Below, piece by piece: positions 1 through 63,359 of a DNA stretch of 63,359 nt. A program made the translations under genes and the position numbers. Below the pieces are notes generated by a model. That model searched no databases, was not told the origin of the DNA, and saw only the letters and a program-made list of their open reading frames with translations. The DNA is from a virus. Location: IMG/VR virus record IMGVR_UViG_3300023179_000108, positions 1 through 63,359 of that record, one strand, 5' to 3'. Within the stretch, counting starts at the first letter, position 1, and the number at the start of each line of letters is the position of its first letter.

Positions 1-1
1 A

Positions 2-559
2 ATGAGATTTACACGCTCTGTAAGAGCAGCATCGAAATATTTAGGAGCTAGCTATCAACATGTTAAACCCTACTTTAAATTATTTAGAGTAGACGAATCT
101 GATCCTAACTCTCCTACTTTATTTGAAGTACATAAGAATCAAAGTGGAAAAGGAATACCTAAATTCTTACCTAATAAAAGAAAAGAACCAAATGTTAAAT
201 TAATATTTGAAACAGGTACTGGTTGGGAATCATTTACTCCTGAAAAAATAAAAGCAAGAGGTGTAGCTGAGGGATATTTGAAAGAGGAATGTTATCATTG
301 TGGATTCTGTGAACGTAGAGTAACAGATTATAAAATACCGTTATTATTAAACTTTAAAGATGGAAACAAAAACAATTATCTTATTGATAATCTCGAGTTA
401 TTATGTTATAATGACTATTTTCTTCTTATTGCCGATCCGCTTACCCCTGACCAAGTACGTCATATTGAAGACAATACTGAAGTTAAAGCGGTGGCTCACG
501 AATGGGATTTGGATGAGGCGCATTTAGAAAATATGAAAGCATTAGGACTTTTGGATTAG
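2..559 (+). CDS. HNH-like protein, catalytic motif degenerate, 5' end uncertain
   Basis: 185 residues from the first ATG in the window; the gene may begin upstream of the window. The N-terminal half (AASKYLGAS, then NQSGKG near residues 47-52) matches the layout of the HNH protein at 25648. A Cys-x-x-Cys pair (CYHCGFC) precedes a segment shaped like the HNH core, but the usual LDHxDG is LNFKDGNKNN and the usual LCPNCH is LCYNDYF, so the catalytic His and the second zinc pair are missing. It may bind DNA without cutting it, or be a decaying homing nuclease. An early-type promoter overlaps its TAG stop. Confidence 0.6.
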   Translation: MRFTRSVRAASKYLGASYQHVKPYFKLFRVDESDPNSPTLFEVHKNQSGKGIPKFLPNKRKEPNVKLIFETGTGWESFTPEKIKARGVAEGYLKEECYHCGFCERRVTDYKIPLLLNFKDGNKNNYLIDNLELLCYNDYFLLIADPLTPDQVRHIEDNTEVKAVAHEWDLDEAHLENMKALGLLD

Positions 560-581
560 GCAAAATACTTTATTAAATTTA
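559..581 (+). promoter_or_regulatory. early-type promoter
   Basis: GGCAAAATA followed by TTAAATTTA just downstream of the first gene; reads toward the 598 gene. Confidence 0.5.
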
Positions 582-597
582 GTTATAATTAAAAAAT

Positions 598-888
598 ATG
601 CGTTACGAACTAGCACAACAATTTGCTGAATTTGAATTACCTAATGATGTAAAACAAGCATGGAAAGCAGGAATACCATTAATTGGTTCACTTAGATTTA
701 CTAAAATGATGTTGTTCGCAAATAAAGTTGAATTAACTAATGATGATATTGATTATTTTATGGCTATGAAGCCTAAACAAAATGAAGATGAAACTCCTGA
801 ATCATTTAGAATTCGCTCTAAATTTGCAAAAGCACTTCTAAAATATAGAGCTCATCTTTATGATTATTCCGTTTATTATCAACAATAA
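598..888 (+). CDS. hypothetical protein, 96 aa
   Basis: Not recognised. A soluble, mainly helical protein rich in Lys and acidic residues with no Cys pair and no membrane segment. It starts right after the leader AATTAAAAAAT, 17 nt beyond the -7 box of the promoter at 559, and is followed after 12 nt by the 901 gene, so the two are probably co-transcribed. Confidence 0.7.
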   Translation: MRYELAQQFAEFELPNDVKQAWKAGIPLIGSLRFTKMMLFANKVELTNDDIDYFMAMKPKQNEDETPESFRIRSKFAKALLKYRAHLYDYSVYYQQ

Positions 889-900
889 AATTAATGTTAT

Positions 901-1101
901 ATGAAATATTTTCAAGTTAAAGTTGAATTTACAATAGAAGAAAATAATAAAATTAAAAAACAAAAAGTAAATTACCTTGTAGATTCAATGACTGTGACTG
1001 AAGCGGAACAGAGAATGGTTAAATATCTCCAAGAACAAGGAGAAAATGAATTTCAAATTAAATCAGCAGTTGAATCTTCTATTTCAGCTGTAATTAGTTA
1101 A
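901..1101 (+). CDS. DUF4494-like small protein, 66 aa
   Basis: The opening MKYFQVKVEF, then YLVDSMTVTEAEQRM, resembles the start of DUF4494 proteins common in Bacteroidetes and their phages (function unknown). At 66 residues it is shorter than I recall for the family, so it may be a truncated form. It is the last gene before tRNA-Pro. Confidence 0.6.
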   Translation: MKYFQVKVEFTIEENNKIKKQKVNYLVDSMTVTEAEQRMVKYLQEQGENEFQIKSAVESSISAVIS

Positions 1102-1115
1102 AATAAAACTAAGAC

Positions 1116-1191
1116 CGAGTAGTTCGGGAGTCCGGTACCCGGCTTGGTTTGGGACCAAGACAATTCGCAAGTTCGAATCTTGCCTACTCGA
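1116..1191 (+). tRNA. tRNA-Pro(UGG)
   Basis: Acceptor CGAGTAG/CTACTCG, D stem CGGG/CCCG, anticodon arm CTTGG-TTTGGGA-CCAAG giving anticodon TGG, T arm GCAAG-TTCGAAT-CTTGC. All arms pair. CCA is not encoded. Confidence 0.95.
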
Positions 1192-1243
1192 CATAGAAAT
1201 ATTTCTTTAAAAATTTAAGTTATTAGTCTTTAAGACGTTTGTG

Positions 1244-1256
1244 AATATTTATTAAT
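1244..1256 (+). promoter_or_regulatory. late-type promoter box
   Basis: AATATTTATTAAT, a lone -7-like box without GGCAAAAT upstream, ahead of the HNH gene. Confidence 0.4.
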
Positions 1257-1269
1257 ATAAATTAATAAT

Positions 1270-1710
1270 ATGAAACGAACAAATATTAAAGACAATATGA
1301 GTAAAATTTTAAATGGAGAAATGAAGATAACTTTTGTTCCTGCATTTAGAAATAGAATTAAAAAAGATAAATTATTAGGTGATCCAAAGTGTGGAGAGTG
1401 TGGAATTGGAGAAGAATGGAGAGGTAAAAAGTTATCTTTAGAATTAGATCATATTGATGGAGATAAACATAATAATAAAAAAGATAATTTAAGATATCTT
1501 TGTCCTAATTGTCATTCTCAAACCCATACTTTTAGAATAAAAAATTATAATAAACCTAAAAATAAAAGACAATGGGTAGATGAGTCTAAACTTATAGAGT
1601 CTATACAACTAGGAGGATCAATAGCTGATATTTTAAGACGAGCTGGGCTTAAGCCGGTTGGTGATAATTATAATAGAATTCATCGTCTTAAAATAAAATA
1701 TGAACTATAA
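1270..1710 (+). CDS. HNH endonuclease
   Basis: 146 residues. A complete zinc-HNH core is visible: CGECG at about 41-45, LELDHIDGDKHNN, then LRYLCPNCHSQT, giving both Cys pairs and the catalytic His. The C-terminal 40 residues (SIQLGGSIADILRRAGL) look like a helix-turn-helix DNA-binding element of the kind attached to homing nucleases. It sits between tRNA-Pro and tRNA-Ser with no other gene, a usual niche for free-standing homing endonucleases. The 5' neighbour carries a late-type box. The HNH assignment is firm; target and mobility are inference. Confidence 0.85.
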   Translation: MKRTNIKDNMSKILNGEMKITFVPAFRNRIKKDKLLGDPKCGECGIGEEWRGKKLSLELDHIDGDKHNNKKDNLRYLCPNCHSQTHTFRIKNYNKPKNKRQWVDESKLIESIQLGGSIADILRRAGLKPVGDNYNRIHRLKIKYEL

Positions 1711-1711
1711 T

Positions 1712-1799
1712 GGAGGCTTGGCAGAGAGGTTGATTGCACCGCTCTTGAAAAGCGGCATACGTGATAAGCGTATCTGGGGTTCGAATCCCTAAGCCTCCG
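1712..1799 (+). tRNA. tRNA-Ser(UGA)
   Basis: Acceptor GGAGGCT/AGCCTCC, anticodon arm CCGCT-CTTGAAA-AGCGG with anticodon TGA, long variable arm, T arm GGGG-TTCGAAT-CCCT. It ends one base before the convergent endolysin gene. Confidence 0.95.
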
Positions 1800-1800
1800 C

Positions 1801-2643
1801 TTAAGATAGTAATTTATAATATTCTTTGAAATGCTTCAATCGATCAGGTAAACCAATTGTACCTCCGTTAACACATTTAGTTACATTTACAACAGTAGTA
1901 TCACTAGCGTCAACACATCTACCTAAACAGTTTTTACTAAAAAACCAAGCAGCAGATAATAATGGATACTTAGTTGCTACTAAATCAGGTTCAGCTACAA
2001 CGTCAACACCAATAGAATCACTAAACGCTTTATAATTGTTTTTACCTGTTAATTGAATATAACCACGTCCACGATACTTCCACCCCTCACCCGAGGATTC
2101 AGGACCATTACCCATTCTACCACCATAAACACGGCTAGCTATTTTTTGAGGATTGCGAGCATAAGAATCAGGAGATACATCTCTAAAATATTTGGGAAAT
2201 ATTTTTCTTAAACCATCAGCTGAGTAGTTTAAATTTTCACTTACTAGTCTGAATCCTCCTGATTCGTGACCACATTGAGCTAAGAAATGAGCTAATTTAA
2301 CAGGATTATTAATTCCAAACTTTGAAGCAACTTCAGGTATTTGAGATATAACAGTATCAGGTATATGTCCTTTTAATCGCTCAATGTTTAATCCTGAAAT
2401 AGCAGGTATGGTAGAAGAAGATGATGGAGTTGATGGAGCTGAAGTTGGTTGGAGATTAACTATTATTAATTTATTCCAAACTAAATCACCAACTACACCA
2501 TCAACAACAATATTATTATTTATTTGAAATCTTTTAACTGCTTCTTCAGTATTTTTTCCAAAAATACCATCTGCGGTTAAACCTAATTTCTGTTGAATTT
2601 TTTTAACATCGTCACTTTTGGACCCAACTTTAAGTAATGGCAT
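1801..2643 (-). CDS. endolysin: peptidoglycan-binding domain plus GH19 muramidase/chitinase-like domain
   Basis: 280 residues and the only reverse-strand gene seen. Residues 1-62 form a PG_binding_1 domain (GSKSDDVKKIQQKLGL, DGIFGKNTEEAVKRFQ). A Ser/Thr/Pro linker follows at about 64-80. Residues 85-280 are a GH19 domain with the catalytic-type AQCGHESGG (Glu127) and the conserved YRGRGYIQLTG at 190-200. GH19 phage lysins cut peptidoglycan glycan strands. There is no signal peptide, so release would need a holin; candidates are at 5568-6073. A late-type box lies just upstream on the same strand. It converges on tRNA-Ser. Confidence 0.9.
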   Translation of the reverse strand: MPLLKVGSKSDDVKKIQQKLGLTADGIFGKNTEEAVKRFQINNNIVVDGVVGDLVWNKLIIVNLQPTSAPSTPSSSSTIPAISGLNIERLKGHIPDTVISQIPEVASKFGINNPVKLAHFLAQCGHESGGFRLVSENLNYSADGLRKIFPKYFRDVSPDSYARNPQKIASRVYGGRMGNGPESSGEGWKYRGRGYIQLTGKNNYKAFSDSIGVDVVAEPDLVATKYPLLSAAWFFSKNCLGRCVDASDTTVVNVTKCVNGGTIGLPDRLKHFKEYYKLLS

Positions 2644-2648
2644 AAATA

Positions 2649-2666
2649 CATTTATTTATAAATATT
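2649..2666 (-). promoter_or_regulatory. late-type promoter box for the endolysin
   Basis: On the reverse strand AATATTTATAAATAAATG lies just upstream of the endolysin ATG. Confidence 0.4.
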
Positions 2667-2672
2667 AGAGTA

Positions 2673-2696
2673 GGCAAAATAGATTTTATAAATTTA
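2673..2696 (+). promoter_or_regulatory. early-type promoter for the Met-Thr-Arg tRNA cluster
   Basis: GGCAAAATAG, then TAAATTTA, 19 nt before tRNA-Met; it is divergent from the endolysin promoter. Confidence 0.55.
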
Positions 2697-2714
2697 ATCA
2701 ATTAAAATAATTAA

Positions 2715-2789
2715 GGACTCATAGCTCAGTTGGTTAGAAGCAACGGTCTCATAAACCGTAGGTCCCAGGTTCAAGTCCTGGTGGGTCCA
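2715..2789 (+). tRNA. tRNA with anticodon CAU (Met or Ile2)
   Basis: Acceptor GGACTCA/TGGGTCC, D stem GCTC, anticodon arm ACGGT-CTCATAA-ACCGT, T arm CCAGG-TTCAAGT-CCTGG. Elongator Met and lysidine-modified Ile2 cannot be separated by eye. Confidence 0.93.
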
Positions 2790-2792
2790 CAC

Positions 2793-2864
2793 GGCCGGTT
2801 AGTTTAACAGGAAAAATACATCACTTGTAATGATGAGTTAACGGTTCGGTTCCGTTACTGGCCT
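2793..2864 (+). tRNA. tRNA-Thr(UGU)
   Basis: Acceptor GGCCGGT/ACTGGCC, anticodon arm CATCA-CTTGTAA-TGATG with anticodon TGT, T arm ACGG-TTCGGTT-CCGT. Starts 3 nt after the CAU tRNA. Confidence 0.92.
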
Positions 2865-2872
2865 CAAACAAT

Positions 2873-2944
2873 GGTCCTATAGTTAAATGGATATAACAAA
2901 GACCTTCTAAGTCTTTTTTGGAGGTTCGATTCCTCCTAGGACTA
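2873..2944 (+). tRNA. tRNA-Arg(UCU)
   Basis: Acceptor GGTCCTA/TAGGACT with a terminal G-U pair, anticodon arm AAGAC-CTTCTAA-GTCTT with anticodon TCT, T arm GGAGG-TTCGATT-CCTCC. UCU reads AGA codons, which suit an AT-rich phage. Confidence 0.92.
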
Positions 2945-2960
2945 CTAATATTCATACTTA

Positions 2961-3422
2961 ATGGAAAGAAAATTTAAAACTTTAAATAGTAATCAACAAA
3001 TAGATATAATAAATTATATTAGTGAATATTTATTGACGCACTCAAATGTTGAGATATTAATTGGGTGCGATTCACAAAATCAAAATCTAATATCTACAAC
3101 TTATGCAATTGTAGTTGGATTATACAAACCCGGTAAAGGTGCTCATGTACTATACTCTAAATGGAGCACCAATTTCGAAAAAGAAAGTACCGTTCGTCTA
3201 CTAAATGAAGTTTGGTATTCGGTTGAAGTAGCAGAATATATTAAAAATAAACTTAATATAAAAGCTACTTGGATAGATATTGATTTAAATCCTGATCCAA
3301 AATATAAATCAAATCAAGTACTAGCCAGTGCTGTAAGTATAGTAACAGGAATGGGATATAAAGTAAGACATAAAGGAAATAACCCAGTAATGGTATATGC
3401 TGCAGATCATATTGTAAAATAA
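2961..3422 (+). CDS. DUF458/YkuK-like RNase H-fold protein
   Basis: 153 residues. ILIGCDSQ (about 33-39), LYKPGKGAHV, LNEVWYSVE and IDIDLNPDPKYKSN are the signature blocks of the DUF458/YkuK family, which has an RNase H-like fold with conserved acidic residues; its activity is not established. The length fits the family. It starts 16 nt after tRNA-Arg and may belong to the same transcript, which would fit a role in RNA metabolism (inference). Confidence 0.75.
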   Translation: MERKFKTLNSNQQIDIINYISEYLLTHSNVEILIGCDSQNQNLISTTYAIVVGLYKPGKGAHVLYSKWSTNFEKESTVRLLNEVWYSVEVAEYIKNKLNIKATWIDIDLNPDPKYKSNQVLASAVSIVTGMGYKVRHKGNNPVMVYAADHIVK

Positions 3423-3427
3423 ATTAT

Positions 3428-3452
3428 GGCAAAATTTTTTTATTATATTTAT
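3428..3452 (+). promoter_or_regulatory. early-type promoter
   Basis: GGCAAAATTTTTTTATTATATTTAT, upstream of the true start of the GH73 gene; it overlaps the false N-terminal extension of that reading frame. Confidence 0.55.
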
Positions 3453-3470
3453 AAAACAAAATTAAATAAT

Positions 3471-3950
3471 ATGAAAAAAATATTTTTAATTTTCACTCTA
3501 CTATTATCTTTTACTCTAAACTCTTATTCAGTTAATCCACAACATGGAAAAGATTTTGAAGAAATAAGTAAAGAGAATTTATGGAAAGTAATTAATGAAA
3601 TGGATATTCAACATCCTAAAATTGTATTTGCTCAAGCCTTACTTGAAACAGGAAATTTTACAAGTTATATTTTTAAAACAAACAATAACTTATTTGGTAT
3701 GAAAATGCCAGGAAAACGCCCAACTGTAGCTAAAAAACCAAGTAAAAAAGGAAGTTATGCCAGATATAATAGCTGGACTGAATCAGTAGAAGATTATAAG
3801 TTATTTCAAGACTATGTTTTTGAAAGAAAAGGAGAACTTGGAGAGACAAAATATTTTAATTATCTTGACAGAATGTATTGTGAAAGTACAGGCTATAGTC
3901 AAAAACTTAAAAAGATAATAGAAAAAAATAAACGAATATTTAATAGTTAA
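3471..3950 (+). CDS. secreted glucosaminidase-like (GH73) peptidoglycan hydrolase
   Basis: 159 residues. The frame is open from 3426, but a promoter motif lies in that extension and the leader AAAATTAAATAATATG precedes the ATG at 3471, which starts a clear Sec signal peptide (KKIFLIFTLLLSFTLNSYS, cut near residue 20). The mature part has the GH73 signature: AQALLETGNF with probable catalytic Glu59, then NNLFGMK. These enzymes hydrolyse GlcNAc-containing glycan bonds in peptidoglycan. Sec export of a phage hydrolase means it could reach the periplasm without a holin. Confidence 0.85.
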   Translation: MKKIFLIFTLLLSFTLNSYSVNPQHGKDFEEISKENLWKVINEMDIQHPKIVFAQALLETGNFTSYIFKTNNNLFGMKMPGKRPTVAKKPSKKGSYARYNSWTESVEDYKLFQDYVFERKGELGETKYFNYLDRMYCESTGYSQKLKKIIEKNKRIFNS

Positions 3951-3957
3951 TTTAAAC

Positions 3958-4113
3958 TGTCAGATGGTGAAAAGCGTTACGCATGGCAGACACACCCACC
4001 CGTCTAGTGGGCGCAGATAACGAGATAGATAAGTAATATAGGTTGACCACAAAGCCGGCTTATTTTGTTACTTATTGAATTGCTGCTTAGAGGTTCGAAT
4101 CCTTTTCTGACAG
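3958..4113 (+). ncRNA. tRNA-like RNA with a greatly enlarged central domain
   Basis: 156 nt. Ends pair as an acceptor stem (TGTCAGA/TCTGACA), a D-arm-like GTG...CGC hairpin follows, and a T arm AGAGG-TTCGAAT-CCTTT precedes the 3' end. GGCAG (near 3985) can pair with CTGCT just before the T arm, where an anticodon stem would be, but about 90 nt sit in place of a 7-nt loop. That insert forms CCCAC-CCGTCTA-GTGGG (3995-4011) and an 8-bp stem ATAAGTAA/TTACTTAT (4029-4036 with 4068-4075). No anticodon can be assigned with confidence. It could be a tRNA with a small intron, a tRNA mimic, or a decaying gene. Confidence 0.6.
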
Positions 4114-4115
4114 CA

Positions 4116-4128
4116 AGTATTTATATTA
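4116..4128 (+). promoter_or_regulatory. late-type promoter box
   Basis: AGTATTTATATTA just after the tRNA-like RNA and before the 4140 gene. Confidence 0.35.
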
Positions 4129-4139
4129 AACAATAATTA

Positions 4140-4454
4140 ATGGCCTGTCACTGTTTATCTTTAAAAGATCAAAAAGAATTTTATAGTTTACTTAAAGCCA
4201 GAGATTCAGACTTAATTATAAAAATGGTGAGATGTGTTATTAGTGCTACTAAACGTAATAAACCAAGTATTGATATATTTGATATAACGTTTAAAAATTT
4301 AGATTCATTAGTATTTACTATTGAAAAAAGTCAATATAAAGAATTACTTTCTAATTGTTTAGATGATCTTATAGCAGTTGAAGAATATGAATTATGTGCT
4401 GAAATTAAAAAAATATTAGAAAGTAAAAGTAAAAAGAAAAAAGAAGCTCTTTAA
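4140..4454 (+). CDS. hypothetical protein, 104 aa
   Basis: Not recognised. Helical, charged, with an N-terminal MACHC and a basic tail (SKSKKKKEAL). It ends 5 nt before the tmRNA and may share its transcript. Confidence 0.65.
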   Translation: MACHCLSLKDQKEFYSLLKARDSDLIIKMVRCVISATKRNKPSIDIFDITFKNLDSLVFTIEKSQYKELLSNCLDDLIAVEEYELCAEIKKILESKSKKKKEAL

Positions 4455-4459
4455 CATAC

Positions 4460-4827
4460 GGGGATGACTTGGAATTGATTGCTACACGAATGGCAATATT
4501 ACAAGTAGGAAAATGATACTATTCCTTAATATTGTATCAAAAAATAAATGCTGAAGAATTATCTTCCTTTACCTTCGAAGACGCTATGGCTTTCGTTGGT
4601 GCTGATTACGCAGTAGCTGCCTAATCACTCCCGCACACATCGTGGAATTTAAAAAGAATGTGCAACTAGAGTACGGCTCACTAACTCTTTAAATAAAAGT
4701 GAGAAACATAATGATAATGTATGTATAAAACTTATCTATTTGTCTATTATGAATAATATAATAAACTTGTGAGACGTTGATATTATTATTACTTAGCAAG
4801 ACGCCGGTTCGAATCCGGCCATCTCCA
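4460..4827 (+). ncRNA. ssrA: transfer-messenger RNA (tmRNA)
   Basis: 368 nt, the usual tmRNA size. The 5' end GGGGATGACTTGGAATTGAT and the 3' end with T arm GCCGG-TTCGAAT-CCGGC form the tRNA-like domain; acceptor GGGGATG pairs with CATCTCC with one G-U. After AAAATAAAT a tag frame starts at GCT (4550) and stops at TAA (4622-4624): 24 codons, AEELSSFTFEDAM then AFVGADYAVAA. The end DYAVAA is a typical C-terminal degron-like tag. tmRNA rescues stalled ribosomes with SmpB. The tag is longer than the common 8-15 residues. The exact resume codon is inferred. Confidence 0.93.
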
Positions 4828-4881
4828 CTTATATTTAACTTTCTTCCCTATTAGTTTTGTTAAGATTTAAAAAACTAACCT

Positions 4882-5508
4882 ATGAAAACACCATTATTTG
4901 TATTATTATTGTTAACGTTAAATGTATCTGCTCAAGATACTATTACTTTACATCATAAAGCATACTCAACCACATTTAGTAAATCAAAACATTATCCAGT
5001 AAAAGTAGAATGGTGGTTAACTAAAGCAATGCTAAACTGTACAGACAAAGTAAAACGTACAGATAAGTTTATACCAGACCCTAAATTACCTAATGAAACT
5101 GACTTACAAGCAGATTACAATAATACAGGTTTTGATCGTGGACATAACTTTAATGCTGCTGATGGTGCTTGTGATCAAATAACAATGGAAGAGTCATTTT
5201 ATTTTAGTAATATGACTGCTCAGTATCCATCATTAAATAGAGGTGATTGGAAAGCACTAGAATCATGGACACGTGAAATAGCATCTAAAGAAGACTCAGT
5301 TCATATTTGGTGTGGATCAATTGGTATTGAAAAAAAAATTGGTACAACTGCTATTCCTAAACAATGTTGGAAAGTGATTTATATTAAAAAAACAAACGAA
5401 TGGTTAGCTTATTTATTTAATAATGATACAAGTAAAGCTGATGGAATAGATAATAATAAAGTAACTATAACCAAAATAGAAAAGTTAACCAATTTTAAAT
5501 TTAAATAA
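4882..5508 (+). CDS. secreted DNA/RNA non-specific endonuclease (NUC1 family)
   Basis: 208 residues. Residues 1-18 (KTPLFVLLLLTLNVSAQ) are a signal peptide. The nuclease core shows DRGHN at 85-89 (His88 general base) and FSNMTAQ...NRGDWKALE, supplying metal-binding Asn119 and Glu127; these are the key residues of Serratia-type nucleases. It degrades DNA and RNA without sequence preference, here probably in the periplasm or outside the cell. It precedes the putative holin/spanin genes, so release at lysis, clearing of extracellular DNA or attack on superinfecting DNA are all possible (inference). Confidence 0.9.
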   Translation: MKTPLFVLLLLTLNVSAQDTITLHHKAYSTTFSKSKHYPVKVEWWLTKAMLNCTDKVKRTDKFIPDPKLPNETDLQADYNNTGFDRGHNFNAADGACDQITMEESFYFSNMTAQYPSLNRGDWKALESWTREIASKEDSVHIWCGSIGIEKKIGTTAIPKQCWKVIYIKKTNEWLAYLFNNDTSKADGIDNNKVTITKIEKLTNFKFK

Positions 5509-5537
5509 TATTATTATACAATAATCCAGTAAATACT

Positions 5538-5549
5538 CATATTTATTAG
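5538..5549 (+). promoter_or_regulatory. late-type promoter box
   Basis: CATATTTATTAG, 18 nt before the 5568 gene. Confidence 0.4.
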
Positions 5550-5567
5550 TGTTCACCGTTAAAACTA

Positions 5568-5855
5568 ATGAGTATGAATCTATTCAAAGATAATAATGAT
5601 ATTAATGAAAAATCAGTTGCTGGTTTTATTTCTCTTTTAGTAATGATTGGATTCGCTATAGCTGATGTAGCTACTGGATATGTGGGTAAAGATTTAGTTG
5701 TGAATGAATTTATATTTAATGCTTTTTTAACGTTAACATTAGGTTCATTAGGTATAGCATCTGTTGATAAATTCATCAATTCTAAAAAATCATCAAACAA
5801 TAATACTTCTAGCAGTAATGAAATAGAAGAGAGAAAAGAAGACGATCTAATATAA
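5568..5855 (+). CDS. two-segment membrane protein, holin candidate
   Basis: 95 residues. Two hydrophobic stretches (about 17-38 and 45-65, e.g. VAGFISLLVMIGFAIADVA) are followed by a Ser/Asn-rich and then acidic tail (EERKEDDLI). Small size, two membrane helices, a charged tail and its place among other tiny membrane genes fit a class II holin, but nothing in the sequence proves it. The reverse-strand frame over it is treated as a shadow. Confidence 0.65.
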   Translation: MSMNLFKDNNDINEKSVAGFISLLVMIGFAIADVATGYVGKDLVVNEFIFNAFLTLTLGSLGIASVDKFINSKKSSNNNTSSSNEIEERKEDDLI

Positions 5856-5878
5856 TCACCTTTAAAAATTAAAAATAA

Positions 5879-6073
5879 ATGAATCCTAAAATTTTAAGCT
5901 TTGTTGGATCTTTACTAGTAATGGCAATTGCTATTGGTATTTTCTTCATGTTGATGGAAAAAGAAATGCCGCAATCTAATAGAGAGTTATTAATTGCTTT
6001 TGTCTCTGTTTTGTTTGGTGCTATGGCTACATCAATCAAGAAAATAACAGGAGATGATGAAAAACCAGGATAA
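5879..6073 (+). CDS. small two-helix membrane protein, holin/antiholin candidate
   Basis: 64 residues. Helices at about 5-25 and 36-53 are joined by an acidic loop, with a charged tail DDEKPG. Its end overlaps the next gene by 20 nt, suggesting coupled translation. With the 5568 gene it could form a holin/antiholin pair; this is inference from size and position. Confidence 0.65.
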   Translation: MNPKILSFVGSLLVMAIAIGIFFMLMEKEMPQSNRELLIAFVSVLFGAMATSIKKITGDDEKPG

Positions 6074-6344
6074 TATTATTATTTTTATGGGTATAGTATT
6101 GTTAGTTGCTTTTATAGGATTTTTATTTTATAATTCCTATAATAGAGATAAACTTAATCTCATTAGAGAAGATATAACTAACGACTCTATTATTTTTAAA
6201 CAAAACTATAATCTCCAATTTAAAGATAGTATTCTTTTGAAAAATAATAATGATTTAAGAAAAACTATTATCTTACACGAAAAAAGAATACGTTCTTTAG
6301 AAAAAGTTAAACACTTTCATTCATTAGATACTTCTAAATTATGA
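6054..6344 (+). CDS. single-pass membrane coiled-coil protein, i-spanin candidate
   Basis: 96 residues. One N-terminal membrane helix (about 8-26, IIIFMGIVLLVAFIGFLFY), then a charged helical region to the end. That is the layout of inner-membrane spanins (Rz-like). The start may be the second ATG at 6057. It overlaps the next gene by 4 nt. Confidence 0.6.
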   Translation: MMKNQDNIIIFMGIVLLVAFIGFLFYNSYNRDKLNLIREDITNDSIIFKQNYNLQFKDSILLKNNNDLRKTIILHEKRIRSLEKVKHFHSLDTSKL

Positions 6345-6622
6345 AAGAACAAAATTCATCTTCCCTCTCAGATACTTTCTTTTCAAAACTAAAAGAACAG
6401 TCATTTACTATTATTTTATTAGTAGGTATAATGTATTATCAAAATATAATTTTTACTCAACAAATGAATGAATATAAGAAGATGATTGACCAAAAAGAAA
6501 ATCTTATTTTAAAGCTTACTGAAGAAGAAAGATTACGTCTTATAGAGAGAGAAAAGTACCTTATTCAACAAAGAGATGGTTTTATAGAAGATCTGAAAGA
6601 AATGGCTTTATCTAAAAAATAA
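6341..6622 (+). CDS. single-pass membrane coiled-coil protein
   Basis: 93 residues: a short polar N-terminus, one membrane helix (about 22-36, FTIILLVGIMYY), and a long charged coiled coil (EEERLRLIEREKYLIQQRD). The same topology as its upstream neighbour; it may be a second spanin-like or membrane-anchored partner. Start and preceding stop overlap as ATGA. Confidence 0.6.
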   Translation: MKEQNSSSLSDTFFSKLKEQSFTIILLVGIMYYQNIIFTQQMNEYKKMIDQKENLILKLTEEERLRLIEREKYLIQQRDGFIEDLKEMALSKK

Positions 6623-6627
6623 AAATA

Positions 6628-6652
6628 GGCAAAATAAAAATTTTATATTTAT
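6628..6652 (+). promoter_or_regulatory. early-type promoter for the lipoprotein gene
   Basis: GGCAAAATAAAAATTTTATATTTAT directly after the 6341 gene. Confidence 0.6.
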
Positions 6653-6677
6653 TTAAACAAAAAAAAAAAACAAGTTT

Positions 6678-6845
6678 ATGAAAAAAACAATGTTTGTTAT
6701 CGCGAGTGCTATGATTATGGTTGCCTGTGGTGGTCAAGAAACTACCAAAACAGAAGTAGTTGATTCTTTGTCTATTGATTCTACATCTATAGCTCCAATA
6801 AGTGACTCAGTAGCATCATTGGACAGTATGCATGTTGTCCTTTAA
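6678..6845 (+). CDS. small lipoprotein, 55 aa
   Basis: Starts MKKTMFVIASAMIMVACGG: a lipoprotein signal with lipobox ending at Cys18. The mature 38 residues are Ser/Asp/Thr-rich and low in complexity. It has its own promoter and a strong terminator, so it is a one-gene unit. Possible roles are an o-spanin or a superinfection-exclusion (Cor/Llp-type) surface lipoprotein; the sequence does not decide. Confidence 0.8.
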   Translation: MKKTMFVIASAMIMVACGGQETTKTEVVDSLSIDSTSIAPISDSVASLDSMHVVL

Positions 6846-6851
6846 AAATTT

Positions 6852-6884
6852 AAGGTCCGGTTGAAAAACCGGACCTTTTTTTTT
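6852..6884 (+). terminator. intrinsic terminator
   Basis: AAGGTCCGGTT-GAAA-AACCGGACCTT hairpin followed by a run of T, 7 nt after the lipoprotein stop. Confidence 0.92.
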
Positions 6885-6895
6885 AATTTTAAATT

Positions 6896-7096
6896 ATGAT
6901 TGAAAATATTATTAAGAAAATTAATAGTAATAATACTGATAGTATTATGCTTGATAATGAAGAGCTTATAGCTCTTATTTTAAAATCTGTAAATGATACA
7001 TTTGCCTATAAAAAAGCAGAATCGGCAAAATTATTTCATTATATTGATACAGAAGATCAAAGTGAAAAAATAGGTGTTCGTATTAAGTTCAATTAA
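6896..7096 (+). CDS. hypothetical protein, 66 aa
   Basis: Not recognised. Acidic and soluble. Starts 12 nt after the terminator with leader AATTTTAAATTATG; no clear promoter lies between, so it may depend on read-through. Confidence 0.65.
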   Translation: MIENIIKKINSNNTDSIMLDNEELIALILKSVNDTFAYKKAESAKLFHYIDTEDQSEKIGVRIKFN

Positions 7097-7100
7097 TGTT

Positions 7101-7247
7101 ATGTTAGGTTTCATTATTTTAATAATTTCATTTATTGCCACTATTGCTTGGTTATGGGCGGGAGGAATAGATTACATGAGAGAGAATCATCCTGATTATA
7201 AAGGTGAAGACTTTTTAGATTGGGATAAGGGTAAAAATAAAAAATAA
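7101..7247 (+). CDS. micro membrane protein, 48 aa
   Basis: MLGFIILIIS then FIATIAWLWAGGIDYM: one membrane helix and a short charged tail (HPDYKGEDFLDWDKG). It is a clear relative of the 38-residue protein at 10196, sharing IAWLW-x-GGI-x-Y and H-x-DYK. The shared motif supports both as real genes. Function unknown. Confidence 0.7.
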   Translation: MLGFIILIISFIATIAWLWAGGIDYMRENHPDYKGEDFLDWDKGKNKK

Positions 7248-7251
7248 TGCT

Positions 7252-7533
7252 ATGAACTACAAAAATATGCTCAAATATCTTCAAAGCAAGAAGATATATG
7301 GGAATAAATTAGACGCACCCGAAGTAACGAGAGTACTAAAGATCATCAACAAGAACCACGATGACGAGTACGGAACAGTAAACGAACACTACGTTGTCAC
7401 GTACGAGATCAGAGCCAACATACACAACAACGTTTTCAAAAGACAAACGTGTCTGGTAAATAAAGCATCCTATAAGTCTTGGGAAAAAGAAAAAAAATCT
7501 GTAATATTATTAAATCAAAACGAAAATGAATAA
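7252..7533 (+). CDS. hypothetical protein, 93 aa
   Basis: Not recognised. The coding sequence between about 7310 and 7450 is richer in G+C and uses C-ending codons unlike the surrounding phage genes, suggesting acquisition. It ends in NQNENE, and the bases for that tail contain the start of the next gene (8-nt overlap). Confidence 0.65.
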   Translation: MNYKNMLKYLQSKKIYGNKLDAPEVTRVLKIINKNHDDEYGTVNEHYVVTYEIRANIHNNVFKRQTCLVNKASYKSWEKEKKSVILLNQNENE

Positions 7534-7786
7534 CACACCAATCTTCCAAAACACAGAAATCATTCAAAACTACATTGAAAAAAACGGAAGTTTTTATCTA
7601 CATTACCGCCGTGATAAAAAACAATTCGAAGTCTTCACTCGTCCCACCCAACAATTCTATGTAAACTCATTAGAAGAACTAACACCAGATAGGTTTATGT
7701 TAGAAGAGGAAAGACAGAAGCAATATGAGGAAAATTATATAGCATATATGTTTAGATTGTGCCAAAAACAAAATGAAAATGAGTAA
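7526..7786 (+). CDS. hypothetical protein, 86 aa
   Basis: Not recognised. Starts inside the end of the previous gene and itself ends in KQNENE, with the next start (7773 or 7779) inside its last codons. Mixed beta/alpha look with RRDKKQFEVFTRPTQQF. Confidence 0.65.
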   Translation: MNNTPIFQNTEIIQNYIEKNGSFYLHYRRDKKQFEVFTRPTQQFYVNSLEELTPDRFMLEEERQKQYEENYIAYMFRLCQKQNENE

Positions 7787-8018
7787 TTACAAATCAGCAC
7801 ATTACGACCCCGTAACTTTGGAAAAATTAGAAATTGAAACTAACATACCAAACGAATTAGTTACTGATTTAAAACTTATGTTAGAACAAATGGAGAACTA
7901 CCTATCAACTCCGATAATAATTAACAAAGAAGATAAATCAGTTATGTGGGGATTAATGGATAAAGAAGATAAAACTTTGAAATATACAATATCAATAAAA
8001 CAAAACGAAAATGAATAA
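7773..8018 (+). CDS. hypothetical protein, 81 aa
   Basis: Not recognised. The start may be 7773 or the ATG two codons later at 7779. Third gene in a row to end in KQNENE, with the thymidylate synthase ATG at 8011 inside that tail. Confidence 0.65.
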   Translation: MKMSNYKSAHYDPVTLEKLEIETNIPNELVTDLKLMLEQMENYLSTPIIINKEDKSVMWGLMDKEDKTLKYTISIKQNENE

Positions 8019-9108
8019 CATCGACCGACAATACTTAGAACTTGTAAACCACATCCTACGATTCGGATATACTAAACAAGACCGTACCGGAACAGGAACC
8101 AAGTCCATATTCGGGTGGCAGATACGCCATTCTATGAAGGACGGATTTCCACTTCTCACTACAAAGAAGATGGCGTTCAAGACGATGGTGACCGAACTAC
8201 TGTGGATGTTACGCGGAGACACAAACATTAAGTATCTTGTGGATAATGGTTGTCATATATGGGATGGTGATGCTTATAAGAATTATGTAAATACACATGA
8301 AAATTATGAGTGGACAGATGAATTTTGTAAAAAAAATCTTAAAGATTGTGGAGACCAATGGATGGAATTGAGTAAAGAAGAATTCATCAACAAAATCAAA
8401 ACCGATGATGAGTTTGCAAAGAAGTGGGGTGAGTTAGGTCCAATTTATGGCAAGCAATGGAGAAAGTGGAAGCAAAAAGATATATTGGAATGGGGTTATA
8501 AAGAAGGGGAAGTAGAGGTAGACCAAATCGCAAACGCAATTCATCCACTGAAAACAGACCCTGATAGTAGGAGGATACTTGTGAGTGCTTGGAACGTAGG
8601 AGAACTTGACCAGATGACGTTGCCACCGTGTCACTACTCGTTTCAATTTTATACGAGAGAGTTGAGTGAAGATGAGAGATATGAATTATGTGCAGCACAA
8701 AAAAGTAAAATGACTGCAATCTCTGAAGAAGATTATATCAAATATAACATTCCAACACGAGCAATCTCTTTATCCTGGCAACAACGCAGTGTGGACGTGG
8801 GATTGGGCCTCCCCTTTAACATCGCATCCTACGCTCTTTTGTTGGAAATTATAGCCAAAGAAGTCAATATGGTTCCCGAAGAAGTGATTGGTAACTTGGG
8901 AGACTGTCACATCTATCTCAATCACGAAGAGGGATTGAAGGAGCAATTGACGAGGATTCCTTACGATTTACCCAAATTAAAATTCAATCCCATATTTTTA
9001 GCTAATTTAGAACAGAAAGGGTTTGATGAAGCTGTTAATGGACAAATCAATTTTGAGTTAGAGAATTATCAATCGCACCCAGCAATTAAACTTCCCCTTT
9101 CAAATTAA
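8011..9108 (+). CDS. thyA: thymidylate synthase
   Basis: 365 residues. Converts dUMP to dTMP with methylene-tetrahydrofolate. Visible blocks: QDRTGTGTKSIFG (23-35), FPLLTTKK, ELLWMLRGDTN, the active-site LPPCHYSFQFY with Cys207, and QRSVDVGLGLPFN (258-270). It is about 100 residues longer than the E. coli enzyme; an extra segment at roughly 95-139 and another at 218-247 account for it. It starts inside the tail of the 7773 gene. Its codon use is less AT-rich than its neighbours, in line with acquisition of a metabolic gene that boosts dTMP for phage DNA. Confidence 0.95.
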   Translation: MNNIDRQYLELVNHILRFGYTKQDRTGTGTKSIFGWQIRHSMKDGFPLLTTKKMAFKTMVTELLWMLRGDTNIKYLVDNGCHIWDGDAYKNYVNTHENYEWTDEFCKKNLKDCGDQWMELSKEEFINKIKTDDEFAKKWGELGPIYGKQWRKWKQKDILEWGYKEGEVEVDQIANAIHPLKTDPDSRRILVSAWNVGELDQMTLPPCHYSFQFYTRELSEDERYELCAAQKSKMTAISEEDYIKYNIPTRAISLSWQQRSVDVGLGLPFNIASYALLLEIIAKEVNMVPEEVIGNLGDCHIYLNHEEGLKEQLTRIPYDLPKLKFNPIFLANLEQKGFDEAVNGQINFELENYQSHPAIKLPLSN

Positions 9109-9125
9109 AAAACAATAATTATGAA
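9085..9125 (+). repeat. direct repeat copy A (thyA end plus leader)
   Basis: ATTAAACTTCCCCTTTCAAA and on through the leader and ATG of the 9121 gene; nearly identical to 9446-9486. Confidence 0.85.
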
Positions 9126-9432
9126 TCAAAAAACAATTACATTAGATGGTGTTGATTATTATTTGATACCAAAACCTAAAAAAACAACCCTACCAGAAGG
9201 AGTTGAAATTAAATTCGATAAAACAGAAATTAAAACATATTTTGATATAAGGGTAAGGGGTTGGTGTTCAAGAAGAACAAGTGATGGAGAAAATCCATGG
9301 GTTCTTTTTAGAAGAATTGAAAACGAAGATGGTAGCTTTGAATGGATTGATTGGACAACTGGCGGTGTTAGACCTACAAGAGAACACGAATTGATTGTTG
9401 AAAGTTGGTATCAAAATTATATAAATTCATAA
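9121..9432 (+). CDS. hypothetical protein, 103 aa
   Basis: Not recognised. Compact, Trp-rich protein with a beta-strand pattern (YFDIRVRGWCSRR, FEWIDWTTGG). Follows thyA after 12 nt. Confidence 0.65.
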   Translation: MNQKTITLDGVDYYLIPKPKKTTLPEGVEIKFDKTEIKTYFDIRVRGWCSRRTSDGENPWVLFRRIENEDGSFEWIDWTTGGVRPTREHELIVESWYQNYINS

Positions 9433-9445
9433 ATCGCGCTTAAAC

Positions 9446-9486
9446 ATTAAACTTCCCCTTTCAAATTAAAAAACAAAAATTATGAA
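9446..9486 (+). repeat. direct repeat copy B
   Basis: Second copy of the thyA 3' end and leader, now untranslated, directly ahead of the 9482 gene. Confidence 0.85.
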
Positions 9487-9643
9487 AAAGAACACATTTA
9501 CAGTTGAATACGACACTCAAGCAATTTTCACGGTGGATGATATTAAAAGTATTCTTAACGAATCTTTTGGTCTCGACATAATAAGATTGAGTGAGGATGA
9601 TGATGAGACACAGAAGTATGAAATAGTCAAATTGGAAAATTAA
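9482..9643 (+). CDS. hypothetical protein, 53 aa
   Basis: MKKNTFTVEYDTQAIFTVDD and on to KYEIVKLEN. Short beta/alpha protein, not recognised. Its leader is the duplicated thyA-tail sequence, which is the best evidence that it is expressed. Confidence 0.65.
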   Translation: MKKNTFTVEYDTQAIFTVDDIKSILNESFGLDIIRLSEDDDETQKYEIVKLEN

Positions 9644-9656
9644 AAAAACAAAAATT

Positions 9657-9890
9657 ATGAGCAAACCAATTTTCATTGTACGATTACCAGCAAAAAAATA
9701 TGAACCAGACATGATTGATGGTATTCAAGAAAGATTCAGCACATCGGATATATCTAATGACTATCATGTATTAGTTATGGCAGATGCATTTACAGGCGGA
9801 CAAACAAAGTTCGAATGCTTCAACGCTCCTCACACAGAAATGGAATTTGAAGAGCTGAAGCGTCGAGTGTTAGAGTTACTAAAAGATTAA
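9657..9890 (+). CDS. hypothetical protein, 77 aa
   Basis: Not recognised. Strand-rich start (KPIFIVRLPAKKY), helical end (EMEFEELKRRVLELLKD). Leader AAACAAAAATTATG. Confidence 0.65.
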   Translation: MSKPIFIVRLPAKKYEPDMIDGIQERFSTSDISNDYHVLVMADAFTGGQTKFECFNAPHTEMEFEELKRRVLELLKD

Positions 9891-9902
9891 AACAAAAGAA
9901 CA

Positions 9903-10193
9903 ATGAGTTACATTAGCATAGACGTAGACATCGATGATATCGTCTTAAGTATGAGCAAGTACGACAGAAGAAAGTTCTTCGAAGCAATGCAAGCGGAAGG
10001 ATACATTTCTGAGCATTGTGTTGTTACAGACAACGGAGAAGTAGAAGCTCCTCCGCTGGTTGAAAAAAAAGCAGCTGCATCTAGCCAAGATGATTTCAAT
10101 CTGGCACTAAAAAAACTATGGGACAACGGTTGGAAACTTACAAAAGAAGAAGAAGACTGTATTATAGGCATATCTAAACGGTTTATACTCTAA
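9903..10193 (+). CDS. hypothetical protein, 96 aa
   Basis: Not recognised. Residues 1-40 (SYISIDVDIDDIVLSMSKYD) have a pattern seen in small phage proteins; an Ala/Lys linker at 54-62 leads to a helical C-terminus. Confidence 0.65.
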   Translation: MSYISIDVDIDDIVLSMSKYDRRKFFEAMQAEGYISEHCVVTDNGEVEAPPLVEKKAAASSQDDFNLALKKLWDNGWKLTKEEEDCIIGISKRFIL

Positions 10194-10195
10194 CT

Positions 10196-10312
10196 ATGTT
10201 AGCTGCTATAATTTTAACTTTATCGTTTTCACTATCTATAGCTTGGCTGTGGACTGGAGGTATTGAGTATATACACAAATATCATAAAGATTATAAAGAA
10301 AATAATTTTTAG
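10196..10312 (+). CDS. micro membrane protein, 38 aa
   Basis: MLAAIILTLS then FSLSIAWLWTGGIEYI: paralogue of the 7101 protein. Its TAG stop overlaps the GGCAAAATAA element of the next promoter. Confidence 0.65.
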   Translation: MLAAIILTLSFSLSIAWLWTGGIEYIHKYHKDYKENNF

Positions 10313-10336
10313 GCAAAATAAATTTAATATATTTAT
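10312..10336 (+). promoter_or_regulatory. early-type promoter for the glycosyltransferase
   Basis: GGCAAAATAAATTTAATATATTTAT. Confidence 0.6.
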
Positions 10337-10351
10337 TGAAGAAAATAATTT

Positions 10352-11116
10352 ATGTATCTAGAATGTGTTACAGTTTGTGTTAATTACGGTGATTTCTTAG
10401 CTCAAACGTTACCTCAAAATAAACAACATTTTAATCACATGGTTGTTGTTACTACACCTAGTGATAAACTTACTCAAAAGATATGTGATTACCATAATGT
10501 TGAATATCTAGTAACAAATGAATTTACAGCAGGGGGAGCTCCATTTAACAAAGCTAAAGGTATAAATGTTGGATTAGAATACCTATCTCGGAAAGATTGG
10601 GTATTGCATTTAGATGCTGATATGTATCTTCCACCTCTTACTAGAGGTATTTTAGATCGTATTTCTTTAGTTAAAGAAAATATCTATGGTATAGATAGAA
10701 TGATGTGTCCTAATTTTGAAGAGTGGACTAAATTTTTGAATGAACCCGGTCCTCTTCATACAGGATGGGTTTATATACACCCAACTCGTTTTCCTATGGG
10801 TGTTCGTATTGGAGAATATATGAGTGAAGGATATGAACCCATTGGTTATTTTCAATTATGGAACCCAAACGGGTCAGGAGTAAAATTATATCCTGAAGAA
10901 CACGGTGCTGCAGACAGAACAGATGTTATATTTGCTAAAAAATGGCCTAGAGTTAAACGAGTATTAATACCTGAAATTATAGGTATTCATTTAGATTCAG
11001 AAAACGCTACTTTAGAACAAATGGGAATGAATTGGCAAGGTAGAAAATCAAAACCATTTGGTTATACTACTATAGAGCAGCATAAGAAAAAAGGATGGAG
11101 TATTTTTTCCAAATAA
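10352..11116 (+). CDS. glycosyltransferase family 2-like protein
   Basis: 254 residues. A GT-A fold is suggested by MVVVTTPSD, by NKAKGINVGLEYL, and by LHLDADMYLP with the metal/nucleotide-binding DAD at 88-90. GT-A enzymes move a sugar from a nucleotide-sugar donor. No membrane segment, so it acts in the cytoplasm. Targets might be modified phage DNA bases, virion proteins or host surface glycans; nothing here decides. It has its own early-type promoter. Confidence 0.75.
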   Translation: MYLECVTVCVNYGDFLAQTLPQNKQHFNHMVVVTTPSDKLTQKICDYHNVEYLVTNEFTAGGAPFNKAKGINVGLEYLSRKDWVLHLDADMYLPPLTRGILDRISLVKENIYGIDRMMCPNFEEWTKFLNEPGPLHTGWVYIHPTRFPMGVRIGEYMSEGYEPIGYFQLWNPNGSGVKLYPEEHGAADRTDVIFAKKWPRVKRVLIPEIIGIHLDSENATLEQMGMNWQGRKSKPFGYTTIEQHKKKGWSIFSK

Positions 11117-11117
11117 A

Positions 11118-11130
11118 ATATATTTATATA
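11118..11130 (+). promoter_or_regulatory. late-type promoter box
   Basis: ATATATTTATATA between the glycosyltransferase and the 11143 gene. Confidence 0.4.
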
Positions 11131-11142
11131 AAATAAGTTAAT

Positions 11143-11562
11143 ATGAACGATTACAAAACTAATCAAGAAATATTTTCAGCTTGGAAAAACCAGATTGAAA
11201 TGAGTCCTTCCTCTATTTTTAGTAAACAAGATGTCTTAAATGTATTAGATAGTGTATTTAAAGCTCTCAATCTTGTTGAAGGAGAAAGTACAGGTAATGG
11301 AGAATCATTTGCTAGTATTGCTAATGAAGCTATGAATGATTTTAAAGTAGAAACATTAAAAGGTTTAGCTGAGTTAGTAGATGAAGGTAAATATCATGAT
11401 GAATTAATGGATTTTTCTCAAATTGTATACAGCATTGAACCAGGTAGTGTTATAGCTGTAAAAGATGGAGTTGTAATAGACTTAGAAAAATTTGATGGAT
11501 TTTTAGAAACAATTAAAAATCGCTGTCTTAATCCTACTGTTCCTCTTGCTGATAATGAATAA
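11143..11562 (+). CDS. hypothetical protein, 139 aa
   Basis: Not recognised. Acidic helical protein. The part from IFSKQDVLNVLDSVFKAL resembles short helical segments in phage and Bacteroidetes proteins of unknown role. Confidence 0.65.
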   Translation: MNDYKTNQEIFSAWKNQIEMSPSSIFSKQDVLNVLDSVFKALNLVEGESTGNGESFASIANEAMNDFKVETLKGLAELVDEGKYHDELMDFSQIVYSIEPGSVIAVKDGVVIDLEKFDGFLETIKNRCLNPTVPLADNE

Positions 11563-11572
11563 AATGTTTTGA

Positions 11573-12295
11573 ATGAAAATTATCGCTATTAGTGATACTC
11601 ATGGTAAGCATAATCATGTAAGCTTACCGGATGGTGATTTATTAATACATGCTGGTGATTTAACCAATATTGGGAGAGAAATAGAAGTAGAAGAAGTAAT
11701 TAATTGGTTTTATCAACAAGCAAATCGTTATACTTATGGTATAGTGTTTATAGCAGGTAATCATGATCGTTCATTCGATCCTAAATTTAATTTAAATGAT
11801 GGAAAAACTAAAAAACCAAAATGGTTATTTAATATTTTATCTAATATTAAATCTACTAACCATATACACTATTTGGAGAACAACTCTGTTGAAATAAACG
11901 GAGTTAAAATATGGGGATCACCTATCACACCTTGGTTTGGAGGTGACTATTGGGCGTTTAATGCTCATAGAGGTCCTGATATAATGAAATATTGGGAACA
12001 AATTCCATCTGATGTTAACATAATAGTTACTCATGGTCCTGTAATGTATAAGTTAGACTATACAATATATGATAAAAAATACGTTGGTTGTGAACAACTA
12101 AGATATCAAATAGAAACAATAAAACCACTACTTCATATTTCAGGCCATATTCATGAAGGATATGGGTATGAATACAGCACTGATACTCATTATTTTAATG
12201 CTTCAATTTGCAATATCAATTATAATCCAATAAATGAACCTTGGAGTATAGATGTTGATTTTGAAAATAGAGATATTAATGGTGAGTTTTTTTAA
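11573..12295 (+). CDS. calcineurin-like metallophosphoesterase
   Basis: 240 residues. All five metal-site blocks are visible: SDTHG (Asp8, His10), HAGDLT (Asp29), AGNHD (Asn63, His64), VTHGP and SGHIHEG. The size and blocks fit the MPPED/YfcE-like single-domain phosphoesterases. The substrate is unknown; cyclic nucleotides, nucleotides or 2',3'-ended RNA are possible. The next gene starts inside its 3' end. Confidence 0.9.
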   Translation: MKIIAISDTHGKHNHVSLPDGDLLIHAGDLTNIGREIEVEEVINWFYQQANRYTYGIVFIAGNHDRSFDPKFNLNDGKTKKPKWLFNILSNIKSTNHIHYLENNSVEINGVKIWGSPITPWFGGDYWAFNAHRGPDIMKYWEQIPSDVNIIVTHGPVMYKLDYTIYDKKYVGCEQLRYQIETIKPLLHISGHIHEGYGYEYSTDTHYFNASICNINYNPINEPWSIDVDFENRDINGEFF

Positions 12296-12665
12296 AAATA
12301 TTATTATTTGTTTCTTTCCTAATGAGTATACTAAGTTTATTTATTTGGGATACATTGATTATTTATTTGAGAAAAATACAAAGGAGTATAGTATAATAAA
12401 AGATTTTATTTTAATTGTTGATGGAGCTGCTAGACCAAAATGGTGCCCTAAATGGTTTCTACGTTTATTAGAATTATACAGAAATAATAACTCAATAGTA
12501 AATAAATTACATAGTAAAATAACTAAAAATATTCGTATTACAGATATGTCAACTACATATCATAGCCATAATATTATTATACAGGGTTACTTTAATCCTG
12601 AAATTATGTATAGTATAGAAAGATTAAAAGAAAAATTATTATATGAAACCGATACACAAATTTAA
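12279..12665 (+). CDS. hypothetical protein, 128 aa
   Basis: Not recognised. I chose the ATG at 12279, which overlaps the phosphoesterase stop by 17 nt, over the in-frame ATG at 12252. Contains ILIVDGAARPKWCPKWFLRL. Confidence 0.6.
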   Translation: MVSFFKNIIICFFPNEYTKFIYLGYIDYLFEKNTKEYSIIKDFILIVDGAARPKWCPKWFLRLLELYRNNNSIVNKLHSKITKNIRITDMSTTYHSHNIIIQGYFNPEIMYSIERLKEKLLYETDTQI

Positions 12666-13038
12666 TGATGGCTCTGGAGCTACATTGTGCCATAAATGTT
12701 ATAAAATAATTAGTAATGGTTTTACTGATGATTTATATTGTGAAAAACATAATAATGAAGAATCTATTTACAAATATAGATTAGTTAGAGAACATGATGG
12801 ATTAGTTAAAACAGGTAATGTAGCGTATTGGGTAGAATGGGATGAAAACAATAGAGGTAAAAAACCACATCAAGAACCAGCAATAGGATATAGTTTTGTA
12901 CTTGACTTTATGTATGGTGATTACATTTGGTTAACAACACAAGTAGAAGAAATTTTAAGTAGGCAAGATAATTATATTAAATTTAAAACAAAAAATAGTA
13001 TTTACGAATTATTTATCAATGAGACAGAAAGTAAGTAA
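12643..13038 (+). CDS. zinc-ribbon-like protein, 131 aa
   Basis: An N-terminal CHKCYK...CEKH (about 16-36) looks like a metal-binding finger. The rest (YWVEWDENNRG, FMYGDYIWLTTQVEEI) is a mixed domain I do not recognise. Overlaps both neighbours by about 20 nt, so it is part of a coupled operon. Confidence 0.65.
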   Translation: MKPIHKFNDGSGATLCHKCYKIISNGFTDDLYCEKHNNEESIYKYRLVREHDGLVKTGNVAYWVEWDENNRGKKPHQEPAIGYSFVLDFMYGDYIWLTTQVEEILSRQDNYIKFKTKNSIYELFINETESK

Positions 13039-13225
13039 AGAAAAACGTCGTTGGTTTATAGTTATGAATTCTAAATGTCAATTTTTTTGTGGATTACAAT
13101 ACGGTGGAGAACTAGTTTGGACAGATGATTCTAATAGAGCTAAACCACTTGATGATGAAAGAAAATTTGAAACACTACAAGTATTATGTCGTGGTGAAGA
13201 ATTGATAATGGACTATATTAATTAA
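13019..13225 (+). CDS. hypothetical protein, 68 aa
   Basis: Not recognised. Basic start RQKVSKEKRRWFIVMN, then a short beta-rich domain. Overlaps the previous gene by 20 nt. Confidence 0.6.
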   Translation: MRQKVSKEKRRWFIVMNSKCQFFCGLQYGGELVWTDDSNRAKPLDDERKFETLQVLCRGEELIMDYIN

Positions 13226-13227
13226 TA

Positions 13228-13236
13228 ATATTTATT
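13228..13236 (+). promoter_or_regulatory. late-type promoter box
   Basis: ATATTTATT, ahead of the leader-type gene at 13251. Confidence 0.4.
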
Positions 13237-13250
13237 GGTAAATAACAAAC

Positions 13251-13496
13251 ATGAAACAAATTAATGAAGTTAAAAGAATGCAGCAATTAGCTGGTGTTTT
13301 AAAAGAAGAAGATACTTGGGCGGATGCAGCTAGAGAAGAGGCTATAGATGGTATTATAAAAAATATGAAACAAGAAGTGCAAGATTTAATAAGAATGCAA
13401 TATGGTGACACTGCAGAGGGTGTTTTAGATAGAGTTAAAAAAGAATTAAGCATGCATCAATTTGAAGTACCTGATACAGAGGATCTTCCTTTTTAA
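13251..13496 (+). CDS. small acidic protein with N-terminal leader-like helix, 81 aa
   Basis: Begins MKQINEVKRMQQLAGVLKEE, an amphipathic helix ending in Lys-Glu-Glu that resembles the leaders seen on proteins of the 49-63 kb region. The rest is helical and acidic. With its late-type box, this suggests a virion or head-internal protein (inference). Confidence 0.65.
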   Translation: MKQINEVKRMQQLAGVLKEEDTWADAAREEAIDGIIKNMKQEVQDLIRMQYGDTAEGVLDRVKKELSMHQFEVPDTEDLPF

Positions 13497-13583
13497 ATTA
13501 AAAAGAATCATTTAAAATATCCAAAGGACATAAGCATTAAAGAAGTTGAAACTCTTAATTATTAATCAATAAAAACAAAAACA

Positions 13584-13784
13584 ATGAAGGTTATTAAAGA
13601 AAATTACACGATGAAGTGGTTTGAGTTTGTTGATGAGAAACTTATCCATCATGAAGTAACTAATGAGTATTCAATTGCTTTAACAGATGATGGTAAGATA
13701 AAAAATATCATTAATGAATTTGGATCTTCAATAAGTGAAGATAGTGAAGTGTTTGAGTATTTCTCAAGCAAGTACAATGGTTAA
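13584..13784 (+). CDS. hypothetical protein, 66 aa
   Basis: Not recognised. Acidic, soluble. Leader AATAAAAACAAAAACAATG. Its end overlaps the next ATG. Confidence 0.6.
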   Translation: MKVIKENYTMKWFEFVDEKLIHHEVTNEYSIALTDDGKIKNIINEFGSSISEDSEVFEYFSSKYNG

Positions 13785-13974
13785 TTTTAATGAAAGCAAA
13801 GACGAATCATATATTCGTCGCCGCAATCATCTTTTAGAGATGATGAAAAAAGAAAAATGGGATGTGGATGAAAAACCACAATATAAAAAACGTGGTCGTA
13901 AAATCAAAGAAAAATCTAAATCAAATATTGATTTAGAAAAACCAAGAAACAAATATTATAGTTGGTTAAAATAA
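13777..13974 (+). CDS. basic protein with AT-hook-like motif, 65 aa
   Basis: The ATG at 13777 was chosen because it overlaps the previous stop by 8 nt; the frame is open from 13735. Lys/Arg-rich with KKRGRKIKEKSK, a single AT-hook-like GRK/RGR core, so it may bind AT-rich DNA. Confidence 0.55.
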   Translation: MVNFNESKDESYIRRRNHLLEMMKKEKWDVDEKPQYKKRGRKIKEKSKSNIDLEKPRNKYYSWLK

Positions 13975-13979
13975 ATGTT

Positions 13980-14234
13980 ATGACAGAACAAGAACTGATA
14001 GACGCTGGTTTTGAAAAACTTATAGAAGAAAATGGTGGTTATGAACCATTTTATTATTACTTTTGGGAACCATATGAAATGAGTGGTTTTGGTCTTATTT
14101 CACCTGCTAATGATGAAGTAAAAGATAATTTTTGGAAAATATACATGTTTGATGATGAAAGTATAGTATTCTCAGATATTAAAGAAATTCAAACACTTAT
14201 AGATGTAATAAAAAGAAATACTAAAATCAAATAA
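13980..14234 (+). CDS. hypothetical protein, 84 aa
   Basis: Start at 13980 (TEQELIDAGFEKL) after leader AAATAAATGTT rather than the in-frame 13962. Rich in Tyr and Phe in the middle (YEPFYYYFWEPYEMSGFG). Not recognised. Confidence 0.65.
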   Translation: MTEQELIDAGFEKLIEENGGYEPFYYYFWEPYEMSGFGLISPANDEVKDNFWKIYMFDDESIVFSDIKEIQTLIDVIKRNTKIK

Positions 14235-14236
14235 CT

Positions 14237-14482
14237 ATGGCTAAAGCTATTCTTGAATATGATCTTGCTAATCCTGATGATGTTATAGAATATAATAGAG
14301 TTAATAAAGTATTAGATTTAGCCCTAGCAATTTGGGATATAGATAGTTTTCTAAGATCAAAAATTAAATATGCTCCTGATGATATATCTCAAGAAAAATA
14401 TGAAGCATATAGTGAAGTTAGAGAAGAATTATATGAAATATTGAATAAGCATAGTATTAATATGGATAATATAATAAAATGA
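14237..14482 (+). CDS. hypothetical protein, 81 aa
   Basis: Helical protein; PDDVIEYNRVNKVLDLALAI followed by EKYEAYSEVREELYEILNKH. This shape is common among small phage proteins of unknown function. Overlaps the next gene by 4 nt (ATGA). Confidence 0.65.
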   Translation: MAKAILEYDLANPDDVIEYNRVNKVLDLALAIWDIDSFLRSKIKYAPDDISQEKYEAYSEVREELYEILNKHSINMDNIIK

Positions 14483-14967
14483 AAAAGTTTGAATGGTTAA
14501 AAATATTAAATAGCCCATTTAAACTGTTTAGTGTTAGATGGTATATTGGTAAAACACAAATTGGAGTACCTTATTTTTACCCTAGAAAATGGGTTAAAAG
14601 TAAAGAAAAACCGGGATATTTAAAACCCATACCACTTAAAGTAGGATTTGATTACTGTGATTTAGGATGGAAGACTAAATGGGGGGATACTGATTTTAGA
14701 TATGAATGGGGACCTGTATTTACATTTGTATTCTTTGGTTATCAAATAGCAGCAATGGTAGGATTTAGAGATAAAGAAGCTGTTCATGCATATTGGGAAG
14801 CATGGTTATGTTATGAATATGCTACAGATAAAACTAAATCCAAAGTAGAACGAATAGCTGAATGTAGAAAAATAATGCCTCAAATATGGTATAAATACAC
14901 TGATGGAAATAAAGAAACAATTGATTATTATGAACGTATACTTAAACCAAAGTATTTAAATAAATAA
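14479..14967 (+). CDS. hypothetical protein, 162 aa
   Basis: Rich in Trp and aromatic residues, with blocks VGFDYCDLGWKTKWGDTDFR and YEWGPVFTFVFFGYQIA that look conserved; I recall similar phage proteins without a function. Possibly a compact beta domain. Last gene of the 14 kb unit. Confidence 0.65.
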   Translation: MKKFEWLKILNSPFKLFSVRWYIGKTQIGVPYFYPRKWVKSKEKPGYLKPIPLKVGFDYCDLGWKTKWGDTDFRYEWGPVFTFVFFGYQIAAMVGFRDKEAVHAYWEAWLCYEYATDKTKSKVERIAECRKIMPQIWYKYTDGNKETIDYYERILKPKYLNK

Positions 14968-14970
14968 GTT

Positions 14971-14993
14971 GGCAAAATAATTTTTATATTTTT
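14971..14993 (+). promoter_or_regulatory. early-type promoter
   Basis: GGCAAAATAATTTTTATATTT upstream of the 15010 gene. Confidence 0.6.
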
Positions 14994-15009
14994 AATTAAA
15001 TAATAGGTT

Positions 15010-15372
15010 ATGAAAAAAGAATTCGTTCCTTACGAACAAGCATTAGAACTTAAAGAACTAGATTTTGATGAACCTTGTTTTGGATGGTACACGTTGGAAG
15101 GTGATGGAGCGAAACCAATGTTTATTTTTGAGCAATGCCTTAAACAAGATATAGGTTTATGTTTAGCCCTAACCTTCTCTCAAGCATTTAGATTTTTTCG
15201 TGAGAAGTATGGATTAGTAGGTTTAATCGAGATTGGTACACAGGAATATTCTTTTTTCATATACGATGAAAAGACAGATAGTCCAAAAGTAACAACTTCC
15301 ATGAATGGTACCTACGAAAAAGCAGAACTTGGATGTCTCAAGAAGTTGATTGAGATGGTAAAAAACAAATAA
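15010..15372 (+). CDS. hypothetical protein, 120 aa
   Basis: Not recognised. MKKEFVPYEQALELKELDFD with FREKYGLVGLI later: the layout resembles short phage proteins seen with a substrate-like pattern (EPCFGWYT), but no function is known. Confidence 0.65.
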   Translation: MKKEFVPYEQALELKELDFDEPCFGWYTLEGDGAKPMFIFEQCLKQDIGLCLALTFSQAFRFFREKYGLVGLIEIGTQEYSFFIYDEKTDSPKVTTSMNGTYEKAELGCLKKLIEMVKNK

Positions 15373-15373
15373 C

Positions 15374-15661
15374 ATGACACAAGAAGAAATACAAGAACGT
15401 AATAAGCAGATTGCGTTGATGCTTAGATTAAAGCTACCTCTTTCAATATCAAAATACTCAGCATTAATTTGTGAGAACAATGGTAACTATCATTCAGATT
15501 GGAACTGGCTTATGGAGGCAATTCAATTTTTACATAAAAACTTTGAAAGTAAAGAAAGGGGTTGGACTTCAATTGAGAGGTATCCGCTTTATACAGATAT
15601 CGAAACTGTTTTTGTTTTAGTATCTGATTTTGCCAGACATTATAACGAAGGAAAACTATGA
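15374..15661 (+). CDS. hypothetical protein, 95 aa
   Basis: Not recognised. Helical; DWNWLMEAIQFLHKNF and WTSIERYPLYTDIETVFVLV. It overlaps the next start (ATGA). Confidence 0.65.
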   Translation: MTQEEIQERNKQIALMLRLKLPLSISKYSALICENNGNYHSDWNWLMEAIQFLHKNFESKERGWTSIERYPLYTDIETVFVLVSDFARHYNEGKL

Positions 15662-15996
15662 AGCACAGTTTATTTGCAATAGACAACTACCTGTTGGTGG
15701 TAGATGACTCAGAGATTAAAGAAGGGGATAAAGTACTATACAATGATTTAGATATTTTAACTACAGACAAGTTTGATTCTTGGTTTACAAAATGGGATTT
15801 TGTGGAGAAAAGCATTCCTCCTGTCAAGTATATCAATAATTGCAAAAAAATCATTGCTCACCTCCCTCTCAATGGAGCACCAGTTCTTGATGGTGTTCCA
15901 CTACTTCCACCACTTCCACAAGAAGACGATAAAGAGAAGTATAAGTACACAGAGGAGGATTTAGTTAGGGCGTTGTGGAAAGTTGGGAATCTGTAA
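15658..15996 (+). CDS. hypothetical protein, 112 aa, apparently frameshifted at its 3' end
   Basis: Contains KIIAHLPLNGAPVLDGVPLL, a block I recall from Bacteroidetes phage proteins of unknown function. The frame stops at 15994-15996, but the -1 frame continues for 26 codons to 16073, ending NGVIIIQSKQTI. That tail matches the end of the 16641 protein (NGVIIIQSEQ), so the native protein was probably about 137 residues. Confidence 0.65.
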   Translation: MKHSLFAIDNYLLVVDDSEIKEGDKVLYNDLDILTTDKFDSWFTKWDFVEKSIPPVKYINNCKKIIAHLPLNGAPVLDGVPLLPPLPQEDDKEKYKYTEEDLVRALWKVGNL

Positions 15997-16073
15997 GTGA
16001 TTATATAACTTCTATAGAACAAAGTTATTTTCCAAACGGTGTTATCATCATTCAATCAAAACAAACAATATGA
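15993..16073 (+). pseudogene. out-of-frame C-terminal tail of the 15658 gene
   Basis: Reads VSDYITSIEQSYFPNG then VIIIQSKQTI and stops at TGA 16071-16073, overlapping the next ATG at 16070 in the ATGA manner usual here. Either a single-base indel or a programmed shift; no classical slippery heptamer is visible. Confidence 0.6.
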
Positions 16074-16441
16074 AACTAATAAACAAAGATGTACATGAAC
16101 ATTGTTGTTCATTGGAACTATTACAACTACTCTATGACAAAGGAATGAGGTATCGTGAATGGGGAGAGGGTACATTAACATATAATTCATTAGCGGAAAA
16201 GAAGTTCAATGAGGGTGATGTTTCATACCTAAAGGATACAGTCACACATCAAATTGTTCTTGAGTGGTTAAGAGTTAATCATGGTATTTGGATTTCAGTT
16301 TCTTTAGATTTATCAAATACTCAATTATTTGATTTTGAAATTCAAAAAGAACATTGGCTACATCTTGAAACAGGACTTTATGACACACCGCAAGAAGCGA
16401 CAGAAGTTGGAATAATGTATGTTTTAAATAATTTGATATGA
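16070..16441 (+). CDS. hypothetical protein, 123 aa
   Basis: MRYREWGEGTLTYNSLAEKK and GLYDTPQEATEVGIMYVL: the layout of a phage protein family of unknown function common in Bacteroidetes phages. Its start overlaps the tail of the broken upstream frame. Confidence 0.65.
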   Translation: MKLINKDVHEHCCSLELLQLLYDKGMRYREWGEGTLTYNSLAEKKFNEGDVSYLKDTVTHQIVLEWLRVNHGIWISVSLDLSNTQLFDFEIQKEHWLHLETGLYDTPQEATEVGIMYVLNNLI

Positions 16442-16451
16442 CAATAAAAGA

Positions 16452-16628
16452 ATGAAACGCAACAAAATGAAAAGAAAACTTAATCAAATATTAAATAGTT
16501 TTACAGCTATTTTAACTGGACTTACTATGTCTTCTCTTTGGATAACAAATAATGATAATTGGAAAATATACCTACCATTAATTTTTATTTGTATAGGACT
16601 TAGAAACGCAATAGATGACGCTGAATAA
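16452..16628 (+). CDS. small membrane protein, 58 aa
   Basis: Basic start (MKRNKMKRKLNQ), then two hydrophobic stretches (FTAILTGLTMSSLWI and IYLPLIFICIGL). Start 16452 or the in-frame ATG 16467. Function unknown. Confidence 0.6.
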   Translation: MKRNKMKRKLNQILNSFTAILTGLTMSSLWITNNDNWKIYLPLIFICIGLRNAIDDAE

Positions 16629-16640
16629 AATACAAACATT

Positions 16641-16886
16641 ATGAAAGGAGTATACCTCACAGAGGAAGGAAAGAAAGCTATTGAAGCTAAGATAGTTGAA
16701 CTTGAAAGGTTCAACTTTGAATTGGAAGATGAAAAGCTAAATGGTAATTTGGAAGGGAATGTTTATTGTTTAAAAGAAATCCTATCCTCAGCAACAATAC
16801 TTCCTGTCGAAAAGGGATATTTTGAGTTTTATTATAATATAGAAGAATATCCAAATGGAGTAATCATCATCCAATCAGAACAATAA
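16641..16886 (+). CDS. hypothetical protein, 81 aa
   Basis: N-terminal YLTEEGKKAIEAKIVELE is a helix pattern; the C-terminus NGVIIIQSEQ matches the out-of-frame tail after 15996, so these two genes share a 3' module. Confidence 0.65.
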   Translation: MKGVYLTEEGKKAIEAKIVELERFNFELEDEKLNGNLEGNVYCLKEILSSATILPVEKGYFEFYYNIEEYPNGVIIIQSEQ

Positions 16887-16913
16887 CATGTCACCCAAGG
16901 AAATAGAAAAACT

Positions 16914-17186
16914 ATGACACAAAAGAAAATAGATGCAACAGATGCTCCTCTTGAAGGAGCCATTGAATGGTTCTGGAAACAACTGCCAGAGATTCTACCA
17001 TATACAGTTGATACAGAAACTGCTATTGATTTACTAGACGCTTACGAACGTGCTAAACAAACTCAAAAGCACATGGTGATGCATGCGTACAATTATGGAT
17101 GGGATGATGGGCATTTTGATGTAAAAGGAAGCGAGGAAGATGATGCTGATGAGAAATTTTACAATACGTTTTATGGAAAGCAATAA
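16914..17186 (+). CDS. small helical protein of a local paralogue family, 90 aa
   Basis: GAIEWFWKQLPEIL, YERAKQTQKHMVMHAYNYG, ending EKFYNTFYGKQ. The same arrangement (TAVxW start, KAKxMEKEQI middle, YYNETYG end) is found at 17173, 17387, 27887 and in part at 20789. Function unknown; I recall many copies of this family in Bacteroidetes phages. Confidence 0.7.
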   Translation: MTQKKIDATDAPLEGAIEWFWKQLPEILPYTVDTETAIDLLDAYERAKQTQKHMVMHAYNYGWDDGHFDVKGSEEDDADEKFYNTFYGKQ

Positions 17187-17433
17187 ACAACAGACCGCAG
17201 TTGATTGGTTGTTTCTTATGTTAAACAATCCAAATAGAGACCAAGAGTTTGCTCATAAGTTATTACAAAAGGCTAAAGAAATAGAGAAAGAGCAGATAAT
17301 GAGAGCGTTTGCATTAGGTAAAGCGGAAGTTTTAATGTATGAAATTGGAAATAGAAAAGACGGAGAAGATTATTATAATGAAACACATGGAAAACAACAA
17401 GCAACAAACAGCAATACAAAGTTTTTGGGATAA
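17173..17433 (+). CDS. paralogue family member, 86 aa
   Basis: Start at 17173 (MESNKQQTAVDWLFLML), overlapping the previous stop by 14 nt. KAKEIEKEQIMRAFALGKAE and DYYNETHGKQQ match the family pattern. Confidence 0.7.
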   Translation: MESNKQQTAVDWLFLMLNNPNRDQEFAHKLLQKAKEIEKEQIMRAFALGKAEVLMYEIGNRKDGEDYYNETHGKQQATNSNTKFLG

Positions 17434-17635
17434 AATAGCATTGCAATTATCTATTGCACAAATTAACGAGTTCCTACCTGAATTTGAAAAAGCCAAAGAA
17501 ATGCATAAAGAGCAGATAGAAAACGCTTGGGATAGGGGACAGTATATCGGTGAAACTTTTCCGCAAAGAAATATTGAGCCAGAGTACGAAAACAATTCAG
17601 AGGAGTACTACAACAAAACATATAGAAAAGAATAA
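17387..17635 (+). CDS. paralogue family member, 82 aa
   Basis: Start at 17387 (MENNKQQTAIQSFWDKIAL), overlapping the previous gene. KAKEMHKEQIENAWDRGQYI and EEYYNKTYRKE complete the family pattern. Third tandem copy. Confidence 0.7.
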   Translation: MENNKQQTAIQSFWDKIALQLSIAQINEFLPEFEKAKEMHKEQIENAWDRGQYIGETFPQRNIEPEYENNSEEYYNKTYRKE

Positions 17636-17638
17636 AAA

Positions 17639-17662
17639 GGCAAAATAATTTTTTTATATTTA
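17639..17662 (+). promoter_or_regulatory. early-type promoter
   Basis: GGCAAAATAATTTTTTTATA then TTTA, upstream of the 17682 gene. Confidence 0.6.
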
Positions 17663-17681
17663 TACATATAATAACTAAAAA

Positions 17682-17870
17682 ATGCCAATCATTACCAAGG
17701 ATCAGTCTCAAGACAAAGCTAGTAATCGTTTAGACAGGAATTTAAACAAAAAGAAAAAACAAAAACCATTAGGTGAAGAAGAATGGAGTGAACTAACAAA
17801 TAGAGGAGCTAGTTTAGCTGAGCAATTTGAATGGCTTAAAATTAAAAAACAAAAGGATGATTATAAATAA
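17682..17870 (+). CDS. basic hypothetical protein, 62 aa
   Basis: Lys-rich and hydrophilic (RNLNKKKKQKPLGEEEW). Not recognised. It is the first gene of a promoter unit. Confidence 0.6.
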   Translation: MPIITKDQSQDKASNRLDRNLNKKKKQKPLGEEEWSELTNRGASLAEQFEWLKIKKQKDDYK

Positions 17871-17880
17871 TGCTGAGTTA

Positions 17881-18054
17881 ATGTATAAAGCATTTTTAAT
17901 TGAAGCCACAACTAAACTACTTGTATTGAAAGGAATCACCGATTGGGAAAAATTAGTTAAAGAAATTGATGAACAATACCAACCAATCACAGAAGAAGAA
18001 ATGGAAGTATTTAGTGAAGCTATTATATATGCTAGATGTGCTATATTAAACTAA
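17881..18054 (+). CDS. hypothetical protein, 57 aa
   Basis: Start at 17881 after GAGTTA; an in-frame ATG at 17857 overlaps the upstream stop. Helical: YKAFLIEATTKLLVLKG, then acidic QPITEEEMEVFSEAI. Confidence 0.55.
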   Translation: MYKAFLIEATTKLLVLKGITDWEKLVKEIDEQYQPITEEEMEVFSEAIIYARCAILN

Positions 18055-18060
18055 AAAGTT

Positions 18061-18255
18061 ATGAATAAAACAAAATGGTATTGGTGGTTTCCTCTTTTAG
18101 GATTGTTCTTTATAGAAGAAATTACAGGGTGGGTTTGGGATAGTAAACTAGAAGAACAAAAACAAAGAATATCATATTATTCTTCTATATGGGCTCTACA
18201 CCTAATAAGTACTTCTATAGTTATGATGATATTTATTTTAGTGATAAAATCTTAA
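18061..18255 (+). CDS. small membrane protein, 64 aa
   Basis: Trp-rich start (TKWYWWFPLLGLFFIEEITG) and a C-terminal membrane helix (LISTSIVMMIFILVIKS). Function unknown. Confidence 0.65.
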   Translation: MNKTKWYWWFPLLGLFFIEEITGWVWDSKLEEQKQRISYYSSIWALHLISTSIVMMIFILVIKS

Positions 18256-18266
18256 AATAATATAAT

Positions 18267-18740
18267 ATGGCTGCTACTATCTTAAAAGGTTTTCACTATT
18301 CTTTTGGGATAGCCCCTAAAATATACACTACACCAACTACCATTTCTAAGCAAATAACATTCACTGACAGTTGTAGATATAATCTTAATTCTGATGATCA
18401 ATTAGATATAAATAAGTTATTTGGTATTGGTTATTTTCCATCACATCATCATAATAGTGTTAGGTTTGGATGGAGATATGATTTAAATCAAGACAAAATA
18501 GAAGTATTAGCTTATTGGTATGAAGATAAAGTAAGAAAAAATATGTCTTTATTTTTTGCTAATATAGGGAAAAAATATGAATATGATATTCATGCAATGA
18601 AAAGTTCTCATATTTTAAGTGTTAAAAAAACAGTTGGTTATACTGTATTTGTTCCAAGTAAACGTTATGGTTTTTCTCTTAATCCATATTTTGGGGGTAA
18701 TAGACGAGCACCTCACACTATGAAAATACTTATTGATTAA
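18267..18740 (+). CDS. hypothetical protein, 157 aa
   Basis: Beta-rich; HHHNSVRFGWRYDLNQDKIE then GYTVFVPSKRYGFSLNPYFG, ending in a jelly-roll-like pattern. Not recognised; the alternation suits a small beta-sandwich. Confidence 0.65.
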   Translation: MAATILKGFHYSFGIAPKIYTTPTTISKQITFTDSCRYNLNSDDQLDINKLFGIGYFPSHHHNSVRFGWRYDLNQDKIEVLAYWYEDKVRKNMSLFFANIGKKYEYDIHAMKSSHILSVKKTVGYTVFVPSKRYGFSLNPYFGGNRRAPHTMKILID

Positions 18741-18743
18741 AGA

Positions 18744-18768
18744 GGCAAAATAAAAGTCTTATATTTAG
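18744..18768 (+). promoter_or_regulatory. early-type promoter for the DUF932 gene
   Basis: GGCAAAATAAAAGTCTTATA then TTTAG. Confidence 0.62.
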
Positions 18769-18790
18769 TTTATAATTAAAAATAAATGTT

Positions 18791-19570
18791 ATGAACACAA
18801 ACAGAATGATGACAAATCACAGTTACACACTTGATGAGATTAAGCATCTCGCTCCATCTGTTTTTACAGAGCAAAAAGCACCTCACCTAACAGACAAGTA
18901 CATTCAAACTCCAACATCACGTGTTGTTGAAGATTTGATGCGTTTGGGGTGGCAAGTAACTAAAGCTCAAGAAATTAAAGCTCGCAAAGGTAAAGGATTT
19001 CAAAAACACATGGTTGTGTTTCGCAACCCAGACATTATGATTAGAGGTAATAATGGAGACGATTCATTCCCTCAAATTCTACTTACCAATTCACATGATG
19101 GTAAATCAGCATTTAATTTTAGAGTAGGTATTTTTCGTTTAGTATGCTCAAATGGATTAGTTGTTAGTGATGCTGATTTTAATAATGTTTCTATTAAACA
19201 TATTAATTATACTTTTGAATCACTCCAGGAAAAAATAAATGGTGTGATTGAAAAGTTACCTGGTTTAGTTCAAAAAATTAACTTGTTTAAGAGTAAAGAA
19301 TTGACTCAAGAACAAATGGTTGATTTTGCAACTAAAGCTGCTACACTTAGAAATAAGCAAGTAGTGAATGCTATGGATTTACTTAATGCTACTCGAGAAC
19401 AAGATAATGGAAATGATTTGTGGGTAGTATTTAATCGAGTTCAAGAAAAAATACTTGGTGGTGGTTACAGTTATGGTAGAAAAAATCGTAAAGCACGTTC
19501 AATTACAAACTTTCAACAAGATATTAAAATAAATGAACAATTATTTGAATTAGCTGAAGCTTATCTTTAA
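18791..19570 (+). CDS. DUF932-family protein
   Basis: 259 residues. TPTSRVVEDLMRLGWQVTKA, the FRNPDIMIRG strand, LTNSHDGKSAFNFRVGIFRL and VCSNGLV are the recognisable DUF932 blocks (proteins of phages and plasmids, function unproven, sometimes placed near anti-restriction genes). The C-terminal helical part ends with NEQLFELAEAYL. The protein is complete for the family and has its own promoter. Confidence 0.85.
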   Translation: MNTNRMMTNHSYTLDEIKHLAPSVFTEQKAPHLTDKYIQTPTSRVVEDLMRLGWQVTKAQEIKARKGKGFQKHMVVFRNPDIMIRGNNGDDSFPQILLTNSHDGKSAFNFRVGIFRLVCSNGLVVSDADFNNVSIKHINYTFESLQEKINGVIEKLPGLVQKINLFKSKELTQEQMVDFATKAATLRNKQVVNAMDLLNATREQDNGNDLWVVFNRVQEKILGGGYSYGRKNRKARSITNFQQDIKINEQLFELAEAYL

Positions 19571-19576
19571 TTTTTA

Positions 19577-19612
19577 AAGGTGGGGGTGTGAATAGCCCTC
19601 ACCTTACATTTG
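19577..19612 (+). promoter_or_regulatory. hairpin followed by a -7 box (TACATTTG)
   Basis: AAGGTGGGGGT...AGCCCTCACCTT hairpin (19577-19605) ends directly in TACATTTG, a perfect TAnnTTTG box, with no GGCAAAAT element. It may terminate DUF932 transcription and start the next gene. Confidence 0.55.
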
Positions 19613-19618
19613 TACCTT

Positions 19619-19909
19619 ATGGAAAGTAAAGATGAAATACATATAGGGTTTAATTCTTATTTGAATGTTCAAACATCAAAAATAATTTCATTAGATGAAA
19701 GATTAATTTTAATGGTTGAAGATCAAAAATCAATTGAATTAAAAATTAAAATTGAAGCTGACTTTAATACTATACCTGAAGAATATCATGAAATATTTTT
19801 AAATATGATAACTTCTAAATATTACAATAAAGTATCATTCAGTGATAATCTATTTTCACAATGTTGTAAACCAAAACGTAAGTGGTATGAATTTTGGAAG
19901 GCAAGATAA
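19619..19909 (+). CDS. hypothetical protein, 96 aa
   Basis: Start 19619 (MESKDEIHIGFNSYL), just after the TACATTTG box; the frame is open from 19610. Strand-rich then basic tail (KPKRKWYEFWKAR). Not recognised. A leader this short is unusual. Confidence 0.6.
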   Translation: MESKDEIHIGFNSYLNVQTSKIISLDERLILMVEDQKSIELKIKIEADFNTIPEEYHEIFLNMITSKYYNKVSFSDNLFSQCCKPKRKWYEFWKAR

Positions 19910-19923
19910 TTATTTTATCTTTA
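19900..19923 (+). promoter_or_regulatory. early-type promoter (variant)
   Basis: GGCAAGATAATTATTTTATC then TTTA; overlaps the end of the 19619 gene. Confidence 0.5.
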
Positions 19924-19942
19924 ATTCATAAAAATAAAAGTT

Positions 19943-20269
19943 ATGATTACTTACAATTTAGAAGCAGTTAAACCTAAACTAATTGATTGGGTGAAAAGTA
20001 ATGTATCCGATTTTTGTAGTGATATGTTTAAAGAAATTCAACATGCTGCTGGACATAAATCACCAGATGATGTTGAAATGTTTTTAGGTCAAATAAGAGA
20101 AGCTGAAAAACTATCAGTAGATTATACTAAAATAATCAATGAAGCACAAACATTAGCTGATATACTCAAAATAGCTGATGAAGATGTTATGTGTAATGTT
20201 TTTTATGAAAGAGAAGATGAAATTATAACTATTATTTTGGGTGTTAAAATAGAACAAGTATATTTATAG
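19943..20269 (+). CDS. hypothetical protein, 108 aa
   Basis: Helical; DWVKSNVSDFCSDMFKEIQH and AQTLADILKIADEDVMCNVF. Not recognised. Confidence 0.65.
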   Translation: MITYNLEAVKPKLIDWVKSNVSDFCSDMFKEIQHAAGHKSPDDVEMFLGQIREAEKLSVDYTKIINEAQTLADILKIADEDVMCNVFYEREDEIITIILGVKIEQVYL

Positions 20270-20285
20270 CAAAAAATAAAATAAA

Positions 20286-20600
20286 ATGACCGCTGTAGAC
20301 TTTATCAAAGCAATTATCAATGCACAGCACGGATGGGCTGTAGCCGATCAGTTTGAATCTACTTATGAAAATCCATCTCCAAGTAATTTTAGTGAACGAA
20401 ATCAAGAAGCACTTGATTCAATTAAAGAAACTATCGAAGATTTATTTGATAGTAATCTTTTAAGTGAAGGATTAATAGATGAATTAAATTATTATCTTGA
20501 CTGTATGGATGGACTTATTGATGAAGAAGAAGTAGATGATAACTATGATGATGGATTTGAAGATTATGATTATGATAAAGGTTTATTTGATGTTGATTAA
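20286..20600 (+). CDS. hypothetical protein with very acidic tail, 104 aa
   Basis: Start TAVDFIKAIINAQHGWAVAD; helical to residue 75, then a tail made mostly of Asp, Glu and Tyr. Such tails can mimic DNA or bind basic proteins, but that is only a possibility. Its stop overlaps the next ATG. Confidence 0.65.
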   Translation: MTAVDFIKAIINAQHGWAVADQFESTYENPSPSNFSERNQEALDSIKETIEDLFDSNLLSEGLIDELNYYLDCMDGLIDEEEVDDNYDDGFEDYDYDKGLFDVD

Positions 20601-20761
20601 TGGAACGGTTATTTAGAGCTTTATTTAAAACCATTATAGCTATTTTTATTTTAATGGTTATCATTGAATATGGTGATAATATAGTGTATTTTTATGAAAA
20701 ACACCCATGGATGTTAATAGCGACTATATTTTTCTTGTACTATTATTATTTTTCAAAATAG
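20600..20761 (+). CDS. small membrane protein, 53 aa
   Basis: MERLFRALFKTIIAIFILMV then IIEYGDNIVYFYEKHPWMLI: two membrane helices separated by a short polar loop. Its TAG overlaps the GGCAAAATAA of the next promoter. Confidence 0.6.
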   Translation: MERLFRALFKTIIAIFILMVIIEYGDNIVYFYEKHPWMLIATIFFLYYYYFSK

Positions 20762-20784
20762 GCAAAATAAGATTTTTATATTCA
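20761..20784 (+). promoter_or_regulatory. early-type promoter
   Basis: GGCAAAATAAGATTTTTATA then TTCA, just ahead of the 20789 ATG, giving a very short leader. Confidence 0.55.
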
Positions 20785-20788
20785 TGTT

Positions 20789-21016
20789 ATGAAAAAAACA
20801 GCAGTACAAGAAGTAATTGATTATATTGAAAGTTCAACAAAGATAAAGTTTAAAGATACAAGTAAGGAATTATTTAACGATAAACACAAGTATCAAATAA
20901 CTGAAGCTATTGAACATGTACTTGCTGGTTTTATCACTAATGACTATCTTAGACATAAAATAGCTGAAAAATATTACAATGAAGTTTATGGTAATAATAA
21001 AAATAGTGAAGAATAA
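20789..21016 (+). CDS. probable paralogue family member, 75 aa
   Basis: Starts KKTAVQEVIDYIESS and ends AEKYYNEVYGNNKNSEE, sharing the TAV start and YYNEVYG end with the 16914-17387 genes but with a different centre (KYQITEAIEHVLAGF). Confidence 0.65.
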   Translation: MKKTAVQEVIDYIESSTKIKFKDTSKELFNDKHKYQITEAIEHVLAGFITNDYLRHKIAEKYYNEVYGNNKNSEE

Positions 21017-21031
21017 TTTAAAAAATAAGTC

Positions 21032-21250
21032 ATGAAATATCTTGTAACAACATTTATAGTACTCCTACTAGGAGTAGTTATGTATGGTTTGTATTCGTTT
21101 ATGTATTTAGAATTGAATCCACTTAAGTGGGAAGATGATGTTCGTAAATCTATTAGTTTTGGTTGGTTTAGTTTGTCAATGTTAATTGTTATTGTTAGAT
21201 CAATGACTAAAAAAGATAAAACTGATCCATATGGAAGAAAATATATCTAG
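21032..21250 (+). CDS. small membrane protein, 72 aa
   Basis: Two membrane helices (LVTTFIVLLLGVVMYGLYSF and FGWFSLSMLIVIVRSM), Lys-rich end. Overlaps the next gene by 20 nt. Confidence 0.65.
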   Translation: MKYLVTTFIVLLLGVVMYGLYSFMYLELNPLKWEDDVRKSISFGWFSLSMLIVIVRSMTKKDKTDPYGRKYI

Positions 21251-21434
21251 GTGGGATGAATTAGAGAATAAATTAGATGTTTGTTCATTTGTTGCTTTTA
21301 ATAGAAGTAATAAATGGTCATATAAGATTTATTCTATATCAAATGATGAAATATTTGAGCAGAAAAGCGGTTATGCTACAAAAAATGATGCTAAAAAAGC
21401 ATGTTTAGATAAGTTAATTGAATTGGCAAAGTAA
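21231..21434 (+). CDS. hypothetical protein, 67 aa
   Basis: Compact alpha/beta protein (CSFVAFNRSNKWSYKIYSIS, then KNDAKKACLDKLIELAK). Its end overlaps a variant promoter. Confidence 0.6.
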   Translation: MEENISRWDELENKLDVCSFVAFNRSNKWSYKIYSISNDEIFEQKSGYATKNDAKKACLDKLIELAK

Positions 21435-21449
21435 TTTTATTATTTTTAC
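21425..21449 (+). promoter_or_regulatory. early-type promoter (variant)
   Basis: GGCAAAGTAATTTTATTATT then TTTAC, overlapping the 21231 stop. Confidence 0.5.
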
Positions 21450-21467
21450 TTCATAAAATTAAAAGTT

Positions 21468-22103
21468 ATGAAAGTAATAGAGAAACCATGGTACTATGGT
21501 TCATATTTAGCCTATGAAGACATTGAAGATGAGTTTATACCTACTGAACGAGGAGTAAGGGTATTACCTGCTCCATTCTTCTATGATAAAAAGATATTTT
21601 TCACTTTACATAAACAATACCAACCAGGCGAAAAACAATCATTCCCAAATGGTGGTTATGAAGTCATAGACATGACTGGTGGTATTAGAAATTATGACTT
21701 AGATCAAATCATTATTCACCCAGCAGTATTGAAACATAAAAAGATGCTGGAGAAAATGAAACGTAGAACTGAAAAAACTCAAAAGCAAATTGATCGAGAA
21801 TTAAGAAAACGTAATCGCGAAGCTAAGAAACAAAATAAAACAGGCAAACGAGGCAGACCAGCACTTAATTCAGAAGAAAAAGCAAAACGAGAAATAGCTA
21901 AAGCAGAAAGTAAAACACGTTCAGGTGGTAAACGAGGTAGACCCAAATCAAATACACCTAAACCAATCACTGAAAAAACAAATACAGGTAAACGAGGTAG
22001 ACCAGCATTAAGTGAAGAAGCAAAACGTCAACGTGAATTAGCTAAATTAGCAACTAAGGTTAGAAGTGGTGGTAAACGAGGTAGACCTAAGAAGGCAAAA
22101 TAA
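21468..22103 (+). CDS. AT-hook protein with four GKRGRP motifs
   Basis: 211 residues. An N-terminal domain (1-85, not recognised; YYGSYLAYEDIEDEFIP) leads through a basic coiled coil (100-125) to four GKRGRP cores in the C-terminal half. Each GRP core is an AT-hook that can enter the minor groove of AT-rich DNA. The hooks alternate with SEEAKRQRELAKLATK-type helices. Likely a DNA-binding or nucleoid-type protein made early; the target (host or phage DNA) is unknown. Confidence 0.8.
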   Translation: MKVIEKPWYYGSYLAYEDIEDEFIPTERGVRVLPAPFFYDKKIFFTLHKQYQPGEKQSFPNGGYEVIDMTGGIRNYDLDQIIIHPAVLKHKKMLEKMKRRTEKTQKQIDRELRKRNREAKKQNKTGKRGRPALNSEEKAKREIAKAESKTRSGGKRGRPKSNTPKPITEKTNTGKRGRPALSEEAKRQRELAKLATKVRSGGKRGRPKKAK

Positions 22104-22118
22104 AAGTCTTATATTTAT
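22094..22118 (+). promoter_or_regulatory. early-type promoter
   Basis: GGCAAAATAAAAGTCTTATA then TTTAT; overlaps the last codons of the AT-hook gene. Confidence 0.62.
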
Positions 22119-22132
22119 TAAAATTAATAGTT

Positions 22133-22342
22133 ATGAAAAATAAAGTTTGGCACAAAATCACTATTGCTACAGAGGAACAGAATGTAGAAATACACCCAAC
22201 AGACACGTATGATGGTATCATAGTGGTGACTAAAGAGCTGGATGATAAGACAGAAAGTCCACGAATGTATCTGAATGAAGATGAAATGGAAATGCTTATT
22301 CTTAAGATGAGAGAGATGATGAATTCTGTTAAAGCAAAATAA
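22133..22342 (+). CDS. hypothetical protein, 69 aa
   Basis: Short beta/alpha protein (VWHKITIATEEQNVEIHPTD, ending MEMLILKMREMMNSVKAK). Not recognised. Confidence 0.65.
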   Translation: MKNKVWHKITIATEEQNVEIHPTDTYDGIIVVTKELDDKTESPRMYLNEDEMEMLILKMREMMNSVKAK

Positions 22343-22562
22343 AAAATTAGGTTGATCGGGGAAGGAAGAGACTTATAAACCCTGTCGATGGGTGGGTAGG
22401 GCCTTCGGAGTTGAAATCGTCAAAGTAAAGCCAATCATAAAAGTAGATGTCCACGCAACCATCTTCTACTTTCCTAATTCTCAGTGTTCCCAGAGATTAA
22501 ACGGGGGCTATTGACGACTGGAGATTAGTCGTAGGTTCACGATGCAAGAGAAATCGTAGGTT
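22343..22562 (+). ncRNA. structured non-coding region upstream of a tRNA-like element
   Basis: 220 nt without a credible gene. Less AT-rich than its surroundings and rich in inverted repeats, e.g. AAAGTAGATG with CATCTTCTACTTT (22440-22475) and ACGACT-GGAGATT-AGTCGT (22515-22533). It shares TAGGTTGAT with the leader of the tRNA-like element at 26564 (near 26490). Could be further degenerate tRNA-like material or a processed leader RNA. Confidence 0.4.
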
Positions 22563-22699
22563 AGTCAGGTGGCGGAATTGGTAGACGCAAATAGGGTGTG
22601 TAAGTGTGAATCTAATCCGAGAGGTAGTCGCTCGGACAATAAAGCACTCGATTGATGAAGTGACTTGTCATCATACAGGTTCGAATCCTGTCCTGACTG
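22563..22699 (+). ncRNA. tRNA-like element with enlarged anticodon region (137 nt)
   Basis: Acceptor AGTCAGG/CCTGACT, Leu-type D arm GCG-GAATTGGTAGA-CGC, T arm ACAGG-TTCGAAT-CCTGT. Between them GGGTGT can pair with GCACTC in place of an anticodon stem, but encloses 44 nt including a CCGAG...CTCGG hairpin; a second hairpin TGATGA...TCATCA sits where a long variable arm would be. No anticodon can be named. Confidence 0.6.
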
Positions 22700-22714
22700 A
22701 TAAAAAAATAATAT

Positions 22715-22786
22715 ATGACAGAACTTGAGTATATACAGAAAAAACTGAATGTCATAAAAAAACTACGGAAGAACAACAAACCCTAA
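22715..22786 (+). CDS. micro-ORF, 23 aa
   Basis: MTELEYIQKKLNVIKKLRKN, right after the tRNA-like 3' end. Basic helix; coding status uncertain. Confidence 0.35.
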   Translation: MTELEYIQKKLNVIKKLRKNNKP

Positions 22787-22789
22787 ATT

Positions 22790-22882
22790 ATGAATAAAAA
22801 AATAAAAGAAACTATTTTATTAATAGGTGCAGCCTTAGTTTGGTCATTAATATTGTATCTCCTATTTAAATTAATTCAATAA
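22790..22882 (+). CDS. micro membrane protein, 30 aa
   Basis: A single membrane helix, ETILLIGAALVWSLILYLLF, flanked by Lys. Plausible but short. Confidence 0.45.
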   Translation: MNKKIKETILLIGAALVWSLILYLLFKLIQ

Positions 22883-22911
22883 AAACACAATGAAAAAAGT
22901 AAAATTAGAAC

Positions 22912-23037
22912 ATGAAAAAAAGAAAGTTAAAATGGGTAGCGTGGTTTGAAACTCCGATATGTTTCTATACCAAAAAAGAAATGTTAAAATATTGCGAGGG
23001 GAAAATCGTGATGAAGAGTAAAATGAATTGTCATTAA
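22912..23037 (+). CDS. hypothetical protein, 41 aa
   Basis: KWVAWFETPICFYTKKEMLK then YCEGKIVMKSK. The aromatic pattern looks protein-like, and the end runs into a tRNA-like 3' remnant, so it may be truncated. Confidence 0.45.
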   Translation: MKKRKLKWVAWFETPICFYTKKEMLKYCEGKIVMKSKMNCH

Positions 23038-23059
23038 AATCCTGTCCTGACTACTAAAA
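23038..23059 (+). pseudogene. 3' remnant of a tRNA-like element
   Basis: AATCCTGTCCTGACTACTAA is identical to the 3' end of the family members, with no 5' half nearby. Confidence 0.7.
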
Positions 23060-23068
23060 CTTAAAAAC

Positions 23069-23185
23069 ATGGAACAAGAAAAATGCAATGTGTGTAATTA
23101 TGAAAATGGGCATAATTCACTATGTCCTAATAACGTGATTAACTCTGATGTGTACGAATATCAGAATAGTCAAATTGAAGAGTAA
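23069..23185 (+). CDS. small zinc-finger-like protein, 38 aa
   Basis: EKCNVCNYENGHNSLCPNN: a C-x2-C...H...C pattern that may bind zinc. Starts 10 nt after the remnant. Confidence 0.45.
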   Translation: MEQEKCNVCNYENGHNSLCPNNVINSDVYEYQNSQIEE

Positions 23186-23193
23186 AATAACAT

Positions 23194-23271
23194 AGTCAGG
23201 TGGTGTAATTGGCAACGCAACATATAAGTCCGAGTGCATTGTTGATACAGGTTCGAATCCTGTCCTGACTA
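23194..23271 (+). ncRNA. tRNA-like element (78 nt)
   Basis: Acceptor AGTCAGG/CCTGACT, D arm GTG...CGC, T arm ACAGG-TTCGAAT-CCTGT. In the anticodon position CAACA pairs with TGTTG around a 17-nt loop, so a normal 7-nt loop is missing. Confidence 0.55.
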
Positions 23272-23286
23272 CTAAAATTAAAAGTT

Positions 23287-23454
23287 ATGGAAAAAGATAA
23301 AGACTTTGAATCATTTGGATATAATACAGACAATCCATGTGAAATATGTGGAGAAAAACCTGCTAAAATAGAACCAAGATTCTTTTATACTGTTTGTAAA
23401 GAACATCAGTATTTAACACCCACACAAGTAAGTGAGTTAAAAATAAAGAAATAA
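23287..23454 (+). CDS. small zinc-finger-like protein, 55 aa
   Basis: NPCEICGEKPAKIEPRFFYT then VCKEH: C-x2-C...C-x2-H, a probable treble-clef-like zinc site. Leader TAAAATTAAAAGTTATG follows directly on the tRNA-like 3' end. Confidence 0.65.
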   Translation: MEKDKDFESFGYNTDNPCEICGEKPAKIEPRFFYTVCKEHQYLTPTQVSELKIKK

Positions 23455-23487
23455 TCAGGTGGGGGAATCCTGTCCTGACTACTAAAA
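23455..23487 (+). pseudogene. collapsed tRNA-like element
   Basis: TCAGGTGG, the family 5' end, joined directly to GGGAATCCTGTCCTGACTAC; the whole centre is deleted. Confidence 0.75.
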
Positions 23488-23496
23488 ATAAAATAC

Positions 23497-23583
23497 ATGA
23501 AAACTCTATTTTGGATTTGTTACTATGGGCTTATAGTTGTATTAGGTATATATGCCGTTGTAAAATTCATTAAAAATAAATAA
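23497..23583 (+). CDS. micro membrane protein, 28 aa
   Basis: KTLFWICYYGLIVVLGIYAV then VKFIKNK: one membrane helix. Confidence 0.45.
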   Translation: MKTLFWICYYGLIVVLGIYAVVKFIKNK

Positions 23584-23594
23584 AAATTACAGAA

Positions 23595-23619
23595 GGCAAA
23601 ATAATTTTTTTATATTTAC
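23595..23619 (+). promoter_or_regulatory. early-type promoter
   Basis: GGCAAAATAATTTTTTTATA then TTTAC upstream of 23634. Confidence 0.62.
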
Positions 23620-23633
23620 TAAAATTAAAAATT

Positions 23634-23870
23634 ATGATGTCAAACGATGAAATTCAAAAATGGAATAGAGAAATGTTCAATGAAATGCATGAACCTATTC
23701 AAGAAAGTGTTTCTGATGCTCTAGATTATGTTAAGTATACTTTAGAAGAAGCAAAAGAATGTCATATGGAAACTGAAGTGGTAGTTTGGGCTCTAAAGTA
23801 TATGAAAGATGATCCAACACTAACTATTAAACAGGCAATATCTTACTCATTTAACGATTGGATAAAATAA
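23634..23870 (+). CDS. hypothetical protein, 78 aa
   Basis: Start 23634 or 23637. Helical with ALDYVKYTLEEAKECHMETE and VVWALKYMKDDPTLTIKQAI. Resembles small phage proteins of unknown role. Confidence 0.65.
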   Translation: MMSNDEIQKWNREMFNEMHEPIQESVSDALDYVKYTLEEAKECHMETEVVVWALKYMKDDPTLTIKQAISYSFNDWIK

Positions 23871-23874
23871 ACAA

Positions 23875-24066
23875 ATGAAAACATTTAGAATTATTGAAGA
23901 AGCCCCAGTTATCTGTGTTTGGACATACATAGTTGAAGCAGAAACTGAAGAAGAAGCATTAGAACTAGTAACAAATGGTGATGTTGAAGCAGCGGAGATG
24001 AATATTGAAGTAGATTATGAAGATGCTGAATTCACATACCATATTGAAGAAGAAGAGGCAAAATAA
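23875..24066 (+). CDS. hypothetical acidic protein, 63 aa
   Basis: ICVWTYIVEAETEEEALELV: a strand followed by an acidic helix, the pattern of short 'TEEEA' domain proteins seen in phages and plasmids. Its 3' end overlaps the next promoter. Confidence 0.65.
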   Translation: MKTFRIIEEAPVICVWTYIVEAETEEEALELVTNGDVEAAEMNIEVDYEDAEFTYHIEEEEAK

Positions 24067-24080
24067 TTATTTTATCTTTA
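24057..24080 (+). promoter_or_regulatory. early-type promoter
   Basis: GGCAAAATAATTATTTTATC then TTTA, overlapping the stop of the 23875 gene. Confidence 0.6.
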
Positions 24081-24103
24081 TTTAAACAATTAAAACAAAG
24101 GTT

Positions 24104-24448
24104 ATGACAAAGCAACAAACAATTGACACTCTGAAAAGTCAACTCCCCGGATTTTATTCAGTTGAACAAGTAATCGCACTTATTGATGGTATTGAAGCTG
24201 AAACTGAACAAACAGCAATATCAAAACTTGATAGTGACAAAGTATCATCACTTGTAAGAGATATGGTTGAAGAAATATGTGATCAAGCTGATTCTCTAAT
24301 AGATAATTATGAGCTGGAAATGAATGGTAGAGAAGTAGAAATGACAAGTATTACACTTGATCTGTATGGTTTGAAATCAATAGTAGAAGAATATTTGAAA
24401 GATAATAATATAATGTTGATTGAGAAAGAAGAAAGTGATGAAGATTAA
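24104..24448 (+). CDS. hypothetical protein, 114 aa
   Basis: TLKSQLPGFYSVEQVIALID then a helical, acidic remainder. Resembles the small N-terminal segment of many Bacteroidetes phage proteins; function unknown. Confidence 0.65.
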   Translation: MTKQQTIDTLKSQLPGFYSVEQVIALIDGIEAETEQTAISKLDSDKVSSLVRDMVEEICDQADSLIDNYELEMNGREVEMTSITLDLYGLKSIVEEYLKDNNIMLIEKEESDED

Positions 24449-24451
24449 GTT

Positions 24452-24476
24452 GGCAAAATAATTATCTTACATTTAT
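24452..24476 (+). promoter_or_regulatory. early-type promoter
   Basis: GGCAAAATAATTATCTTACA then TTTAT. Confidence 0.6.
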
Positions 24477-24490
24477 TAAAATTAAAAATT

Positions 24491-24703
24491 ATGGCAAAAA
24501 TTGAATTTGTAGAACTCAAAGATGTTGATGATTCTTTATGGTATTTTACTCAAGTAAATGGATGTTATATTGTTAATTCTGGTAGTTTCAAGAAAGAAAA
24601 AGCATATGATTTTTTCAAAAAGTACGTTGAAAGCTCAAATAAAAAACCAGTTGAAACCGTTCTAGAAACTGTTGAAGTAGAAGAAGCAGCCGCACCATTC
24701 TAA
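24491..24703 (+). CDS. hypothetical protein, 70 aa
   Basis: Strand-strand-helix pattern (FTQVNGCYIVNSGSFKKEKA, YDFFKKYVES) and a Val/Glu tail. A paralogue-like layout is seen in the next gene. Confidence 0.65.
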   Translation: MAKIEFVELKDVDDSLWYFTQVNGCYIVNSGSFKKEKAYDFFKKYVESSNKKPVETVLETVEVEEAAAPF

Positions 24704-24714
24704 AACAAACCATT

Positions 24715-24897
24715 ATGAAAATTCAACTTGTCAAAGAAACAAAATACGACAAAGCCACCTACTACATTACAGTAGATGGTAAGTTCAAAGCTGGTTCCAC
24801 TTGTGATAACCTAGCAGAGGCACTGGAAGCATTTGAAGATGCTAAATATGAAGTAAATGGTAAGCGTATCGAAATTCTAATGCAAGAAGAACTTTAA
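24715..24897 (+). CDS. hypothetical protein, 60 aa
   Basis: TYYITVDGKFKAGSTCDNLA then EALEAFEDAKYEV: the same beta-beta-alpha pattern as its neighbour. Overlap in layout suggests an old duplication. Confidence 0.65.
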   Translation: MKIQLVKETKYDKATYYITVDGKFKAGSTCDNLAEALEAFEDAKYEVNGKRIEILMQEEL

Positions 24898-24900
24898 AAA

Positions 24901-24923
24901 GGCAAAATAATTTTTATATCTTT
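24901..24923 (+). promoter_or_regulatory. early-type promoter
   Basis: GGCAAAATAATTTTTATATC then TTT; the leader to the next ATG is only a few bases. Confidence 0.55.
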
Positions 24924-24928
24924 AGCAT

Positions 24929-25114
24929 ATGAAAAAAATAATAATTAAAATCAACCAGCTATTGTTTACTAATGAAAATCAAAAAACATATAGCTTCACC
25001 CCAGGTACGCACACTATTCTGCCTACAGATATACTAGATGAAAAACAATGGATGAATGAGTTTAAAGTATCATTTATGTATGGTTGGCGAAGTAATCCAA
25101 TATATTTAGACTAA
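24929..25114 (+). CDS. hypothetical protein, 61 aa
   Basis: KKIIIKINQLLFTNENQKTY; short, mixed. Not recognised. Confidence 0.55.
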   Translation: MKKIIIKINQLLFTNENQKTYSFTPGTHTILPTDILDEKQWMNEFKVSFMYGWRSNPIYLD

Positions 25115-25129
25115 TAAAAGTAAGTAAAA

Positions 25130-25204
25130 ATGGATATGTTTTTATTAGTAATCATTATAATTTATTTACACGATATTAATCACAATATCAAAGTTAAAAA
25201 ATAA
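25130..25204 (+). CDS. micro membrane protein, 24 aa
   Basis: MDMFLLVIIIIYLHDINHNI then KVKK. One hydrophobic segment; coding status uncertain. Confidence 0.35.
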   Translation: MDMFLLVIIIIYLHDINHNIKVKK

Positions 25205-25211
25205 TTTGTTA

Positions 25212-25235
25212 GGCAAAATAAAGATTGTATATTTA
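25212..25235 (+). promoter_or_regulatory. early-type promoter
   Basis: GGCAAAATAAAGATTGTATA then TTTA ahead of the AT-hook gene. Confidence 0.62.
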
Positions 25236-25265
25236 ATTATTATTTAAACAATTAAAACAAAGGTT

Positions 25266-25502
25266 ATGAACAACGAAACGATGAATGTAGAAACAAAGCG
25301 CCGTGGAAGGCCGGTTGTTGAAAACAGTGCTCGCCAACTGAAACTCGCAGCACAAGCAGCACGAGGTGAAGTAAAACGAGGCCGTCCCGCGAATCCAAAT
25401 TCAAATCGCCAAACCAAAATGGCAGCACGAATGATTGTGATTGCAAATGGTGGTGAAGTAAAGCGTGGTAGGCCCAAGATGATAAAAGAAGTGGTTGCGT
25501 AA
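25266..25502 (+). CDS. small AT-hook protein, three hooks
   Basis: 78 residues made of three units: KRRGRPVVENSARQLKLAAQ, VKRGRPANPNSNRQTKMAAR and VKRGRPKM. Each has an RGRP AT-hook core followed by a helix with S-x-RQ. No other domain, so it is essentially a tandem minor-groove binder. G+C is visibly higher than in its neighbours. Ends 12 nt before tRNA-Leu. Confidence 0.8.
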   Translation: MNNETMNVETKRRGRPVVENSARQLKLAAQAARGEVKRGRPANPNSNRQTKMAARMIVIANGGEVKRGRPKMIKEVVA

Positions 25503-25514
25503 GCAACCACTAAT

Positions 25515-25601
25515 GCCTGGGTGGTGGAATAGGTAGACACGCTTGACTTAAGATCAAGTTTGCAGAAAAAGCAAGTGCGGGTTCGATTCCCGCCCCAGGT
25601 A
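25515..25601 (+). tRNA. tRNA-Leu(UAA)
   Basis: Acceptor GCCTGGG/CCCAGGT, anticodon arm CTTGA-CTTAAGA-TCAAG with anticodon TAA, long variable arm, T arm GCGGG-TTCGATT-CCCGC. Confidence 0.95.
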
Positions 25602-25633
25602 CATAAATAAGATTACTAGTCTTATATGTTTAC

Positions 25634-25647
25634 ATATATTTATTAAT
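25634..25647 (+). promoter_or_regulatory. late-type promoter box
   Basis: ATATATTTATTAAT immediately upstream of the HNH ATG. Confidence 0.35.
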
Positions 25648-26115
25648 ATGAAACAATATAATACTAAAAAATCAAACAGTTGGGAAAAAACAGGTATTAA
25701 AGTTGATAATATCTCTCAACAAGAATTCGTTAATATATGTTCTAGTAGTGAATCAATGGCTCACGCCGCTTCTAGACTTGGATTACATTTTAATACTTTT
25801 AAAAAATATGCTCTTAAATATGATTGTTATAAACCAAATCAATCAGGAAAAGGATTAAAAAAAGAGAATGGGTATAGAGTAAAATATGATGGATTAAAAA
25901 CAAGAGCAGGAATAAGAAAACGAATAATAAAAGAAAAGTTAATTGAATATAAATGTAGTGAATGTGAAATATCAGAATGGAAAGGTCAAAAACTAGCATT
26001 ACATTTAGATCATATAGATGGTAACGCTTGGAATCATGATTTATCTAATTTAAGATTTTTATGCCCAAATTGCCATTCATTAACTGATAATTACACGGGA
26101 AAAAATAAAAAATAA
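25648..26115 (+). CDS. HNH endonuclease
   Basis: 155 residues. N-terminal helix-turn-helix-like part (MAHAASRLGLHFNTFKKYA), NQSGKG hinge, then a full zinc-HNH core: CSECEISEWKGQKLALHLDH, IDGN, LRFLCPNCHSLT. Related to the proteins at 2 and 1270. It lies next to tRNA-Leu and tRNA-like elements, consistent with a homing nuclease. Confidence 0.88.
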   Translation: MKQYNTKKSNSWEKTGIKVDNISQQEFVNICSSSESMAHAASRLGLHFNTFKKYALKYDCYKPNQSGKGLKKENGYRVKYDGLKTRAGIRKRIIKEKLIEYKCSECEISEWKGQKLALHLDHIDGNAWNHDLSNLRFLCPNCHSLTDNYTGKNKK

Positions 26116-26120
26116 AAGTT

Positions 26121-26375
26121 ATGAAAGCATACCAAGTATATAAAGGAGAACAAGATAAACACGGACATCAACAATTTGATTTAATAGCAACTTATTTAGA
26201 TAAACAACAAGCTTTAAACCACGCTGAAAAAATAGCTGAAGAAACTCCTTTGTATAGCGATACTATATTAGAATTTGATGGATGGTACGGGAAAGGTAAG
26301 TATTGTAGCTGGTCCATAAGAGGTTGGGAAATAATTATTGTTTCTCAATTCAGAGAGATTGAAATTATAGAATAA
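26121..26375 (+). CDS. hypothetical protein, 84 aa
   Basis: KAYQVYKGEQDKHGHQQFDL then ATYLDKQQALNHAEKIAEET: a strand-helix pattern found in a common small phage family of unknown function. Complete, with leader AAAAATAAAAGTTATG. Confidence 0.7.
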   Translation: MKAYQVYKGEQDKHGHQQFDLIATYLDKQQALNHAEKIAEETPLYSDTILEFDGWYGKGKYCSWSIRGWEIIIVSQFREIEIIE

Positions 26376-26379
26376 AAAT

Positions 26380-26470
26380 AGTCAGGTAGTGTAATGGTAG
26401 CACGGAGTGAAGTAGACGCATTAACATGTAGTCCCGATCTCAAGTATAGGTTCAAATCCTGTCTTGACTA
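26380..26470 (+). ncRNA. tRNA-like element (91 nt)
   Basis: Acceptor AGTCAGG/CTTGACT, D arm GTG-TAATGGTAG-CAC, T arm ATAGG-TTCAAAT-CCTGT. The middle 40 nt hold a hairpin GACGCAT-TAAC-ATGTAGTC but no regular anticodon arm. Confidence 0.55.
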
Positions 26471-26563
26471 CAAACACAGAGTGACGTAGGTTGATGTTCC
26501 AAAAAGGAATCTGATATAGAGTTAAAAGAGGTAGGAGAAATCACTCATTAACCCACCCAATTT
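26471..26563 (+). other. non-coding spacer between two tRNA-like elements
   Basis: 93 nt with TAGGTTGAT (also in the 22.35 kb spacer) and a small GTTCC-AAAAA-GGAAT hairpin. No gene seen. Confidence 0.4.
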
Positions 26564-26636
26564 AGTCAGGTAGCTCAAAGGTCGAGCGGGCCCGTAACAG
26601 GGAGTGCGTATGCAGGTTCGAATCCTGTCCTGACTA
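26564..26636 (+). tRNA. tRNA-like gene of normal length (73 nt), anticodon unclear
   Basis: Acceptor AGTCAGG/CCTGACT, good D arm GCTC-AAAGGTC-GAGC, T arm GCAGG-TTCGAAT-CCTGT. The anticodon arm is poor: only CCC/GGG around GTAACA pairs, giving a 6-nt loop. A functional tRNA with an irregular arm or a recent pseudogene are both possible. Confidence 0.6.
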
Positions 26637-26667
26637 CTGATAGTCATACTTTTAATTTTTAATGGTG

Positions 26668-26704
26668 AAACGACCTGGAGTGTCTACTCCGGGTCTCTTT
26701 TTTT
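26668..26704 (+). terminator. intrinsic terminator
   Basis: GACCTGGAGT-GTCT-ACTCCGGGTC hairpin followed by TCTTTTTTTT. Confidence 0.88.
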
Positions 26705-26711
26705 AAAGGTT

Positions 26712-26736
26712 GGCAAAATAAAAGTTTTATATTTAA
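26712..26736 (+). promoter_or_regulatory. early-type promoter
   Basis: GGCAAAATAAAAGTTTTATA then TTTAA, directly after the terminator. Confidence 0.65.
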
Positions 26737-26756
26737 TCAATTAAAAAATAAAAGTT

Positions 26757-26957
26757 ATGAAACTAATTTACACAAAACGCGAACTTCAAGAATTAGATAC
26801 AATTGAGCAAGCTTGGGATGATGATGAATTAAAAATTGATGAGGATAATGTTCGTGTATGGTTAACACATACAGAAAATAGACAATACAATGGTGATTAT
26901 GTTGTTGAAATAAAAACAAATGGTAGTTGGACTCAACACTATATGTTGTTTGAATAA
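26757..26957 (+). CDS. hypothetical protein, 66 aa
   Basis: KLIYTKRELQELDTIEQAWD; Trp-rich C-terminal half (VRVWLTHTENRQYNGDYVVE). Not recognised. Confidence 0.65.
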   Translation: MKLIYTKRELQELDTIEQAWDDDELKIDEDNVRVWLTHTENRQYNGDYVVEIKTNGSWTQHYMLFE

Positions 26958-26960
26958 GAG

Positions 26961-26985
26961 TGACAAAATAAATTCTTACATTTAA
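26961..26985 (+). promoter_or_regulatory. early-type promoter (variant)
   Basis: TGACAAAATAAATTCTTACA then TTTAA. Confidence 0.5.
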
Positions 26986-27003
26986 TTATTAATAATTAAT
27001 TAT

Positions 27004-27261
27004 ATGATCATAGAATTAAAAAGCATCATTGAAGAAATAAGTGATTTCATTAATGAAAACACTGATGAGTTTGAATTTGTAGTTGATATTAATAATTTGG
27101 ATTTATGGGAATTTGATTTTAATGATTTGAGTTTTAATATAAGAGAATGCTGTAATATATTTGTTAGAGAATTAGAAGATAATAGTATTGAAAAAGAATA
27201 TAGTGAAAGTGTTATTAAAAAAGTCTATAAAAACAATTTAATATTATACTTGGTTAATTAG
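27004..27261 (+). CDS. hypothetical protein, 85 aa
   Basis: Very acidic N-terminal half rich in Asn, Asp and Phe (NTDEFEFVVDINNLDLWEFD), then a helical end. Not recognised. Confidence 0.6.
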   Translation: MIIELKSIIEEISDFINENTDEFEFVVDINNLDLWEFDFNDLSFNIRECCNIFVRELEDNSIEKEYSESVIKKVYKNNLILYLVN

Positions 27262-27284
27262 GCGAAATAAATTATTAACTTTAT
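27261..27284 (+). promoter_or_regulatory. early-type promoter (variant)
   Basis: GGCGAAATAAATTATTAACT then TTAT. Confidence 0.5.
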
Positions 27285-27298
27285 TAAAATTAAATAAT

Positions 27299-27589
27299 AT
27301 GATTACAAAAGAACAATTCCTAACAGCTCAGTTAAAAGATATCTCTCAAGTTTATCTTGGTAAAAATCATCACTGCCGATGCGGTTGTGGAGGAAAATAT
27401 ACCGCTACTACTTACATGATTAAACCTCGTACAGCGACTATAGACAATAATTTGGTTAATTTGCGTCTTAAAAGAGCAAAAAAACTGATTGAATCTGGAG
27501 TTCAAGTTGATTATGGTGATAATTATGTTAATATTGTGACAGGAAATAATCGAGCCTTGACATTTTATTTTAACGAAACACAACAATAA
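27299..27589 (+). CDS. Cys-rich-motif protein, 96 aa
   Basis: HHCRCGCGGKYTATTYM near residues 24-40 has three Cys and two His in a row, a possible metal site. The rest is an alpha/beta domain (AKKLIESGVQVDYGDNYVNI). Not recognised as a named family. Confidence 0.65.
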   Translation: MITKEQFLTAQLKDISQVYLGKNHHCRCGCGGKYTATTYMIKPRTATIDNNLVNLRLKRAKKLIESGVQVDYGDNYVNIVTGNNRALTFYFNETQQ

Positions 27590-27596
27590 AAAAGTT

Positions 27597-27620
27597 GGCA
27601 AAACAATTCACTACATTTAT
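27597..27620 (+). promoter_or_regulatory. early-type promoter
   Basis: GGCAAAACAATTCACTACAT then TTAT. Confidence 0.55.
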
Positions 27621-27634
27621 TAAAATTAAAAGTT

Positions 27635-27853
27635 ATGAAAATAGAATTGACAGACATGCAGCTACAAAATCTATACTATGTAGCTAACAAAGTGAAACTA
27701 GAAAAGGAGAAGGGAATGTTTGCAATGATTGAAATGAATGAATTGGATGAACTAATTGAATTGCTTGATAACGCAATAGAAGAAAATAATAAACAATTCA
27801 GACAAGAATTGTGGAATAGTGTTAGTAAAACTATGGATAAAAGGACAAAATAG
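27635..27853 (+). CDS. hypothetical helical protein, 72 aa
   Basis: KIELTDMQLQNLYYVANKVK, then ELDELIELLDNAIEENNKQF. Possible coiled coil. Not recognised. Confidence 0.65.
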   Translation: MKIELTDMQLQNLYYVANKVKLEKEKGMFAMIEMNELDELIELLDNAIEENNKQFRQELWNSVSKTMDKRTK

Positions 27854-27865
27854 TAACCATATATT
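27842..27865 (+). promoter_or_regulatory. early-type promoter (variant)
   Basis: GGACAAAATAGTAACCATAT then ATTT, overlapping the end of the 27635 gene. Confidence 0.5.
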
Positions 27866-27886
27866 TAATTAATAAATAAAAAGGTT

Positions 27887-28168
27887 ATGGCACAACAAAC
27901 AGCAGTTGAATGGTTGATAAAGGAAATTGACTCACAATATCCGCATATTAATATCTTATGGAAGCAGTGGATGATCGAAAAAGCCAAACAAATGGAGAAA
28001 GAGCAGATAATAAAAGCAGATTTAGCTGGAGTAGAAAGAACTATTGTAAAATTTAATGAATATTTACCTCTTCCTGATGTATTAAATGTTTTAAAAAACA
28101 TTAAACAAGGCATAGATATACATGAAGAAGGAGAACAATACTATAACGAAATTTACACAACCAAATAA
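27887..28168 (+). CDS. paralogue family member, 93 aa
   Basis: AQQTAVEWLIKEID, then EKAKQMEKEQIIKADLAGVE and EQYYNEIYTTK: the family pattern of 17173/17387, here about 10 kb away and with a longer centre. Confidence 0.72.
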   Translation: MAQQTAVEWLIKEIDSQYPHINILWKQWMIEKAKQMEKEQIIKADLAGVERTIVKFNEYLPLPDVLNVLKNIKQGIDIHEEGEQYYNEIYTTK

Positions 28169-28192
28169 TAAACAAACAAAAAACCAAAGGTT

Positions 28193-28495
28193 ATGATGAA
28201 CGTAAATGAACTAAAATCCAACTACAGTATTTTCGGTAATAAAGGAAACGTATGGAATAATACAGCTCATATCTATAAATCGGGTGAGGGTAATTTATGT
28301 GGAACTCCAGCACTATCAACTAATTGGGCTAGGATAGAAAATGTAGAAACAATCGGTTGTGTGGAGTGTTTGAAAAAATATAATGAAACTAATTATGAAA
28401 TATTTGATATAGATACTCAATATAATACTGAAGTGTATTATGGGGATGATGATTATGATTTTGGTTATGATGAATGGAAGCAGCAAAGTAGGTAA
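28193..28495 (+). CDS. hypothetical protein, 100 aa
   Basis: KSGEGNLCGTPALSTNWARI then ETIGCVECLKKYNE: the CGTP...C-x2-C layout is shared by a family of small phage proteins that may bind metal. Acidic, Tyr-rich tail. Confidence 0.65.
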   Translation: MMNVNELKSNYSIFGNKGNVWNNTAHIYKSGEGNLCGTPALSTNWARIENVETIGCVECLKKYNETNYEIFDIDTQYNTEVYYGDDDYDFGYDEWKQQSR

Positions 28496-28528
28496 TAATT
28501 TAGTTGAATTTTGTAGTTGAAATTAGGA

Positions 28529-28554
28529 AGTCAAAATAATTCACTAACTTTACT
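28529..28554 (+). promoter_or_regulatory. early-type promoter (variant)
   Basis: GTCAAAATAATTCACTAACT then TTACT. Confidence 0.45.
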
Positions 28555-28573
28555 TAAATAAAAAAATCAAGTT

Positions 28574-28753
28574 ATGAATACACAAGAATTGGCAACTAAA
28601 ATCTACAATTACATTACAACTCTTAATAGAAACGGAGAACATTGGGATAAGTGGGATGATGAGAGGGAAATCGATTTCATTAGGAGCCTGATTGATAATC
28701 AACACAAGTCAGTAATAGAGCAAAACTGTAATAATGATGATTGGGGTTTCTAA
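28574..28753 (+). CDS. hypothetical protein, 59 aa
   Basis: MNTQELATKIYNYITTLNRN then a Trp/Asp-rich stretch. Leader AAAAATCAAGTTATG. Not recognised. Confidence 0.6.
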   Translation: MNTQELATKIYNYITTLNRNGEHWDKWDDEREIDFIRSLIDNQHKSVIEQNCNNDDWGF

Positions 28754-28782
28754 AGGTGAAATGAACAAGTAAAAAATAATAT

Positions 28783-28905
28783 AGTCGGGTGGCGGAATGG
28801 TAGACGTAAATACATCCAGTTATAGGGACTGAAACTCAAGCACATTTACGTTTTAGTAAATGAGAGATGAAAAAACTAATACAGGTTCGAATCCTGTCCT
28901 GACTA
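28783..28905 (+). ncRNA. tRNA-like element with enlarged centre (123 nt)
   Basis: Acceptor AGTCGGG/CCTGACT with G-U pairs, D arm GCG-GAATGGTAGA-CGT, T arm ACAGG-TTCGAAT-CCTGT. The centre has a CAGT-TATAGGG-ACTG hairpin (possible 7-nt loop, but A at position 33) and a 7-bp CATTTAC-GTTTTA-GTAAATG hairpin. Confidence 0.58.
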
Positions 28906-28920
28906 CTAAAAAAAGAAAAA

Positions 28921-29019
28921 ATGTTTTACGAAGCAAACAATAAAAAGGATTTTATTATTGGTTGGATTTCGGGCGTGATATTCGCTATATCAATTGTAAT
29001 ATTGTTTAAGATTCTGTAA
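28921..29019 (+). CDS. micro membrane protein, 32 aa
   Basis: FIIGWISGVIFAISIVILFK: one membrane helix after a short polar start; 15 nt downstream of the tRNA-like 3' end. Confidence 0.5.
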   Translation: MFYEANNKKDFIIGWISGVIFAISIVILFKIL

Positions 29020-29249
29020 AAAATGTATTAAGTTAATGGATGGAAATAGATGTTAGAGGGTGGAAAATGATAGGGTGTTATGTAGTGTTTTTTTATAGAT
29101 CTTTGTTATAGTATGTGGAATGGTGTTAATGTAGAGTTAGGTGATGGTTGTGATAAGGTTCCTTTCTTTTCTCGCCTCACCTAATTTTTTTTCTAAACCC
29201 AATTTTTTTATACACAATTTTTTTTATTCTATTTTTTTTTCTCCAAAAA
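29020..29249 (+). other. non-coding strand-asymmetric region
   Basis: About 230 nt without a gene. 29020-29155 is almost free of C and G-rich; 29156-29247 is almost free of G and made of C/T with long T runs. An 8-bp inverted repeat TTAGGTGA (29137) / TCACCTAA (29177) spans the switch. Confidence 0.6.
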
Positions 29250-29273
29250 GGCAAAGTAATTTTTTTATATTTA
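29250..29273 (+). promoter_or_regulatory. early-type promoter
   Basis: GGCAAAGTAATTTTTTTATA then TTTA. Confidence 0.6.
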
Positions 29274-29294
29274 ATCATTAAAAAATTAAAAGTT

Positions 29295-29546
29295 ATGTAC
29301 AATGAAAAAACAATGAACAATGTTATGTTGCAACGCGCAGCATTGATGGGGGCATTTTCAGCTATTCTTGCCACTGAGGAAGAAAAAACAATAGAGGAAA
29401 TTAAAATAGCTATTTGTAATTTTATAGGTGATTTGATTAGTCAAGGGATAACTATAGGTGATGAAATTGAATTGGATGTCACTAGCCGATGTATAATTTT
29501 TATTGAGCAACAAAGAGCAGTTGTTGCGGTTAACAGTATACTTTAA
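29295..29546 (+). CDS. hypothetical protein, 83 aa
   Basis: LMGAFSAILATEEEKTIEEI then a beta-rich end. Not recognised. Confidence 0.6.
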   Translation: MYNEKTMNNVMLQRAALMGAFSAILATEEEKTIEEIKIAICNFIGDLISQGITIGDEIELDVTSRCIIFIEQQRAVVAVNSIL

Positions 29547-29555
29547 TATAAGAGA

Positions 29556-29580
29556 GGCTAAGTTTTATTTTTATATTTAT
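29556..29580 (+). promoter_or_regulatory. early-type promoter (variant)
   Basis: GGCTAAGTTTTATTTTTATA then TTTAT. Confidence 0.5.
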
Positions 29581-29594
29581 ACAAATAAAAAGTT

Positions 29595-29807
29595 ATGAAT
29601 AACTACAAAACGCAAATGACCGCCCCCACTTACAAAATTGTTTATACTAAAAAGAATGGGGACGTTAGGGTAATGAAATGTAGGGTAGAAAGTGATTACT
29701 GTGAACATATTTCAGGCAAGCCAGAATATGTTGTTGTTTATGATTTGGTTAACGAGGGATACAGGACAGTAAATACTGATACGATTAAGTTGTTTGAATT
29801 GATGTAA
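29595..29807 (+). CDS. hypothetical protein, 70 aa
   Basis: APTYKIVYTKKNGDVRVMKC, a compact beta-strand protein resembling short WYL- or SH3-like barrels found in phage. No firm family. Confidence 0.6.
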   Translation: MNNYKTQMTAPTYKIVYTKKNGDVRVMKCRVESDYCEHISGKPEYVVVYDLVNEGYRTVNTDTIKLFELM

Positions 29808-29828
29808 TGTGAATTGGATATAATAAAT

Positions 29829-29858
29829 GAGGGGGTCAAAACCCCCTCACTACATTTA
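29829..29858 (+). promoter_or_regulatory. hairpin plus -7 box
   Basis: GAGGGGGT-CAAA-ACCCCCTC (29829-29848), then TACATTTA (29851-29858), in place of the GGCAAAAT element. Confidence 0.55.
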
Positions 29859-29877
29859 TCTTATAAAATTAAAACGT

Positions 29878-30129
29878 ATGAAAATTAAAGTAATCAAAAA
29901 CGCTTATTACGTAAGTGAAGATTTGACTAATTACGGCTGTGTAGATGAAGAAACATTTAACAATTCATTTTCGCAAGTGTTGTGTGTTGGAGATATATGG
30001 GAGAGTTGTAGTACTGAGTTTGGTGACTTTTTTAAATGTATTAAAAGTAATATATGGAGAGAAGAGTTGAATGATGGTTGGTGGGATTATGATCGTATGA
30101 AAGATTATTTTGAAGTGATTGAAAATTAA
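29878..30129 (+). CDS. hypothetical protein, 83 aa
   Basis: Start at 29878, after leader AAAATTAAAACGTATG; the longer open frame from 29827 would run through the hairpin. KIKVIKNAYYVSEDLTNYGC, Trp-rich end. Not recognised. Confidence 0.62.
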   Translation: MKIKVIKNAYYVSEDLTNYGCVDEETFNNSFSQVLCVGDIWESCSTEFGDFFKCIKSNIWREELNDGWWDYDRMKDYFEVIEN

Positions 30130-30132
30130 AAT

Positions 30133-30162
30133 GAGGGGGTCAAAACCCCCTCACTACATTTA
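30133..30162 (+). promoter_or_regulatory. hairpin plus -7 box, second copy
   Basis: The same GAGGGGGT-CAAA-ACCCCCTC hairpin (30133-30152), then TACATTTA (30155-30162). Confidence 0.55.
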
Positions 30163-30177
30163 TTAAAATTAAAAGTT

Positions 30178-30324
30178 ATGAATTACAACATTGGTGATCA
30201 GGTCATTATTAAAGATGACAAATGTAAATTATATGGTACGATTATAGAAATAAATAATGACATAATCACAGTTCGTACTATGTTTGGAAATAAATTGGTC
30301 ACAATAAATGAAATTGTAGATTAA
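30178..30324 (+). CDS. small beta-barrel-like protein, 48 aa
   Basis: NYNIGDQVIIKDDKCKLYGT then IIEINNDIITVRTMFGNKLV: strand pattern of a KOW/SH3-like barrel. Function unknown. Confidence 0.6.
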   Translation: MNYNIGDQVIIKDDKCKLYGTIIEINNDIITVRTMFGNKLVTINEIVD

Positions 30325-30327
30325 TTG

Positions 30328-30350
30328 GGCAAAATTATTTATTATATTTA
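30328..30350 (+). promoter_or_regulatory. early-type promoter
   Basis: GGCAAAATTATTTATTATAT then TTA. Confidence 0.58.
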
Positions 30351-30369
30351 ACCATTAAAATTAAAACGT

Positions 30370-30537
30370 ATGAGAGTTACTAATGAATTGCTTCAAAAGT
30401 ATTTCGAAGCATTAGTTGCAGGTCAGCCTGATGATGTTGTAAATATGTTAATGGAGTTGTTTAATGAAAAAGTTAGTCAAAGGGAGTGGATTGAATTAAT
30501 TGCCGATGATGTTTATGATATATACAAAGATGTATAA
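30370..30537 (+). CDS. hypothetical helical protein, 55 aa
   Basis: RVTNELLQKYFEALVAGQPD then DVVNMLMELFNEKVSQREWI. Helical and acidic. Not recognised. Confidence 0.6.
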   Translation: MRVTNELLQKYFEALVAGQPDDVVNMLMELFNEKVSQREWIELIADDVYDIYKDV

Positions 30538-30544
30538 ATAAAAA

Positions 30545-30568
30545 GGCAAAACAACAATTGTATATTTA
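30545..30568 (+). promoter_or_regulatory. early-type promoter
   Basis: GGCAAAACAACAATTGTATA then TTTA. Confidence 0.6.
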
Positions 30569-30588
30569 ACCATTAAAAATTAAAAGTT

Positions 30589-30867
30589 ATGTTTACAAGT
30601 AATCGCAACAAAGGATTCACAATGACATTTGAAAATGGCTGGACTATAAGCGTTCAGTGGGGTATAGGAAATTATTGTGATGTAGGCCGTTCAGCAGAAG
30701 ATTATAATGAATCAACAAAGCATAAATCTTGGAAATCCGAAACCGCTGAAATAGCAATATGGGATAAAAATGATAATTGGTATGAGTTTGAACATGACAC
30801 AGTAAAGGGGTATTGCACAGCCAATGAAGTAGCTGAGTGGATTTTGATTGCGGCTACATTGAAATAA
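30589..30867 (+). CDS. hypothetical protein, 92 aa
   Basis: GFTMTFENGWTISVQWGIGN then YCDVGRSAED: beta-strand rich, with AEIAIWDKNDNWYEFEHDTV. It resembles a small phage family of unknown function; ANEVAEWILIAATLK forms a C-terminal helix. Confidence 0.68.
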   Translation: MFTSNRNKGFTMTFENGWTISVQWGIGNYCDVGRSAEDYNESTKHKSWKSETAEIAIWDKNDNWYEFEHDTVKGYCTANEVAEWILIAATLK

Positions 30868-30870
30868 AAA

Positions 30871-30894
30871 AGCAAAACAACGAACGTACATTTA
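30871..30894 (+). promoter_or_regulatory. early-type promoter (variant)
   Basis: AGCAAAACAACGAACGTACA then TTTA. Confidence 0.55.
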
Positions 30895-30913
30895 ACCATT
30901 AAAATTAAAACAT

Positions 30914-31012
30914 ATGAACACAATTATCATTACAGCACAGTTCAGTGCCGCAGCAATTGTTTGGGTATTAATTGTATATGTTATTATTAGTAAAATTAAA
31001 GAGGCAAAGTAA
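30914..31012 (+). CDS. micro membrane protein, 32 aa
   Basis: FSAAAIVWVLIVYVIISKIK: one membrane helix. Its final codons EAK-stop are also the GGCAAAGTAA element of the next promoter. Confidence 0.5.
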   Translation: MNTIIITAQFSAAAIVWVLIVYVIISKIKEAK

Positions 31013-31026
31013 CGAACGTATATTTA
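31003..31026 (+). promoter_or_regulatory. early-type promoter
   Basis: GGCAAAGTAACGAACGTATA then TTTA, overlapping the 30914 stop. Confidence 0.58.
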
Positions 31027-31055
31027 GTCATTATTAAAAATTAAAAATTAAGGTT

Positions 31056-31358
31056 ATGAGTAAGAAGAAAGTACAAGTAGTCGAAACAACTGAAGTAGTT
31101 GTAATTGAGAATTTGGTCGAAGCGGTTGTAACTGAAAAACGCAAACCCGGCCGCCCGATAGTAGAAGGTAGTAAGCGTCAACTTGACCTAGCCGCTAAAA
31201 TGTATCGGGTACAATTGAATGGTGGTATAGTAAAACGTGGCCGCCCAATAGTAGGTGAAAGTAAAAGACAACAAAGAATGGCTGAACGGGAAGCTAAATT
31301 GGCGGCCGGAATTGAAATTAAAAGGGGCCGCCCCAAAATGGTAGTAGCCGAAGCATAA
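31056..31358 (+). CDS. AT-hook protein, three hooks
   Basis: 100 residues: a Val/Glu-rich N-terminus (1-28), then KRKPGRPIVEGSKRQLDLAA, VKRGRPIVGESKRQQRMAER and IKRGRPKMV. The repeat unit (GRP core plus SKRQ helix) is the same as in the 25266 protein. Third AT-hook gene in the window; G+C again raised. Confidence 0.8.
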   Translation: MSKKKVQVVETTEVVVIENLVEAVVTEKRKPGRPIVEGSKRQLDLAAKMYRVQLNGGIVKRGRPIVGESKRQQRMAEREAKLAAGIEIKRGRPKMVVAEA

Positions 31359-31378
31359 ATATTAAATAACAAGTAATG

Positions 31379-31400
31379 GATGGGGACGAAGGTCCCCATT
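31379..31400 (+). terminator. hairpin, probable terminator/attenuator
   Basis: ATGGGGAC-GAAG-GTCCCCAT; only a weak T tract follows, and a promoter begins 23 nt on. Confidence 0.5.
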
Positions 31401-31422
31401 CGTTATCTCAAACAGCACGGGT

Positions 31423-31446
31423 GGCGAAACAACAACCGTATATTTA
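31423..31446 (+). promoter_or_regulatory. early-type promoter (variant)
   Basis: GGCGAAACAACAACCGTATA then TTTA. Confidence 0.55.
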
Positions 31447-31466
31447 ATCATTAAAAATTAAAAATA

Positions 31467-31607
31467 ATGATTACAAAAGCGTTGATCGAAGTAGTAATTG
31501 AACTGAGCCCAGCCATTATAATAATGGGTATTGTAGTTGTTGGTTGTATCATGTTTACTAAGCCTGAGGATGATGTTAAATGGGAAGACATTGATGGGGC
31601 GAAATAA
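31467..31607 (+). CDS. small membrane protein, 46 aa
   Basis: SPAIIIMGIVVVGCIMFTKP: one membrane helix and an acidic tail. Its stop overlaps the next promoter. Confidence 0.55.
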   Translation: MITKALIEVVIELSPAIIIMGIVVVGCIMFTKPEDDVKWEDIDGAK

Positions 31608-31621
31608 CGAACGTATATTTA
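31598..31621 (+). promoter_or_regulatory. early-type promoter (variant)
   Basis: GGCGAAATAACGAACGTATA then TTTA; last promoter of the accessory run. Confidence 0.55.
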
Positions 31622-31641
31622 ATTATTAAAAATTAAAACAC

Positions 31642-31842
31642 ATGACACTGTTCCAAGCCAAAATTGCCTTGACTGGTCTGAAGTTTGAACTTAAGACAGG
31701 TATGAAGATGTCAGGTAAAGTAAACACATACAGAATAGTTGCCACGGCTTTAGGGTATCCAAAAAATGCTCGGCCAAGTAAAGAACAATTGATTAGAGAA
31801 TTGGAAGCGGCGATTGTTGAGACGGAGCTTCAAGAAGCGTAA
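31642..31842 (+). CDS. hypothetical protein, 66 aa
   Basis: FQAKIALTGLKFELKTGMKM then YRIVATALGYPKNARPSKEQ. The pattern (helix, GMKMSGK, helix) is one I recall in small Bacteroidetes phage proteins of unknown function. Confidence 0.65.
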   Translation: MTLFQAKIALTGLKFELKTGMKMSGKVNTYRIVATALGYPKNARPSKEQLIRELEAAIVETELQEA

Positions 31843-32174
31843 GTTGTAAAAAAAAGTTTGGTGATGGCGGGTCGGTATCGATTGATATCGGCCCGCTATC
31901 GTTTTGCCATCGATCTGCTCCCATGCCAATTGTGGTCCATCGATGGGGCGGGGGCGGCATAAAAAAAATGGGATGTATTCTCAACTCACAAACACCTCTC
32001 ACCATCGACAGTATATACACATATACTTTATTTACAATTTCCATTTTAACCCCTTTTGCAACCACTTTGTAAAATCTCAAAATCTCTTTTAATACAATTT
32101 TTTTGTATAAATCCCCCATATCAATTAATTTAAATATATTAAAAATATTTTGCCTTTTTTCAATATTTATTATT
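31843..32174 (+). other. non-coding GC-rich boundary region
   Basis: 332 nt without a convincing gene. 31863-31900 is a 17-bp hairpin with a GATT loop (core GCGGGTCGGTATC / GATATCGGCCCGC). CCATCGAT (31907) recurs as CCATCGATGG (31937-31946), followed by GGGGCGGGGGCGGC. The rest becomes AT- and pyrimidine-rich and ends in a late-type box. It separates the early accessory genes from the late cluster. Confidence 0.6.
32162..32172 (+). promoter_or_regulatory. late-type promoter box
   Basis: AATATTTATTA just before the 32175 ATG. Confidence 0.45.
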
Positions 32175-32426
32175 ATGAAGACATACAAAATAAAATCTGA
32201 GGATAAAGCTGCTTTCCTTAATCGTATGGAAAAACTTAAATCCCCCATCGATACTACCCAGATTAAAGATATACCAATTGATAATGCATTTGAAGTAACA
32301 ATAGAAGATCCTGAGCAACTATTGTTAGTAAAAAAAGTTTTAAATCAAGCACCAAAAATTAATGTTTTGAAAGAAAATATATCTTTATTAGAAATTGCAA
32401 AGAGGTTATTGAATAATACAAAATAA
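32175..32426 (+). CDS. hypothetical protein, 83 aa
   Basis: Start at 32175 (KTYKIKSEDKAAFLNRMEKL); the upstream extension of the frame is non-coding-like and contains the promoter box. Contains VTIEDPEQLLLVKKVLNQAP. Similar small proteins precede structural genes in related phages; function unknown. Confidence 0.65.
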   Translation: MKTYKIKSEDKAAFLNRMEKLKSPIDTTQIKDIPIDNAFEVTIEDPEQLLLVKKVLNQAPKINVLKENISLLEIAKRLLNNTK

Positions 32427-32495
32427 GCTTGGCTCGGCAAGAAAAATTCTGTATTTTCTAACTACACTACTACAATTAGAAAAACGTAGAGTGTT

Positions 32496-32506
32496 GATAT
32501 TTATAG
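32496..32506 (+). promoter_or_regulatory. late-type promoter box
   Basis: GATATTTATAG upstream of the 32521 gene. Confidence 0.45.
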
Positions 32507-32520
32507 ATAAATATATACTT

Positions 32521-32721
32521 ATGAGATATAAAGCGAATGTAGTAATGCAATTGGAGCATATAGACTCAATTGCAAGCCGTATACAGTTTCAAGTAAATAG
32601 AGGTTACGATCAAAATCAAATTTTGGAAACTATTGAGATGTTAAAGGAACAAATTGAAAAAACTCGTGAGATGGTTTCACTCGAGGATGATGATTTTGCT
32701 AAACAATTTGCTGGGTTATGA
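32521..32721 (+). CDS. hypothetical helical protein, 66 aa
   Basis: Start at 32521 (RYKANVVMQLEHIDSIASRI) rather than 32491, which lies before the promoter box. Coiled-coil-like, acidic end. Overlaps the next ATG by 4 nt. Confidence 0.65.
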   Translation: MRYKANVVMQLEHIDSIASRIQFQVNRGYDQNQILETIEMLKEQIEKTREMVSLEDDDFAKQFAGL

Positions 32722-33005
32722 TTTGGTGGCAAATATTACTTTGGGTAGTTGGAATTCACGTTGTTGAAGTTGTAGGTGTACTTATATTTTTATTAATGAG
32801 ACGAAATGGTGCTTTAGAAAAAGCACTTGCTGAACAACAACAATATATTGATGCTATTTCAATAGTAATTGAAAACTCTGATCAACAATTAAAAGAATTA
32901 GATAGAATGGGTGCTTTTGAAGCTGACGATGAAGTAGGAACTTTTTTTAGAAATTTAAAAGAAATTCAAAATCTTATTAATCAGTTCAAGACAAACCAAA
33001 AATAA
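32718..33005 (+). CDS. single-pass membrane coiled-coil protein, 95 aa
   Basis: An N-terminal membrane helix (ILLWVVGIHVVEVVGVLIFL) and a helical acidic remainder. Unknown role; it sits just ahead of the late sigma gene. Confidence 0.65.
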   Translation: MIWWQILLWVVGIHVVEVVGVLIFLLMRRNGALEKALAEQQQYIDAISIVIENSDQQLKELDRMGAFEADDEVGTFFRNLKEIQNLINQFKTNQK

Positions 33006-33019
33006 CTTGAATGTAAGAA

Positions 33020-33790
33020 ATGTATTATACAAACGAAGAAACTGATTTATTCTTAGAAGAAGAATTACAACTAACAAAGAAAGGAAAACCACGTAAACGT
33101 AAACCAAAAGAACCTCGTATCTATTTCACTCAGGATACTGAAGATGCTATTGTTGAGTATTTAATTACTGAAGATATAGCTTTACGTAATAAAATTTATA
33201 ATGAACGTATAAAATATGGTTTTTATAAATTAGCAGAAAATATTATTCATACGTTTAAGTTTTATTATACTGATACTGATACAATTGAAGAGTTAAAGCA
33301 TGAGGTAATTACGTTTTTATTAGAAAAATTACACTTATATAATCCAACTAAGGGTAAAGCGTTTAGTTATTTTGGAACAATAGCTAAGCGCTATCTTATT
33401 GTATATAATGAGAATAATTATAAGAAGTTACAAGAAAAAGCAGACGTAGATGAGAGTGATGATGATCAAATGATGTTGTATGAGCATGATGCTAATATAG
33501 AAAGAGTATTTGATGAAGTTATTTTTATAGATCAATATATTAAGTATATAGATAATAATTTGTTTAAGTTATTTCCTAAAAAACAAGACGCCCAAACAGC
33601 TGATGCTATTATTGAATTATTCCGGAAACGTGAATCATTAGAAATATTTAATAAGAAAGCACTTTATATCTATATTCGTGAAATAACAGATGTTTCTACT
33701 CCCCAAGTTACTAAAATTATAAAAAAACTTAAAATAATATATATCCAGTTATATAATGAATATTATAATAACGGATATGTAAAAGTTTAA
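33020..33790 (+). CDS. late-transcription sigma factor (T4 gp55-like)
   Basis: 256 residues. A basic N-terminus (KKGKPRKRKPKEPRIYF) is followed by helices with a sigma region 2 pattern: LYNPTKGKAFSYFGTIAKRY near residues 111-130, the block I recognise from gp55-type and small ECF-like phage sigmas. A C-terminal helix-turn-helix (REITDVSTPQVTKIIKKLKI) follows. It would direct host RNA polymerase to late promoters with a single upstream box. It stands at the head of the late cluster, where the AATATTTATA-type boxes begin. Confidence 0.75.
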   Translation: MYYTNEETDLFLEEELQLTKKGKPRKRKPKEPRIYFTQDTEDAIVEYLITEDIALRNKIYNERIKYGFYKLAENIIHTFKFYYTDTDTIEELKHEVITFLLEKLHLYNPTKGKAFSYFGTIAKRYLIVYNENNYKKLQEKADVDESDDDQMMLYEHDANIERVFDEVIFIDQYIKYIDNNLFKLFPKKQDAQTADAIIELFRKRESLEIFNKKALYIYIREITDVSTPQVTKIIKKLKIIYIQLYNEYYNNGYVKV

Positions 33791-33794
33791 GAAT

Positions 33795-33804
33795 TTATAT
33801 TTAT
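33795..33804 (+). promoter_or_regulatory. late-type promoter box
   Basis: TATATTTATT at the start of the baseplate operon. Confidence 0.45.
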
Positions 33805-33819
33805 TGGTAAATACAATTT

Positions 33820-34203
33820 ATGTCGAATTTCGATAATGTTACTTTATTTGGGAATACATCATTATCTGATTTATTTAAGCAAATACATAAAAATAATAAA
33901 GATATTGATAAACAAATTGGAGAGTTTATTGATACTTTAAAACCTATGGCGTCTTCTAATGCTGGTTCTGCTGTAATGCTTATGCCTACTGTTAAGGATT
34001 TAATAGATGTTAATGTAAAAAATAATGAACAATTAATTAAAATGGCTGCTATTGCTCAAAGAGCAGCTAGTGTTAACGCATCTAATGGGACTGAGTTAAT
34101 TAATATGGATGAAATTAATGCATTATTAGAAGAACAAAAAGAAATACAAGAGCAAGGTCAAAAATTACTTGAACAAACTCACCCTCATAAACTAGAAAGA
34201 TGA
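33820..34203 (+). CDS. hypothetical virion-cluster protein, 127 aa
   Basis: Helical protein (LSDLFKQIHKNNKDIDKQIG) with a low-complexity Ala/Asn segment and a Gln/Glu-rich end. Not recognised; position suggests a structural or assembly role. Overlaps the next ATG. Confidence 0.65.
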   Translation: MSNFDNVTLFGNTSLSDLFKQIHKNNKDIDKQIGEFIDTLKPMASSNAGSAVMLMPTVKDLIDVNVKNNEQLIKMAAIAQRAASVNASNGTELINMDEINALLEEQKEIQEQGQKLLEQTHPHKLER

Positions 34204-35378
34204 GTTTTAAAATACGTGATAATACTTCTTATCTTTATAGCAATTTAGGAAGAAATAATTTTACTTTTCCTACCAAACCACAAGCTGGAAAAGTATTTGG
34301 AATTGTCACTACTAAAGATACTCCAACTCCAGCTATGTTTAAAAAAGCAGGAGGTTTCAGTGGATTAGGAACTATTTTTTATCAAAATTATGAGTTATCT
34401 AAAAATGAAATAGGTAATATAGATGATACTTTTTTAGACAAATGTTCTTTAGCTAAACCTTTATATCCTCAATTTTCTTATTATCCTGCCTTAAAAGAAT
34501 TAGTTTATATAATATCCCTTCCCTCAGCTTATAATCAAGTGAATTCAACTGATGCTGGATTATATTATATAAATTCAATTAATATTTGGAATAATAATCA
34601 ACAAAATAGCCAACAAGTTAGTGAAAATGAAACTTTAGGGTCTACACTTTTTGAAAATCCAAATACTAGACTTTTAATAGCATATCAAGGAGATAATATA
34701 ATTCAAGGAAGACAAGGTAATTCTTTAAGATTTAGTACAGTAACTAGAGGTGTTAACCCATCAAACGAATGGAGTCAAGTTGGAAATGAGATTGATCCTA
34801 TTACTATTTTAACTAATGGTTTAGCTTATGATCCTTCTAAACAATACTATGTTGAACAAATAAATAAAGATGCTTCATCTATTTATTTAACATCAACTCA
34901 AAAAATACCATTACAAACGGATAAAACAGGAGTATTAAATAATTTAACAAATCCTTTAAATGTACCTGATTATACTAATTCTCAAGTAATTTTAAACGGA
35001 GATAGAATAGTATTAAATTCTAAAAAAGATGAAGTAATGCTATTTGCTAAAACTAATATTGAGTTAAATACTAAAAATACTATTAATTTAAATGCTGATG
35101 AAAGAGTTTATTTAAATACAAATAATATTTTTTTAGGAAAATATGATTCGAAAAATATACCCCAACCTGTATTATTAGGTAATAATACGCTTGAAGTATT
35201 TATTTTATTGCAACAAACATTAACAACATTAGGATCTTATTTACAAAAAGCTGTAAGTACTTCTGAAGGTTCTCCTATAGTTGGAATAAACGCTGCTGGA
35301 AAAGAAATAATTAATGATATGAATAGATTATGTGATTTATTAAATAAAATAACATCTACAAAAGTATTTACAATATAA
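34200..35378 (+). CDS. baseplate spike/hub protein (gp5/VgrG-like)
   Basis: 392 residues. The middle holds an OB-like region (LIAYQGDNIIQGRQGNSLRF) and the C-terminal third is a repetitive strand pattern (VILNGDRIVLNSKKDEVMLF, then AKTNIELNTKNTINLNADER) like the spike beta-helix of gp5/VgrG proteins. It would pierce the outer membrane. No lysozyme domain is visible. Its place before gp25- and gp6-like genes fits a baseplate hub. Confidence 0.7.
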   Translation: MSFKIRDNTSYLYSNLGRNNFTFPTKPQAGKVFGIVTTKDTPTPAMFKKAGGFSGLGTIFYQNYELSKNEIGNIDDTFLDKCSLAKPLYPQFSYYPALKELVYIISLPSAYNQVNSTDAGLYYINSINIWNNNQQNSQQVSENETLGSTLFENPNTRLLIAYQGDNIIQGRQGNSLRFSTVTRGVNPSNEWSQVGNEIDPITILTNGLAYDPSKQYYVEQINKDASSIYLTSTQKIPLQTDKTGVLNNLTNPLNVPDYTNSQVILNGDRIVLNSKKDEVMLFAKTNIELNTKNTINLNADERVYLNTNNIFLGKYDSKNIPQPVLLGNNTLEVFILLQQTLTTLGSYLQKAVSTSEGSPIVGINAAGKEIINDMNRLCDLLNKITSTKVFTI

Positions 35379-36637
35379 TGGCTAGTAATTCTATTAATAT
35401 ATCACCTGTTATATCTCCTGATATTGTTAATAATATATCAAAATCTAATAATATTAAATCATTTGGAGATCAACTTAAAAATCAAGCTAAAGAGAAAATA
35501 ATAATAGGTGGTCAAGATAAAATAAAAGAAATAGGAGATAAACAGCTTGAATTAACTATAAAAGAAGAACAAGCAGGAATTAATAAAAACAATACAATAA
35601 AAAAAGCTGAGCATGATTATAATACTAAACAAATAACTGAACAACAATATAATGATATTATTGCTGCTGCTCAAACTACTTACAATGCAGAATTAGCTGC
35701 TATTAAATTAGAAAAACAAAAGTTACAACAAGATAAAGATAATATAATTAATGATCCTCTTCAAAAATTAAAAGATAAACAAAAACAATTAAATAATAAA
35801 GTTAAAGTTTTAAAAAAACAAAATATAAATATAGATAATAAAGCTAAAAAAGATTTAGCTAAGCAAGTATTATCTAATGCTTCAAAAACATTAGCTCCAA
35901 TTATTGCTCTTCAATTAACAAATAGTTTTATTTCTATTATTTCTCAACGAAAAAAATTAGAAATTTTAGTTGATCAAGTAAATGAATATATTGATACTCA
36001 AGTTAAAGATCAATCAACTGTTGCTATAGCTACTAATTTAAGAAATAATGCTGTTACTTTAATAAACAATAATGTAAAAAAATTACAAGCAATAGAAAAA
36101 ATTCTTAAAACAATTACTACTATAATAACTACTATTACAATAATATTAACAGTAATAGAAAGAATATTAAGTTTACCTATACCTGCTTTACTTCCTGTAA
36201 AAGTACAACTTCAACCTACATTACAAAAAATATTAAGATTAATATCAGCTATAAATGCTGTATTAATTATAGTAACTAACTTATTAGAGAATGAAATTTT
36301 AAAATTAATTGAAATAAGAGAACGTTTAAAAGAAATTAGTTTAAAATTAGATGGTAAAACTTTGAATAATTTAGATAATCAAGAATTTACTGATTTAATT
36401 AATACTTTTGCTCCTATTAGTACAGGAGAATTTTCACCTTATAAAGGATTTAAATTTAAATTAAAAGAAGAAAATAATCCTAAATTTGTAGTTAAAGGTA
36501 ATAAACGCCGTTATGCTGTTGCTATTGATCGTGATGGCGTTGAAGTACTTAAAAGTGAATTTTCATTTACATTAGATCCTAACGATTTAATAGACCAATT
36601 AAAATTAATTATTGATCAACAAAACTTACAAGGATAA
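35378..36637 (+). CDS. virion protein with coiled coils and hydrophobic helices, 419 aa
   Basis: Residues 40-160 are Lys/Gln-rich coiled coil; 230-320 has strongly hydrophobic helices (TTIITTITIILTVIERILSL, INAVLIIVTNLLENEILKLI). Such a mix suits a membrane-inserting tail or hub component that forms a channel. No family recognised. Overlaps the upstream stop by 1 nt. Confidence 0.65.
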   Translation: MASNSINISPVISPDIVNNISKSNNIKSFGDQLKNQAKEKIIIGGQDKIKEIGDKQLELTIKEEQAGINKNNTIKKAEHDYNTKQITEQQYNDIIAAAQTTYNAELAAIKLEKQKLQQDKDNIINDPLQKLKDKQKQLNNKVKVLKKQNINIDNKAKKDLAKQVLSNASKTLAPIIALQLTNSFISIISQRKKLEILVDQVNEYIDTQVKDQSTVAIATNLRNNAVTLINNNVKKLQAIEKILKTITTIITTITIILTVIERILSLPIPALLPVKVQLQPTLQKILRLISAINAVLIIVTNLLENEILKLIEIRERLKEISLKLDGKTLNNLDNQEFTDLINTFAPISTGEFSPYKGFKFKLKEENNPKFVVKGNKRRYAVAIDRDGVEVLKSEFSFTLDPNDLIDQLKLIIDQQNLQG

Positions 36638-36648
36638 AATATTTATAA
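36638..36648 (+). promoter_or_regulatory. late-type promoter box
   Basis: AATATTTATAA just before the 36651 ATG. Confidence 0.5.
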
Positions 36649-36650
36649 TT

Positions 36651-36980
36651 ATGAATGCTAAAATATTTAAACAATTAATTAAAGAAGCAGTTCGTGAAGC
36701 TGTTCGTGAAGAAATTGGTGTGTTGTTATTAGAACAGAAAAAACAAGAATTAAATGAAAGTAAAACATTTAGTTTTACAAGTAATGATATGCCTGTAAGT
36801 GTAGATGCTAAAACAGCATTACGTAGTAAAATGAGTACTATGTTTGGGTATGAAACTCCTCAAGCTCAGTCTCATTTAAAAGTTGATCCAACATCTGATA
36901 ATCCATTTGCTGCTTTTATAGCTGATGCTGGAGCTAATATGACTGCTCAAGATTTATCAGGATTAAGAAATTTAGGATAA
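36651..36980 (+). CDS. virion-cluster protein with leader-like helix, 109 aa
   Basis: Start at 36651 rather than 36612 because the late box lies between. NAKIFKQLIKEAVREAVREE is an amphipathic Arg/Glu helix like other leaders here. The rest is polar and Ala-rich. May be carried in the virion. Confidence 0.62.
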   Translation: MNAKIFKQLIKEAVREAVREEIGVLLLEQKKQELNESKTFSFTSNDMPVSVDAKTALRSKMSTMFGYETPQAQSHLKVDPTSDNPFAAFIADAGANMTAQDLSGLRNLG

Positions 36981-36981
36981 A

Positions 36982-37386
36982 ATGCCAATACCTCAAACGA
37001 TACGAGTAAATCCTTTAGATTTACAAAAAAATATTGCTATTGGGGTATCTCTTCCTTTTAATAAACCATTTAGTAGTACTTATACAACAAAAGATCAAAT
37101 TAAATCTAATTTAGTTAATTTATTACTAACTGATATAGGTGAACGAGTAATGAATCCTCTTTTTGGTTGTAATTTAAAAAGATTTATATTTGAAGGTATC
37201 ACTGATGCTAATATAGAAAGTTTAAAAATTAATTTGTTAAATAGTATATCTATTTTTATTCCTGAAATAACAGTAATAGAAATAGTTATAGCTCCTAATA
37301 CTGATTATAATTTAATAGATTTATCTATTAATTATGTTTTAAATATATCTAATACTCCTGATCAAGTAACAATACAACTTCAGTAA
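36982..37386 (+). CDS. baseplate wedge protein, gp25-like
   Basis: 134 residues, the usual size. VSLPFNKPFSSTYTTKDQIK, then LLLTDIGERVMNPLFGCNLK are the recognisable GPW/gp25 core (DIGER-x-M-x-P-x-F-G). gp25 forms part of the inner baseplate wedge. The gp6-like gene follows after 2 nt. Confidence 0.9.
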   Translation: MPIPQTIRVNPLDLQKNIAIGVSLPFNKPFSSTYTTKDQIKSNLVNLLLTDIGERVMNPLFGCNLKRFIFEGITDANIESLKINLLNSISIFIPEITVIEIVIAPNTDYNLIDLSINYVLNISNTPDQVTIQLQ

Positions 37387-37388
37387 TA

Positions 37389-39227
37389 ATGACTAACGAA
37401 GATAAAAATATATCATACTTAAATAAAAGTTTTCCTGATTTTAAGGCATCTTTGCAACAATATGCTAAAACATATTTTCCTACAATATATAATGATTTTT
37501 CAGAGGCAACTCCTGGAAACTTATTTATAGAAATGGCAGCATATGTTGGAGATGTAATGTCATTTTACTTAGATACACAAACACAAGAAAATTTTTTATT
37601 ATATGCTAAGGAAAAAGAAAACCTATATGCAATGTCCTATGTTATGGGTTATCGTCCTAAAGCATCATATGCTTCAAATACTACTGTTGATATATATCAA
37701 TTAGTTCCTTCTATTACTAGTGGTAGTATCACTACACCTGATTTTAATACTTATGGATTAATTATTCCTGTTAATACTATTATAACTTCAACTTCTACAG
37801 GTACTAAATTTTTAACTACACAGCAAGTAGATTTTACAAATACAGGAAGTGCAGAAATAACATTTGTAGATTCTAATTATTACTTATTTAAAAAATCAAT
37901 TCCTGCTATTTCAGCTGAAATAAAGTCAACTGTTGTTAATATACCCGCTAATCAAAAATTTGCTACTACTAATATTACTGACACTAATATTATTCAAATA
38001 TTAAACATAACATCAAGTGATGGTAATATATGGTATGAAGTACCATACTTAGCTCAATCAACAATATATCAAAAAATTGCTAATCCTAACTATAATACTG
38101 ATCAAGTACCTTATTTACTAAAGTTACAAAGAGTACCTCGTCGTTTTGTGTCTAGAATATTGTCTGACAACACATTACAATTAGAATTTGGGGCTGGCTT
38201 ATCTACTAATAAAACTGATTCTCAAATTATCCCAACTCCAGATAATATTCAATTAGGATTAGTACCTGGAATATCATTATTGACTAATAATTATAATGAA
38301 GCATCGGTATTTTTTACTCAAGAATATGGATTAGCCCCTGCTGGTAATTTAACTATAAAGTATTTAGTAGGAGGTGGAATAACATCCAATGTCCCTGCTA
38401 ATGATTTAACTATTATAGATACATCTGGCATTTATTTTAAAAATGGTAATCCAGGAGGTGGATTAGCTACTACTGTATTAAGTAGTGTAGTTTCAAATAA
38501 TCCAACTCCATCAGTAGGAGGAAGAAATGGTGATACTATTGATGAAATAAGACAAAATGCATTATATGCTTATTCAACACAGTTACGAGCTATAACTAAA
38601 GATGATTATATAACTAGAGCTTTAGCTATGCCTGCTGATTATGGTGTTATATCTAAAGTATATATATCACAAGATTTTAATAGAAATTCTCAACAAACTG
38701 TAGCTCTTACTCAACAAAATAACCCATTAGCTTTAGATTTATATGTTTTATCTTATAATAGTAGTAAACAAATCACAGTAGCTTCTACAACATTAAAACA
38801 AAATTTAATAACTTATCTTAATCAATATAGATCAATAACAGATGCTATTAATATTAGAGATGCTTATTATATTAATATAGGTGTTAATTTTGATATTACA
38901 ATTTTAAGTGGATATTCAAATAAAGAAATATTAACGTCTTGTATAACTATTTTACAAGATCATTTTAATATTGATAAATGGCAAATTAATCAACCTATAA
39001 TATTATCAGAAATAACATCTAAATTATTACAAGTAAGAGGAGTACAATCAGTAATTAAAATAGAAATTACAAATAAACAAGATAACACAGGAACTATCTA
39101 TTCACAATATGGTTATGATATAGCAGGTGCTACTAAAAATGGTAATGTTTACCCATCAATGGATCCTGCTATTTTTGAAGTAAGATACCCTAATACAGAT
39201 ATTCAAGGTAGAGTTGTTACTGTTTAA
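37389..39227 (+). CDS. baseplate wedge protein, gp6/baseplate J-like
   Basis: 612 residues. N-terminal FIEMAAYVGDVMSFYLDTQT and later GGRNGDTIDEIRQNALYAYS with AITKDDYITRALAMP are typical of T4 gp6 / baseplate J wedge proteins; the C-terminal part (INIGVNFDITILSGYSNKEI) fits too. gp6 makes the ring that joins wedges. Adjacent to gp25 as in T4-like genomes. Confidence 0.88.
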   Translation: MTNEDKNISYLNKSFPDFKASLQQYAKTYFPTIYNDFSEATPGNLFIEMAAYVGDVMSFYLDTQTQENFLLYAKEKENLYAMSYVMGYRPKASYASNTTVDIYQLVPSITSGSITTPDFNTYGLIIPVNTIITSTSTGTKFLTTQQVDFTNTGSAEITFVDSNYYLFKKSIPAISAEIKSTVVNIPANQKFATTNITDTNIIQILNITSSDGNIWYEVPYLAQSTIYQKIANPNYNTDQVPYLLKLQRVPRRFVSRILSDNTLQLEFGAGLSTNKTDSQIIPTPDNIQLGLVPGISLLTNNYNEASVFFTQEYGLAPAGNLTIKYLVGGGITSNVPANDLTIIDTSGIYFKNGNPGGGLATTVLSSVVSNNPTPSVGGRNGDTIDEIRQNALYAYSTQLRAITKDDYITRALAMPADYGVISKVYISQDFNRNSQQTVALTQQNNPLALDLYVLSYNSSKQITVASTTLKQNLITYLNQYRSITDAINIRDAYYINIGVNFDITILSGYSNKEILTSCITILQDHFNIDKWQINQPIILSEITSKLLQVRGVQSVIKIEITNKQDNTGTIYSQYGYDIAGATKNGNVYPSMDPAIFEVRYPNTDIQGRVVTV

Positions 39228-39240
39228 AAATTATATGTTA

Positions 39241-39251
39241 TTATATTTATG
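39241..39251 (+). promoter_or_regulatory. late-type promoter box
   Basis: TTATATTTATG upstream of 39269. Confidence 0.45.
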
Positions 39252-39268
39252 TATAGTAACTATTATAT

Positions 39269-40366
39269 ATGGCTATTTACAAAATATTTCCTGAAAAAAC
39301 TGCTACTTTATATTCTTATTATCCTAGCTTAAACACAGGATTAGATGAAATACTAGAAATTAGTACATATTATTCAATAACAGGTACTGGTGAAGTATCT
39401 CGTGCTTTACTTAAATTCCCATCAGATCAAATAACAGATATTATCACTAATAAAATATTAGGAAATACTTTTGATACTTATTTAAGATTATATTTAGCAA
39501 ATGCTTCTGAAATTCCTTTAAATTATACACTGTTTACTCATCCTCTTTCAGCAAATTGGAATCAAGGAACAGGAAGATTAGGAAATGTACCTCAAACTAC
39601 AAATGGAGTAAGTTGGGCTTATACTTTAGAATCAGGTAGTGGTGCTTGGATTATTAATCCTTTTACTAATGGTTCTACAGGCTCATATAGTGGAACTAAT
39701 TATGGTGGTGGAACATGGTTAACAAGCTCATTATATCAATCAACTCAATCTTTTACTAATATATCTTCTAAAGATATAGAAATAAAAACTACAAATACTG
39801 TAAAAGCATGGTATAGTAGTTCTATTTCTAATTATGGATTTATACTAAAACATTCTTCTTCTTTAGAATTTACTACAGCTTCTAAATTTGAACTAAAATA
39901 TTTCTCAGCTGAAACACATACTATTTATCCTCCATGTTTAGAATTTAGGTGGGATGATTCAGTATATTCTACAGGATCATTAACAGTAGTTACATCAAGT
40001 TATTTTAATTTAGTATTAAACAATAATAAAGGAGAATATCAACAAGGATCAGTACAACGTTTTAGAGTTAAAGTTAGAGATTTATATCCTTCTGTAGCGT
40101 TTAGATCAACATTAAGTTTTGCTAATTCAAAAGCATTACCTACTTCTTCATATTGGTCAATAAAAGATTTGGATACTGAAGAAATTGTCGTAGATTATGA
40201 CACATCATATACTAAATTAAGTTGTGACAGTGGAGGTAATTATTTTGATGTTTATATGAATGGGTTAGAGCCTGAACGTTACTATAAAATACTTATAAAA
40301 ACTATTTTATCTGATAATGAAGTAGTAATATCAGACAATAATTATATATTTAAAGTTATAAGATAA
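39269..40366 (+). CDS. virion structural protein with DNRLRE-like jelly roll
   Basis: 365 residues. IFPEKTATLYSYYPSLNTGL then EVSRALLKFP near the start matches DNRLRE-type domains, carbohydrate-binding-like jelly rolls. The second half has beta strands typical of wedge/tail proteins. Position in the T4 order suggests a gp7/gp8-like wedge role. Confidence 0.65.
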   Translation: MAIYKIFPEKTATLYSYYPSLNTGLDEILEISTYYSITGTGEVSRALLKFPSDQITDIITNKILGNTFDTYLRLYLANASEIPLNYTLFTHPLSANWNQGTGRLGNVPQTTNGVSWAYTLESGSGAWIINPFTNGSTGSYSGTNYGGGTWLTSSLYQSTQSFTNISSKDIEIKTTNTVKAWYSSSISNYGFILKHSSSLEFTTASKFELKYFSAETHTIYPPCLEFRWDDSVYSTGSLTVVTSSYFNLVLNNNKGEYQQGSVQRFRVKVRDLYPSVAFRSTLSFANSKALPTSSYWSIKDLDTEEIVVDYDTSYTKLSCDSGGNYFDVYMNGLEPERYYKILIKTILSDNEVVISDNNYIFKVIR

Positions 40367-40710
40367 TGTCTCAAATACCAGTACAAAAAACTGTATTTAA
40401 TAAAAGTACATATACTAGAGTAATTGATACTCAATTTAGTCAATTATTACTTCAAGGAGAAGAAGAAGAAACTCCCTCATTTACTATTGATGATTTTTTT
40501 GAATTATACGATCAATTATTTTATCAAATACCAAGAGAAGGAGAAACTAATTCACATCAATATATTTTACAACGTGAAGCTGATTATTTAGGAGTTAATA
40601 TTAATCAAGACGATGTTCAAGCTTTATTAGATGAAATTACAGCTTTAAGACAACAAGTACTTGATTCACAAACAATCATAAATGATTTATCTAGAACAAC
40701 AAGATTATAA
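40366..40710 (+). CDS. virion-cluster protein, 114 aa
   Basis: FTIDDFFELYDQLFYQIPRE and a Gln/Leu coiled-coil end. Resembles short proteins that precede the giant structural gene in related phages. Overlaps both neighbours by 1 nt. Confidence 0.65.
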   Translation: MSQIPVQKTVFNKSTYTRVIDTQFSQLLLQGEEEETPSFTIDDFFELYDQLFYQIPREGETNSHQYILQREADYLGVNINQDDVQALLDEITALRQQVLDSQTIINDLSRTTRL

Positions 40711-43700
40711 TGGCGGATAATATTAAAATAGTAGGTGAAATTTTAGAAACACAACAGATATCTCGTTATTCTGATGAAGATCTTAATTTACTTTTTCCTG
40801 AATTATTAAAAGAAAATTTTGGTCAACAAAATGACTATATTGAATATTTTGTATATGATGCTGGAAATAATCTTTTAAATACTAATTATTTATATAAAGA
40901 TTTTAAACTTCCATCAACATCATATATAAATCCAGCTAGTGGTTCTTTACCTATAATTGAAATTGATCCTGTAAAAGATCTTCAAAATTTAGGATACTCA
41001 TCAGGAGAATTTATAGTACAATATAATTTTTTTAATAATAAAGTTTCTAATGCTCAAGAAACAGGATTATTTATTAAAGAAATATCAGCAGATAGAACAG
41101 AATTAAGAGTAGGATCTACTGTTTTAACTAATAAACAAATTGAGGATGTAACCTTAAATATTATAAATGAATATACAGGCTCATCTTATTTTATTGATTA
41201 TTTAGCTAATTTTGGAACTAATCAACAAGTAATAATAGTAAATGTTGCTTTAAATAAAATTGAATCTGGCTATGAAATTTTTCTTAAATTATACCAACCA
41301 TTAGATATTACTATTCAAGAAAAAGCAACGTTGTGGATTGTCAAAGAAAAAGTTAATCCTTATTCTTTTAATATTAATCTTGATAAATTAATAATACCAG
41401 CTCCGGGTCCTCAATTAAGAGGTCCTAATTTTAATATACCAATTCCTAATCAAAATAATGTTTCTACTGCTTATCAAAATTATAATAATTTAATTACAAA
41501 TACTAGTGCTTCATATCAACAGCTTTTAAGTTTAATAACTTCACAAAGTATTGATATAAACATAGATTATAGTAATTTTGCTAATTTTTCTTTCTTTGGT
41601 TCTGCTGAACAGCGTGTACTAAATTTTTACAATAAAGTAAAAGAAATTGAAGATTATAAAACTAATATAGCCGCATATACAGCGTTAACTTCTAGTAGAC
41701 CTAATTTAAAAAATGATTTAAATTTAGCTACAGCTAGTATTAATAATATAATAGCTAACTTTGATGGGTTTGAATATTATTTATATTTTGAAAGTGGATC
41801 TTTAACATCTTCTGTTGATTATGGTGTAACTCCATATCCTAAATCTGGTTCTAATTTACCTTATACTTTATATCCTACCGGATCAGCATCAACTTCAATT
41901 TGGTTAAGTTATACCACAGACAATGCTGCTGAATGGGATGAATATAATCAAAATTATATAGTTAATACATTACCTGCTTTTTTAAAAGATGACACTAATA
42001 ATGATTCCTATATTACTTTCCTTAATATGGTAGGCCATTATTTTGATAATATATGGATATTTTTACAATCAGTTACTGATATTAATTTAGCAAATAATAA
42101 TTTAGAGCAAGGTGTTTCTAAAGACTTAGTATATTATGTTTTACAATCTTTAGGAGTTAAATTATATAATAAGTATGGTGATAGTAATGATTTTAAATTT
42201 TTAATAGGTAATAACACAGGTAGTAGTACTTTTGATAATAACTTCACCCCTACAGGTTCTTATTTAAATAATATTCCACGCAAAGATTTACTTGCAGAAT
42301 CATATAAACGAATTTATCATAATTTACCTTTACTTTTAAAAACTAAAGGTACAGCTTATGGATTACAAACCTTAATATCTACTTTTGGTATTCCTAATTT
42401 ACCATACTCAACTAGCTATGATACTAATGGAAGTGCTTCTTATTTTTATGTTACATCATCTACAGGATCTGGTATTACAAGTAGTATATTAAGTATAAAA
42501 GAATATGGTGGTGATTTAAAAACAAGTATGCTAGATGAGTATAATAATGATAAAATACGAATTGTTTCTAGTTCTATAGTAACAGGTAGTGTATTATCTC
42601 CTTATATTAGCGTACAAACAATAAGTTCATCTTTATTTAGAACAAATGATTTACATTATGTAGACATTTCATTTTCGCCTGAAACACAAATTGATGCTTA
42701 TGCTTCTGCTTCTATAGCAGCTGCTAATCCAACATGGAAATTAGATGATTATATAGGAGATCCTGGTTATTTATATAGTAGTTCATACTCTGATTTAAAT
42801 ATTCAAAAAAATACCTATTATAATTTCACAGCATCATATATGGATTATACTGGATTTATTCGCTTAATTCAGTTTTTTGATAATGCTTTATTTAAAATGT
42901 TAAAAGATTTTGTTCCTGCAAGAGCAAATCTTTCAACAGGTATTACTATTAGTTCTCCAGTACTAGAAAGAAATAAATGGTCTTATGCTAATCCATCAGA
43001 TACTTCTAAAGTAGATTCTAAAGATGGAACAATAGAAGGACCTACTATAGAAAGTGAATATACTAACTTATATACAGGATTATCTGGAGATAAGATAGCC
43101 TATTATGACGGTAATATTACAGGTAGTAATATTAATGTATATTCTTATTTTGTAAGTGGAAATTTAAATCCTTATTTATATAATTTTACTAATTGGAATA
43201 ATGGGCATCCAAGTGAAAGTATAGATTTATATAAGTTTGGTTTTTCTGATTTTAACATATTATTTAATAATGTATCTCAAAGTAGAGAATCATTAATTCG
43301 TAAAAAAATAGAACCTATTTATGTAATGAATAGTCCTTTAAGTTTATCAGGATATTCATCTAGTTATTATGCTGAGTTACAAGATTCATATTTAAGTTTA
43401 AAATCACATCAAACATCTCGTTATGAAGGTGTTAAATTAACTAGCTTAAAATACAACACATATACTAGTGCGTCATATACAGGTTCAAATGGAATAACTG
43501 TTCAAAATGGAGATATATCTTTTGGTAAAACTGCTGTTATAGATAAAAATGTTAAAAAAATAGGATTATTTACTGAAATAAAAGAAAATATATATTTACC
43601 AAAACGTAATAATGTTATATTAAAATATCTTGTAGATGGAGAAGGTGGATTAACAGAACTTAATGAACGTAATAAAAATTGGCATGAATTACAAAGAACA

Positions 43701-45278
43701 TTTATAGCAGGAGATACATTAGATGTTTCATTATTCAATGTTCAAAATAATCAAAAAACAACAAACGGTACTAAACTTATCTTTGACAGTGGATATGCTT
43801 ATTATCCAATACTTTATTTTAGTTCTTGCGATAAAGATCCAAAAATATATTTTGAAAGTACAGATGAATTAAAAGCTTATTCTTTACAAGCTATAAATGG
43901 TCTTTCACCTAAAACAATAAATGGGTATGATACTAATAAATATCCTATAACAAACGGAAAGGTATATAATATATTTGATACTGTAATAGAAGGATCTAGT
44001 TATTATACTATAGGTTCTATTTCAAATCAACTATTTCCTTCATACTCAGTTCAAGAATCAGGAAACCATAAAGCTAATGGTAATTTTACATTAGATGTAA
44101 GTACAACTAATAATGGTCAAACACAAATGGTTTGGAGTTTTTCTATTTACAAAAATGAAACTGAATTATTCAAACAAATAGCTAATCTTAATTTATCAAC
44201 AACATTTAATCCTGTTGAACAATCTCCATACTATACAAGATTTCCTTGTAGAGAAACTACATCAAATTTAAATATACCTGGAACTTTATTAGGCACATTA
44301 ACATTTGCTATTGCCGGTACTAATTTTAACATTGGAGATAATATATATTCTTACAATCTTTATAAATTTAAAACAGATTGTAATGTTTCTGGCTACTCAA
44401 CTTTTTATTCAAAAGCTTCATCTATTTCATTATATCCTTTCCCAGAATGTAATGATCAATGCGAAACAGGATATGCTAATATTTGGGGAGGTACTACAGG
44501 AGAATCATCATATATACTATACGATATACCTAATTTTACTTTAAATCCAAGTGGTAGAGCATCTTACAATTTTAGTATAGATCTTCCTAATATTTCTGGA
44601 GTAACAAAAAATGATTATATTATTCCTAAACTAGTATTAGAATCAACATCAACTACTAATTATACAGCTTCTATAACTGAAGGAAGTTTTACAGTAAGTT
44701 CGCTAGCAACTCAAATAGGATATGCTAATGCTTCTTGTCCTTATTTTAGCTCACCTTCAATATCAGCCTCTGTAGCAGCTAATGATAGAAGTACAATAAC
44801 TTTTAGTAGTGAATTAAGTAATTTTCATGATAAAAATTATACTTTTATTCCTAATCCTATTTATACAGGATCTCTTGGAATTTTAGCACCAAATAGTTTA
44901 TATCCTACTTATAAAGATGTTGATTATCCTTTTGCTATTAAACCTTTTGATATTATATTGACATATCTTTCTGATGGATCTTATGTTGAATCGCGAGTGT
45001 TAAAAGTTAGTACATCAAGTAGTCTTTTACAGGTAACATTAGATACTCTTATGTCTACTACTCAAATCTCTAATTTTCAATCAGGTTCATACCAAAGATT
45101 TTTAATATTAAGTAGAAAAGAAGATGAAACAAATGCTTATGTGACATTTAAAAAACGTGAAGGAGATACATCATATGGATTTGTTATTCCTTCTAATATA
45201 TCTCCTGATTTTCTTAATAATATAGATACTATAACTCGTGAGGTAAAACAAAGATTAATTAATGAACAATTATTATAA
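40710..45278 (+). CDS. giant virion structural protein (1522 aa), baseplate or tail-fibre-like
   Basis: The largest gene. Beta-rich, Ser/Thr/Asn/Tyr-rich throughout, with no Cys cluster until about residue 1250. YKRIYHNLPLLLKTKGTAYG then LQTLISTFGIPNLPYST (near 530-570) is a block I recall from large baseplate-associated proteins of T4-like environmental phages. Likely a gp7/gp10-type wedge or a fibre anchor. Single continuous frame, no frameshift seen. Confidence 0.7.
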   Translation: MADNIKIVGEILETQQISRYSDEDLNLLFPELLKENFGQQNDYIEYFVYDAGNNLLNTNYLYKDFKLPSTSYINPASGSLPIIEIDPVKDLQNLGYSSGEFIVQYNFFNNKVSNAQETGLFIKEISADRTELRVGSTVLTNKQIEDVTLNIINEYTGSSYFIDYLANFGTNQQVIIVNVALNKIESGYEIFLKLYQPLDITIQEKATLWIVKEKVNPYSFNINLDKLIIPAPGPQLRGPNFNIPIPNQNNVSTAYQNYNNLITNTSASYQQLLSLITSQSIDINIDYSNFANFSFFGSAEQRVLNFYNKVKEIEDYKTNIAAYTALTSSRPNLKNDLNLATASINNIIANFDGFEYYLYFESGSLTSSVDYGVTPYPKSGSNLPYTLYPTGSASTSIWLSYTTDNAAEWDEYNQNYIVNTLPAFLKDDTNNDSYITFLNMVGHYFDNIWIFLQSVTDINLANNNLEQGVSKDLVYYVLQSLGVKLYNKYGDSNDFKFLIGNNTGSSTFDNNFTPTGSYLNNIPRKDLLAESYKRIYHNLPLLLKTKGTAYGLQTLISTFGIPNLPYSTSYDTNGSASYFYVTSSTGSGITSSILSIKEYGGDLKTSMLDEYNNDKIRIVSSSIVTGSVLSPYISVQTISSSLFRTNDLHYVDISFSPETQIDAYASASIAAANPTWKLDDYIGDPGYLYSSSYSDLNIQKNTYYNFTASYMDYTGFIRLIQFFDNALFKMLKDFVPARANLSTGITISSPVLERNKWSYANPSDTSKVDSKDGTIEGPTIESEYTNLYTGLSGDKIAYYDGNITGSNINVYSYFVSGNLNPYLYNFTNWNNGHPSESIDLYKFGFSDFNILFNNVSQSRESLIRKKIEPIYVMNSPLSLSGYSSSYYAELQDSYLSLKSHQTSRYEGVKLTSLKYNTYTSASYTGSNGITVQNGDISFGKTAVIDKNVKKIGLFTEIKENIYLPKRNNVILKYLVDGEGGLTELNERNKNWHELQRTFIAGDTLDVSLFNVQNNQKTTNGTKLIFDSGYAYYPILYFSSCDKDPKIYFESTDELKAYSLQAINGLSPKTINGYDTNKYPITNGKVYNIFDTVIEGSSYYTIGSISNQLFPSYSVQESGNHKANGNFTLDVSTTNNGQTQMVWSFSIYKNETELFKQIANLNLSTTFNPVEQSPYYTRFPCRETTSNLNIPGTLLGTLTFAIAGTNFNIGDNIYSYNLYKFKTDCNVSGYSTFYSKASSISLYPFPECNDQCETGYANIWGGTTGESSYILYDIPNFTLNPSGRASYNFSIDLPNISGVTKNDYIIPKLVLESTSTTNYTASITEGSFTVSSLATQIGYANASCPYFSSPSISASVAANDRSTITFSSELSNFHDKNYTFIPNPIYTGSLGILAPNSLYPTYKDVDYPFAIKPFDIILTYLSDGSYVESRVLKVSTSSSLLQVTLDTLMSTTQISNFQSGSYQRFLILSRKEDETNAYVTFKKREGDTSYGFVIPSNISPDFLNNIDTITREVKQRLINEQLL

Positions 45279-45288
45279 GTTTTAAAAT

Positions 45289-45303
45289 TAATATATTTAT
45301 AAT
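45289..45303 (+). promoter_or_regulatory. late-type promoter box
   Basis: AATATATTTATAATA upstream of 45323. Confidence 0.5.
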
Positions 45304-45322
45304 AGATACAATATAAAAAACT

Positions 45323-45985
45323 ATGGCAATTTTAAATCCTGCAACAGTTACTGTAGATGCAATATTAACAATAAAAGGTCGTGAGTTATTGGCTCGCAAT
45401 GACGGTTCTTTTCAAATTACTCAATTTGCTTTAGCTGATGATGAAATTGACTATACTTTATATAACCCAACTCATCCATCAGGTTCAGCATTTTATGGAC
45501 AAGCTATTGAAAATACTCCAGTATTAGAAGCTATTCCTGATGAATCTCAAGTAATGAGATATAAATTAGTAACTTTACCTCGTGGTACTTCTAAGTTACC
45601 TGTTATTAATCTTGGTTATACTACAATCTCATTACGTCAAGGTGCTTCATTAACTATTACACCTCAAACACTTAATTATCTTGGATCTACAAGTACGTTT
45701 GAAGCTAATGGATACACAGCTACAATTGCTGATTCTCGCTTAGTATCTACATTCACTGGTACTGGTATTACTACAACAACTCCTATCCAAGATTTAAATA
45801 CAACTACAGGAACTGTATTATCTGTAACTCAAGTAGGTACTTCATTCACTCTAACTGGTACTACAATTAATACATTATTTGGTACTAGTTTAACTCAATT
45901 ATCTACTACTATTACTGTTATTGGTAGAGATAGTGGTGCTAGAGTAACTATTCCTCTTAATATTATAAAAGTATCAACAACTTAA
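45323..45985 (+). CDS. virion structural protein, 220 aa
   Basis: TVDAILTIKGRELLARNDGS, ITQFALADDEIDYTLYNPTH and PSGSAFYGQAIENTPVLEA form a well conserved N-terminal block of marine T4-like phage structural proteins. The C-terminal Thr-rich half is an immunoglobulin-like or fibre segment. Probably a tail/baseplate decoration. Confidence 0.75.
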   Translation: MAILNPATVTVDAILTIKGRELLARNDGSFQITQFALADDEIDYTLYNPTHPSGSAFYGQAIENTPVLEAIPDESQVMRYKLVTLPRGTSKLPVINLGYTTISLRQGASLTITPQTLNYLGSTSTFEANGYTATIADSRLVSTFTGTGITTTTPIQDLNTTTGTVLSVTQVGTSFTLTGTTINTLFGTSLTQLSTTITVIGRDSGARVTIPLNIIKVSTT

Positions 45986-45997
45986 TTTAAATAAAAT

Positions 45998-46987
45998 ATG
46001 TCATTTTCAAGATACAACCCAGAAGATTCTGTAATTAGTGCTGAATCCGTTGTACGCGGCGCTTGGAGCTCAGACAGTAATCAGTTATCTACTTTCCAAA
46101 CTGCCAGCTCATATACTGAATATTATTTAGATGTATATAATGGAGATCCAGCTTCAGCTGCTTCATCAGTACAATTTAGTATTCAATATGGTAATTTACA
46201 AGGCTCCGGATCGGCTTTAATTAATAATAATGTTCCTGGTCTTACTCCATCTCGTGTTGTTTATGGTCAATATAGAAATTTAGTTTATGGTACTGAAACA
46301 ACAAACTTTAGCTTTGATAATGGTACTACAATAGCAAACGATATATTTGTAATTAATATAGCTCGTTCTCGTTATAAAGAATCATTATATCCTGGTTCTT
46401 TTAATTTAACATTAGGTAGTGGAAGTAATGGTTTTATTAGATTAACTGATGATAGTGGTACTACAAGTTTAACTCGATATATTGGAGAAAATAGAGTATT
46501 TTATATTATTAGTGGAAGTAATGGTAACGCTTATACAGCAGCCGCTTCTGCTTCATATTATGGAATGATGTTTCCTGATTTAGATATTATAATACTAAAT
46601 GCTTCTTCTTCAGCGACTGTTAATTTAAAAAATTATTTTACCCCATTAACCACTACTACTTCTTCTGCTCAAAATAATCACATTAAGTTATATAATTCAA
46701 TAGTTAGTGGATCTTCATTTCAATTAAAATCAGAAGAAACAGTATCATCACGTTATTTCTTTACTAGAATTAAAAATAGTGAATTTAATTATACTACTAA
46801 TCCATCTATTATAGATAATAATGGTAATTTATTATATTCAACATTAATCAATAATCCACAAACATACATTACATCTGTAGGTATGTATAATGATAATAAT
46901 GAATTACTTGCTGTGGCTAAGTTAAGTAAGCCATTAACAAAAGATTTCACAAAAGAAGCTTTGATTAGAATCAAATTAGATTATTAA
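45998..46987 (+). CDS. virion structural protein, 329 aa
   Basis: FSRYNPEDSVISAESVVRGA and VVYGQYRNLVYGTETTNFSF are blocks seen in large-phage structural proteins. The C-terminal module ITSVGMYNDNNELLAVAKLS is shared with the 48886 protein. Likely exposed on the tail or baseplate. Confidence 0.72.
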   Translation: MSFSRYNPEDSVISAESVVRGAWSSDSNQLSTFQTASSYTEYYLDVYNGDPASAASSVQFSIQYGNLQGSGSALINNNVPGLTPSRVVYGQYRNLVYGTETTNFSFDNGTTIANDIFVINIARSRYKESLYPGSFNLTLGSGSNGFIRLTDDSGTTSLTRYIGENRVFYIISGSNGNAYTAAASASYYGMMFPDLDIIILNASSSATVNLKNYFTPLTTTTSSAQNNHIKLYNSIVSGSSFQLKSEETVSSRYFFTRIKNSEFNYTTNPSIIDNNGNLLYSTLINNPQTYITSVGMYNDNNELLAVAKLSKPLTKDFTKEALIRIKLDY

Positions 46988-46990
46988 TGC

Positions 46991-48874
46991 ATGTCTTCAT
47001 TCAAAAAACTAAGCAGATCAGACGTTACGTATGTTCCATATGTAGCTAATAAGCAATGGAATATTTCTACAAATGGTTATCCTACCTCTTCAATTGTAAT
47101 ATATAAAGGAACTAATACAAGTAGTTTCTATCCTGCTATTACTGAAGATGCATATGAATATGCTGTTTACGCTGAAATAAATCAATTATTTTATCAAACA
47201 TATACGGCTTCATTAGACACATCTTCACTAATGAACTCATTATATTATGAGTCTGCTTCATCTCAACGTCCCACATCATCATACTTTATATTTAATGATA
47301 AAGCAGAGTTAATTAGAAATTATCCTACTGGAGCCGGAGCTGGAGTTAGAGTACTAGCCGTAAATCAAAATGTTTTTGGTGAAAAAGTATTACCAAATAC
47401 TTTTATTTTATCATCGTCTGCTTACTATGTAACAGATGATGGATACGGCAATTTATATGATGGATCTACTCATATCGGAAATATATTTTATGCTCATGGA
47501 TTAGCTATTATAACTAACCAAGATTATCAAGGAATGTTTCCTTTACCTCCATTAGCGTTTGATGATAGTGCTACTTTCTTAACAACAGATTCTCCTAAAT
47601 CTATATCTGTAGCTACAAATGATAGTGGAAGAAGTGGTACTTTAATAAATAATTCATTAACATTATCTGGCAGTACAGAACAATTATCTTATTGGAGTAC
47701 AGGAAGTGGAAACACAGTTGAATTAACTACAACATCAGAAGGAGTATATGAAATATATTATACTATAGGAGCTCAAGTTGCAGGCTCATATATATTAAGA
47801 AGTAATAAAGCTAAAGTTACTGCTATTGTGAACCCTGTACCAACAGCTACACCAACCCCAACACCTACACCGACACCAACACCAACACCAACTCCTACAC
47901 CGACACCGACACCGACACCAACTGCTACTCCAACACCAACGCCGACACCAACACCAACACCGACACCAACACCTACACCGGGACCTGTTACTATATATTA
48001 TAACTTCATAACTAATCCAAGCGGTGGTTATTATGTACCTGCTGTTTCTACTAGCTTATTAATAACAGATAATGGTTCAACTGCTATTAATATTTCTAGC
48101 TCTGCTACTAGTAACTTTGGTTCTCTTGGAAGTAGATCAATAAATGTTACTTTACAATCAACAATAGGTGAGTATACCTTCTTAAAGATAGATAACGTAA
48201 CAACAGCTACTAATATATTTAATACAGTAACTTACGCCCAAGCTACTAGAAACTATAGCTTTACAACAACTAATGGAAATAACTATGCTATAACAGCATC
48301 AGCATATAACTCTCTTGTAACACCAACACCAACAGCTACGCCAACACCAACACCAACTCCAACGCCGTCGCCTACACCAACGCCGGCACCACCAACACCA
48401 ACACCAACACCAACTCCTACACCAACTCCTACACCAACACCAGGACCAAATGAGATAATGTTTATATTTGAAATATCATCTTCGTTGAATGCTAAGATTG
48501 ATCCAACATATATTGATGGTGGTTCGTTAAATACTTCAACATACCAAGCAGGAACTACATTTGCTGTACCTGCTCCAAATACAATTGTAACTGCGGGTGG
48601 TGGAGAAAAAGCAGTATATGTTGATACAACTAATCCTTCATTTGCTTTCCCAGGTAATACTTTCTACTCAGCAGTAGGATTACTTAACCCAGCTTCTGGA
48701 GCTACTATTAGCCAAACTATAACTTATGATATAATTTATAATGGTAGCACAGTAGGTACAGTTAATATGGTTCCAACAAGATTAGTTGGAAATATATTCC
48801 AAATGCCTAATAATATAATAGCATTACCATTTACAGTAGCTAATGGGGATATAATTAAATTCTACTATCATTAA
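46991..48874 (+). CDS. adhesin-like fibre protein with two Thr-Pro linkers, 627 aa
   Basis: N-terminal third is a structural domain with [20 protein letters not shown] (also known in phage structural proteins). Two stretches of alternating Thr-Pro (about residues 284-330 and 444-486) separate three beta-rich domains of about 100 residues. Such stiff linkers suit a tail fibre or adhesin that displays receptor-binding domains. The repeated codons make the linkers prone to length change. Confidence 0.75.
47838..47981 (+). repeat. ACACCAAC-type microsatellite encoding Thr-Pro repeats
   Basis: CCAACACCGACACCAACACC-like hexamers in frame, about 144 nt. Confidence 0.9.
48319..48444 (+). repeat. second Thr-Pro-encoding microsatellite
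   Basis: The same hexamer pattern with a few Ala and Ser codons, about 126 nt. Confidence 0.9.
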
Positions 48875-48885
48875 ACTAAAAAATA

Positions 48886-49191
48886 ATGCCAGTAACACAT
48901 ACAGGACCATTTACAGTATCATTTAAAAACTCACATACTATTAATGAGTTCGAGGTTCGTTGCTTAGTTGAGGAAAGTGATTTTAATTTATCTTATAATC
49001 CAACTTTAGTAACTAATTATGCCAGCGGTTCTGTAAAAGACTTTGCTACTGGTTCTAGTTTTTATACTTATGCTACATCATTAGGTTTATATAATGATAA
49101 TAATGAATTAATGGCTGTAGCTAAATTTGGTAAACCTATGCTTATATCACCAGACACAGATATGACTTTTGTTGTAAAATATGACACATAA
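48886..49191 (+). CDS. small virion protein, 101 aa
   Basis: Essentially the C-terminal module of the 45998 protein: SLGLYNDNNELMAVAKFGKP with the same FDLSYNPT-like lead-in. A stand-alone copy of the module, possibly capping or trimerising the fibre. Overlaps the next start by 1 nt. Confidence 0.7.
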   Translation: MPVTHTGPFTVSFKNSHTINEFEVRCLVEESDFNLSYNPTLVTNYASGSVKDFATGSSFYTYATSLGLYNDNNELMAVAKFGKPMLISPDTDMTFVVKYDT

Positions 49192-49841
49192 TGATTAAAT
49201 TATTAGACATATTAAAAGAGATAAATATTAAGCAAAAAATAGCAATAGGTAGTGGAGACCAACAATCAGTATACCCTTATTTAAAAGATCCAAATTATGT
49301 TATAAAAAAATTTGATTCACAGCAGGATCAACCTGTTCTTAATAGATATGAGATAAAATATTACCTTAAAATGTTAGAACTATATCCAAAATATATAGCT
49401 AATATTATAATTCCGGATGGAAATATAAAATATTATTTTCAAGAAAAAGTAGATGTAAAAAAAGCACAAGAAGATATATGGGATGTTGTTATAAAAATAA
49501 TAAAAAAAGTAGCATTAGATTTAGAAAAAAAATATAAAACACCAAATGAAGTATATAATGATTTAGTTGCTGTGGATATATTTAATAATGCTAGCAGTTG
49601 GGAAGATATAAAAAATATAAAAGATATAGATGATTTCTTTGAAATTAATTATGGTGAAGGAATACCAATGGATGATTTATTCAACAACTATATTTATAAT
49701 AATTACTCTAAAGATATACCTCTAGTACAAAAATTAAAACCAGTTTGGGATATAGGTAAAAAAATAACTCAATTTGGATCATTTCATGAAGATAATTTAG
49801 GATATGATAAAGATGGTAATTTTAAAATAATAGATCTTTAA
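49191..49841 (+). CDS. kinase-like protein with N-terminal leader, 216 aa
   Basis: Begins MIKLLDILKEI, the leader shared by several proteins downstream. Then IAIGSGDQQSVYPYL resembles a Gly-rich loop and VIKKFD carries a candidate ATP-binding Lys. The end FHEDNLGYDKDGNFKIIDL holds H199-x-D201-N202 and D215, like the catalytic and Mg-binding residues of kinase/aminoglycoside-phosphotransferase folds. It stops one residue after D215, so there is no C-lobe beyond the activation start. Kinase activity is inference. The leader suggests packaging in the head. Confidence 0.6.
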   Translation: MIKLLDILKEINIKQKIAIGSGDQQSVYPYLKDPNYVIKKFDSQQDQPVLNRYEIKYYLKMLELYPKYIANIIIPDGNIKYYFQEKVDVKKAQEDIWDVVIKIIKKVALDLEKKYKTPNEVYNDLVAVDIFNNASSWEDIKNIKDIDDFFEINYGEGIPMDDLFNNYIYNNYSKDIPLVQKLKPVWDIGKKITQFGSFHEDNLGYDKDGNFKIIDL

Positions 49842-49847
49842 CATGTT

Positions 49848-50279
49848 ATGACACATAAATGGAAATATTGGGATCGTTTTGAACCTGAAAATTATTATGG
49901 TTTTGTTTATAAAATTACCAATTTAAAAACTGGAAAGTTTTATATTGGGAAAAAATCGTTTTATCATAACAAAAAACATAAGCTCACTAAAAAACAACTT
50001 ACTGAACAAACAGGCCGCGGTCGTAAACCTACTCATGAAACAATTCAAGTTGAAAGCGATTGGAAAACATACTGGGGTTCTAATAAGCAATTAATAGCTG
50101 ATATTAAAGAACTAGGTGAAGATAAATTTGATTGTACTATCTTAAAATTATGTAAGACCAAAAAACAACTTACGTATTGGGAAATGCACCATCAATGTCT
50201 GAGTCAATGTATAGTTAGTTATGATTTAAGTTATAATGACAATATATTAGGTAAATTCTTTCCTAAAGACTTGGTTTAG
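49848..50279 (+). CDS. GIY-YIG-like endonuclease
   Basis: 143 residues. GFVYKITNLKTGKFYIGKKS carries the GIY (here F-V-Y) and YIG halves; WKTYWGSNKQL and the Glu in YWEMHHQ supply later conserved positions. Resembles Seg-type or free-standing phage homing nucleases. Confidence 0.78.
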   Translation: MTHKWKYWDRFEPENYYGFVYKITNLKTGKFYIGKKSFYHNKKHKLTKKQLTEQTGRGRKPTHETIQVESDWKTYWGSNKQLIADIKELGEDKFDCTILKLCKTKKQLTYWEMHHQCLSQCIVSYDLSYNDNILGKFFPKDLV

Positions 50280-50300
50280 GCAAACTAATATCATATATTT
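50279..50300 (+). promoter_or_regulatory. early-type promoter for the primase operon
   Basis: GGCAAACTAATATCATATAT, overlapping the TAG of the endonuclease; an early-class promoter inside the late region. Confidence 0.5.
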
Positions 50301-50306
50301 CCTTTA

Positions 50307-51248
50307 ATGGAAAATACAGCTTTATTATTTCTGATTGAATCAGTACTAGGTAAGGGACAATCTACAAGTAAAGGTAACTACGCATTTAAATGTCCATTCT
50401 GTACTCATCATAAAAATAAATTAGAAATTAATTTAAATACAACATCAAAACGTGAAAACTTTTGGCATTGTTGGATATGTGGAGCTAAAGGAAAAACATT
50501 ACTTACTTTATTTAAAAAAATAAAAGTATCTAATAATAAAATAAGTGATTTAAATATATTAATTGTTCCTACTAAAAAGGAAGAACATATTCCTATTAGT
50601 ACTATTGAATTACCTAAAGAATTTATTTCATTATCACGTTCCATAGAAGATAAAGTTGCTCAAATTGAAGCAAAACATGCTTTAAGATTCCTAAAAAAAC
50701 GAAATATATCATCAGATGATATTATAAAATATAATATTGGTTTTTGTAAAGAAGGAAAATATGAGTATCGTGTTATTGTTCCTTCATATGATGAACAAGG
50801 CAAATTAAATTACTTTATAGCGCGTGACTATAAAGAACCATCACTTCAAAAATATAAAAATCCACCCGTATCGGCTAAAGACGTAATCGGGTTTGAGCTA
50901 TACATAAATTGGGATGCACCTATTATTCTTGTTGAAGGAATATTTGATGCTCTCACCATTAAACGAAATGTTATTCCTTTATTTGGTAAAGTAATACATG
51001 GTAAACTAATGGAAAAACTAGTTAAATCTTCTGTAGATAGAATTTATATTGCTTTAGATAATGATGCTAGACGTGATGCTTTGAAACAAGCTGAAATGTT
51101 GATGTCGTATGGTAAAGAAGTATATTTGGTTGAAATGGAAGGTAAAGACGCTAATGAAATAGGTTTTGAACAATTCTTTAAAACTATCGAGCAAACATAT
51201 CCTCTAAATCTTCAAAGTTTGCTTGAAAAAAAATTACAATTAATATGA
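50307..51248 (+). CDS. DNA primase (DnaG/gp61-like)
   Basis: 313 residues. Zinc finger C29-x2-C32...C55-x2-C58 (CPFC, CWIC), a catalytic core, and a Toprim domain with ILVEGIFDAL (Glu210) and IALDNDARRD (Asp251, Asp253). Makes RNA primers on the lagging strand. Shorter than DnaG, without a helicase-binding C-terminus. Preceded by its own early-type promoter. Confidence 0.9.
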   Translation: MENTALLFLIESVLGKGQSTSKGNYAFKCPFCTHHKNKLEINLNTTSKRENFWHCWICGAKGKTLLTLFKKIKVSNNKISDLNILIVPTKKEEHIPISTIELPKEFISLSRSIEDKVAQIEAKHALRFLKKRNISSDDIIKYNIGFCKEGKYEYRVIVPSYDEQGKLNYFIARDYKEPSLQKYKNPPVSAKDVIGFELYINWDAPIILVEGIFDALTIKRNVIPLFGKVIHGKLMEKLVKSSVDRIYIALDNDARRDALKQAEMLMSYGKEVYLVEMEGKDANEIGFEQFFKTIEQTYPLNLQSLLEKKLQLI

Positions 51249-52027
51249 TTGAAAAAAATGTAAATATACTTAAAGATCCTAAGATCAAACGTATAATTGA
51301 ACACAACGAACAAGACAAACAAATAAATGTTTTAGATTCACGTTTTTATAAGCGTAATGAAAAATATTATCCATCTGTTACTTCTATTTTAAATTATTTT
51401 CCTAAAAATAAATTCTTTCATGAATGGCTTAAAGACGTAGGACATAACAGTGATATTATAGCCGCTAAAGCATCTGCTGAAGGTACTCAAGTACATAATG
51501 CTGTTGATAGATTTTTAAATGGAGAAGAAATTCAATGGATAGATGAATATGGACACGCTATATATTCACTTGAAGTTTGGAAAATGATTTTAAAATTTGC
51601 TGAGTTCTGGAATACACATAAACCTGAACTTATAGCTACAGAATATCATTTATTCTCAGATAGCCATGAATATGCTGGTACTGCTGATTTAATAGTCAGG
51701 TTAAATAATCAAGTTTGGTTACTTGATGTTAAAACATCAAATTCACTTCATACCTCCTATGATTTACAGTTATCAGCTTATGCTGTTGCTTGGAATGAAA
51801 CACACAATACACTTATTGAGCGCACAGGTATTATATGGTTAAAAGCAGCTACTCGTGGTGAAGGTAAAGGTGATTCAATTCAAGGTAAAGGATGGCAACT
51901 AAAACCAATAGACGGTATAGCTACTAATTTTAAAATGTTTCAAAATATATATGAAATATATAAACTTGAAAATCCAGATTTTAAACCTATGACTGAGTTA
52001 TTACCTACGTCGGTCAAAGTATCTTAA
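51245..52027 (+). CDS. RecB-like PD-(D/E)XK exonuclease
   Basis: 260 residues. His84 in GTQVHNAVDRF, Asp148 in GTADLIV, Asp161-x-Lys163 in LLDVKTS and LQLSAYAVAW (Gln175, Tyr179) are the motifs of Cas4/RecB nuclease domains. No helicase part. Probably acts on DNA ends in replication or recombination. Start overlaps the primase stop by 4 nt. Confidence 0.85.
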   Translation: MIEKNVNILKDPKIKRIIEHNEQDKQINVLDSRFYKRNEKYYPSVTSILNYFPKNKFFHEWLKDVGHNSDIIAAKASAEGTQVHNAVDRFLNGEEIQWIDEYGHAIYSLEVWKMILKFAEFWNTHKPELIATEYHLFSDSHEYAGTADLIVRLNNQVWLLDVKTSNSLHTSYDLQLSAYAVAWNETHNTLIERTGIIWLKAATRGEGKGDSIQGKGWQLKPIDGIATNFKMFQNIYEIYKLENPDFKPMTELLPTSVKVS

Positions 52028-52040
52028 GTATATTTATTTG
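52028..52040 (+). promoter_or_regulatory. late-type promoter box
   Basis: GTATATTTATTTG, immediately before the GTG start; leaves almost no leader, so this may not be a working promoter. Confidence 0.3.
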
Positions 52041-52041
52041 T

Positions 52042-52731
52042 GTGAATCAACAAATAACAATAGTGATTCCTTGTAAAAACGAAGGTGAAGGAATTGTAGA
52101 TGTTATCAAATTAATATTAAAACAAATAAATTGTAAAATAATAATAGCAGACTCTTCAGATGATGAAGAGTCTATTTTATTATTGCATAAATATATTTCA
52201 TTACATTCAAATATACAAGTTATAAAAGGTGGATTACCATCAGTAGCTCGTAATAATGGAGCTAAATTAGTAACTACTCCTTATGTATTGTTTTTAGATG
52301 CTGACATTTATATATATAAGAAAAATTTAATAAGAAAATGTATTAGGTTAGCAATTCAAAATAACTATGATTTAGTTACTTGTAAATTTAAAACTGATAA
52401 ACCTTATAGATGGGTATTTAGAATATTTAATATAATACAATGGTTTAGTTTATTAACTAAACCTTTTGCTTTAGGTGGTTTTATGTTATTTAAAACAGAA
52501 ACATTTAATAAACTAAAAGGATTCAATGAACAAGATAAAGTTGCTGAAGACTACAGGCTTAGCTCAAAAATTAAATCTAAAAAATTTAAAGTGTTTAATG
52601 GTTATGTATATACTCCAAGTAGAAGATTTGATAAAAAAGGTGTATGGTATATGATTAAATTAATGTGGAAATCTTGGATTAATCAAAATAATGATAAATT
52701 TTTTGAGAATGATCAAAATTACTGGAAATAA
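52042..52731 (+). CDS. glycosyltransferase family 2
   Basis: 229 residues, GTG start. ITIVIPCKNEGEGIVDVIKL, then IIADSSDD, VARNNGAK and FLDADIYIYKKNL (metal-binding D-A-D) are classic GT2 blocks; VAEDYRLSSKI supplies the ED motif. A hydrophobic stretch (FRIFNIIQWFSLLTKPFALG) may bind membrane. Likely modifies a surface lipid or polysaccharide. Confidence 0.85.
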   Translation: MNQQITIVIPCKNEGEGIVDVIKLILKQINCKIIIADSSDDEESILLLHKYISLHSNIQVIKGGLPSVARNNGAKLVTTPYVLFLDADIYIYKKNLIRKCIRLAIQNNYDLVTCKFKTDKPYRWVFRIFNIIQWFSLLTKPFALGGFMLFKTETFNKLKGFNEQDKVAEDYRLSSKIKSKKFKVFNGYVYTPSRRFDKKGVWYMIKLMWKSWINQNNDKFFENDQNYWK

Positions 52732-52734
52732 AGT

Positions 52735-53481
52735 ATGAAAAAATATCAAACAATTATTGTCTCTGATTTACATTTAGGAATAAAAGATAGTAAAGCAGAA
52801 GAATTTATAGAATTCATTGAAAATTATTCTACTGATTTATTAATACTAAATGGTGATATTATAGATGGATGGGCTATTAATAGAGGAAGTAAATGGAAAA
52901 AACATCATACTAAAGTAATATCTAAATTATTAAAATTATCAAATAAAACAAAAATAATTTGGATTAGAGGAAATCATGATGAATTTATACAAGAATTTAT
53001 AGGATCTTATTTTGGTGGTATTGAAATTAGAGAAGATTATCGATTACAATATTATGAACATGTTGAATACGATATTTGGAAATCAAAATGTTATTATATA
53101 TTTCATGGAGATATAATTGATATTTTTATAACAAAATATAAATGGTTATCAAAATTAGGAGCAATTGGATATGATTTTGCATTATGGTTAAATAGATGGT
53201 ATAATACTTACCGCAAATGGCGTAAATTACCATACCAATCAATTTCACAAAAAATTAAAGCAGGTGTGAAGACAGCTACTAATTATATTAACGATTTTGA
53301 AACTACTGCTCTCTCTATGGCAAACAAAAACGGCTGTGATGGCGTAATTTGTGGACATATACATCAACCAGAAGACAGAATAATAAATGGTAAACGATAT
53401 TTAAATAGTGGAGATTGGGTTGAAAATATGAGTGCTATACTTATAGATAAAAATGGAAAAATAGAAATTTATAAAAAATAA
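52735..53481 (+). CDS. metallophosphoesterase, LpxH/UDP-diacylglucosamine hydrolase-like
   Basis: 248 residues. SDLHLG (Asp11, His13), LNGDIIDGW (Asp41), RGNHDEF (Asn80, His81), FHGD and CGHIHQPE. The order and the WINRxY-type middle (FALWLNRWYNTYRKW) match LpxH-like hydrolases acting on UDP-2,3-diacylglucosamine. Next to the glycosyltransferase, it suggests that the phage alters lipid A or a related envelope glycolipid (inference). Confidence 0.82.
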   Translation: MKKYQTIIVSDLHLGIKDSKAEEFIEFIENYSTDLLILNGDIIDGWAINRGSKWKKHHTKVISKLLKLSNKTKIIWIRGNHDEFIQEFIGSYFGGIEIREDYRLQYYEHVEYDIWKSKCYYIFHGDIIDIFITKYKWLSKLGAIGYDFALWLNRWYNTYRKWRKLPYQSISQKIKAGVKTATNYINDFETTALSMANKNGCDGVICGHIHQPEDRIINGKRYLNSGDWVENMSAILIDKNGKIEIYKK

Positions 53482-53484
53482 ATT

Positions 53485-53610
53485 ATGTATAAGATTTTAG
53501 ATACACTGTTTAACTTTAATTCAAATAAAAAAATAGACTTTGAAAAAGGTGTTTATTGGGGAATAATCACATTTATTTCTTTATTATTGTTTTTTTCATA
53601 TATACTATAA
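53485..53610 (+). CDS. small membrane protein, 41 aa
   Basis: MYKILDTLFNFNSNKKIDFE then GVYWGIITFISLLLFFSYIL: one C-terminal membrane helix. Last gene before a terminator. Confidence 0.55.
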   Translation: MYKILDTLFNFNSNKKIDFEKGVYWGIITFISLLLFFSYIL

Positions 53611-53622
53611 ATTTATTGTTTT

Positions 53623-53635
53623 AAATATTTATAGG
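53623..53635 (+). promoter_or_regulatory. late-type promoter box
   Basis: AAATATTTATAGG directly before the hairpin at 53634. Confidence 0.4.
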
Positions 53636-53669
53636 TGGCTTGGTTTGTCCAAGTCACCTATTTATTTTT
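53634..53669 (+). terminator. hairpin, probable terminator
   Basis: GGTGGCTTGG-TTTG-TCCAAGTCACC then TATTTATTTTT; could alternatively be a stable 5' leader hairpin of the 53676 mRNA if the box just upstream is its promoter. Confidence 0.6.
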
Positions 53670-53675
53670 ACAACA

Positions 53676-55076
53676 ATGAATTTAGGACAATACTTAGTAC
53701 AACAGTTATTAGAGGATAATATACAAGAAGTATACCCAAAGCGTTCTTCAGATGACATTAATCAAAATTATGTAACTAAAAAAGAACATTGGATTGAAAA
53801 AGCAGCTGCTGACTTTAATTATCCAATACCAGATATACGTTTTGCTTTTATAGCGGGAGGTATGGTAGTGTTAACTGATGATATTTGGTCTAAATTAGAA
53901 AATCAAGACTTAGAAGATGATTTAGAACTTGATGGTCCAGCAATGGTATTAAATTATGATGATGATAAGTATTATTTAGTATATGGAGGTAATTTATTAA
54001 GAAAACATAAAGAATTAAATAAAATACCTAAAGTATTAATGGGTAAACTTAATGTTAAAGGTCCTAAACCATTTCCATTAAAAGAAGGATTAGATAAAGA
54101 TACATTAAACTCATTTTTAAAATTTGCAATTAAAGAATTAGGATTAAAACAGTTACCTTCAAAGATTACTTTATCTAAAAACGTTAAAAAAGCAAGAGAA
54201 CGCCATACATTTGGTACATTCAATTCTGAAAATAAAAGCATTTGGTTATACACTAACAACAGAAATACAGCTGATATTTTAAGAACATTAGCTCATGAAT
54301 TAGTACATCGTAAACAAGAGGAAGATGGTAGATTAAAACCTGATAGTGGTGAAACAGGTTCTGAAATTGAAAATGAAGCTAATGCTAAAGCGGGTGTATT
54401 GTTAAGAAAGTTTGGAGAAAAAAATCCAATGATATACGAGGGAATGTATGGTAATTACTTATTTGGAGATAAAAATACAGGAGCTGCTATTGGTTGGTAT
54501 GAGAATGAAATGGAATCTGATACTCCTGCTGAGAAAAAATTATTTAATATCCTAAAAAAATATACCGATTCAGAATATGAAACTTACTCAGCTGTAAATT
54601 TGGATGATTTTATCCCTATTTTTAAAAAATTAAAAAACCAATATCCTGAAATAGTAGATCCTAAATTATCATCTAATACCTACATTTATAGAGGTACTAG
54701 TTTACCAAAAGAACAAATAGATAAATTAAATGCTGAGATAAAAGATACAACATATTATAAACAAGGATATATTATTCCTAATCAAACGTATAAGTCTAGA
54801 AGAAAAGCCCAATCGTGGAGTATTAATTATTTTACAGCTTCAGGATTTGCTTTTACAAGTGCTGAAAAAAAAGGAGGAGTACCTGTTATAATGAGAGCAA
54901 AAGTATCAGATGCTGATTTATATTTTAATTCAAAATTTATAGACAAATTAAGCACTCAAGCAGAAGATGAAACTTTCAATATAGTTAACCCAATTCCAGT
55001 AGATATTATGGTTATGGAATTTTATGAAGATGAATTTGAAGATATAGAAGCAGGATATTTACATACTAAAAAATAA
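53676..55076 (+). CDS. metallopeptidase-ADP-ribosyltransferase fusion with leader-like N-terminus, 466 aa
   Basis: Start at 53676; the frame is open from 53640 but that part runs through a hairpin. N-terminal NLGQYLVQQLLEDNIQE is a leader-like helix. Residues 40-125 are a small unknown domain. Residues 140-245 carry HELVH (207-211) with downstream E230/E232/E234, the signature of a zinc metallopeptidase. Residues 254-450 carry an ART layout: YIYRG (Arg339), QSWSINYF (Ser380-Trp-Ser382) and EDE (430-432), the R-S-E pattern. This half is homologous to the 62005 protein (EGMYGNYLFGD against EGIFGDYLFAD). ART enzymes attach ADP-ribose from NAD to targets. The fusion is unusual. Host targets are unknown. 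Confidence 0.75.
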   Translation: MNLGQYLVQQLLEDNIQEVYPKRSSDDINQNYVTKKEHWIEKAAADFNYPIPDIRFAFIAGGMVVLTDDIWSKLENQDLEDDLELDGPAMVLNYDDDKYYLVYGGNLLRKHKELNKIPKVLMGKLNVKGPKPFPLKEGLDKDTLNSFLKFAIKELGLKQLPSKITLSKNVKKARERHTFGTFNSENKSIWLYTNNRNTADILRTLAHELVHRKQEEDGRLKPDSGETGSEIENEANAKAGVLLRKFGEKNPMIYEGMYGNYLFGDKNTGAAIGWYENEMESDTPAEKKLFNILKKYTDSEYETYSAVNLDDFIPIFKKLKNQYPEIVDPKLSSNTYIYRGTSLPKEQIDKLNAEIKDTTYYKQGYIIPNQTYKSRRKAQSWSINYFTASGFAFTSAEKKGGVPVIMRAKVSDADLYFNSKFIDKLSTQAEDETFNIVNPIPVDIMVMEFYEDEFEDIEAGYLHTKK

Positions 55077-55080
55077 TGTT

Positions 55081-55665
55081 ATGAGCGAATCAATGTTACA
55101 ACGTGAATTTCGTGAACGTGATGTTCAACGAATGAGAAATATAATCACTAAAAATGCTGATGCTAAAACAGTAACACAAGTTGGTTATACTAAAAAACAA
55201 ATAGAATATAATGAAGGCGATATTTGGGAAGAAAACGGCAAACAGTGGATTATTAAAAATGGTATAAAACAGACTGTTACTCGTTTTGATAAGTTAAAAA
55301 AATCAATCATATTACCTATTACATGCCCTAAATGTAATAAAGCAATGAAGGCAACATCATTAAATAAAAAGATGTGGCCTATTCATGGCACCTGTTTTGA
55401 TTGTGTCATTGAAATGGAAACTGAGTTAAAACGTCAAGGTAAGTTTGAAGAATATGCTCGCAATTTAGTTAATCGAGGTGTTAAAACTCATATTAAAGAT
55501 GTTGAAGACTTAATTTTAGAAATAGCATTAGAAGACAATAATGAAGAATTTGTTACTGAACAAGGTGATATTGAAAAATGGGCTGGTAAAGGTATTGATA
55601 AACAAAAAATAATACAAGAATTACAAGAATATATAGCTAAACTTAAAGACCATATCTCTTCATAA
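55081..55665 (+). CDS. zinc-ribbon protein, 194 aa
   Basis: N-terminal SESMLQREFRERDVQRMRNI helix, then ITCPKCNKAMKATSLNKKMW...CFDCVIEME, a C-x2-C...C-x2-C ribbon at about 86-117, and a helical acidic C-terminus. I recall similar proteins in T4-like environmental phages without a function. Possibly a structural or assembly factor. Confidence 0.68.
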   Translation: MSESMLQREFRERDVQRMRNIITKNADAKTVTQVGYTKKQIEYNEGDIWEENGKQWIIKNGIKQTVTRFDKLKKSIILPITCPKCNKAMKATSLNKKMWPIHGTCFDCVIEMETELKRQGKFEEYARNLVNRGVKTHIKDVEDLILEIALEDNNEEFVTEQGDIEKWAGKGIDKQKIIQELQEYIAKLKDHISS

Positions 55666-55675
55666 TATTTATAGG
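55662..55675 (+). promoter_or_regulatory. late-type promoter box
   Basis: ATAATATTTATAGG, overlapping the end of the 55081 gene. Confidence 0.5.
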
Positions 55676-55697
55676 CAATTAACTATTAAAATGAAGT

Positions 55698-56000
55698 ATG
55701 GAATCAAATAACATTTGGTCAGTAATAATTACAGCTATAACTATTTTAGGAGGTAGTACAGCATTTCGTTTTTATGAACAAAGAGCACAAAAAAGAGAAA
55801 GAGATGAAGATTTTATTAGACATGACTGTAAAGATAGAATCGCTAAGTTAGAAGCACTTTTAGAAGAATCATCTGAAGAAAAAAACGAACTACGCAACTT
55901 AATTATAAAATTAACAGCTGAAGTAGCTGAACTGCGAGTTAAAGTAGAATACTTATCTGAAGAAAACGCTAAATTAGAAAAAGCATTCAAACCAAAATAA
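55698..56000 (+). CDS. membrane-anchored coiled-coil protein, 100 aa
   Basis: One N-terminal membrane helix (IWSVIITAITILGGSTAF) and a long Glu/Lys coiled coil to the end. The topology of an i-spanin or a holin accessory; it lies two genes before an amidase, so a second lysis cassette is possible. Confidence 0.65.
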   Translation: MESNNIWSVIITAITILGGSTAFRFYEQRAQKRERDEDFIRHDCKDRIAKLEALLEESSEEKNELRNLIIKLTAEVAELRVKVEYLSEENAKLEKAFKPK

Positions 56001-56001
56001 C

Positions 56002-56238
56002 ATGCATAAATTATTAGATCTTATAAATGAAGCCAAAGAAGGACCCATTGAATACCCCGCTAACCATAAGCCAGGCATGCGTGTAACTAAGGGTGGTTCA
56101 ATGTGTGCTAACTGTGAGTATTGGGTTGAGAAAGGTAACTTATGTAATAACAAATATTGGTTAAAATGGAGAAATGGTGATGCTAAAATACCTGCTCCTG
56201 CAGATGAATACTGCTGTAACTGGTGGCATGCAAAATAA
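56002..56238 (+). CDS. Cys-rich HiPIP-like protein with leader, 78 aa
   Basis: Leader MHKLLDLINEAKEG, then MCANCEYWVEKGNLCNNKYW and APADEYCCNWW: five Cys in an order like high-potential iron-sulfur proteins, as seen in several phage families. It may bind an iron-sulfur cluster or zinc. The leader suggests head localisation. Confidence 0.65.
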   Translation: MHKLLDLINEAKEGPIEYPANHKPGMRVTKGGSMCANCEYWVEKGNLCNNKYWLKWRNGDAKIPAPADEYCCNWWHAK

Positions 56239-56244
56239 TATTTT

Positions 56245-56907
56245 ATGAAAGTAACACAAGTACCCTTTTCAGCTGATCAATACATTAAAGAAGAACATAA
56301 AAAAACTCAAATATACCTCCATCACACTGCAGGTAATGCAAATCCAATTGCTGTTTTTAATGATTGGGGAGCAAATAAAGAAAGAATAGCAACATGCGTT
56401 ACTATAGGTGGAAAACCGGGTGTTAGTAAAGGATGGATAGACGGAGAAGTAGCTCAAGGATTTAGCTCTAAGTATTGGGCTTATCATTTAGGTCTTAAAG
56501 AATCTACATTTCAAAAATATGGAATAACATATAGATCGTTAGATAAAACTTCAATTGGAATTGAAATATGTAATTGGGGTCAATTAACATATAAGAATGG
56601 TAAGTTTTTTAATTATGTTAATAGAGAAGTCCCTAAAGATGAAGTAGTAGAATTACCTGTTGCTCATCGTGGATTTAAATTTTACCATGCTTATACAGAT
56701 GCTCAAATAGCAACTGTACAAGAATTACTCACATCATGGAAAAACCACTATAATATCCCTATCCATTATAACCCAGACATTTGGGATATAACGCCTAGAG
56801 CGTTAAGAGGTGAGCCCGGAGTATACACTCATAACTCAGTTAGAATAGATAAAGTGGATGTATCACCACAACCAAGATTAATTGAAATGCTTAAATCATT
56901 ACCATAA
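56245..56907 (+). CDS. N-acetylmuramoyl-L-alanine amidase (Amidase_2)
   Basis: 220 residues. IYLHHTAGNANP (His26/His27), WAYHLGLKE, SIGIEICNWG and KFYHAYTDAQIATVQELL are the blocks of zinc amidases that split the stem peptide from muramic acid. No signal peptide. This is the third peptidoglycan hydrolase in the window; as it lies in the late cluster it may be virion-associated. Overlaps the next ATG. Confidence 0.88.
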   Translation: MKVTQVPFSADQYIKEEHKKTQIYLHHTAGNANPIAVFNDWGANKERIATCVTIGGKPGVSKGWIDGEVAQGFSSKYWAYHLGLKESTFQKYGITYRSLDKTSIGIEICNWGQLTYKNGKFFNYVNREVPKDEVVELPVAHRGFKFYHAYTDAQIATVQELLTSWKNHYNIPIHYNPDIWDITPRALRGEPGVYTHNSVRIDKVDVSPQPRLIEMLKSLP

Positions 56908-57542
56908 TGGAAAATAAAGAATTATTAATCGAAGACTGTGGATGTAATGGTCCTCAACTCATAAACGAATCTAAAGGTATGATATTATCTGAAGGTTTAA
57001 TATACCATCTTAAAGAAGGTAGAATGTTAATTAATAACATATATCGTCCTTTATCTGAAAATTATTTTGCTTTATTTCGTGAAGCACGTGAATTATATAA
57101 TAAAGGATTACTTTCAGTAACCGAAGATGATGCTGAATTGTTAGAATCAAACATTGGTGAATTTGGAATATATAATGGTATAAGAGTACCTTTAGATTAT
57201 GTTATTAGCTTAGACGAGTTAATATCATTAACTGAGGCTAAAGAATTAAAAGAAGCAGATAAAAAGAAAAAAACACCTCCAATCGGTAAACCAAAACGTG
57301 GCGGTTCAAAGAAATTTTACGTTTATGTTCGCAAACCAGGTGGTGGAATTAAAAAAGTATCATTTGGTGATACAACAGGATTACGTGCTAAAATAAATAA
57401 TCCAAAAGCTAGACAAGCCTTTGCTAAAAGACACAAATGTGCTCAAGCTAAAGACAGAACAACAGCGCGTTATTGGAGTTGTAGGCTTCCCAGAATAGCA
57501 AAGTCTTTAGGTCTTAAAACTAATTATTCCGGTTATTGGTAA
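56907..57542 (+). CDS. conserved T4-like phage protein with basic C-terminal domain, 211 aa
   Basis: N-terminal half is acidic. C-terminal KRGGSKKFYVYVRKPGGGIK, KVSFGDTTGLRAKINNPKAR, QAFAKRHKC and ARYWSCRLPR are blocks I recall as highly conserved in marine T4-like phages (DUF5872-like). The basic domain may bind nucleic acid and could be packaged. Function unknown. Confidence 0.72.
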   Translation: MENKELLIEDCGCNGPQLINESKGMILSEGLIYHLKEGRMLINNIYRPLSENYFALFREARELYNKGLLSVTEDDAELLESNIGEFGIYNGIRVPLDYVISLDELISLTEAKELKEADKKKKTPPIGKPKRGGSKKFYVYVRKPGGGIKKVSFGDTTGLRAKINNPKARQAFAKRHKCAQAKDRTTARYWSCRLPRIAKSLGLKTNYSGYW

Positions 57543-57558
57543 GGAAATCGGCCTCCCC

Positions 57559-57569
57559 AATATTTATAG
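57559..57569 (+). promoter_or_regulatory. late-type promoter box
   Basis: AATATTTATAG upstream of 57581. Confidence 0.5.
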
Positions 57570-57580
57570 TAAATATAAAT

Positions 57581-58207
57581 ATGGCATACGTTTATCTTGT
57601 AACTAATATAATTAATAATAAAAAATATATTGGATCCTCTAGAAAAGAAAATATAGATCCTCATTATTTTGGAAGTGGTAAAAGAATAAGAAAAGCTTTA
57701 CAAAAATACGGTAAAGAAAATTTTAAAAAAGAAATACTGTGGGAAGGTAAAGGAGATGCTAGAGATATAGAAGCATATTGGTTAAAACATTTTGATGCTT
57801 CTTCTAATCCTCAATTTTATAATATGACTAATGATGCTAGAGGAAATGGATTTCATAAAGAAGAAACCAAAAAAACTGTTAGTGAAAAACTAACAGGAAG
57901 AAAATTTTCAAAAGAAATTTGCGAAAAAATATCTAAAGCAAAACTAGGTAAACCCAACCCCAAAAAAGGTAAATTAGACGGTCCTAAACCAGGAGTAACA
58001 GCTGCTCATAAAGGTAGAATTAGTCCTAATAAAGGTAAAGGAAAACAAGTAGCTTTATATACTGTTGAAGGAAAATATATTAAAACCTACTCTAATTACT
58101 ATGAATTAGCAATTGATTTACAAATAAACCCAGAAACAGTAAGATGTCAACTTATTGGGAAAGCACAAACTATTAAAAATAAACAATATAAAGCTGAATA
58201 TTTATAA
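57581..58207 (+). CDS. GIY-YIG homing endonuclease with NUMOD motifs
   Basis: 208 residues; start at 57581 after AAATATAAAT rather than 57536. YVYLVTN (3-9) and KYIGSS (15-20) give the GIY-YIG core. SEKLTGRKFSKEICEKISKA and later Lys-rich repeats are NUMOD3-type DNA-binding modules, and VALYTVEGKYIKTYSNYYEL looks like NUMOD1. Typical free-standing homing nuclease inserted between structural genes. Confidence 0.9.
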   Translation: MAYVYLVTNIINNKKYIGSSRKENIDPHYFGSGKRIRKALQKYGKENFKKEILWEGKGDARDIEAYWLKHFDASSNPQFYNMTNDARGNGFHKEETKKTVSEKLTGRKFSKEICEKISKAKLGKPNPKKGKLDGPKPGVTAAHKGRISPNKGKGKQVALYTVEGKYIKTYSNYYELAIDLQINPETVRCQLIGKAQTIKNKQYKAEYL

Positions 58208-58210
58208 TAT

Positions 58211-58471
58211 ATGAAGCCATACACCGACATTGAAACTACATCCGAATACACTATACGTGAATTCGATGAAAATATAGACCCTGTTGAATTGCTTTGGCAT
58301 CGCGACGATGAAAATCGTACAATAGAAATTATAGGAAAAACTAATTGGCAAGTACAACTTGACAATGAATTACCAACATCATTAAATAAGTCTATATTTA
58401 TACCAAGACACTGCTGGCATAGAGTAATTAAAGGTAGTGGTAAATTGCAATTAAAGATCTATAAATCGTGA
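58211..58471 (+). CDS. cupin-like small beta-barrel protein, 86 aa
   Basis: VELLWHRDDENRTIEIIGKT, NWQVQLDNELP, IFIPRHCWHRVIKGSGKLQL: a cupin-like pattern with His/Arg positions conserved in many T4-like phages. Function unknown. Its TGA overlaps the GTG start of the next gene. Confidence 0.72.
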   Translation: MKPYTDIETTSEYTIREFDENIDPVELLWHRDDENRTIEIIGKTNWQVQLDNELPTSLNKSIFIPRHCWHRVIKGSGKLQLKIYKS

Positions 58472-58887
58472 TCAAACTAACCGACATATTAAAAGAAATA
58501 CTATTAGAAGATCGCTGCAAACGCATTGCTGATCGCCGCTATAGTAAACCATCAGCATACAAATCAGGTGCTATTGTAAGATGTCGTAAAGGTGATATTT
58601 GGAAAGGAATTAAATCTGAAGCGTTTTTCATTGGTGAAGATGATATTGATCAACTAACTGAAAAACAAAAAGAAACTCTCCGCACCTGGTTTAAACGCAA
58701 AGGCGCTCCCGGCAAAACAGGCGGTTGGGTTGATTGTAATACATGCCGTGAAGTAGATGGGAAGAAAAAATGTAAACCATGCGGCAGACAAAAAGGTGAA
58801 AAACGAGCTAAATACCCATCATGTCGCCCAACACCATCACAATGTGGTGACCCAGGCAAAGGTAAATCATGGGGGAAAACAAAATAA
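58468..58887 (+). CDS. leader-bearing Cys-rich basic protein, 139 aa
   Basis: GTG start; GTG overlaps the upstream TGA. Leader MIKLTDILKEILLED, then AIVRCRKGDIWKG, LRTWFKRKGAPGKTGGWVDC, CKPCG and YPSCRPTPSQC. The Cys/Arg-rich half resembles DUF5872-type phage proteins, perhaps zinc-binding. Leader and basic character suggest a DNA-associated internal head protein (inference). Confidence 0.7.
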   Translation: MIKLTDILKEILLEDRCKRIADRRYSKPSAYKSGAIVRCRKGDIWKGIKSEAFFIGEDDIDQLTEKQKETLRTWFKRKGAPGKTGGWVDCNTCREVDGKKKCKPCGRQKGEKRAKYPSCRPTPSQCGDPGKGKSWGKTK

Positions 58888-58888
58888 T

Positions 58889-58898
58889 AATATTTATA
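58889..58898 (+). promoter_or_regulatory. late-type promoter box
   Basis: AATATTTATA upstream of 58918. Confidence 0.5.
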
Positions 58899-58917
58899 CA
58901 TATAAAACTATAATCAA

Positions 58918-59337
58918 ATGACAATTAATGAAATACGTCAAGCAGTTAGAGAAGTAATTGCTGAAGCAAAAGAAAAAGGACTACCCAAAAGTGGTGGTAA
59001 ATTAGTGCATCTTAAAAAAGAATTAAAGAGTTTAAAAGCAATGAAAGAATCATTAGCTCAATACTCAATTAATGAAAACATTAGCGAACCTGTAGTTGAG
59101 TTTGCTCATTTACAGCGCTTTGTTAATGAAATGGCTAAAATTAAAGCTGCTCATGGTAAATTAGCTGAAATGTTAGATAGTCAAATTACCGAAGTAGAAA
59201 GTAAAGTAACAGCTGAAACTCAAAAGATTAAAGAAATGATTGGTTTAGTTGAACCACAAGCTGAAGCTAAAAAGAAAAAATCAGCTAAGAAAAAAGAAGA
59301 ACCTAAAGAAGATAAGGAACCTAAAAAAGGCAAATAA
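58918..59337 (+). CDS. leader-bearing helical protein with Lys-rich tail, 139 aa
   Basis: TINEIRQAVREVIAEAKEKG leader-like helix, a long helical middle and a KKKKSAKKKEEPKED tail. Not recognised; the shape suits a scaffold-like or internal head protein. Stop and next ATG overlap by 1 nt. Confidence 0.65.
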   Translation: MTINEIRQAVREVIAEAKEKGLPKSGGKLVHLKKELKSLKAMKESLAQYSINENISEPVVEFAHLQRFVNEMAKIKAAHGKLAEMLDSQITEVESKVTAETQKIKEMIGLVEPQAEAKKKKSAKKKEEPKEDKEPKKGK

Positions 59338-59711
59338 TGGAAAACGCCATCATAGGTCAATTCGTTTCTGCTTTAATGGCGTCTCGTACGCAAGCTCATA
59401 TTTATCATCTTCAAACACCATCGTTTGCTGCTCATAAAGCATTAAATGAATACTACGATAATATTGTAGATATAATTGATGGGTTAGTTGAATCATATCA
59501 AGGTAAATATGGTATCATTACTGGTTATAGTAATGTAGCCTTACAAGAATATCAAAGTTGTGATGGTATTATTGCTTATTTCACTACATTATGTATGTTT
59601 GTTGAAAAAACTAGATCAATGATAACCCAAGATTCATACATTCAAAATCAAGTTGACGAAGTAGTAGCTGAAATTAATTCTTTACTTTACAAATTAAAAT
59701 ATTTAAAATGA
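59337..59711 (+). CDS. DUF5856-like helical protein, 124 aa
   Basis: [40 protein letters not shown] and ESYQGKYGI: a conserved helical block in T4-like environmental phages that looks like a four-helix, Dps/ferritin-like bundle. No activity known. Start and end overlap both neighbours. Confidence 0.72.
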
Positions 59712-60364
59712 TAAAATTACTTGACTTATTAGAGAAAAAAATGACTCCCGCTCAAAAGAAAAAGCGCGGGGAAATATTTGATAAACTCAAAGCATCAGGC
59801 ATGTCTGACGCTAAAGCAGGAGCTATTGCTACTTCTCGCGCTATGAGTGAAGATTTAGACCCTATAGGTCAAGAAGATGATGATATAAATAACGATGGTA
59901 AAGTTAATAAAACAGATAAATATTTAGCTGCTCGTCGTAAAGCAATATCTAAAGCAGTACAAAAAGAAAATCTAGATCCTGAAGAAATATGGTCTAATTT
60001 AAGTAATGAAAAAAGAGCAAAAATACTAAGAAAAGTAATTTATGGAGCAGAGAACATGCCTCTTTATAGATCATTAGCTGCAAACACGGCTACTTTAGAT
60101 AATCTATCTCCAAAAAATGTACAAAGCATATATAGCTATCTTATAAATAATACTTTAAATAAGTCTTTAAATGAAGGTGATCATGAAGTATCAATGGCCC
60201 AATCTAGTTTAAAAGCAATTGCTAAAGCAGCCCTTGAATTATCTCAAAAATTAGGAACAGTTGAACGTAACATACCTGGTTGGATTCAAGATCATATAGC
60301 TAAAGCTGAAAACTATATTGAGCAAGCAGCTCAAGGTTTTCATGAATTAAAAAACGATGAATAA
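59708..60364 (+). CDS. leader-bearing protein with EF-hand-like motif, 218 aa
   Basis: Leader [36 protein letters not shown], an EF-hand/dockerin-like [20 protein letters not shown] (near 57-76) that may bind calcium, and a C-terminal helical block [20 protein letters not shown] conserved in T4-like phages. Probably internal to the head or core. Confidence 0.7.
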
Positions 60365-60878
60365 ACAATTATTATTAGAAAAATACATTAAAGTTGCTGT
60401 TCGCAAAGCTCTTGCTGAACAAGAAGAAAGAGAAAAGAAGGCAACTAAAGCTATGTATCTTGTATATCGCTTTCCCGGATTAAAGAAAGTTATGGAAGAT
60501 CTAATGTCTCCTACTTTTGGTCGTTTTATTAGCGATGTTAAAATAATAGCACCAAAACCAACTACGTTTACTGCTAAGTTAATAAACGAGCAAGATTTTA
60601 ATATTATATATGATGGTAAAAAGAATTTCACTGTTAAAGTAGCAGGGAAAAAATATAATATGCAAAACTTAGGCGAATTAGAAAGAGCACAACAAGCAAT
60701 CGCAAACGTGTTAGAATTAAATTATGCTATTGCTGAGGGAGAAGGTAAAGGAGCACCTGCTCCTGATGCTGGAGCCGAAGCATTTACTGCTACTTCAAGT
60801 GCTCCAGAAACAACACCAGCAGAAGAAACCCCACCAGCAGAAACACCAGCTGAAGAAACACCACCCGCTGAAGCCTAA
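60357..60878 (+). CDS. leader-like protein with Pro-Glu-rich tail, 173 aa
   Basis: [20 protein letters not shown] leader-like helix, a middle alpha/beta domain ([20 protein letters not shown]) and a C-terminal [20 protein letters not shown] low-complexity tail. Virion-associated by position. Not recognised. Confidence 0.65.
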
Positions 60879-60881
60879 ACA

Positions 60882-61946
60882 ATGACAGTTACTGATATAC
60901 TTACAGAATGGTCTTATAGATGCCCAGATGGTATAGTTGATTTAAAGGATCCTATTAAAATAAACATATTGAATGAAATACTAAAAGAAATAGGATTTCA
61001 AGAAACTATAGAAGAAGCTATGTCACCTAGAAAAGAAGCCATAGACATTTTAATAAGTAAATATAAAAATGAATTAGGCCCTCATAGTCGTCCTGGACGA
61101 ATAAAAAATATAGGTAATAAACTAACACCTGACGAATTCAAAAAAAGAATAGAAAATACAGATGTATTTAATAATCCTAAAGTAGAAAAAATAGACGCTG
61201 GCGATTCTAGAAATCCAAGCATGAGTAATCCTGCATTTAAATTTGAATATAAAGGTCAAAACATAATAATTGTTTTAGGAAGAGAAGCTCCTGGTCTAGA
61301 AGCTGAAAAGCAACAAGTAGATAAAATAAACAGTTTTATTCAAAGTATTGAAGGTGGAATAAATATAAAAATAAAGGATAAAATATACTATAATATCAAA
61401 TCAGCTAAACTTGATCTTAAAAATAAACACGCTGATATAATATTAGAAGGGGATGAAAATATTTATATTCAATATAAAGATGCCAACGAAGCAGATGAAT
61501 TTCAACAGTATTCTGGTATAGAAAAATTTAAAAGTGAAACTATTGTTAGGGACTTTATAGATGAAGTTCCTTCTAGCGGAGTAAAAAAAGGTGAAATGTA
61601 TAAAAGAAAAATTCCAAAAGGTAATTTATACAATCGGGGTATATTTGGAATTGGTAATTCTGAAGGAGATAAAGTTCAAATAGTATGTATAGGACCTATA
61701 CAAATAGAAAAAGAAGGTAATTATTACACTATAAAAGGAAGTACTGTTACTTTAATAGATGGAAGCCCAATTCCTGAAGATTATCAACCTTACTTAGGAG
61801 CAAGATATGCTTCTGATAGAAATCAAGAAGATAAAAGCCATACCCGATTTGGAATATACCCAGAAAAATATATTAAAAAGTTTAAAAATCCAACACAAGA
61901 AGAACCAACACTAGAAGAAATACTTTTTTCTTTAAGGGCAAAATAA
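60882..61946 (+). CDS. nuclease-like protein with conserved phage N-terminus, 354 aa
   Basis: TVTDILTEWSYRCPDGIVDL is a conserved N-terminal block of T4-like phage proteins, followed by another leader-like helix (INILNEILKEIG). The middle has KHADIILEGDENIYIQYKDA: Asp, then a strand with Gln-x-Lys, compatible with a PD-(D/E)XK-type site; this is tentative. The C-terminal part is a beta domain. Its last codons overlap the duplicated promoter at 61937. Confidence 0.6.
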   Translation: MTVTDILTEWSYRCPDGIVDLKDPIKINILNEILKEIGFQETIEEAMSPRKEAIDILISKYKNELGPHSRPGRIKNIGNKLTPDEFKKRIENTDVFNNPKVEKIDAGDSRNPSMSNPAFKFEYKGQNIIIVLGREAPGLEAEKQQVDKINSFIQSIEGGINIKIKDKIYYNIKSAKLDLKNKHADIILEGDENIYIQYKDANEADEFQQYSGIEKFKSETIVRDFIDEVPSSGVKKGEMYKRKIPKGNLYNRGIFGIGNSEGDKVQIVCIGPIQIEKEGNYYTIKGSTVTLIDGSPIPEDYQPYLGARYASDRNQEDKSHTRFGIYPEKYIKKFKNPTQEEPTLEEILFSLRAK

Positions 61947-61998
61947 ACTTCGTACTTTTAAAGCATGAATATATTTTATATCAACCACGATCCAATCT
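61937..61998 (+). repeat. direct repeat copy A: promoter plus gene start
   Basis: GGCAAAATAAACTTCGTACT through ATGAATATATTTTATATCAA to CCAATC; matches 62997-63059 apart from a few bases. Confidence 0.9.
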
Positions 61999-62003
61999 TG
62001 TAA
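61965..62003 (+). pseudogene. 12-codon duplicated start of the 63025 gene
   Basis: Reads MNIFYINHDPIL then stops, against MNIFYINQDPII at 63025. A cut-off copy lying 1 nt ahead of the ART gene; may act as a translated leader. Confidence 0.8.
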
Positions 62004-62004
62004 G

Positions 62005-62994
62005 ATGATTAAATTGATAGATATATTAAAAGAAGGAATATTTGGAGATTACTTGTTTGCAGATGAAAAATCTGGGGTAGAATATGGACTTTACGATAAA
62101 GAATTAGAAAAAGATACTCCTGAAGAATATAAACTATTTCAAGATTTAAAGTTATATGCTGCAGGCGGAGATTTTGAGGATATTAGTTTAGATAAACATG
62201 CTAGTTTATTAAAACAACTTAAAAAAGAATACCCTTCTTTTATTAAAACAAATTTATCTCCTGAAGATTACATATATAGAGGTACAGTTATTTTTAAAGA
62301 TAAATTAATTGATTTAATAAAAGAAAAAAAAATCATAAAAAATAAAGCATCTTATACTGTTTCTAATATTCCATACACTTCTAAAAAAATAATATCATCA
62401 TGGTCTTCTAATTTCTTTGCAGCTCATGATTTTGCTTATGAAACTCTTTTAAGAAAAAAAAATAATAACTTTATCCCTGCAGTTTTAAGAGTTAAAGTAA
62501 AAGAAGCAGATGTTTATTTTAAAGATGATTTTTTTGTAAAAATAAGTGATAATCAAGAATGGGAAGTTTTAAATATGAAACAACCTATAAATGTGGATAT
62601 GGTAATTCAAAGAAGAGATATCAATAATATAAAAATACGAGATAAAAATGAACTTTCTTTTGCAGAAGAATTAGCTATAAAAAGAATTAAAGATTATATA
62701 AAACAACCTGATTATTATTTATATATTAGTAATCTTCCTATTAATGAAATACCAAAAGAATTAAAGTTAGTAAAAGATGATTTTTTTGCTGATAATACTC
62801 CTATAAAATCATTACCTGATAATTTAGAAGTACAGGGAGATTTATATTTAAGATACTCTGCTATTAATATTTTACCTAAAAATCTAAAAGTTAAAGGAAA
62901 TTTAAATTTAGAAGGTACCCCTTTATCTAAAAAATATTCTCAAGAAGAACTAAAAAAATTACTTCCTGGTGTTGGAGGAGAAATTATAACTTAG
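62005..62994 (+). CDS. ADP-ribosyltransferase-like protein with leader and leucine-rich-like repeats, 329 aa
   Basis: Leader MIKLIDILKEG, then EGIFGDYLFAD (shared with the 53676 protein). ART pattern: YIYRGT (Arg92), SSWSSNFFAAHDFAYETLL (Ser132-Trp-Ser134) and QEWE (Glu185, Glu187), fitting the R-S-E class. Residues 238-305 are leucine-rich-like repeats (LPINEIPKELKLV, IKSLPDNLEVQGDLYLR, INILPKNLKVKGNLNLEGTP), which could bind a host target. T4 Alt is a packaged ART that modifies host RNA polymerase; a similar role is inference. The gene is flanked by a direct repeat. Confidence 0.75.
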   Translation: MIKLIDILKEGIFGDYLFADEKSGVEYGLYDKELEKDTPEEYKLFQDLKLYAAGGDFEDISLDKHASLLKQLKKEYPSFIKTNLSPEDYIYRGTVIFKDKLIDLIKEKKIIKNKASYTVSNIPYTSKKIISSWSSNFFAAHDFAYETLLRKKNNNFIPAVLRVKVKEADVYFKDDFFVKISDNQEWEVLNMKQPINVDMVIQRRDINNIKIRDKNELSFAEELAIKRIKDYIKQPDYYLYISNLPINEIPKELKLVKDDFFADNTPIKSLPDNLEVQGDLYLRYSAINILPKNLKVKGNLNLEGTPLSKKYSQEELKKLLPGVGGEIIT

Positions 62995-62996
62995 AA

Positions 62997-63059
62997 GGCA
63001 AAATATTTTTTATACTTTTAAAGTATGAATATATTTTATATCAATCAAGACCCAATCAT
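62997..63059 (+). repeat. direct repeat copy B: promoter plus gene start
   Basis: GGCAAAATATTTTTTATACT through ATGAATATATTTTATATCAA; the probable original copy, since the gene behind it is intact. Confidence 0.9.
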
Positions 63060-63359
63060 CGCAGCACAACAATTAGCCGATGACCACATTCGCAAAATGC
63101 AAATCGAATCAGCTCAAATGTGCTGTACAACACATTGGGCAGTAGGTTCACAAGCACCATATAAACGTGCTCATTTTAATCATCCCTCAACAATTTGGAC
63201 TCGCCAATCAATTCAACACTATCGTTGGCTTGTACAACATGGTCTTGAAATTTGTAATGAATTTACAAAACGTTATGGTAAACACCATAAAACACAAAAT
63301 GTACTTGAATGGTGTCGTGACAATGAACCTAATATACCTGATAATGGATTTACTCCTCC
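63025..63359 (+). CDS. conserved phage protein of unknown function, 3' end outside the window
   Basis: 111 codons visible. MNIFYINQDPIIAAQQLADD, HIRKMQIESAQM, FNHPSTIWTRQSIQHYRWLV and KRYGKHHKT are blocks of a family common in large phages, where the first residues and the His/Trp positions are conserved. I do not know its function. The promoter is early-type (GGCAAAATA, TACTTTTA). Confidence 0.75.
   Translation, partial: MNIFYINQDPIIAAQQLADDHIRKMQIESAQMCCTTHWAVGSQAPYKRAHFNHPSTIWTRQSIQHYRWLVQHGLEICNEFTKRYGKHHKTQNVLEWCRDNEPNIPDNGFTP

Follow-up and report, generated by a model that had tools for sequence, protein, structure and literature searches.

Why lytic phages keep a tmRNA of their own is an open question, and one that a phage-specific tag extension, if it can be isolated, addresses. 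Such an extension appeared to be encoded in the stretch of DNA analyzed here (the window, 63,359 bases), a virus record that encodes a T4-like baseplate wedge protein. The initial annotation had described a phage-encoded tmRNA, rare of its kind, with a long tag. The phage origin is borne out by the virus record with its baseplate genes, and the rarity agrees with the 402 of 18,146 phage genomes in which ssrA is known according to PMC9004378. The locus raises the question of whether the gene is a genuine tmRNA, whether its long tag is translated, and what the extension may do.

A one-piece tmRNA (ssrA) gene was found on the plus strand, with a mature body, excluding CCA, at positions 4460 to 4827. 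In a scan of the window, ARAGORN placed a tmRNA at 4460-4828 and read its tag as AEELSSFTFEDAMAFVGADYAVAA*, and the Rfam covariance model RF00023 matched 4460-4830 with 74.8 bits (E 3.3e-27) against a gathering cut-off of 47 bits, the alignment spanning the entire model (1-374). The two programs agree with the coordinates and tag first given for this gene, including the tRNA-like ends, the resume region and the stop, and the Infernal score proposed as a check lies above the threshold. The model of permuted two-piece tmRNAs (RF04321) reached 26.1 bits, below its cut-off of 47.

The ends of the molecule were read from the sequence. In the acceptor stem GGGGATG (4460-4466) pairs with CATCTCC (4820-4826), the third pair being G-U, and the discriminator base is A4827. 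Because CTT occupies the CCA position, CCA is not encoded and the mature body ends at 4827. The T arm of the tRNA-like domain (4803-4819, plus strand) was evident in the sequence, in the RF00023 alignment and as a covarying stem. The window tmRNA has both this arm and an alanine-type acceptor with the G-U third pair. Among the aligned relatives G-U was the commonest third acceptor pair (20 of 23 rows), the rows with another 5' offset, that of the window included, being out of register. The middle pseudoknot region (PK1-PK4) fitted the Rfam model poorly, with a posterior of about 0.2, and RNAalifold cannot display pseudoknots.

The tmRNA is preceded on the same strand by a gene for a 104-residue protein (4140-4454), which ends 5 nt before it. 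Searches gave this protein no known name or confident family match. The two genes are probably co-transcribed. A search with the 104-residue protein recovered 36 viral contigs, all of which also carry a tmRNA above the RF00023 cut-off, so the match in the window is not due to chance. The window tmRNA is very likely to be functional.

The tag frame extends from 4550 to 4624 on the plus strand: its 24 codons occupy 4550-4621 and are followed by the stop TAA at 4622-4624. Before the resume codon, GCT at 4550, stands AAAAAAUAAAU, which matches the Rfam consensus context, and in the RF00023 alignment the wider stretch around the resume site, AAAAAAUAAAUGC, corresponds to AAAAAAUAAuUGC of the consensus. 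The tag ends in the ssrA-like C-terminus YAVAA. Chance translation of a structured region was considered and ruled out by frame-specific selection. The loci compared, the window plus the 36 contigs found through the 104-residue protein, were chosen by the gene next to the tmRNA and not by any tag pattern. The tag type xELSxxTFxDxMxFVGA-x-YAxAA was present in 35 of these 37, two of them shortened at the end; the remaining two (L088 and L111) were left out of the test because their tag is not homologous. For the codons upstream of the degron, pN/pS was 0.31 in the tag frame versus 1.27 and 1.76 in the other frames (20 distinct stretches), and the 104-residue gene gave 0.37 for comparison. A larger set gave 0.25 in frame versus 1.57 and 2.21 (51 different stretches of 16 codons from 59 distinct tags); it had been picked by amino-acid pattern and is therefore biased, and the test was redone on the neighbour-gene loci. 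In the same pattern-picked set all 59 distinct tags end in A-A or S-A. For some relatives ARAGORN gave only the last 7-8 residues (e.g. ANEYALAA), but no stop interrupts the longer frame in these either. Judged by its substitution pattern, the tag extension is a real coding sequence under purifying selection, and it is very likely that the full 24-residue tag is translated.

On visual inspection, several unrelated long tags of phages resembled capped amphipathic helices. This idea was dropped when hydrophobic moments were compared with those of shuffles (p=0.85 for the window tag, p=0.52 for a family member and p=0.13 for 22 tags combined). No solved structures resembling the tag were found.

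The end of the tag is also structured as RNA. The last codons and the UAA stop lie in a hairpin at 4604-4626 (plus strand), which is of the type of H5 in classical tmRNA. Both partners of one pair in its stem have changed in 11 of the 23 aligned RNAs, and among 59 distinct tags there are 55 in which two alanine codons pair through their third bases, against 29.8 expected under independence. The alignments indicate that H5 pairing is preserved through paired synonymous changes. Comparison of the loci showed the tag to be two-part, with a predicted ssrA-like degron, YAVAA, embedded in H5 and an extension of roughly 18 residues that many phages conserve as protein. A second, small hairpin (GAAGA-ATTA-TCTTC, 4553-4566, plus strand) lies within the extension. 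In the aligned set its base pairing couples tag residue 2 to residue 6, and one A-U/U-A pair has both its bases exchanged in 11 of 23 RNAs and is broken in 1. The hairpin is not family-wide, and the paired change may be a single event.

The tag was described at the outset as long, which is correct in that 24 residues or more were reached by a minority of the phage tmRNA tags sampled. A sample collected with a 5' motif (120 loci, 86 tmRNA calls) contained 77 distinct tags with a median of 13 residues, 5 of which reach 24. The corresponding 3'-motif sample (120 loci, 90 tmRNA calls) contained 79 distinct tags with a median of 14, and 22 reach 24; this sample was drawn from relatives and is therefore biased, 11 of its 79 tags belonging to the tag family of the window. 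Published tmRNA tags, bacterial ones included, range from 8 to 35 residues according to PMC8012679, and the most frequent length given in PMC11915505 is 10. Because 24 residues fall within this range, length alone is not new: the tag is long, yet not unprecedented.

The distribution of the tag is more distinctive. A tag-alignment search of viral contigs found a relative of the tag encoded in 271 of 381 matched stretches, and ARAGORN called a tmRNA in 67 of the 80 tag-encoding viral stretches retained, some of the other 13 being truncated. A single N-terminal peptide pattern was used to search 84,980 cellular genomes and matched once, in an archaeal bin without a tmRNA. That match (L228) reads EELSSFTFESS amid other sequence, and a cellular origin of the tag was rejected. 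Given the viral matches and the lack of a tmRNA at the sole cellular one, the tag seems restricted to viruses, as far as that one pattern can tell. INPHARED held no record matching the tag. The open-access literature yielded no relevant paper on the letters of the window tag, none for the letters of Bacteroidota tags, and no description of this lineage-specific long tag.

It is possible that the gene is an ordinary bacterial ssrA captured by the phage, its tag long by drift and its extension without a role. Bacterial tags of comparable length exist (8-35 residues, PMC8012679), and ssrA genes of phages were already known. However, the selection test strains this explanation, the extension being conserved as protein (pN/pS 0.31), and the extension recurs in the 271 viral stretches while cellular genomes are without it under the pattern used. 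We regard drift as unlikely.

The conserved tag is not uniform in the lineage. Two of the 37 tags, L086 (3420-3482) and L099 (3415-3477), keep the extension without the YALAA degron, which is therefore not universal in the lineage. Compared with its 99% identical neighbour L085, L086 has a clean internal deletion; the loss in L086 and L099 may be an assembly error. The two of the 37 omitted from the selection test, L088 (3013-3093) and L111 (3395-3469), share the locus but have a long tag of another conserved family, DNKIARQE...IINMAFA..., which is unrelated to that of the window, and a scan for this tag gave 17 loci (L362-L378). Further unrelated long phage tags of 20-31 residues were seen in IMG/VR loci, for example of the APSLAEADEILAQFGW and GNTSFWSIVNESLV types.

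The surroundings of the gene bear on its host. Five tRNAs were called by ARAGORN at 1116-2945. SmpB was not found in 37 records nor in 18 further records, so the SmpB partner would be that of the host. The host is probably a member of the Bacteroidota, since Shine-Dalgarno-like words precede only 2 of 73 starts (0.8 expected) and the sequence upstream of the starts is A-rich at -13 to -10 and -7 to -5. The Bacteroidota-type promoter motif was not enriched in the window. Relatives of one structural protein were found in six INPHARED records, namely four of Flavobacterium phage immuto (32% identity), one Microcystis phage and one uncultured phage. Additionally, a possible tRNA remnant (GAGGTTCGAATCC) lies upstream of the 104-residue gene at about 4025-4115, where no tRNA was called in the window and many relatives carry a tRNA-Leu(UAA). 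A 123-nt tRNA-like match at 28783-28905 (34.7 bits) has an unusually long middle and is without an ARAGORN call.

From the gene, its frame, its conservation and the structure at the tag end, all read from sequence, we infer how the RNA is processed and charged, its use of SmpB, its tagging of proteins in infected cells and their degradation, along the following lines. Transcription would read through from the upstream gene into the tmRNA, host enzymes would trim the RNA, and host nucleotidyltransferase would add CCA. Host AlaRS would charge the tmRNA by way of the G-U third pair. During infection the charged tmRNA, together with host SmpB, would then enter ribosomes that have stalled on broken mRNA and append alanine plus the 24-residue tag to the unfinished protein. 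The product would most likely be degraded, and the extension may help a protease or adaptor to recognise it. In outline, the phage tmRNA is likely to be functional and to add its two-part tag by means of host SmpB and AlaRS. Degradation of the tagged product seems probable; that the extension gives added recognition by a protease or adaptor is possible rather than probable. The extension of about 18 residues is conserved and, in the searches made, looks restricted to viruses; it could offer a means of telling rescue alone from redirected protein turnover.

The initial annotation suggested that the long tag could send stalled products to a fate other than that given by the host tag, or that the gene could stand in for a host tmRNA disabled by the phage. 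On the first of these ideas, the C-terminus of the tag is of the ordinary ssrA kind and the extension is phage-specific and conserved. A more specific proposal is that the extension confers a phage-specific fate, either because it is read by a ClpP-like protein encoded 3-8 kb upstream in relatives or because it stabilises the product. The ClpP-like protease gene (6635-7174 in L500; mostly 10001-10537 in L507-L535) was present in 13 of the 13 neighbour-set records tested, out of the 36. A search seeded with ClpP gave 29 loci, 3 of which have under 2 kb of downstream DNA. In 21 of the remaining 26, each with at least 8 kb downstream, a tmRNA follows on the same strand (20 called by ARAGORN and 1 by Rfam), at 3.1-8.0 kb in the 18 distances listed. 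A T4-type S77 prohead protease, far from the ClpP-like gene, was found in every one of the 6 records longer than 160 kb and in none of the 18 shorter ones; because all six long records have it, the ClpP-like protein is not needed for head maturation. In the alignment of the ClpP-like proteins Ser87 and His110 are invariant (20 of 20), and the third triad residue is D in L507 and L508, E in most others and N in L535.

However, several results speak against this partnership. The ClpP-like gene is absent from all 18 records known only through the tag, and many of the contigs are the same as those of the neighbour-gene set, so the synteny reflects a single clade and is not independent evidence. 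The window too is without the gene. In G036, the relative nearest to the window, the gene sits some 1 kb beyond the position corresponding to the window's left end, so its expected site falls just beyond the contig end and the window cannot show it. No AAA_2 unfoldase was found in 24 records and no Lon in 32 phage records. The best match to the curated NCBIfam ClpP model was 81 bits against a cut-off of 249, and PHROGs ranks a head-maturation protease family first for this protein. Moreover, the residues aligned with the ClpX docking cleft are mostly replaced. A phage-specific fate of this kind is unlikely. The broader version is equally so: the phage would have its own tagging channel, in which the extension routes products broken during infection to a protease or adaptor of the phage's choosing, possibly the syntenic ClpP-like protein, and bypasses the host route, some strains having dropped the degron and so tagging without destruction. 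In one phage contig (L534, 7017-7442) a GOLLD RNA (RF02032, 255 bits) was observed downstream of a distant ClpP-like gene.

The RNA could also serve as a decoy: by titrating the host's SmpB or AlaRS it would inhibit trans-translation there, as is published for the DS6A RNA, which consists of the tRNA-like domain only (PMC11915505, PMC4131195). The window tmRNA does not belong to that class in that it has a conserved tag frame. A decoy would need neither the reading frame, nor the resume site, nor H5, yet all are kept and the frame is under selection, which makes this reading very improbable. That the gene is an integration-site relic of host ssrA, into which mobile elements are described to integrate (PMC9004378, PMC11590407), is exceedingly improbable, as it is complete, lies beside the tRNA cluster of a T4-like genome fragment and is conserved across relatives, with a tag that one pattern did not find in cells.

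Compared with known systems, the preferred reading, a functional tmRNA that adds a two-part tag, places the gene close to the bacterial one-piece ssrA (RF00023), with which it shares the full-length model match, the tRNA-like ends, the resume context and the stop in a hairpin. It differs in its tag of 24 residues versus the most frequent 10 (PMC11915505) and in the poor fit of its middle pseudoknots. Its YAVAA end makes the tag a candidate for a ClpXP-type ssrA degron, which has an LAA-like C-terminus and leads to degradation; L086 and L099 are without such an end. In Mesoplasma florum a long ssrA tag is reportedly read by Lon, the extra part changing the protease. A long tag with an extra part is common to both, whereas the phage records searched gave no Lon.

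Complete ssrA genes are likewise found in the genomes of mycobacteriophages, Bacillus phage G and Melnitz (PMC4131195, PMC9004378). The Melnitz ssrA is described as two-piece (PMC9004378), in contrast to the one-piece gene of the window, and the tag of Bacillus phage G, read from its sequence as AKLNITNNELQVA, differs from the window tag. In Bacillus phage G (L494, 1373-1446) ARAGORN also called a tRNA with a stop anticodon (tta) adjoining the tmRNA. The huge phage LR756508.1 has a tmRNA at 92434-92880 (L232) and a second, 112-nt RF00023 match at 414804-414915 (L234, 58 bits), possibly a tRNA-domain-only RNA as in DS6A. Among Bacteroidota phages, a tmRNA is reported for Cellulophaga phage Calle (PMC8776804) and Maribacter phage Panino (PMC11590407); both are podoviral according to these sources and share with the window the presence of a tmRNA. 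Flavobacterium phage immuto, the nearest cultured Flavobacterium phage found, gave no tmRNA match. Phage tmRNAs as a class are already known and the length of 24 residues is within the published range; three things seem to be new, namely a tag family of a phage lineage, the second, unrelated long tag that takes its place at this locus in some relatives, and the synteny of the tmRNA with an upstream ClpP-like gene.

What the first reader, a model, noticed from the sequence alone, without database searches (positions are those of the whole stretch)
49191..62994. A shared N-terminal leader (M-I-K-L-x-D-I-L-K-E type) on otherwise unrelated proteins: candidate capsid-targeting signal for injected effectors
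Seen: MIKLLDILKE (49191), MHKLLDLINE (56002), MIKLTDILKE (58468), [10 protein letters not shown] (59708), MIKLIDILKE (62005), with looser amphipathic versions at 13251, 36651, 53676, 58918, 60357 and 60882. The bodies differ completely: kinase-like, ART, Cys-rich, EF-hand-like, nuclease-like. Known: in T4 a short N-terminal sequence sends internal proteins into the prohead and is cut after Glu by the prohead protease. Inference: this is the equivalent signal, and the set is the phage's injected arsenal.
Basis: partly seen in the sequence, partly recalled or inferred. Interest (0 to 1): 0.88.

Follow-up and report, generated by a model that had tools for sequence, protein, structure and literature searches.

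The report
T4-style capsid-targeting tag on phage cargo
A group of aquatic phages related to T4 puts the same ten-residue tag in front of dozens of unrelated proteins; it matches, at the positions that matter, the tag with which phage T4 loads proteins into its head and later cuts off, so it probably marks the proteins these phages carry in their heads and inject.

Summary
Five window genes begin M-I/H-K-L-x-D-I/L-L/I-x-E/K; six more have looser leaders. In IMG/VR the core I-K-L-x-D-I-L-K-E follows a start codon in 76 of 86 matches, against 1 of 18 for a scrambled peptide and 8 of 81 in bacterial genomes. With residues 9 and 10 left free, residue 10 is Glu in 66 of 80 genes and Asp in 1. The tag fronts about 64 unrelated body families; upstream DNA is not conserved. 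The T4 reading is well supported by sequence. L4, I7, L8 and E10 fall on the positions shown to matter in T4 IPIII (4 and 7 targeting; 8 and 10 cleavage after I/L-x-E). Near-complete relatives encode a gp21-family prohead protease, and tagged genes lie between baseplate and head modules. On one conserved body (DUF5872) leaders are swapped but I/L-x-E is kept. In cyanophage S-SM1 an enzyme of a family found in purified virions starts MKKFSAFLNE, the same register. Not shown for this lineage: virion content, cleavage, injection. I rate head targeting with cleavage about 0.8. It is a new variant of a known kind with an unusually large cargo set.

The parts
49191..49220 (+). class A leader MIKLLDILKE of gene 49191-49841 (216 aa, kinase-like body)
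   Evidence: leader kept in 9 of 10 homologues at 24-33% overall identity; leader residues 1-24 pLDDT below 50, body kinase-like
56002..56031 (+). class A leader MHKLLDLINE of gene 56002-56238 (78 aa, Cys-rich body)
58468..58497 (+). class A leader MIKLTDILKE (GTG start) of gene 58468-58887 (139 aa, DUF5872)
   Evidence: leader swapped in homologues
59708..59737 (+). class A leader [10 protein letters not shown] of gene 59708-60364 (218 aa, EF-hand-like motif); I/L-x-E ends at residue 9
   Evidence: PHROGs 4359, 3326 and 38880
62005..62034 (+). class A leader MIKLIDILKE of gene 62005-62994 (329 aa; ART-like R...SWS...ExE motifs, then an LRR-like region)
   Evidence: (weak PBECR3, below cut-off)
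53676..53714 (+). leader type MNLGQYLVQQLLE of gene 53676-55076 (HExxH metalloprotease-like part plus ART-like C-terminus)
   Evidence: same leader on nucleotidyltransferase-like proteins in G002 and G003
58918..58965 (+). amphipathic leader MTINEIRQAVREVIAE of gene 58918-59337 (Lys-rich C-terminus)
60357..60419 (+). amphipathic leader [21 protein letters not shown] of gene 60357-60878
60882..60908 (+). leader MTVTDILTE of gene 60882-61946 (reader: nuclease-like; PHROG 13937, unknown function)
   Evidence: homologues MTVIDKILRE in G002 and G003
36651..36734 (+). amphipathic N-terminus of a small conserved protein inside the baseplate operon
   Evidence: membership of the leader set uncertain
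13251..13307 (+). class B leader MKQINEVKRMQQLAGVLKE of an 81-aa protein outside the late region
   Evidence: fixed-register I/L-x-E in 22 of 24 class B proteins

Best explanation
The leader is a capsid-targeting propeptide of the T4 kind. While the prohead is built, the short amphipathic helix (L4, I7 and L8 on its hydrophobic face) binds the prohead core, so any protein that carries it is taken into the head. The gp21-family prohead protease then cuts after the Glu of I/L-x-E (usually Glu10) and frees the passenger, which stays with the packaged DNA and enters the host with it. Shown here by sequence: the leader, its N-terminal position, its unrelated passengers, the preference for Glu at the cleavage position, the protease in relatives, the gene position. 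Inferred: binding to the core, cleavage, packaging, injection, and the action of each passenger in the host. Confidence is for targeting with cleavage; injection of the set I put near 0.7.
For: Residues 9-10 free: E10 66 of 80, D10 1 of 80, [ILVM]-x-E ending at 9-11 in 74 of 80; [ILVM]-x-E ending at 8-12 on roughly 9-18% of all called genes per genome. T4 IPII/IPIII read MKTYQEFIAE; in IPIII residues 4 and 7 target, 8 and 10 are needed for processing, and Asp at 10 blocks processing (PMC9026906). PF03420 in G001, G002, G003 and immuto at E about 1e-34 to 1e-36, in all eight leader contigs over 90 kb of the first set and 10 of 11, against 3 of 14 chance-picked contigs over 60 kb. Blocks GELxHP and SSRG are shared with T4 gp21. 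Genes lie between the baseplate and terminase/portal/protease/MCP modules. 149 leader proteins fall in 64 body families. Leader replaced on DUF5872 with an I/L-x-E kept. Codons vary and the 40 bases upstream are not conserved. S-SM1 cytidylyltransferase, a family reported in purified virions, starts MKKFSAFLNEA.
Against: The protease is not on the window fragment. A few leader genes lie outside the cluster (G001 8710, immuto 24569), and the class B leader at 13251 is in a region without structural genes. Some leaders lack Glu10. One 102-kb leader contig (G041) shows no PF03420, though it may be a fragment. The protease comparison is small, and contigs are not independent.
Confidence: 0.8

Rival explanations
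1. The leader docks passengers to another virion part (tail tube, tape measure, baseplate or neck) and is not cut; the I/L-x-E is part of the binding helix.
For: The cluster adjoins the baseplate module as well as the head module; 36651 lies inside the baseplate operon and has an amphipathic N-terminus.
Against: Glu over Asp 66 to 1 at residue 10 is hard to explain by helix packing, while residue 6 is Asp in this family (partly fixed by the search pattern); the register equals the T4 IP signal; other leader types lie between portal and protease, where T4 has core genes 67 and 68.
Confidence: 0.1
2. The leader recruits enzymes to a structure in the infected cell (replication compartment, membrane, host complex), so these are ordinary intracellular phage proteins.
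For: Several passengers have enzyme folds usual for intracellular phage proteins (RNase T-like exonuclease, 5'-nucleotidase-like).
Against: Genes sit with the structural modules rather than spread over the genome (18 of 159 against 2 of 816); I/L-x-E rule; co-occurrence with the prohead protease.
Confidence: 0.07
3. The conserved stretch is a DNA- or RNA-level element (translation start region, regulatory or recombination site) that happens to be translated.
For: Ile7 is encoded by ATA in 73 of 80 genes, which hints at shared DNA ancestry of the leader.
Against: Six Leu codons at residue 4, both Asp codons, three Ile codons at residue 2; the 40 bases upstream are unconserved; conservation runs from the start codon to Glu10.
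Confidence: 0.02

Closest known systems
Phage T4 internal proteins IPI, IPII, IPIII and Alt with their capsid-targeting sequence (Mullaney and Black 1996; reviewed in PMC9026906)
   Same: About ten N-terminal residues in front of unrelated bodies; hydrophobic 4, 7, 8 and Glu 10; I/L-x-E; gp21-family protease and gp23-family MCP in relatives; Alt is an ADP-ribosyltransferase and the window has two ART-like passengers (tentative).
   Different: Different consensus (MIKLxDILKE, not MKTYQEFIAE), a far larger passenger set, several interchangeable leader types, another phage lineage (relatives infect Flavobacterium), no experiment yet.
Kyanoviridae cyanophage cytidylyltransferase T4-GC190 (S-SM1)
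   Same: T4-register N-terminus MKKFSAFLNEA; reported among proteins of the purified S-SM1 virion (PMC3037559); distant relative of leader-bearing nucleotidyltransferases in G002 and G003 (about 20% identity, E 4e-5 to 5e-4).
   Different: MKxF-type rather than MIKL-type leader; neither its cleavage nor its place in the virion was looked at there.
phiKZ-like head ejection proteins (SPN3US, phiKZ)
   Same: Many passengers, N-terminal propeptides, a prohead protease of wide gp21 kinship (PMC5694885, PMC10052503, abstracts).
   Different: Other cleavage rule and longer propeptides (from memory, not tested here); not the same leader.
Polyvalent-protein effector domains (Pfam ART-PolyVal, PBECR3)
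   Same: Leader passengers give weak hits to these domains (ART-PolyVal 9e-7 in L142, PBECR3 4e-5 in 62005), both below the curated cut-off.
   Different: Polyvalent proteins are large multi-domain proteins (from memory); here the passengers are separate small proteins, each with its own leader.

Membership tests
T4-type capsid-targeting sequence | N-terminal, about 10 residues, on otherwise unrelated proteins | tested here: met
   76 of 86 start-preceded; 64 body families
T4-type capsid-targeting sequence | hydrophobic 4, 7 and 8 and Glu10 (residues that matter in IPIII) | tested here: met
   19 of 159 cluster genes against 4 of 816; E10 66 of 80 with residue 10 free. Residues 4, 7 and 8 were fixed by the scan pattern, so only one search tests them.
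T4-type capsid-targeting sequence | gp21-family prohead protease in the same phage | tested here: met
   met in near-complete relatives and immuto; not on the window fragment
T4-type capsid-targeting sequence | cleavage after I/L-x-E | not testable with these tools
   needs N-terminal peptide mapping of virions
T4-type capsid-targeting sequence | directs a protein into the head | not testable with these tools
   needs fusions or head proteomics
T4 internal proteins (as protein families) | homology of the mature bodies to IPI, IPII or IPIII | not tested
   not claimed; T4 IPs themselves diverge (PMC9026906)
ADP-ribosyltransferase (53676 C-terminus, 62005) | R, S-x-S and E-x-E catalytic motifs in an ART fold | tested here: inconclusive
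   YIYRGT, SWS and ExE conserved in three sequences; no Pfam ART hit; no PDB sequence match; model failed at pLDDT 46
protein-kinase-like fold (49191) | kinase fold with Gly-rich loop, Lys and catalytic Asp | tested here: inconclusive
   model pLDDT 77; best Foldseek hits are kinases (LicA E 6.6e-4; NleH2 TMt 0.49); conserved K39 and D215; activity unknown

The most novel reading that the evidence does not exclude
These phages run a head-loading code: at least three or four interchangeable leader types (MIKLxDILxE; KRMQQLAGIIxE; MNLGQYLVQQLLE; amphipathic helices ending I/L-x-E) that any gene can acquire, so that one phage injects many different proteins, among them ART-like, zeta-toxin-like, kinase-like and possibly anti-CBASS passengers, before its genes are expressed. 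The leader alone then becomes a search key for first-minute phage effectors.
Probability: 0.55. Interest if true: 0.85.

Novelty: new variant of a known kind. Interest (0 to 1): 0.74.

Why it matters
Which phage proteins enter the cell with the DNA is hard to predict, and few are known outside T4, P1 and phiKZ-like phages. If the leader is what it looks like, a ten-residue pattern lists candidates by sequence alone in a large group of uncultivated freshwater and marine phages, most of them proteins of unknown function. Cultured relatives (Flavobacterium phage immuto) make the idea directly testable by mass spectrometry. It would also give packaging tags for loading reporters into heads other than T4's.

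Tried and rejected
Close-relative scans with 62005 and 49191 in viral contigs found none; homologues came from the leader scans instead. AlphaFold2 on the ART-like 62005 failed with three sequences; PDB sequence search gave nothing for ART and only weak kinase hits for 49191. A 16-base chance pattern gave too few contigs for a protease baseline, so a 14-base one was used. PADLOC gave no clear defence or counter-defence hits for leader bodies. A promoter or RBS cassette was rejected (no upstream conservation). The paper on Baltic Flavobacterium phages does not mention immuto or virion proteomics. PF03420 absent on the window is not informative because it is a fragment.
Full report
What is there. 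The window is a 63-kb IMG/VR virus fragment. From 33 to 49 kb it carries T4-like baseplate genes (gp25- and gp6-like); from 49 to 63 kb follow small and mid-sized genes on the plus strand. Five of these begin with the leader as reported, at the reported coordinates. 58468 uses a GTG start. 59708 has Glu at residue 9, not 10. The six looser leaders are also present, but they are not weak copies of one motif; they belong to other leader types.

Relatives. The gp6-like protein finds Flavobacterium phage immuto (160 kb, 43% identity), Microcystis phage Mel-JY01 (190 kb) and hundreds of IMG/VR contigs, two of them near-complete: G001 (183 kb) and G002 (179 kb), about 80% identical in this protein. 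G001, G002, G003 and immuto encode a PF03420 prohead protease at E about 1e-34 to 1e-36, with the GELxHP and SSRG blocks shared with T4 gp21, and a gp23-family MCP. MCP N-termini carry LLE and [IV]SE-A sites where T4 gp23 has its propeptide.

Is the leader real? Three controls. (2) Scramble: the same residues in another order give 18 stretches in the whole collection, one start-preceded (Fisher 1e-11). (3) Cells: in one genome per species of bacteria and archaea, 8 of 81 are start-preceded (Fisher 1e-26), and two of these eight are tandem genes on one Prochlorococcus single-cell contig (L443), likely of phage origin. 149 non-redundant leader proteins fall into 64 body families by single-linkage BLASTP; the set includes a few chance matches (for example L290, L279).

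The Glu test. In T4 IPIII the first ten residues suffice for targeting, residues 4 and 7 matter for targeting and 8 and 10 for cleavage, and Asp at 10 blocks cleavage but not targeting (PMC9026906). IPII and IPIII begin MKTYQEFIAE. A scan for M-I-K-L-[LIVMF]-D-I-L with residues 9 and 10 free gave 80 non-redundant genes: residue 10 is Glu in 66 and Asp in 1. Five more have Glu at 9 and three at 11, each with an aliphatic residue two before, so 74 of 80 keep [ILVM]-x-E. Residue 9 is free (K, N, L, R), and conservation ends after Glu10. On called genes in general an [ILVM]-x-E ending at 8-12 occurs on roughly 9-18% per genome. This is what a cleavage site of T4 gp21 type predicts. The 80 are partly related, so the formal p-value is not to be taken at face value.

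Where the genes lie. In G001, G002, G003 and immuto the leader genes form a cluster between the baseplate/primase genes and terminase, portal, protease and MCP. Strict leaders: 18 of 159 genes in cluster plus head module, 2 of 816 elsewhere. Other leader types occur between portal and protease (for example G001 53347, 53682, 54212), where T4 has the core genes 67 and 68.

Leader and body evolve apart. In the kinase-like family M1 and E10 are invariant over ten homologues with 24-33% identity to the window protein, and nine of ten carry the leader. In DUF5872 the body is 64-89% identical, yet the leader is MIKLTDILKE in some, MVMDRLEKLINEVLEE in others and MGKVNKAYIENIIKEILSE in immuto, always with I/L-x-E. 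A second type, KRMQQLAGIIxE, has I/L-x-E at a fixed offset in 22 of 24 proteins. Codons vary synonymously and upstream bases do not align, which speaks against a nucleic-acid signal; ATA for Ile7 in 73 of 80 suggests that leader DNA has also spread by recombination.

Protease link. All eight leader contigs above 90 kb in the first set have PF03420, and 10 of 11 when one search is added (its two chance or Glu-less matches left out; one of the eight has an ATT in place of a usual start). Among contigs picked by a chance 14-mer or the scramble, 3 of 14 above 60 kb have it. The comparison is small but points the right way.

Passengers. Window: kinase-like (pLDDT 77, leader disordered; Foldseek best hits are kinases), HExxH plus ART-like, Cys-rich, DUF5872 (above Pfam cut-off), EF-hand-like, ART-like with LRR-like tail. 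Elsewhere: zeta toxin in three proteins above cut-off, RNase T exonuclease and thioesterase above cut-off, ART-PolyVal just below, a 2H phosphoesterase with a weak Acb1 (anti-CBASS) hit. T4 IPs act against host defences (IPI against GmrSD; IPIII needed on one E. coli strain even without its CTS when made in the host; PMC9391042). Whether these passengers do the same is inference. The ART assignment rests on motifs only.

Outside support. The cytidylyltransferase T4-GC190 was found in purified virions of cyanophage S-SM1 (PMC3037559). Its S-SM1 member starts MKKFSAFLNEA, in ACG-2014f MRSFLTFLTEA: hydrophobic 4, 7, 8 and Glu10. It is a distant relative of leader-bearing nucleotidyltransferases in G002 and G003. 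That is one case in another lineage, not proof for this one.

Verdict. Observation confirmed; interpretation supported on sequence evidence, with packaging, cleavage and injection still to be shown. A new variant of the T4 capsid-targeting system.

Noticed in passing
4460-4828: Phage-encoded tmRNA (tag AEELSSFTFEDAMAFVGADYAVAA) beside tRNA genes.
   Followed up: no
L152:96-635 (-): Leader protein MIKLIDILKEQ... with weak hits to 2'-5' RNA ligase superfamily and Acb1 anti-CBASS: a candidate injected counter-defence enzyme.
   Followed up: no
13251-13496; G001 54212; L083:11675: A second leader type, KRMQQLAGIIxE, with I/L-x-E at a fixed offset in 22 of 24 proteins.
   Followed up: partly
L443: Prochlorococcus single-cell contig with two tandem genes starting MIKFKDILKE and MIKFVDILKE, probably from a phage.
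   Followed up: no
L532:22257-23420 (S-SM1), L528:911, L529:891: Cyanophage cytidylyltransferases start with MKxF..FLxE; S-SM1 and ACG-2014f fit the T4 capsid-targeting register, S-BM3 has Glu one residue earlier.
   Followed up: partly
L266:7021-9461; L265:4714-6125: Tandem LRR-like paralogues, each with its own leader.
   Followed up: no
L083:12261-12575 (immuto gp082): Annotated as a tRNA agmatinyltransferase but homologous to a leader protein family (MRLLELLREAKEAIEDFAKTRG); annotation doubtful.
   Followed up: no
53676-55076: One protein with an HExxH metalloprotease-like part and an ART-like C-terminus behind the leader.
   Followed up: partly
46991-48874: Protein with long Thr-Pro repeats (TPTPTP) after the baseplate genes.
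   Followed up: no

Follow-up and report, generated by a model that had tools for sequence, protein, structure and literature searches.

A probable head-packaged polyprotein of an uncultured T4-type phage joins a zincin-like peptidase to an ADP-ribosyltransferase payload exchanged at a predicted prohead-protease site

The protein encoded at 53676-55076 of IMG/VR record IMGVR_UViG_3300023179_000108 (hereafter the window, analyzed over its whole length of 63,359 nucleotides) is probably a head-packaged polyprotein of T4 type that an S77 prohead protease would cleave to release separate effectors, with payloads swapped at a predicted cleavage site. The folds, leader, candidate sites, and exchange were obtained by sequence comparison or modeling, and from these we infer packaging, cleavage, injection, and activity. 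The joint downstream of the peptidase is a cassette site, at which related phages carry unrelated payloads in place of the ADP-ribosyltransferase (ART).

The open reading frame call and translation of the window gave a chain of 466 residues, referred to as P0001; an in-frame TTG lies upstream at 53640, and relatives start at the same MNLGQY methionine as P0001. The locus is laid out as follows.

53676-55076, plus strand: 466-aa polyprotein-like ORF (leader, ParB-like domain, zincin peptidase, ART)
53676-53729, plus strand: N-terminal leader MNLGQYLVQQLLE(DNIQE), residues 1-18, with [LI]xE at E13 and E18
53745-54062, plus strand: ParB/sulfiredoxin-like N-terminal domain, residues about 24-129, from a weak fold match
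54078-54086, plus strand: L-K-E site between domains, residues 135-137, in a linker modeled with low confidence (pLDDT<50 at 130-137)
54087-54431, plus strand: zincin-like metallopeptidase module with HELVH 207-211 and Glu232, from conservation and a model
54432-54440, plus strand: I-Y-E junction, residues 253-255, a predicted prohead-protease site and the left edge of payload exchange
54441-55073, plus strand: putative ART payload, residues 256-466, with R339, S380-W-S382, and E430-x-E432, from motifs and a model
54434-55066, plus strand: cassette whose place is taken by unrelated sequence in L001, a near-identical contig, from DNA comparison

Searches of the whole of P0001 against Pfam and PHROGs yielded sub-threshold metallopeptidase matches alone and nothing for the ART, and a sequence search of PDB chains recovered no credible relatives. 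An initial annotation of the sequence had placed HELVH, a downstream Glu, and an R-S-E motif in one 466-residue chain. All are present, the downstream Glu at residue 232, and they are real and conserved, since H207, E208, H211, and E232 were invariant in 38/38 rows of the peptidase alignment and R339, S380-W-S382, E430, and E432 in 9/9 ART rows; this conservation is well past a chance pattern.

The model of residues 1-256 (mean pLDDT 84.6, pTM 0.50) contained a zincin-like fold at residues 138-252. Its best VIA matches were zincin-like (1oz9, Z 9.0; Wss1, Z 8.3; SPRTN, Z 8.2), followed by selecase (Z 7.9), lethal factor (Z 7.8), and IrrE (Z 7.3), and the best Foldseek match to the PDB, at E 0.034, was not significant. 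The zinc site expected by the initial annotation around residues 207-234 agrees with the conserved HELVH and E232 in a zincin-like fold, with E232 the likely third zinc ligand, and conservation and fold together support residues 138-252 as a zincin peptidase of putative activity. The N-terminal part showed a weak Foldseek fold match to the ParB-like protein PadC (6ryk, E 0.09), with ParB, Noc, and sulfiredoxin chains scoring lower.

The C-terminal half was modeled alone (residues 256-466, nine sequences; mean pLDDT 75, pTM 0.70), so that R84, S125-W126-S127, E175, and E177 in the ART-only numbering correspond to R339, S380-W-S382, E430, and E432 of P0001. The R, STS-like, and ExE motifs are present in the order required for the R-S-E clade; strand 81-88 contains R84, strand 124-127 contains S125-S127, and strand 177-180 opens with E177, with E175 just ahead of it. 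In VIA-align comparisons with the top chains, 8/8 at Z>=5 belonged to the ART superfamily; the best match was Vis (4xzj; Z 6.5, rmsd 3.1, 131 aligned), and HopU1, Arr-2, and KptA were also matched. Bacterial toxins, among them lethal factor, cholera toxin, and pertussis toxin, entered the analysis as fold-search rows alone. Foldseek gave six matches at E<=0.001 among viral models, the next being phage proteins named rifampin ART and ModB at E 0.002-0.003, and no significant match against the PDB alone (best E 0.16). The predicted fold was thus ART-like by model and structural alignment, as the initial annotation had expected, and conservation and fold support the C-terminal half as an R-S-E-type ART, with putative catalysis. 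It shares the motif order and modeled fold with Vis/HopU1/SpvB-like enzymes but differs from them in having no Pfam family match in a profile scan and in the 8-18% identity of its structural alignments with known ARTs. A search of an annotated phage collection did not find this ART, and a genome collection gave 10 pattern matches, of which 0 were confirmed.

A second copy of the ART is encoded elsewhere in the window, directly after a ten-residue leader and with no peptidase attached. In both proteins the ART starts with Gly after Glu, following MIKLIDILKE in the second copy and ...MIYE in P0001. This copy and other genes with a similar start are listed below.

62005-62994, plus strand: second ART copy, 38% identical to P0001 residues 252-447, with a repeat-like C-terminal part
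62005-62034, plus strand: 10-residue leader MIKLIDILKE, the start of the second ART copy
49191-49841, plus strand: leader gene, MIKLLDILKE, with a weak YrbL/kinase-like match; cleanly absent from L001
56002-56238, plus strand: leader gene, MHKLLDLINE, from the leader pattern
58468-58887, plus strand: leader gene, MIKLTDILKE, with DUF5872 at 1.8e-6, from the leader pattern and Pfam

The 62005-62994 product also had a sub-threshold match to PBECR3, a phage nuclease-like family (E 4e-5, residues 180-257), overlapping the ART end. A leader gene of another record, L132:3423-4097 (G003 23423-24097), had no Pfam match and contained a YRG-like 'IIWRGT' stretch, and may encode another ART.

The 10-residue MIKLxDILxE form starts unrelated genes in the window and related records. 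A 10-mer pattern requiring hydrophobic residues at positions 4, 7, and 8 and Glu at 10, which was designed once the window had been seen, starts 4/113 window ORFs (expected 0.16, p 2e-5), 4/214 ORFs in G001 (expected 0.32), and 7/231 in G003 (expected 0.36, p 1e-7); by eye, 2/4 of the matches in G001 and 1/7 in G003 resembled ordinary enzyme genes. Across all ORFs, a loose [ILV]xE profile rose at most weakly near the N-terminus, most strongly in the window; the tighter 10-mer alone was enriched. A second leader type, MNLGQYLAxxLLE, stands before different domains in relatives, and in seven unique polyproteins it lies internally, immediately preceded by L-N-E or L-S-E. P0001 has an N-terminal leader of 10-19 residues ending in L/I-x-E, as in the T4 IP and Alt proteins. 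In T4 IPIII, as described in PMC9026906, the first 10 residues constitute the capsid-targeting sequence and suffice for targeting, residues 4 and 7 serving targeting and residues 8 and 10 processing.

Larger related records encode T4-type head machinery, with an S77 prohead protease above the curated cut-off in 13/15 and a Gp23 capsid protein in 14/15; the S77 protease was absent from the window, a 63 kb fragment, and from 6/7 of the other exchange-pair records, all fragments. The major capsid protein (MCP) propeptides of relatives start MNIQQLLE, and in 7/7 capsid-protein copies LLE ends at residues 8, 34, and 50, and V-x-E at residue 59. By its baseplate protein, the closest cultured phage is Flavobacterium phage immuto (43% identical), whose gene 183 product carries an NMNAT annotation and additionally matches the peptidase module. 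The window additionally encodes a tmRNA with its tag peptide (4460-4828) and seven tRNAs; elsewhere, L123 (G004) holds a tandem pair of major capsid protein genes, and the capsid-protein match at G008:C1:113418-114815 spans two TAA codons.

T4 gp21 cleaves after L/I-X-E (PMC9026906), a motif that I-Y-E at residues 253-255 fits. P0001 contains five [LI]xE, at E13 and E18 in the leader, E137 in the linker, E154 in a helix, and E255 at the junction; four of the five fall in the leader or the two linkers, the exception being E154, in a folded part. Among 43 relatives with upstream modules, [LIM]xE occurred in the interval matching the E137 linker between the ParB-like domain and peptidase in 39, compared with 1-9 of 43 for intervals across the ParB-like part and 0-3 of 43 for the peptidase core; a second peak, in 20-31 of 43, coincided with the beginning of the peptidase module. 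Individual ART domains hold 0-3 internal [LI]xE, so that the presence of the motif does not by itself prove a site.

Scans of viral contigs for the peptidase module gave 132 confirmed loci (80 taken), and a broader alignment gave 577 (80 taken); counts cover the loci taken, with identical proteins counted once, and one list of 67 loci was hand-picked with duplicates left out. In the set taken, many members stand alone as short proteins whose N-terminus is a leader of MRAIEFLSES or MRYNEFIFES type and whose last residues are I[FY]Q; [ILVFYM]-x-E-[STANGK] fell within about the first 14 residues in 41/46 complete stand-alone members <260 aa, against 556/7011 control windows (7.9%). For the residue at the junction, sets of 61 and 56 loci were merged to 110 unique relatives, with the window protein outside the 110 and with L088, L180, and L216, in which the junction pattern was not found, left out. 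Eighty of the 110 stop at the junction, with a final residue of Q in 75, N in 3, H in 1, and E in 1. Payloads of >10 residues follow it in 25 (22 E, 2 N, 1 D), and tails of 3-8 residues in 5 (4 E, 1 D). Fused members thus usually have E for Q, a change that would yield the T4 prohead-protease motif L/I-x-E, and the three fused exceptions with N or D have L-S-E, L-L-E, or I-S-E within about 20 residues downstream. Across the 110 relatives, with kinship ignored, fusion was associated with E (Fisher p 2e-18). A tree with 62 rows required at least 12 changes of the fusion label and at least 7 of E; a relatedness-aware pair test found 2 concordant independent pairs and 0 opposed, and was not significant (median p 0.5).

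The payloads that follow the peptidase in relatives include ARTs, a 5'-nucleotidase-like domain (NT5C, sub-threshold), and others, among them 246 residues in L031 that match no Pfam family. NMNAT-like (NAD-making) modules accompany the peptidase in some polyproteins (for example L005, L007, L019, L021, and L022) and could supply an ART with NAD. The peptidase is also found in proteins of 2447 and 2484 residues (L064, L067), whose leader is like that of window gene 60882-61946.

Comparison of near-identical contigs located the exchange. L001 1-2178 is 94.4% identical to window 47014-49191, L001 2167-6758 is 93.3% identical to window 49847-54433 (4599-nt alignment), and L001 7179-7713 is 96.6% identical to window 55067-55601 (535 nt), with two differences: gene 49191-49841 is gone, and an unrelated payload takes the place of 54434-55066. 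On the left, the exchange begins within the Ile codon of I-Y-E, 7 nt short of where the Glu codon ends, and the right break falls in the last codons of the gene, at the stop codon. Six contig pairs were compared, including this one, and four show exchange or insertion at or near the junction. L048/L057 break at IYE, on the final base of the Glu codon; L010/L020, with an ART and a different payload, break inside the Glu codon of an adjacent T-L-x-E; and L005/L007 differ by a payload insertion 9-30 nt past the junction site. In L031, on a contig shared with L005, the inserted payload starts IIKLKNILKE-A, which looks like a former leader whose ATG had become ATA. The remaining pairs showed a C-terminal part of differing length with no clear break found at the junction (L047/L050) and the same kind of payload in both (L049/L052).

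These observations are consistent with a mechanism in which the N-terminal leader would target the chain to the prohead core, like the capsid-targeting sequence of the T4 internal proteins. The S77 prohead protease would then cut after L/I-x-E, taking off the leader at E13/E18 and, at the domain boundaries E137 and E255, freeing the ParB-like domain, the zincin peptidase, and the ART. The freed enzymes would enter the host with the DNA, where the ART may ADP-ribosylate host proteins, as T4 Alt does, and the zincin may cut a host or phage protein; different payloads may equip the phage against different hosts or defenses. Host action after injection, suggested by the initial annotation, is plausible because the N-terminus resembles a T4-type capsid-targeting leader.

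Three other readings bear on this mechanism. P0001 might be packaged and injected uncut as one multi-domain effector, as reported for N4 vRNAP-like polyvalent proteins that are packaged unprocessed (PMC5512222), and cleavage of P0001 is itself a prediction; the coincidence of [LI]xE sites with linkers and with the exchange points makes this unlikely, if the least unlikely of the three. Somewhat less probable is that the protein is not head cargo, the leader leading elsewhere (tail tube, baseplate) or being a recurrent start, and the enzyme acting after expression in the infected cell. MIKLxDILxE does start small genes amid apparent neck and tail genes (G001 107886-108224, G003 56514-56852), and tail genes, not a head module, lie upstream of the window gene; however, the leader resembles the T4 capsid-targeting sequence described in PMC9026906 in its length, in the spacing of its hydrophobic residues, and in its final E, and the MCP propeptides of relatives start similarly.

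The least probable of the three is that the zincin domain, rather than the prohead protease, frees the ART by autoproteolysis, an activity suggested for the metallopeptidase domains of polyvalent proteins (PMC5512222) and compatible with the peptidase lying immediately N-terminal to the ART in all 9 fused ART loci found. Yet most relatives (80/110) end at the junction and have nothing there to release, the joint carries the P1 residue of the prohead protease, and the ART is also found without a peptidase. The suggestion in the initial annotation that either half could mature the other is therefore not supported, as the junction has the L/I-x-E of a third enzyme, the prohead protease, and the ART at 62005-62994 has no peptidase beside it.

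With cleavage by the prohead protease as the favored reading, P0001 can be set beside known systems. T4 Alt is packaged in the head and ejected (PMC9026906), and phage ARTs packaged in heads were already known from a survey (PMC9503650). P0001 resembles T4 IPI-III and Alt in a short leader ending in L/I-x-E with unrelated cargos behind a shared leader, in an ART among the cargos, and in the S77 protease of relatives, but differs in having several enzyme modules per chain with predicted sites between them and swapped payloads, and in that its packaging is predicted. Models of P0001 also show the polyvalent-protein trait of several disparate enzymatic domains, including a zincin, in one chain. 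Polyvalent proteins likewise join zincin metallopeptidase, ART, ParB-like, and nucleotidyltransferase modules and are predicted to enter the host with the DNA, whereas here the joints look like sites for the prohead protease, not like products of an embedded peptidase, and a leader recurs inside the chain. The metallopeptidase-ART combination itself is therefore already known, and the earlier view of the fusion as undescribed in phage was too strong, PMC5512222 reporting zincin metallopeptidase-ART combinations in phage proteins. Polymorphic toxins share the constant N-terminal part and C-terminal cassette replacement; the P0001 locus differs from them in having no payload-specific immunity gene directly downstream, and L001 keeps the same downstream gene start (96.6% identical) despite the swapped payload. 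A literature search of limited depth found no description of payload exchange at prohead-protease sites.

We give even chances to the broader proposal that T4-type phages possess a polymorphic set of head-packaged effectors driven by recombination, in which L/I-x-E acts in maturation and also marks the joint where payloads (ART, 5'-nucleotidase, unknown domains) are swapped, inserted, or fused, with a former leader sometimes left buried in the chain. T4 internal proteins with nothing but the leader in common are reported to block type IV restriction (PMC12373910), and an anti-defense role for some cargos is plausible on that account. Few internal proteins of uncultured T4-type phages have known functions, and the leader together with L/I-x-E joints may provide a sequence rule for finding their injected effectors. 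The arrangement suggests that anti-host payloads could be exchanged without loss of delivery, as the maturation protease would free any domain plugged in behind the site.
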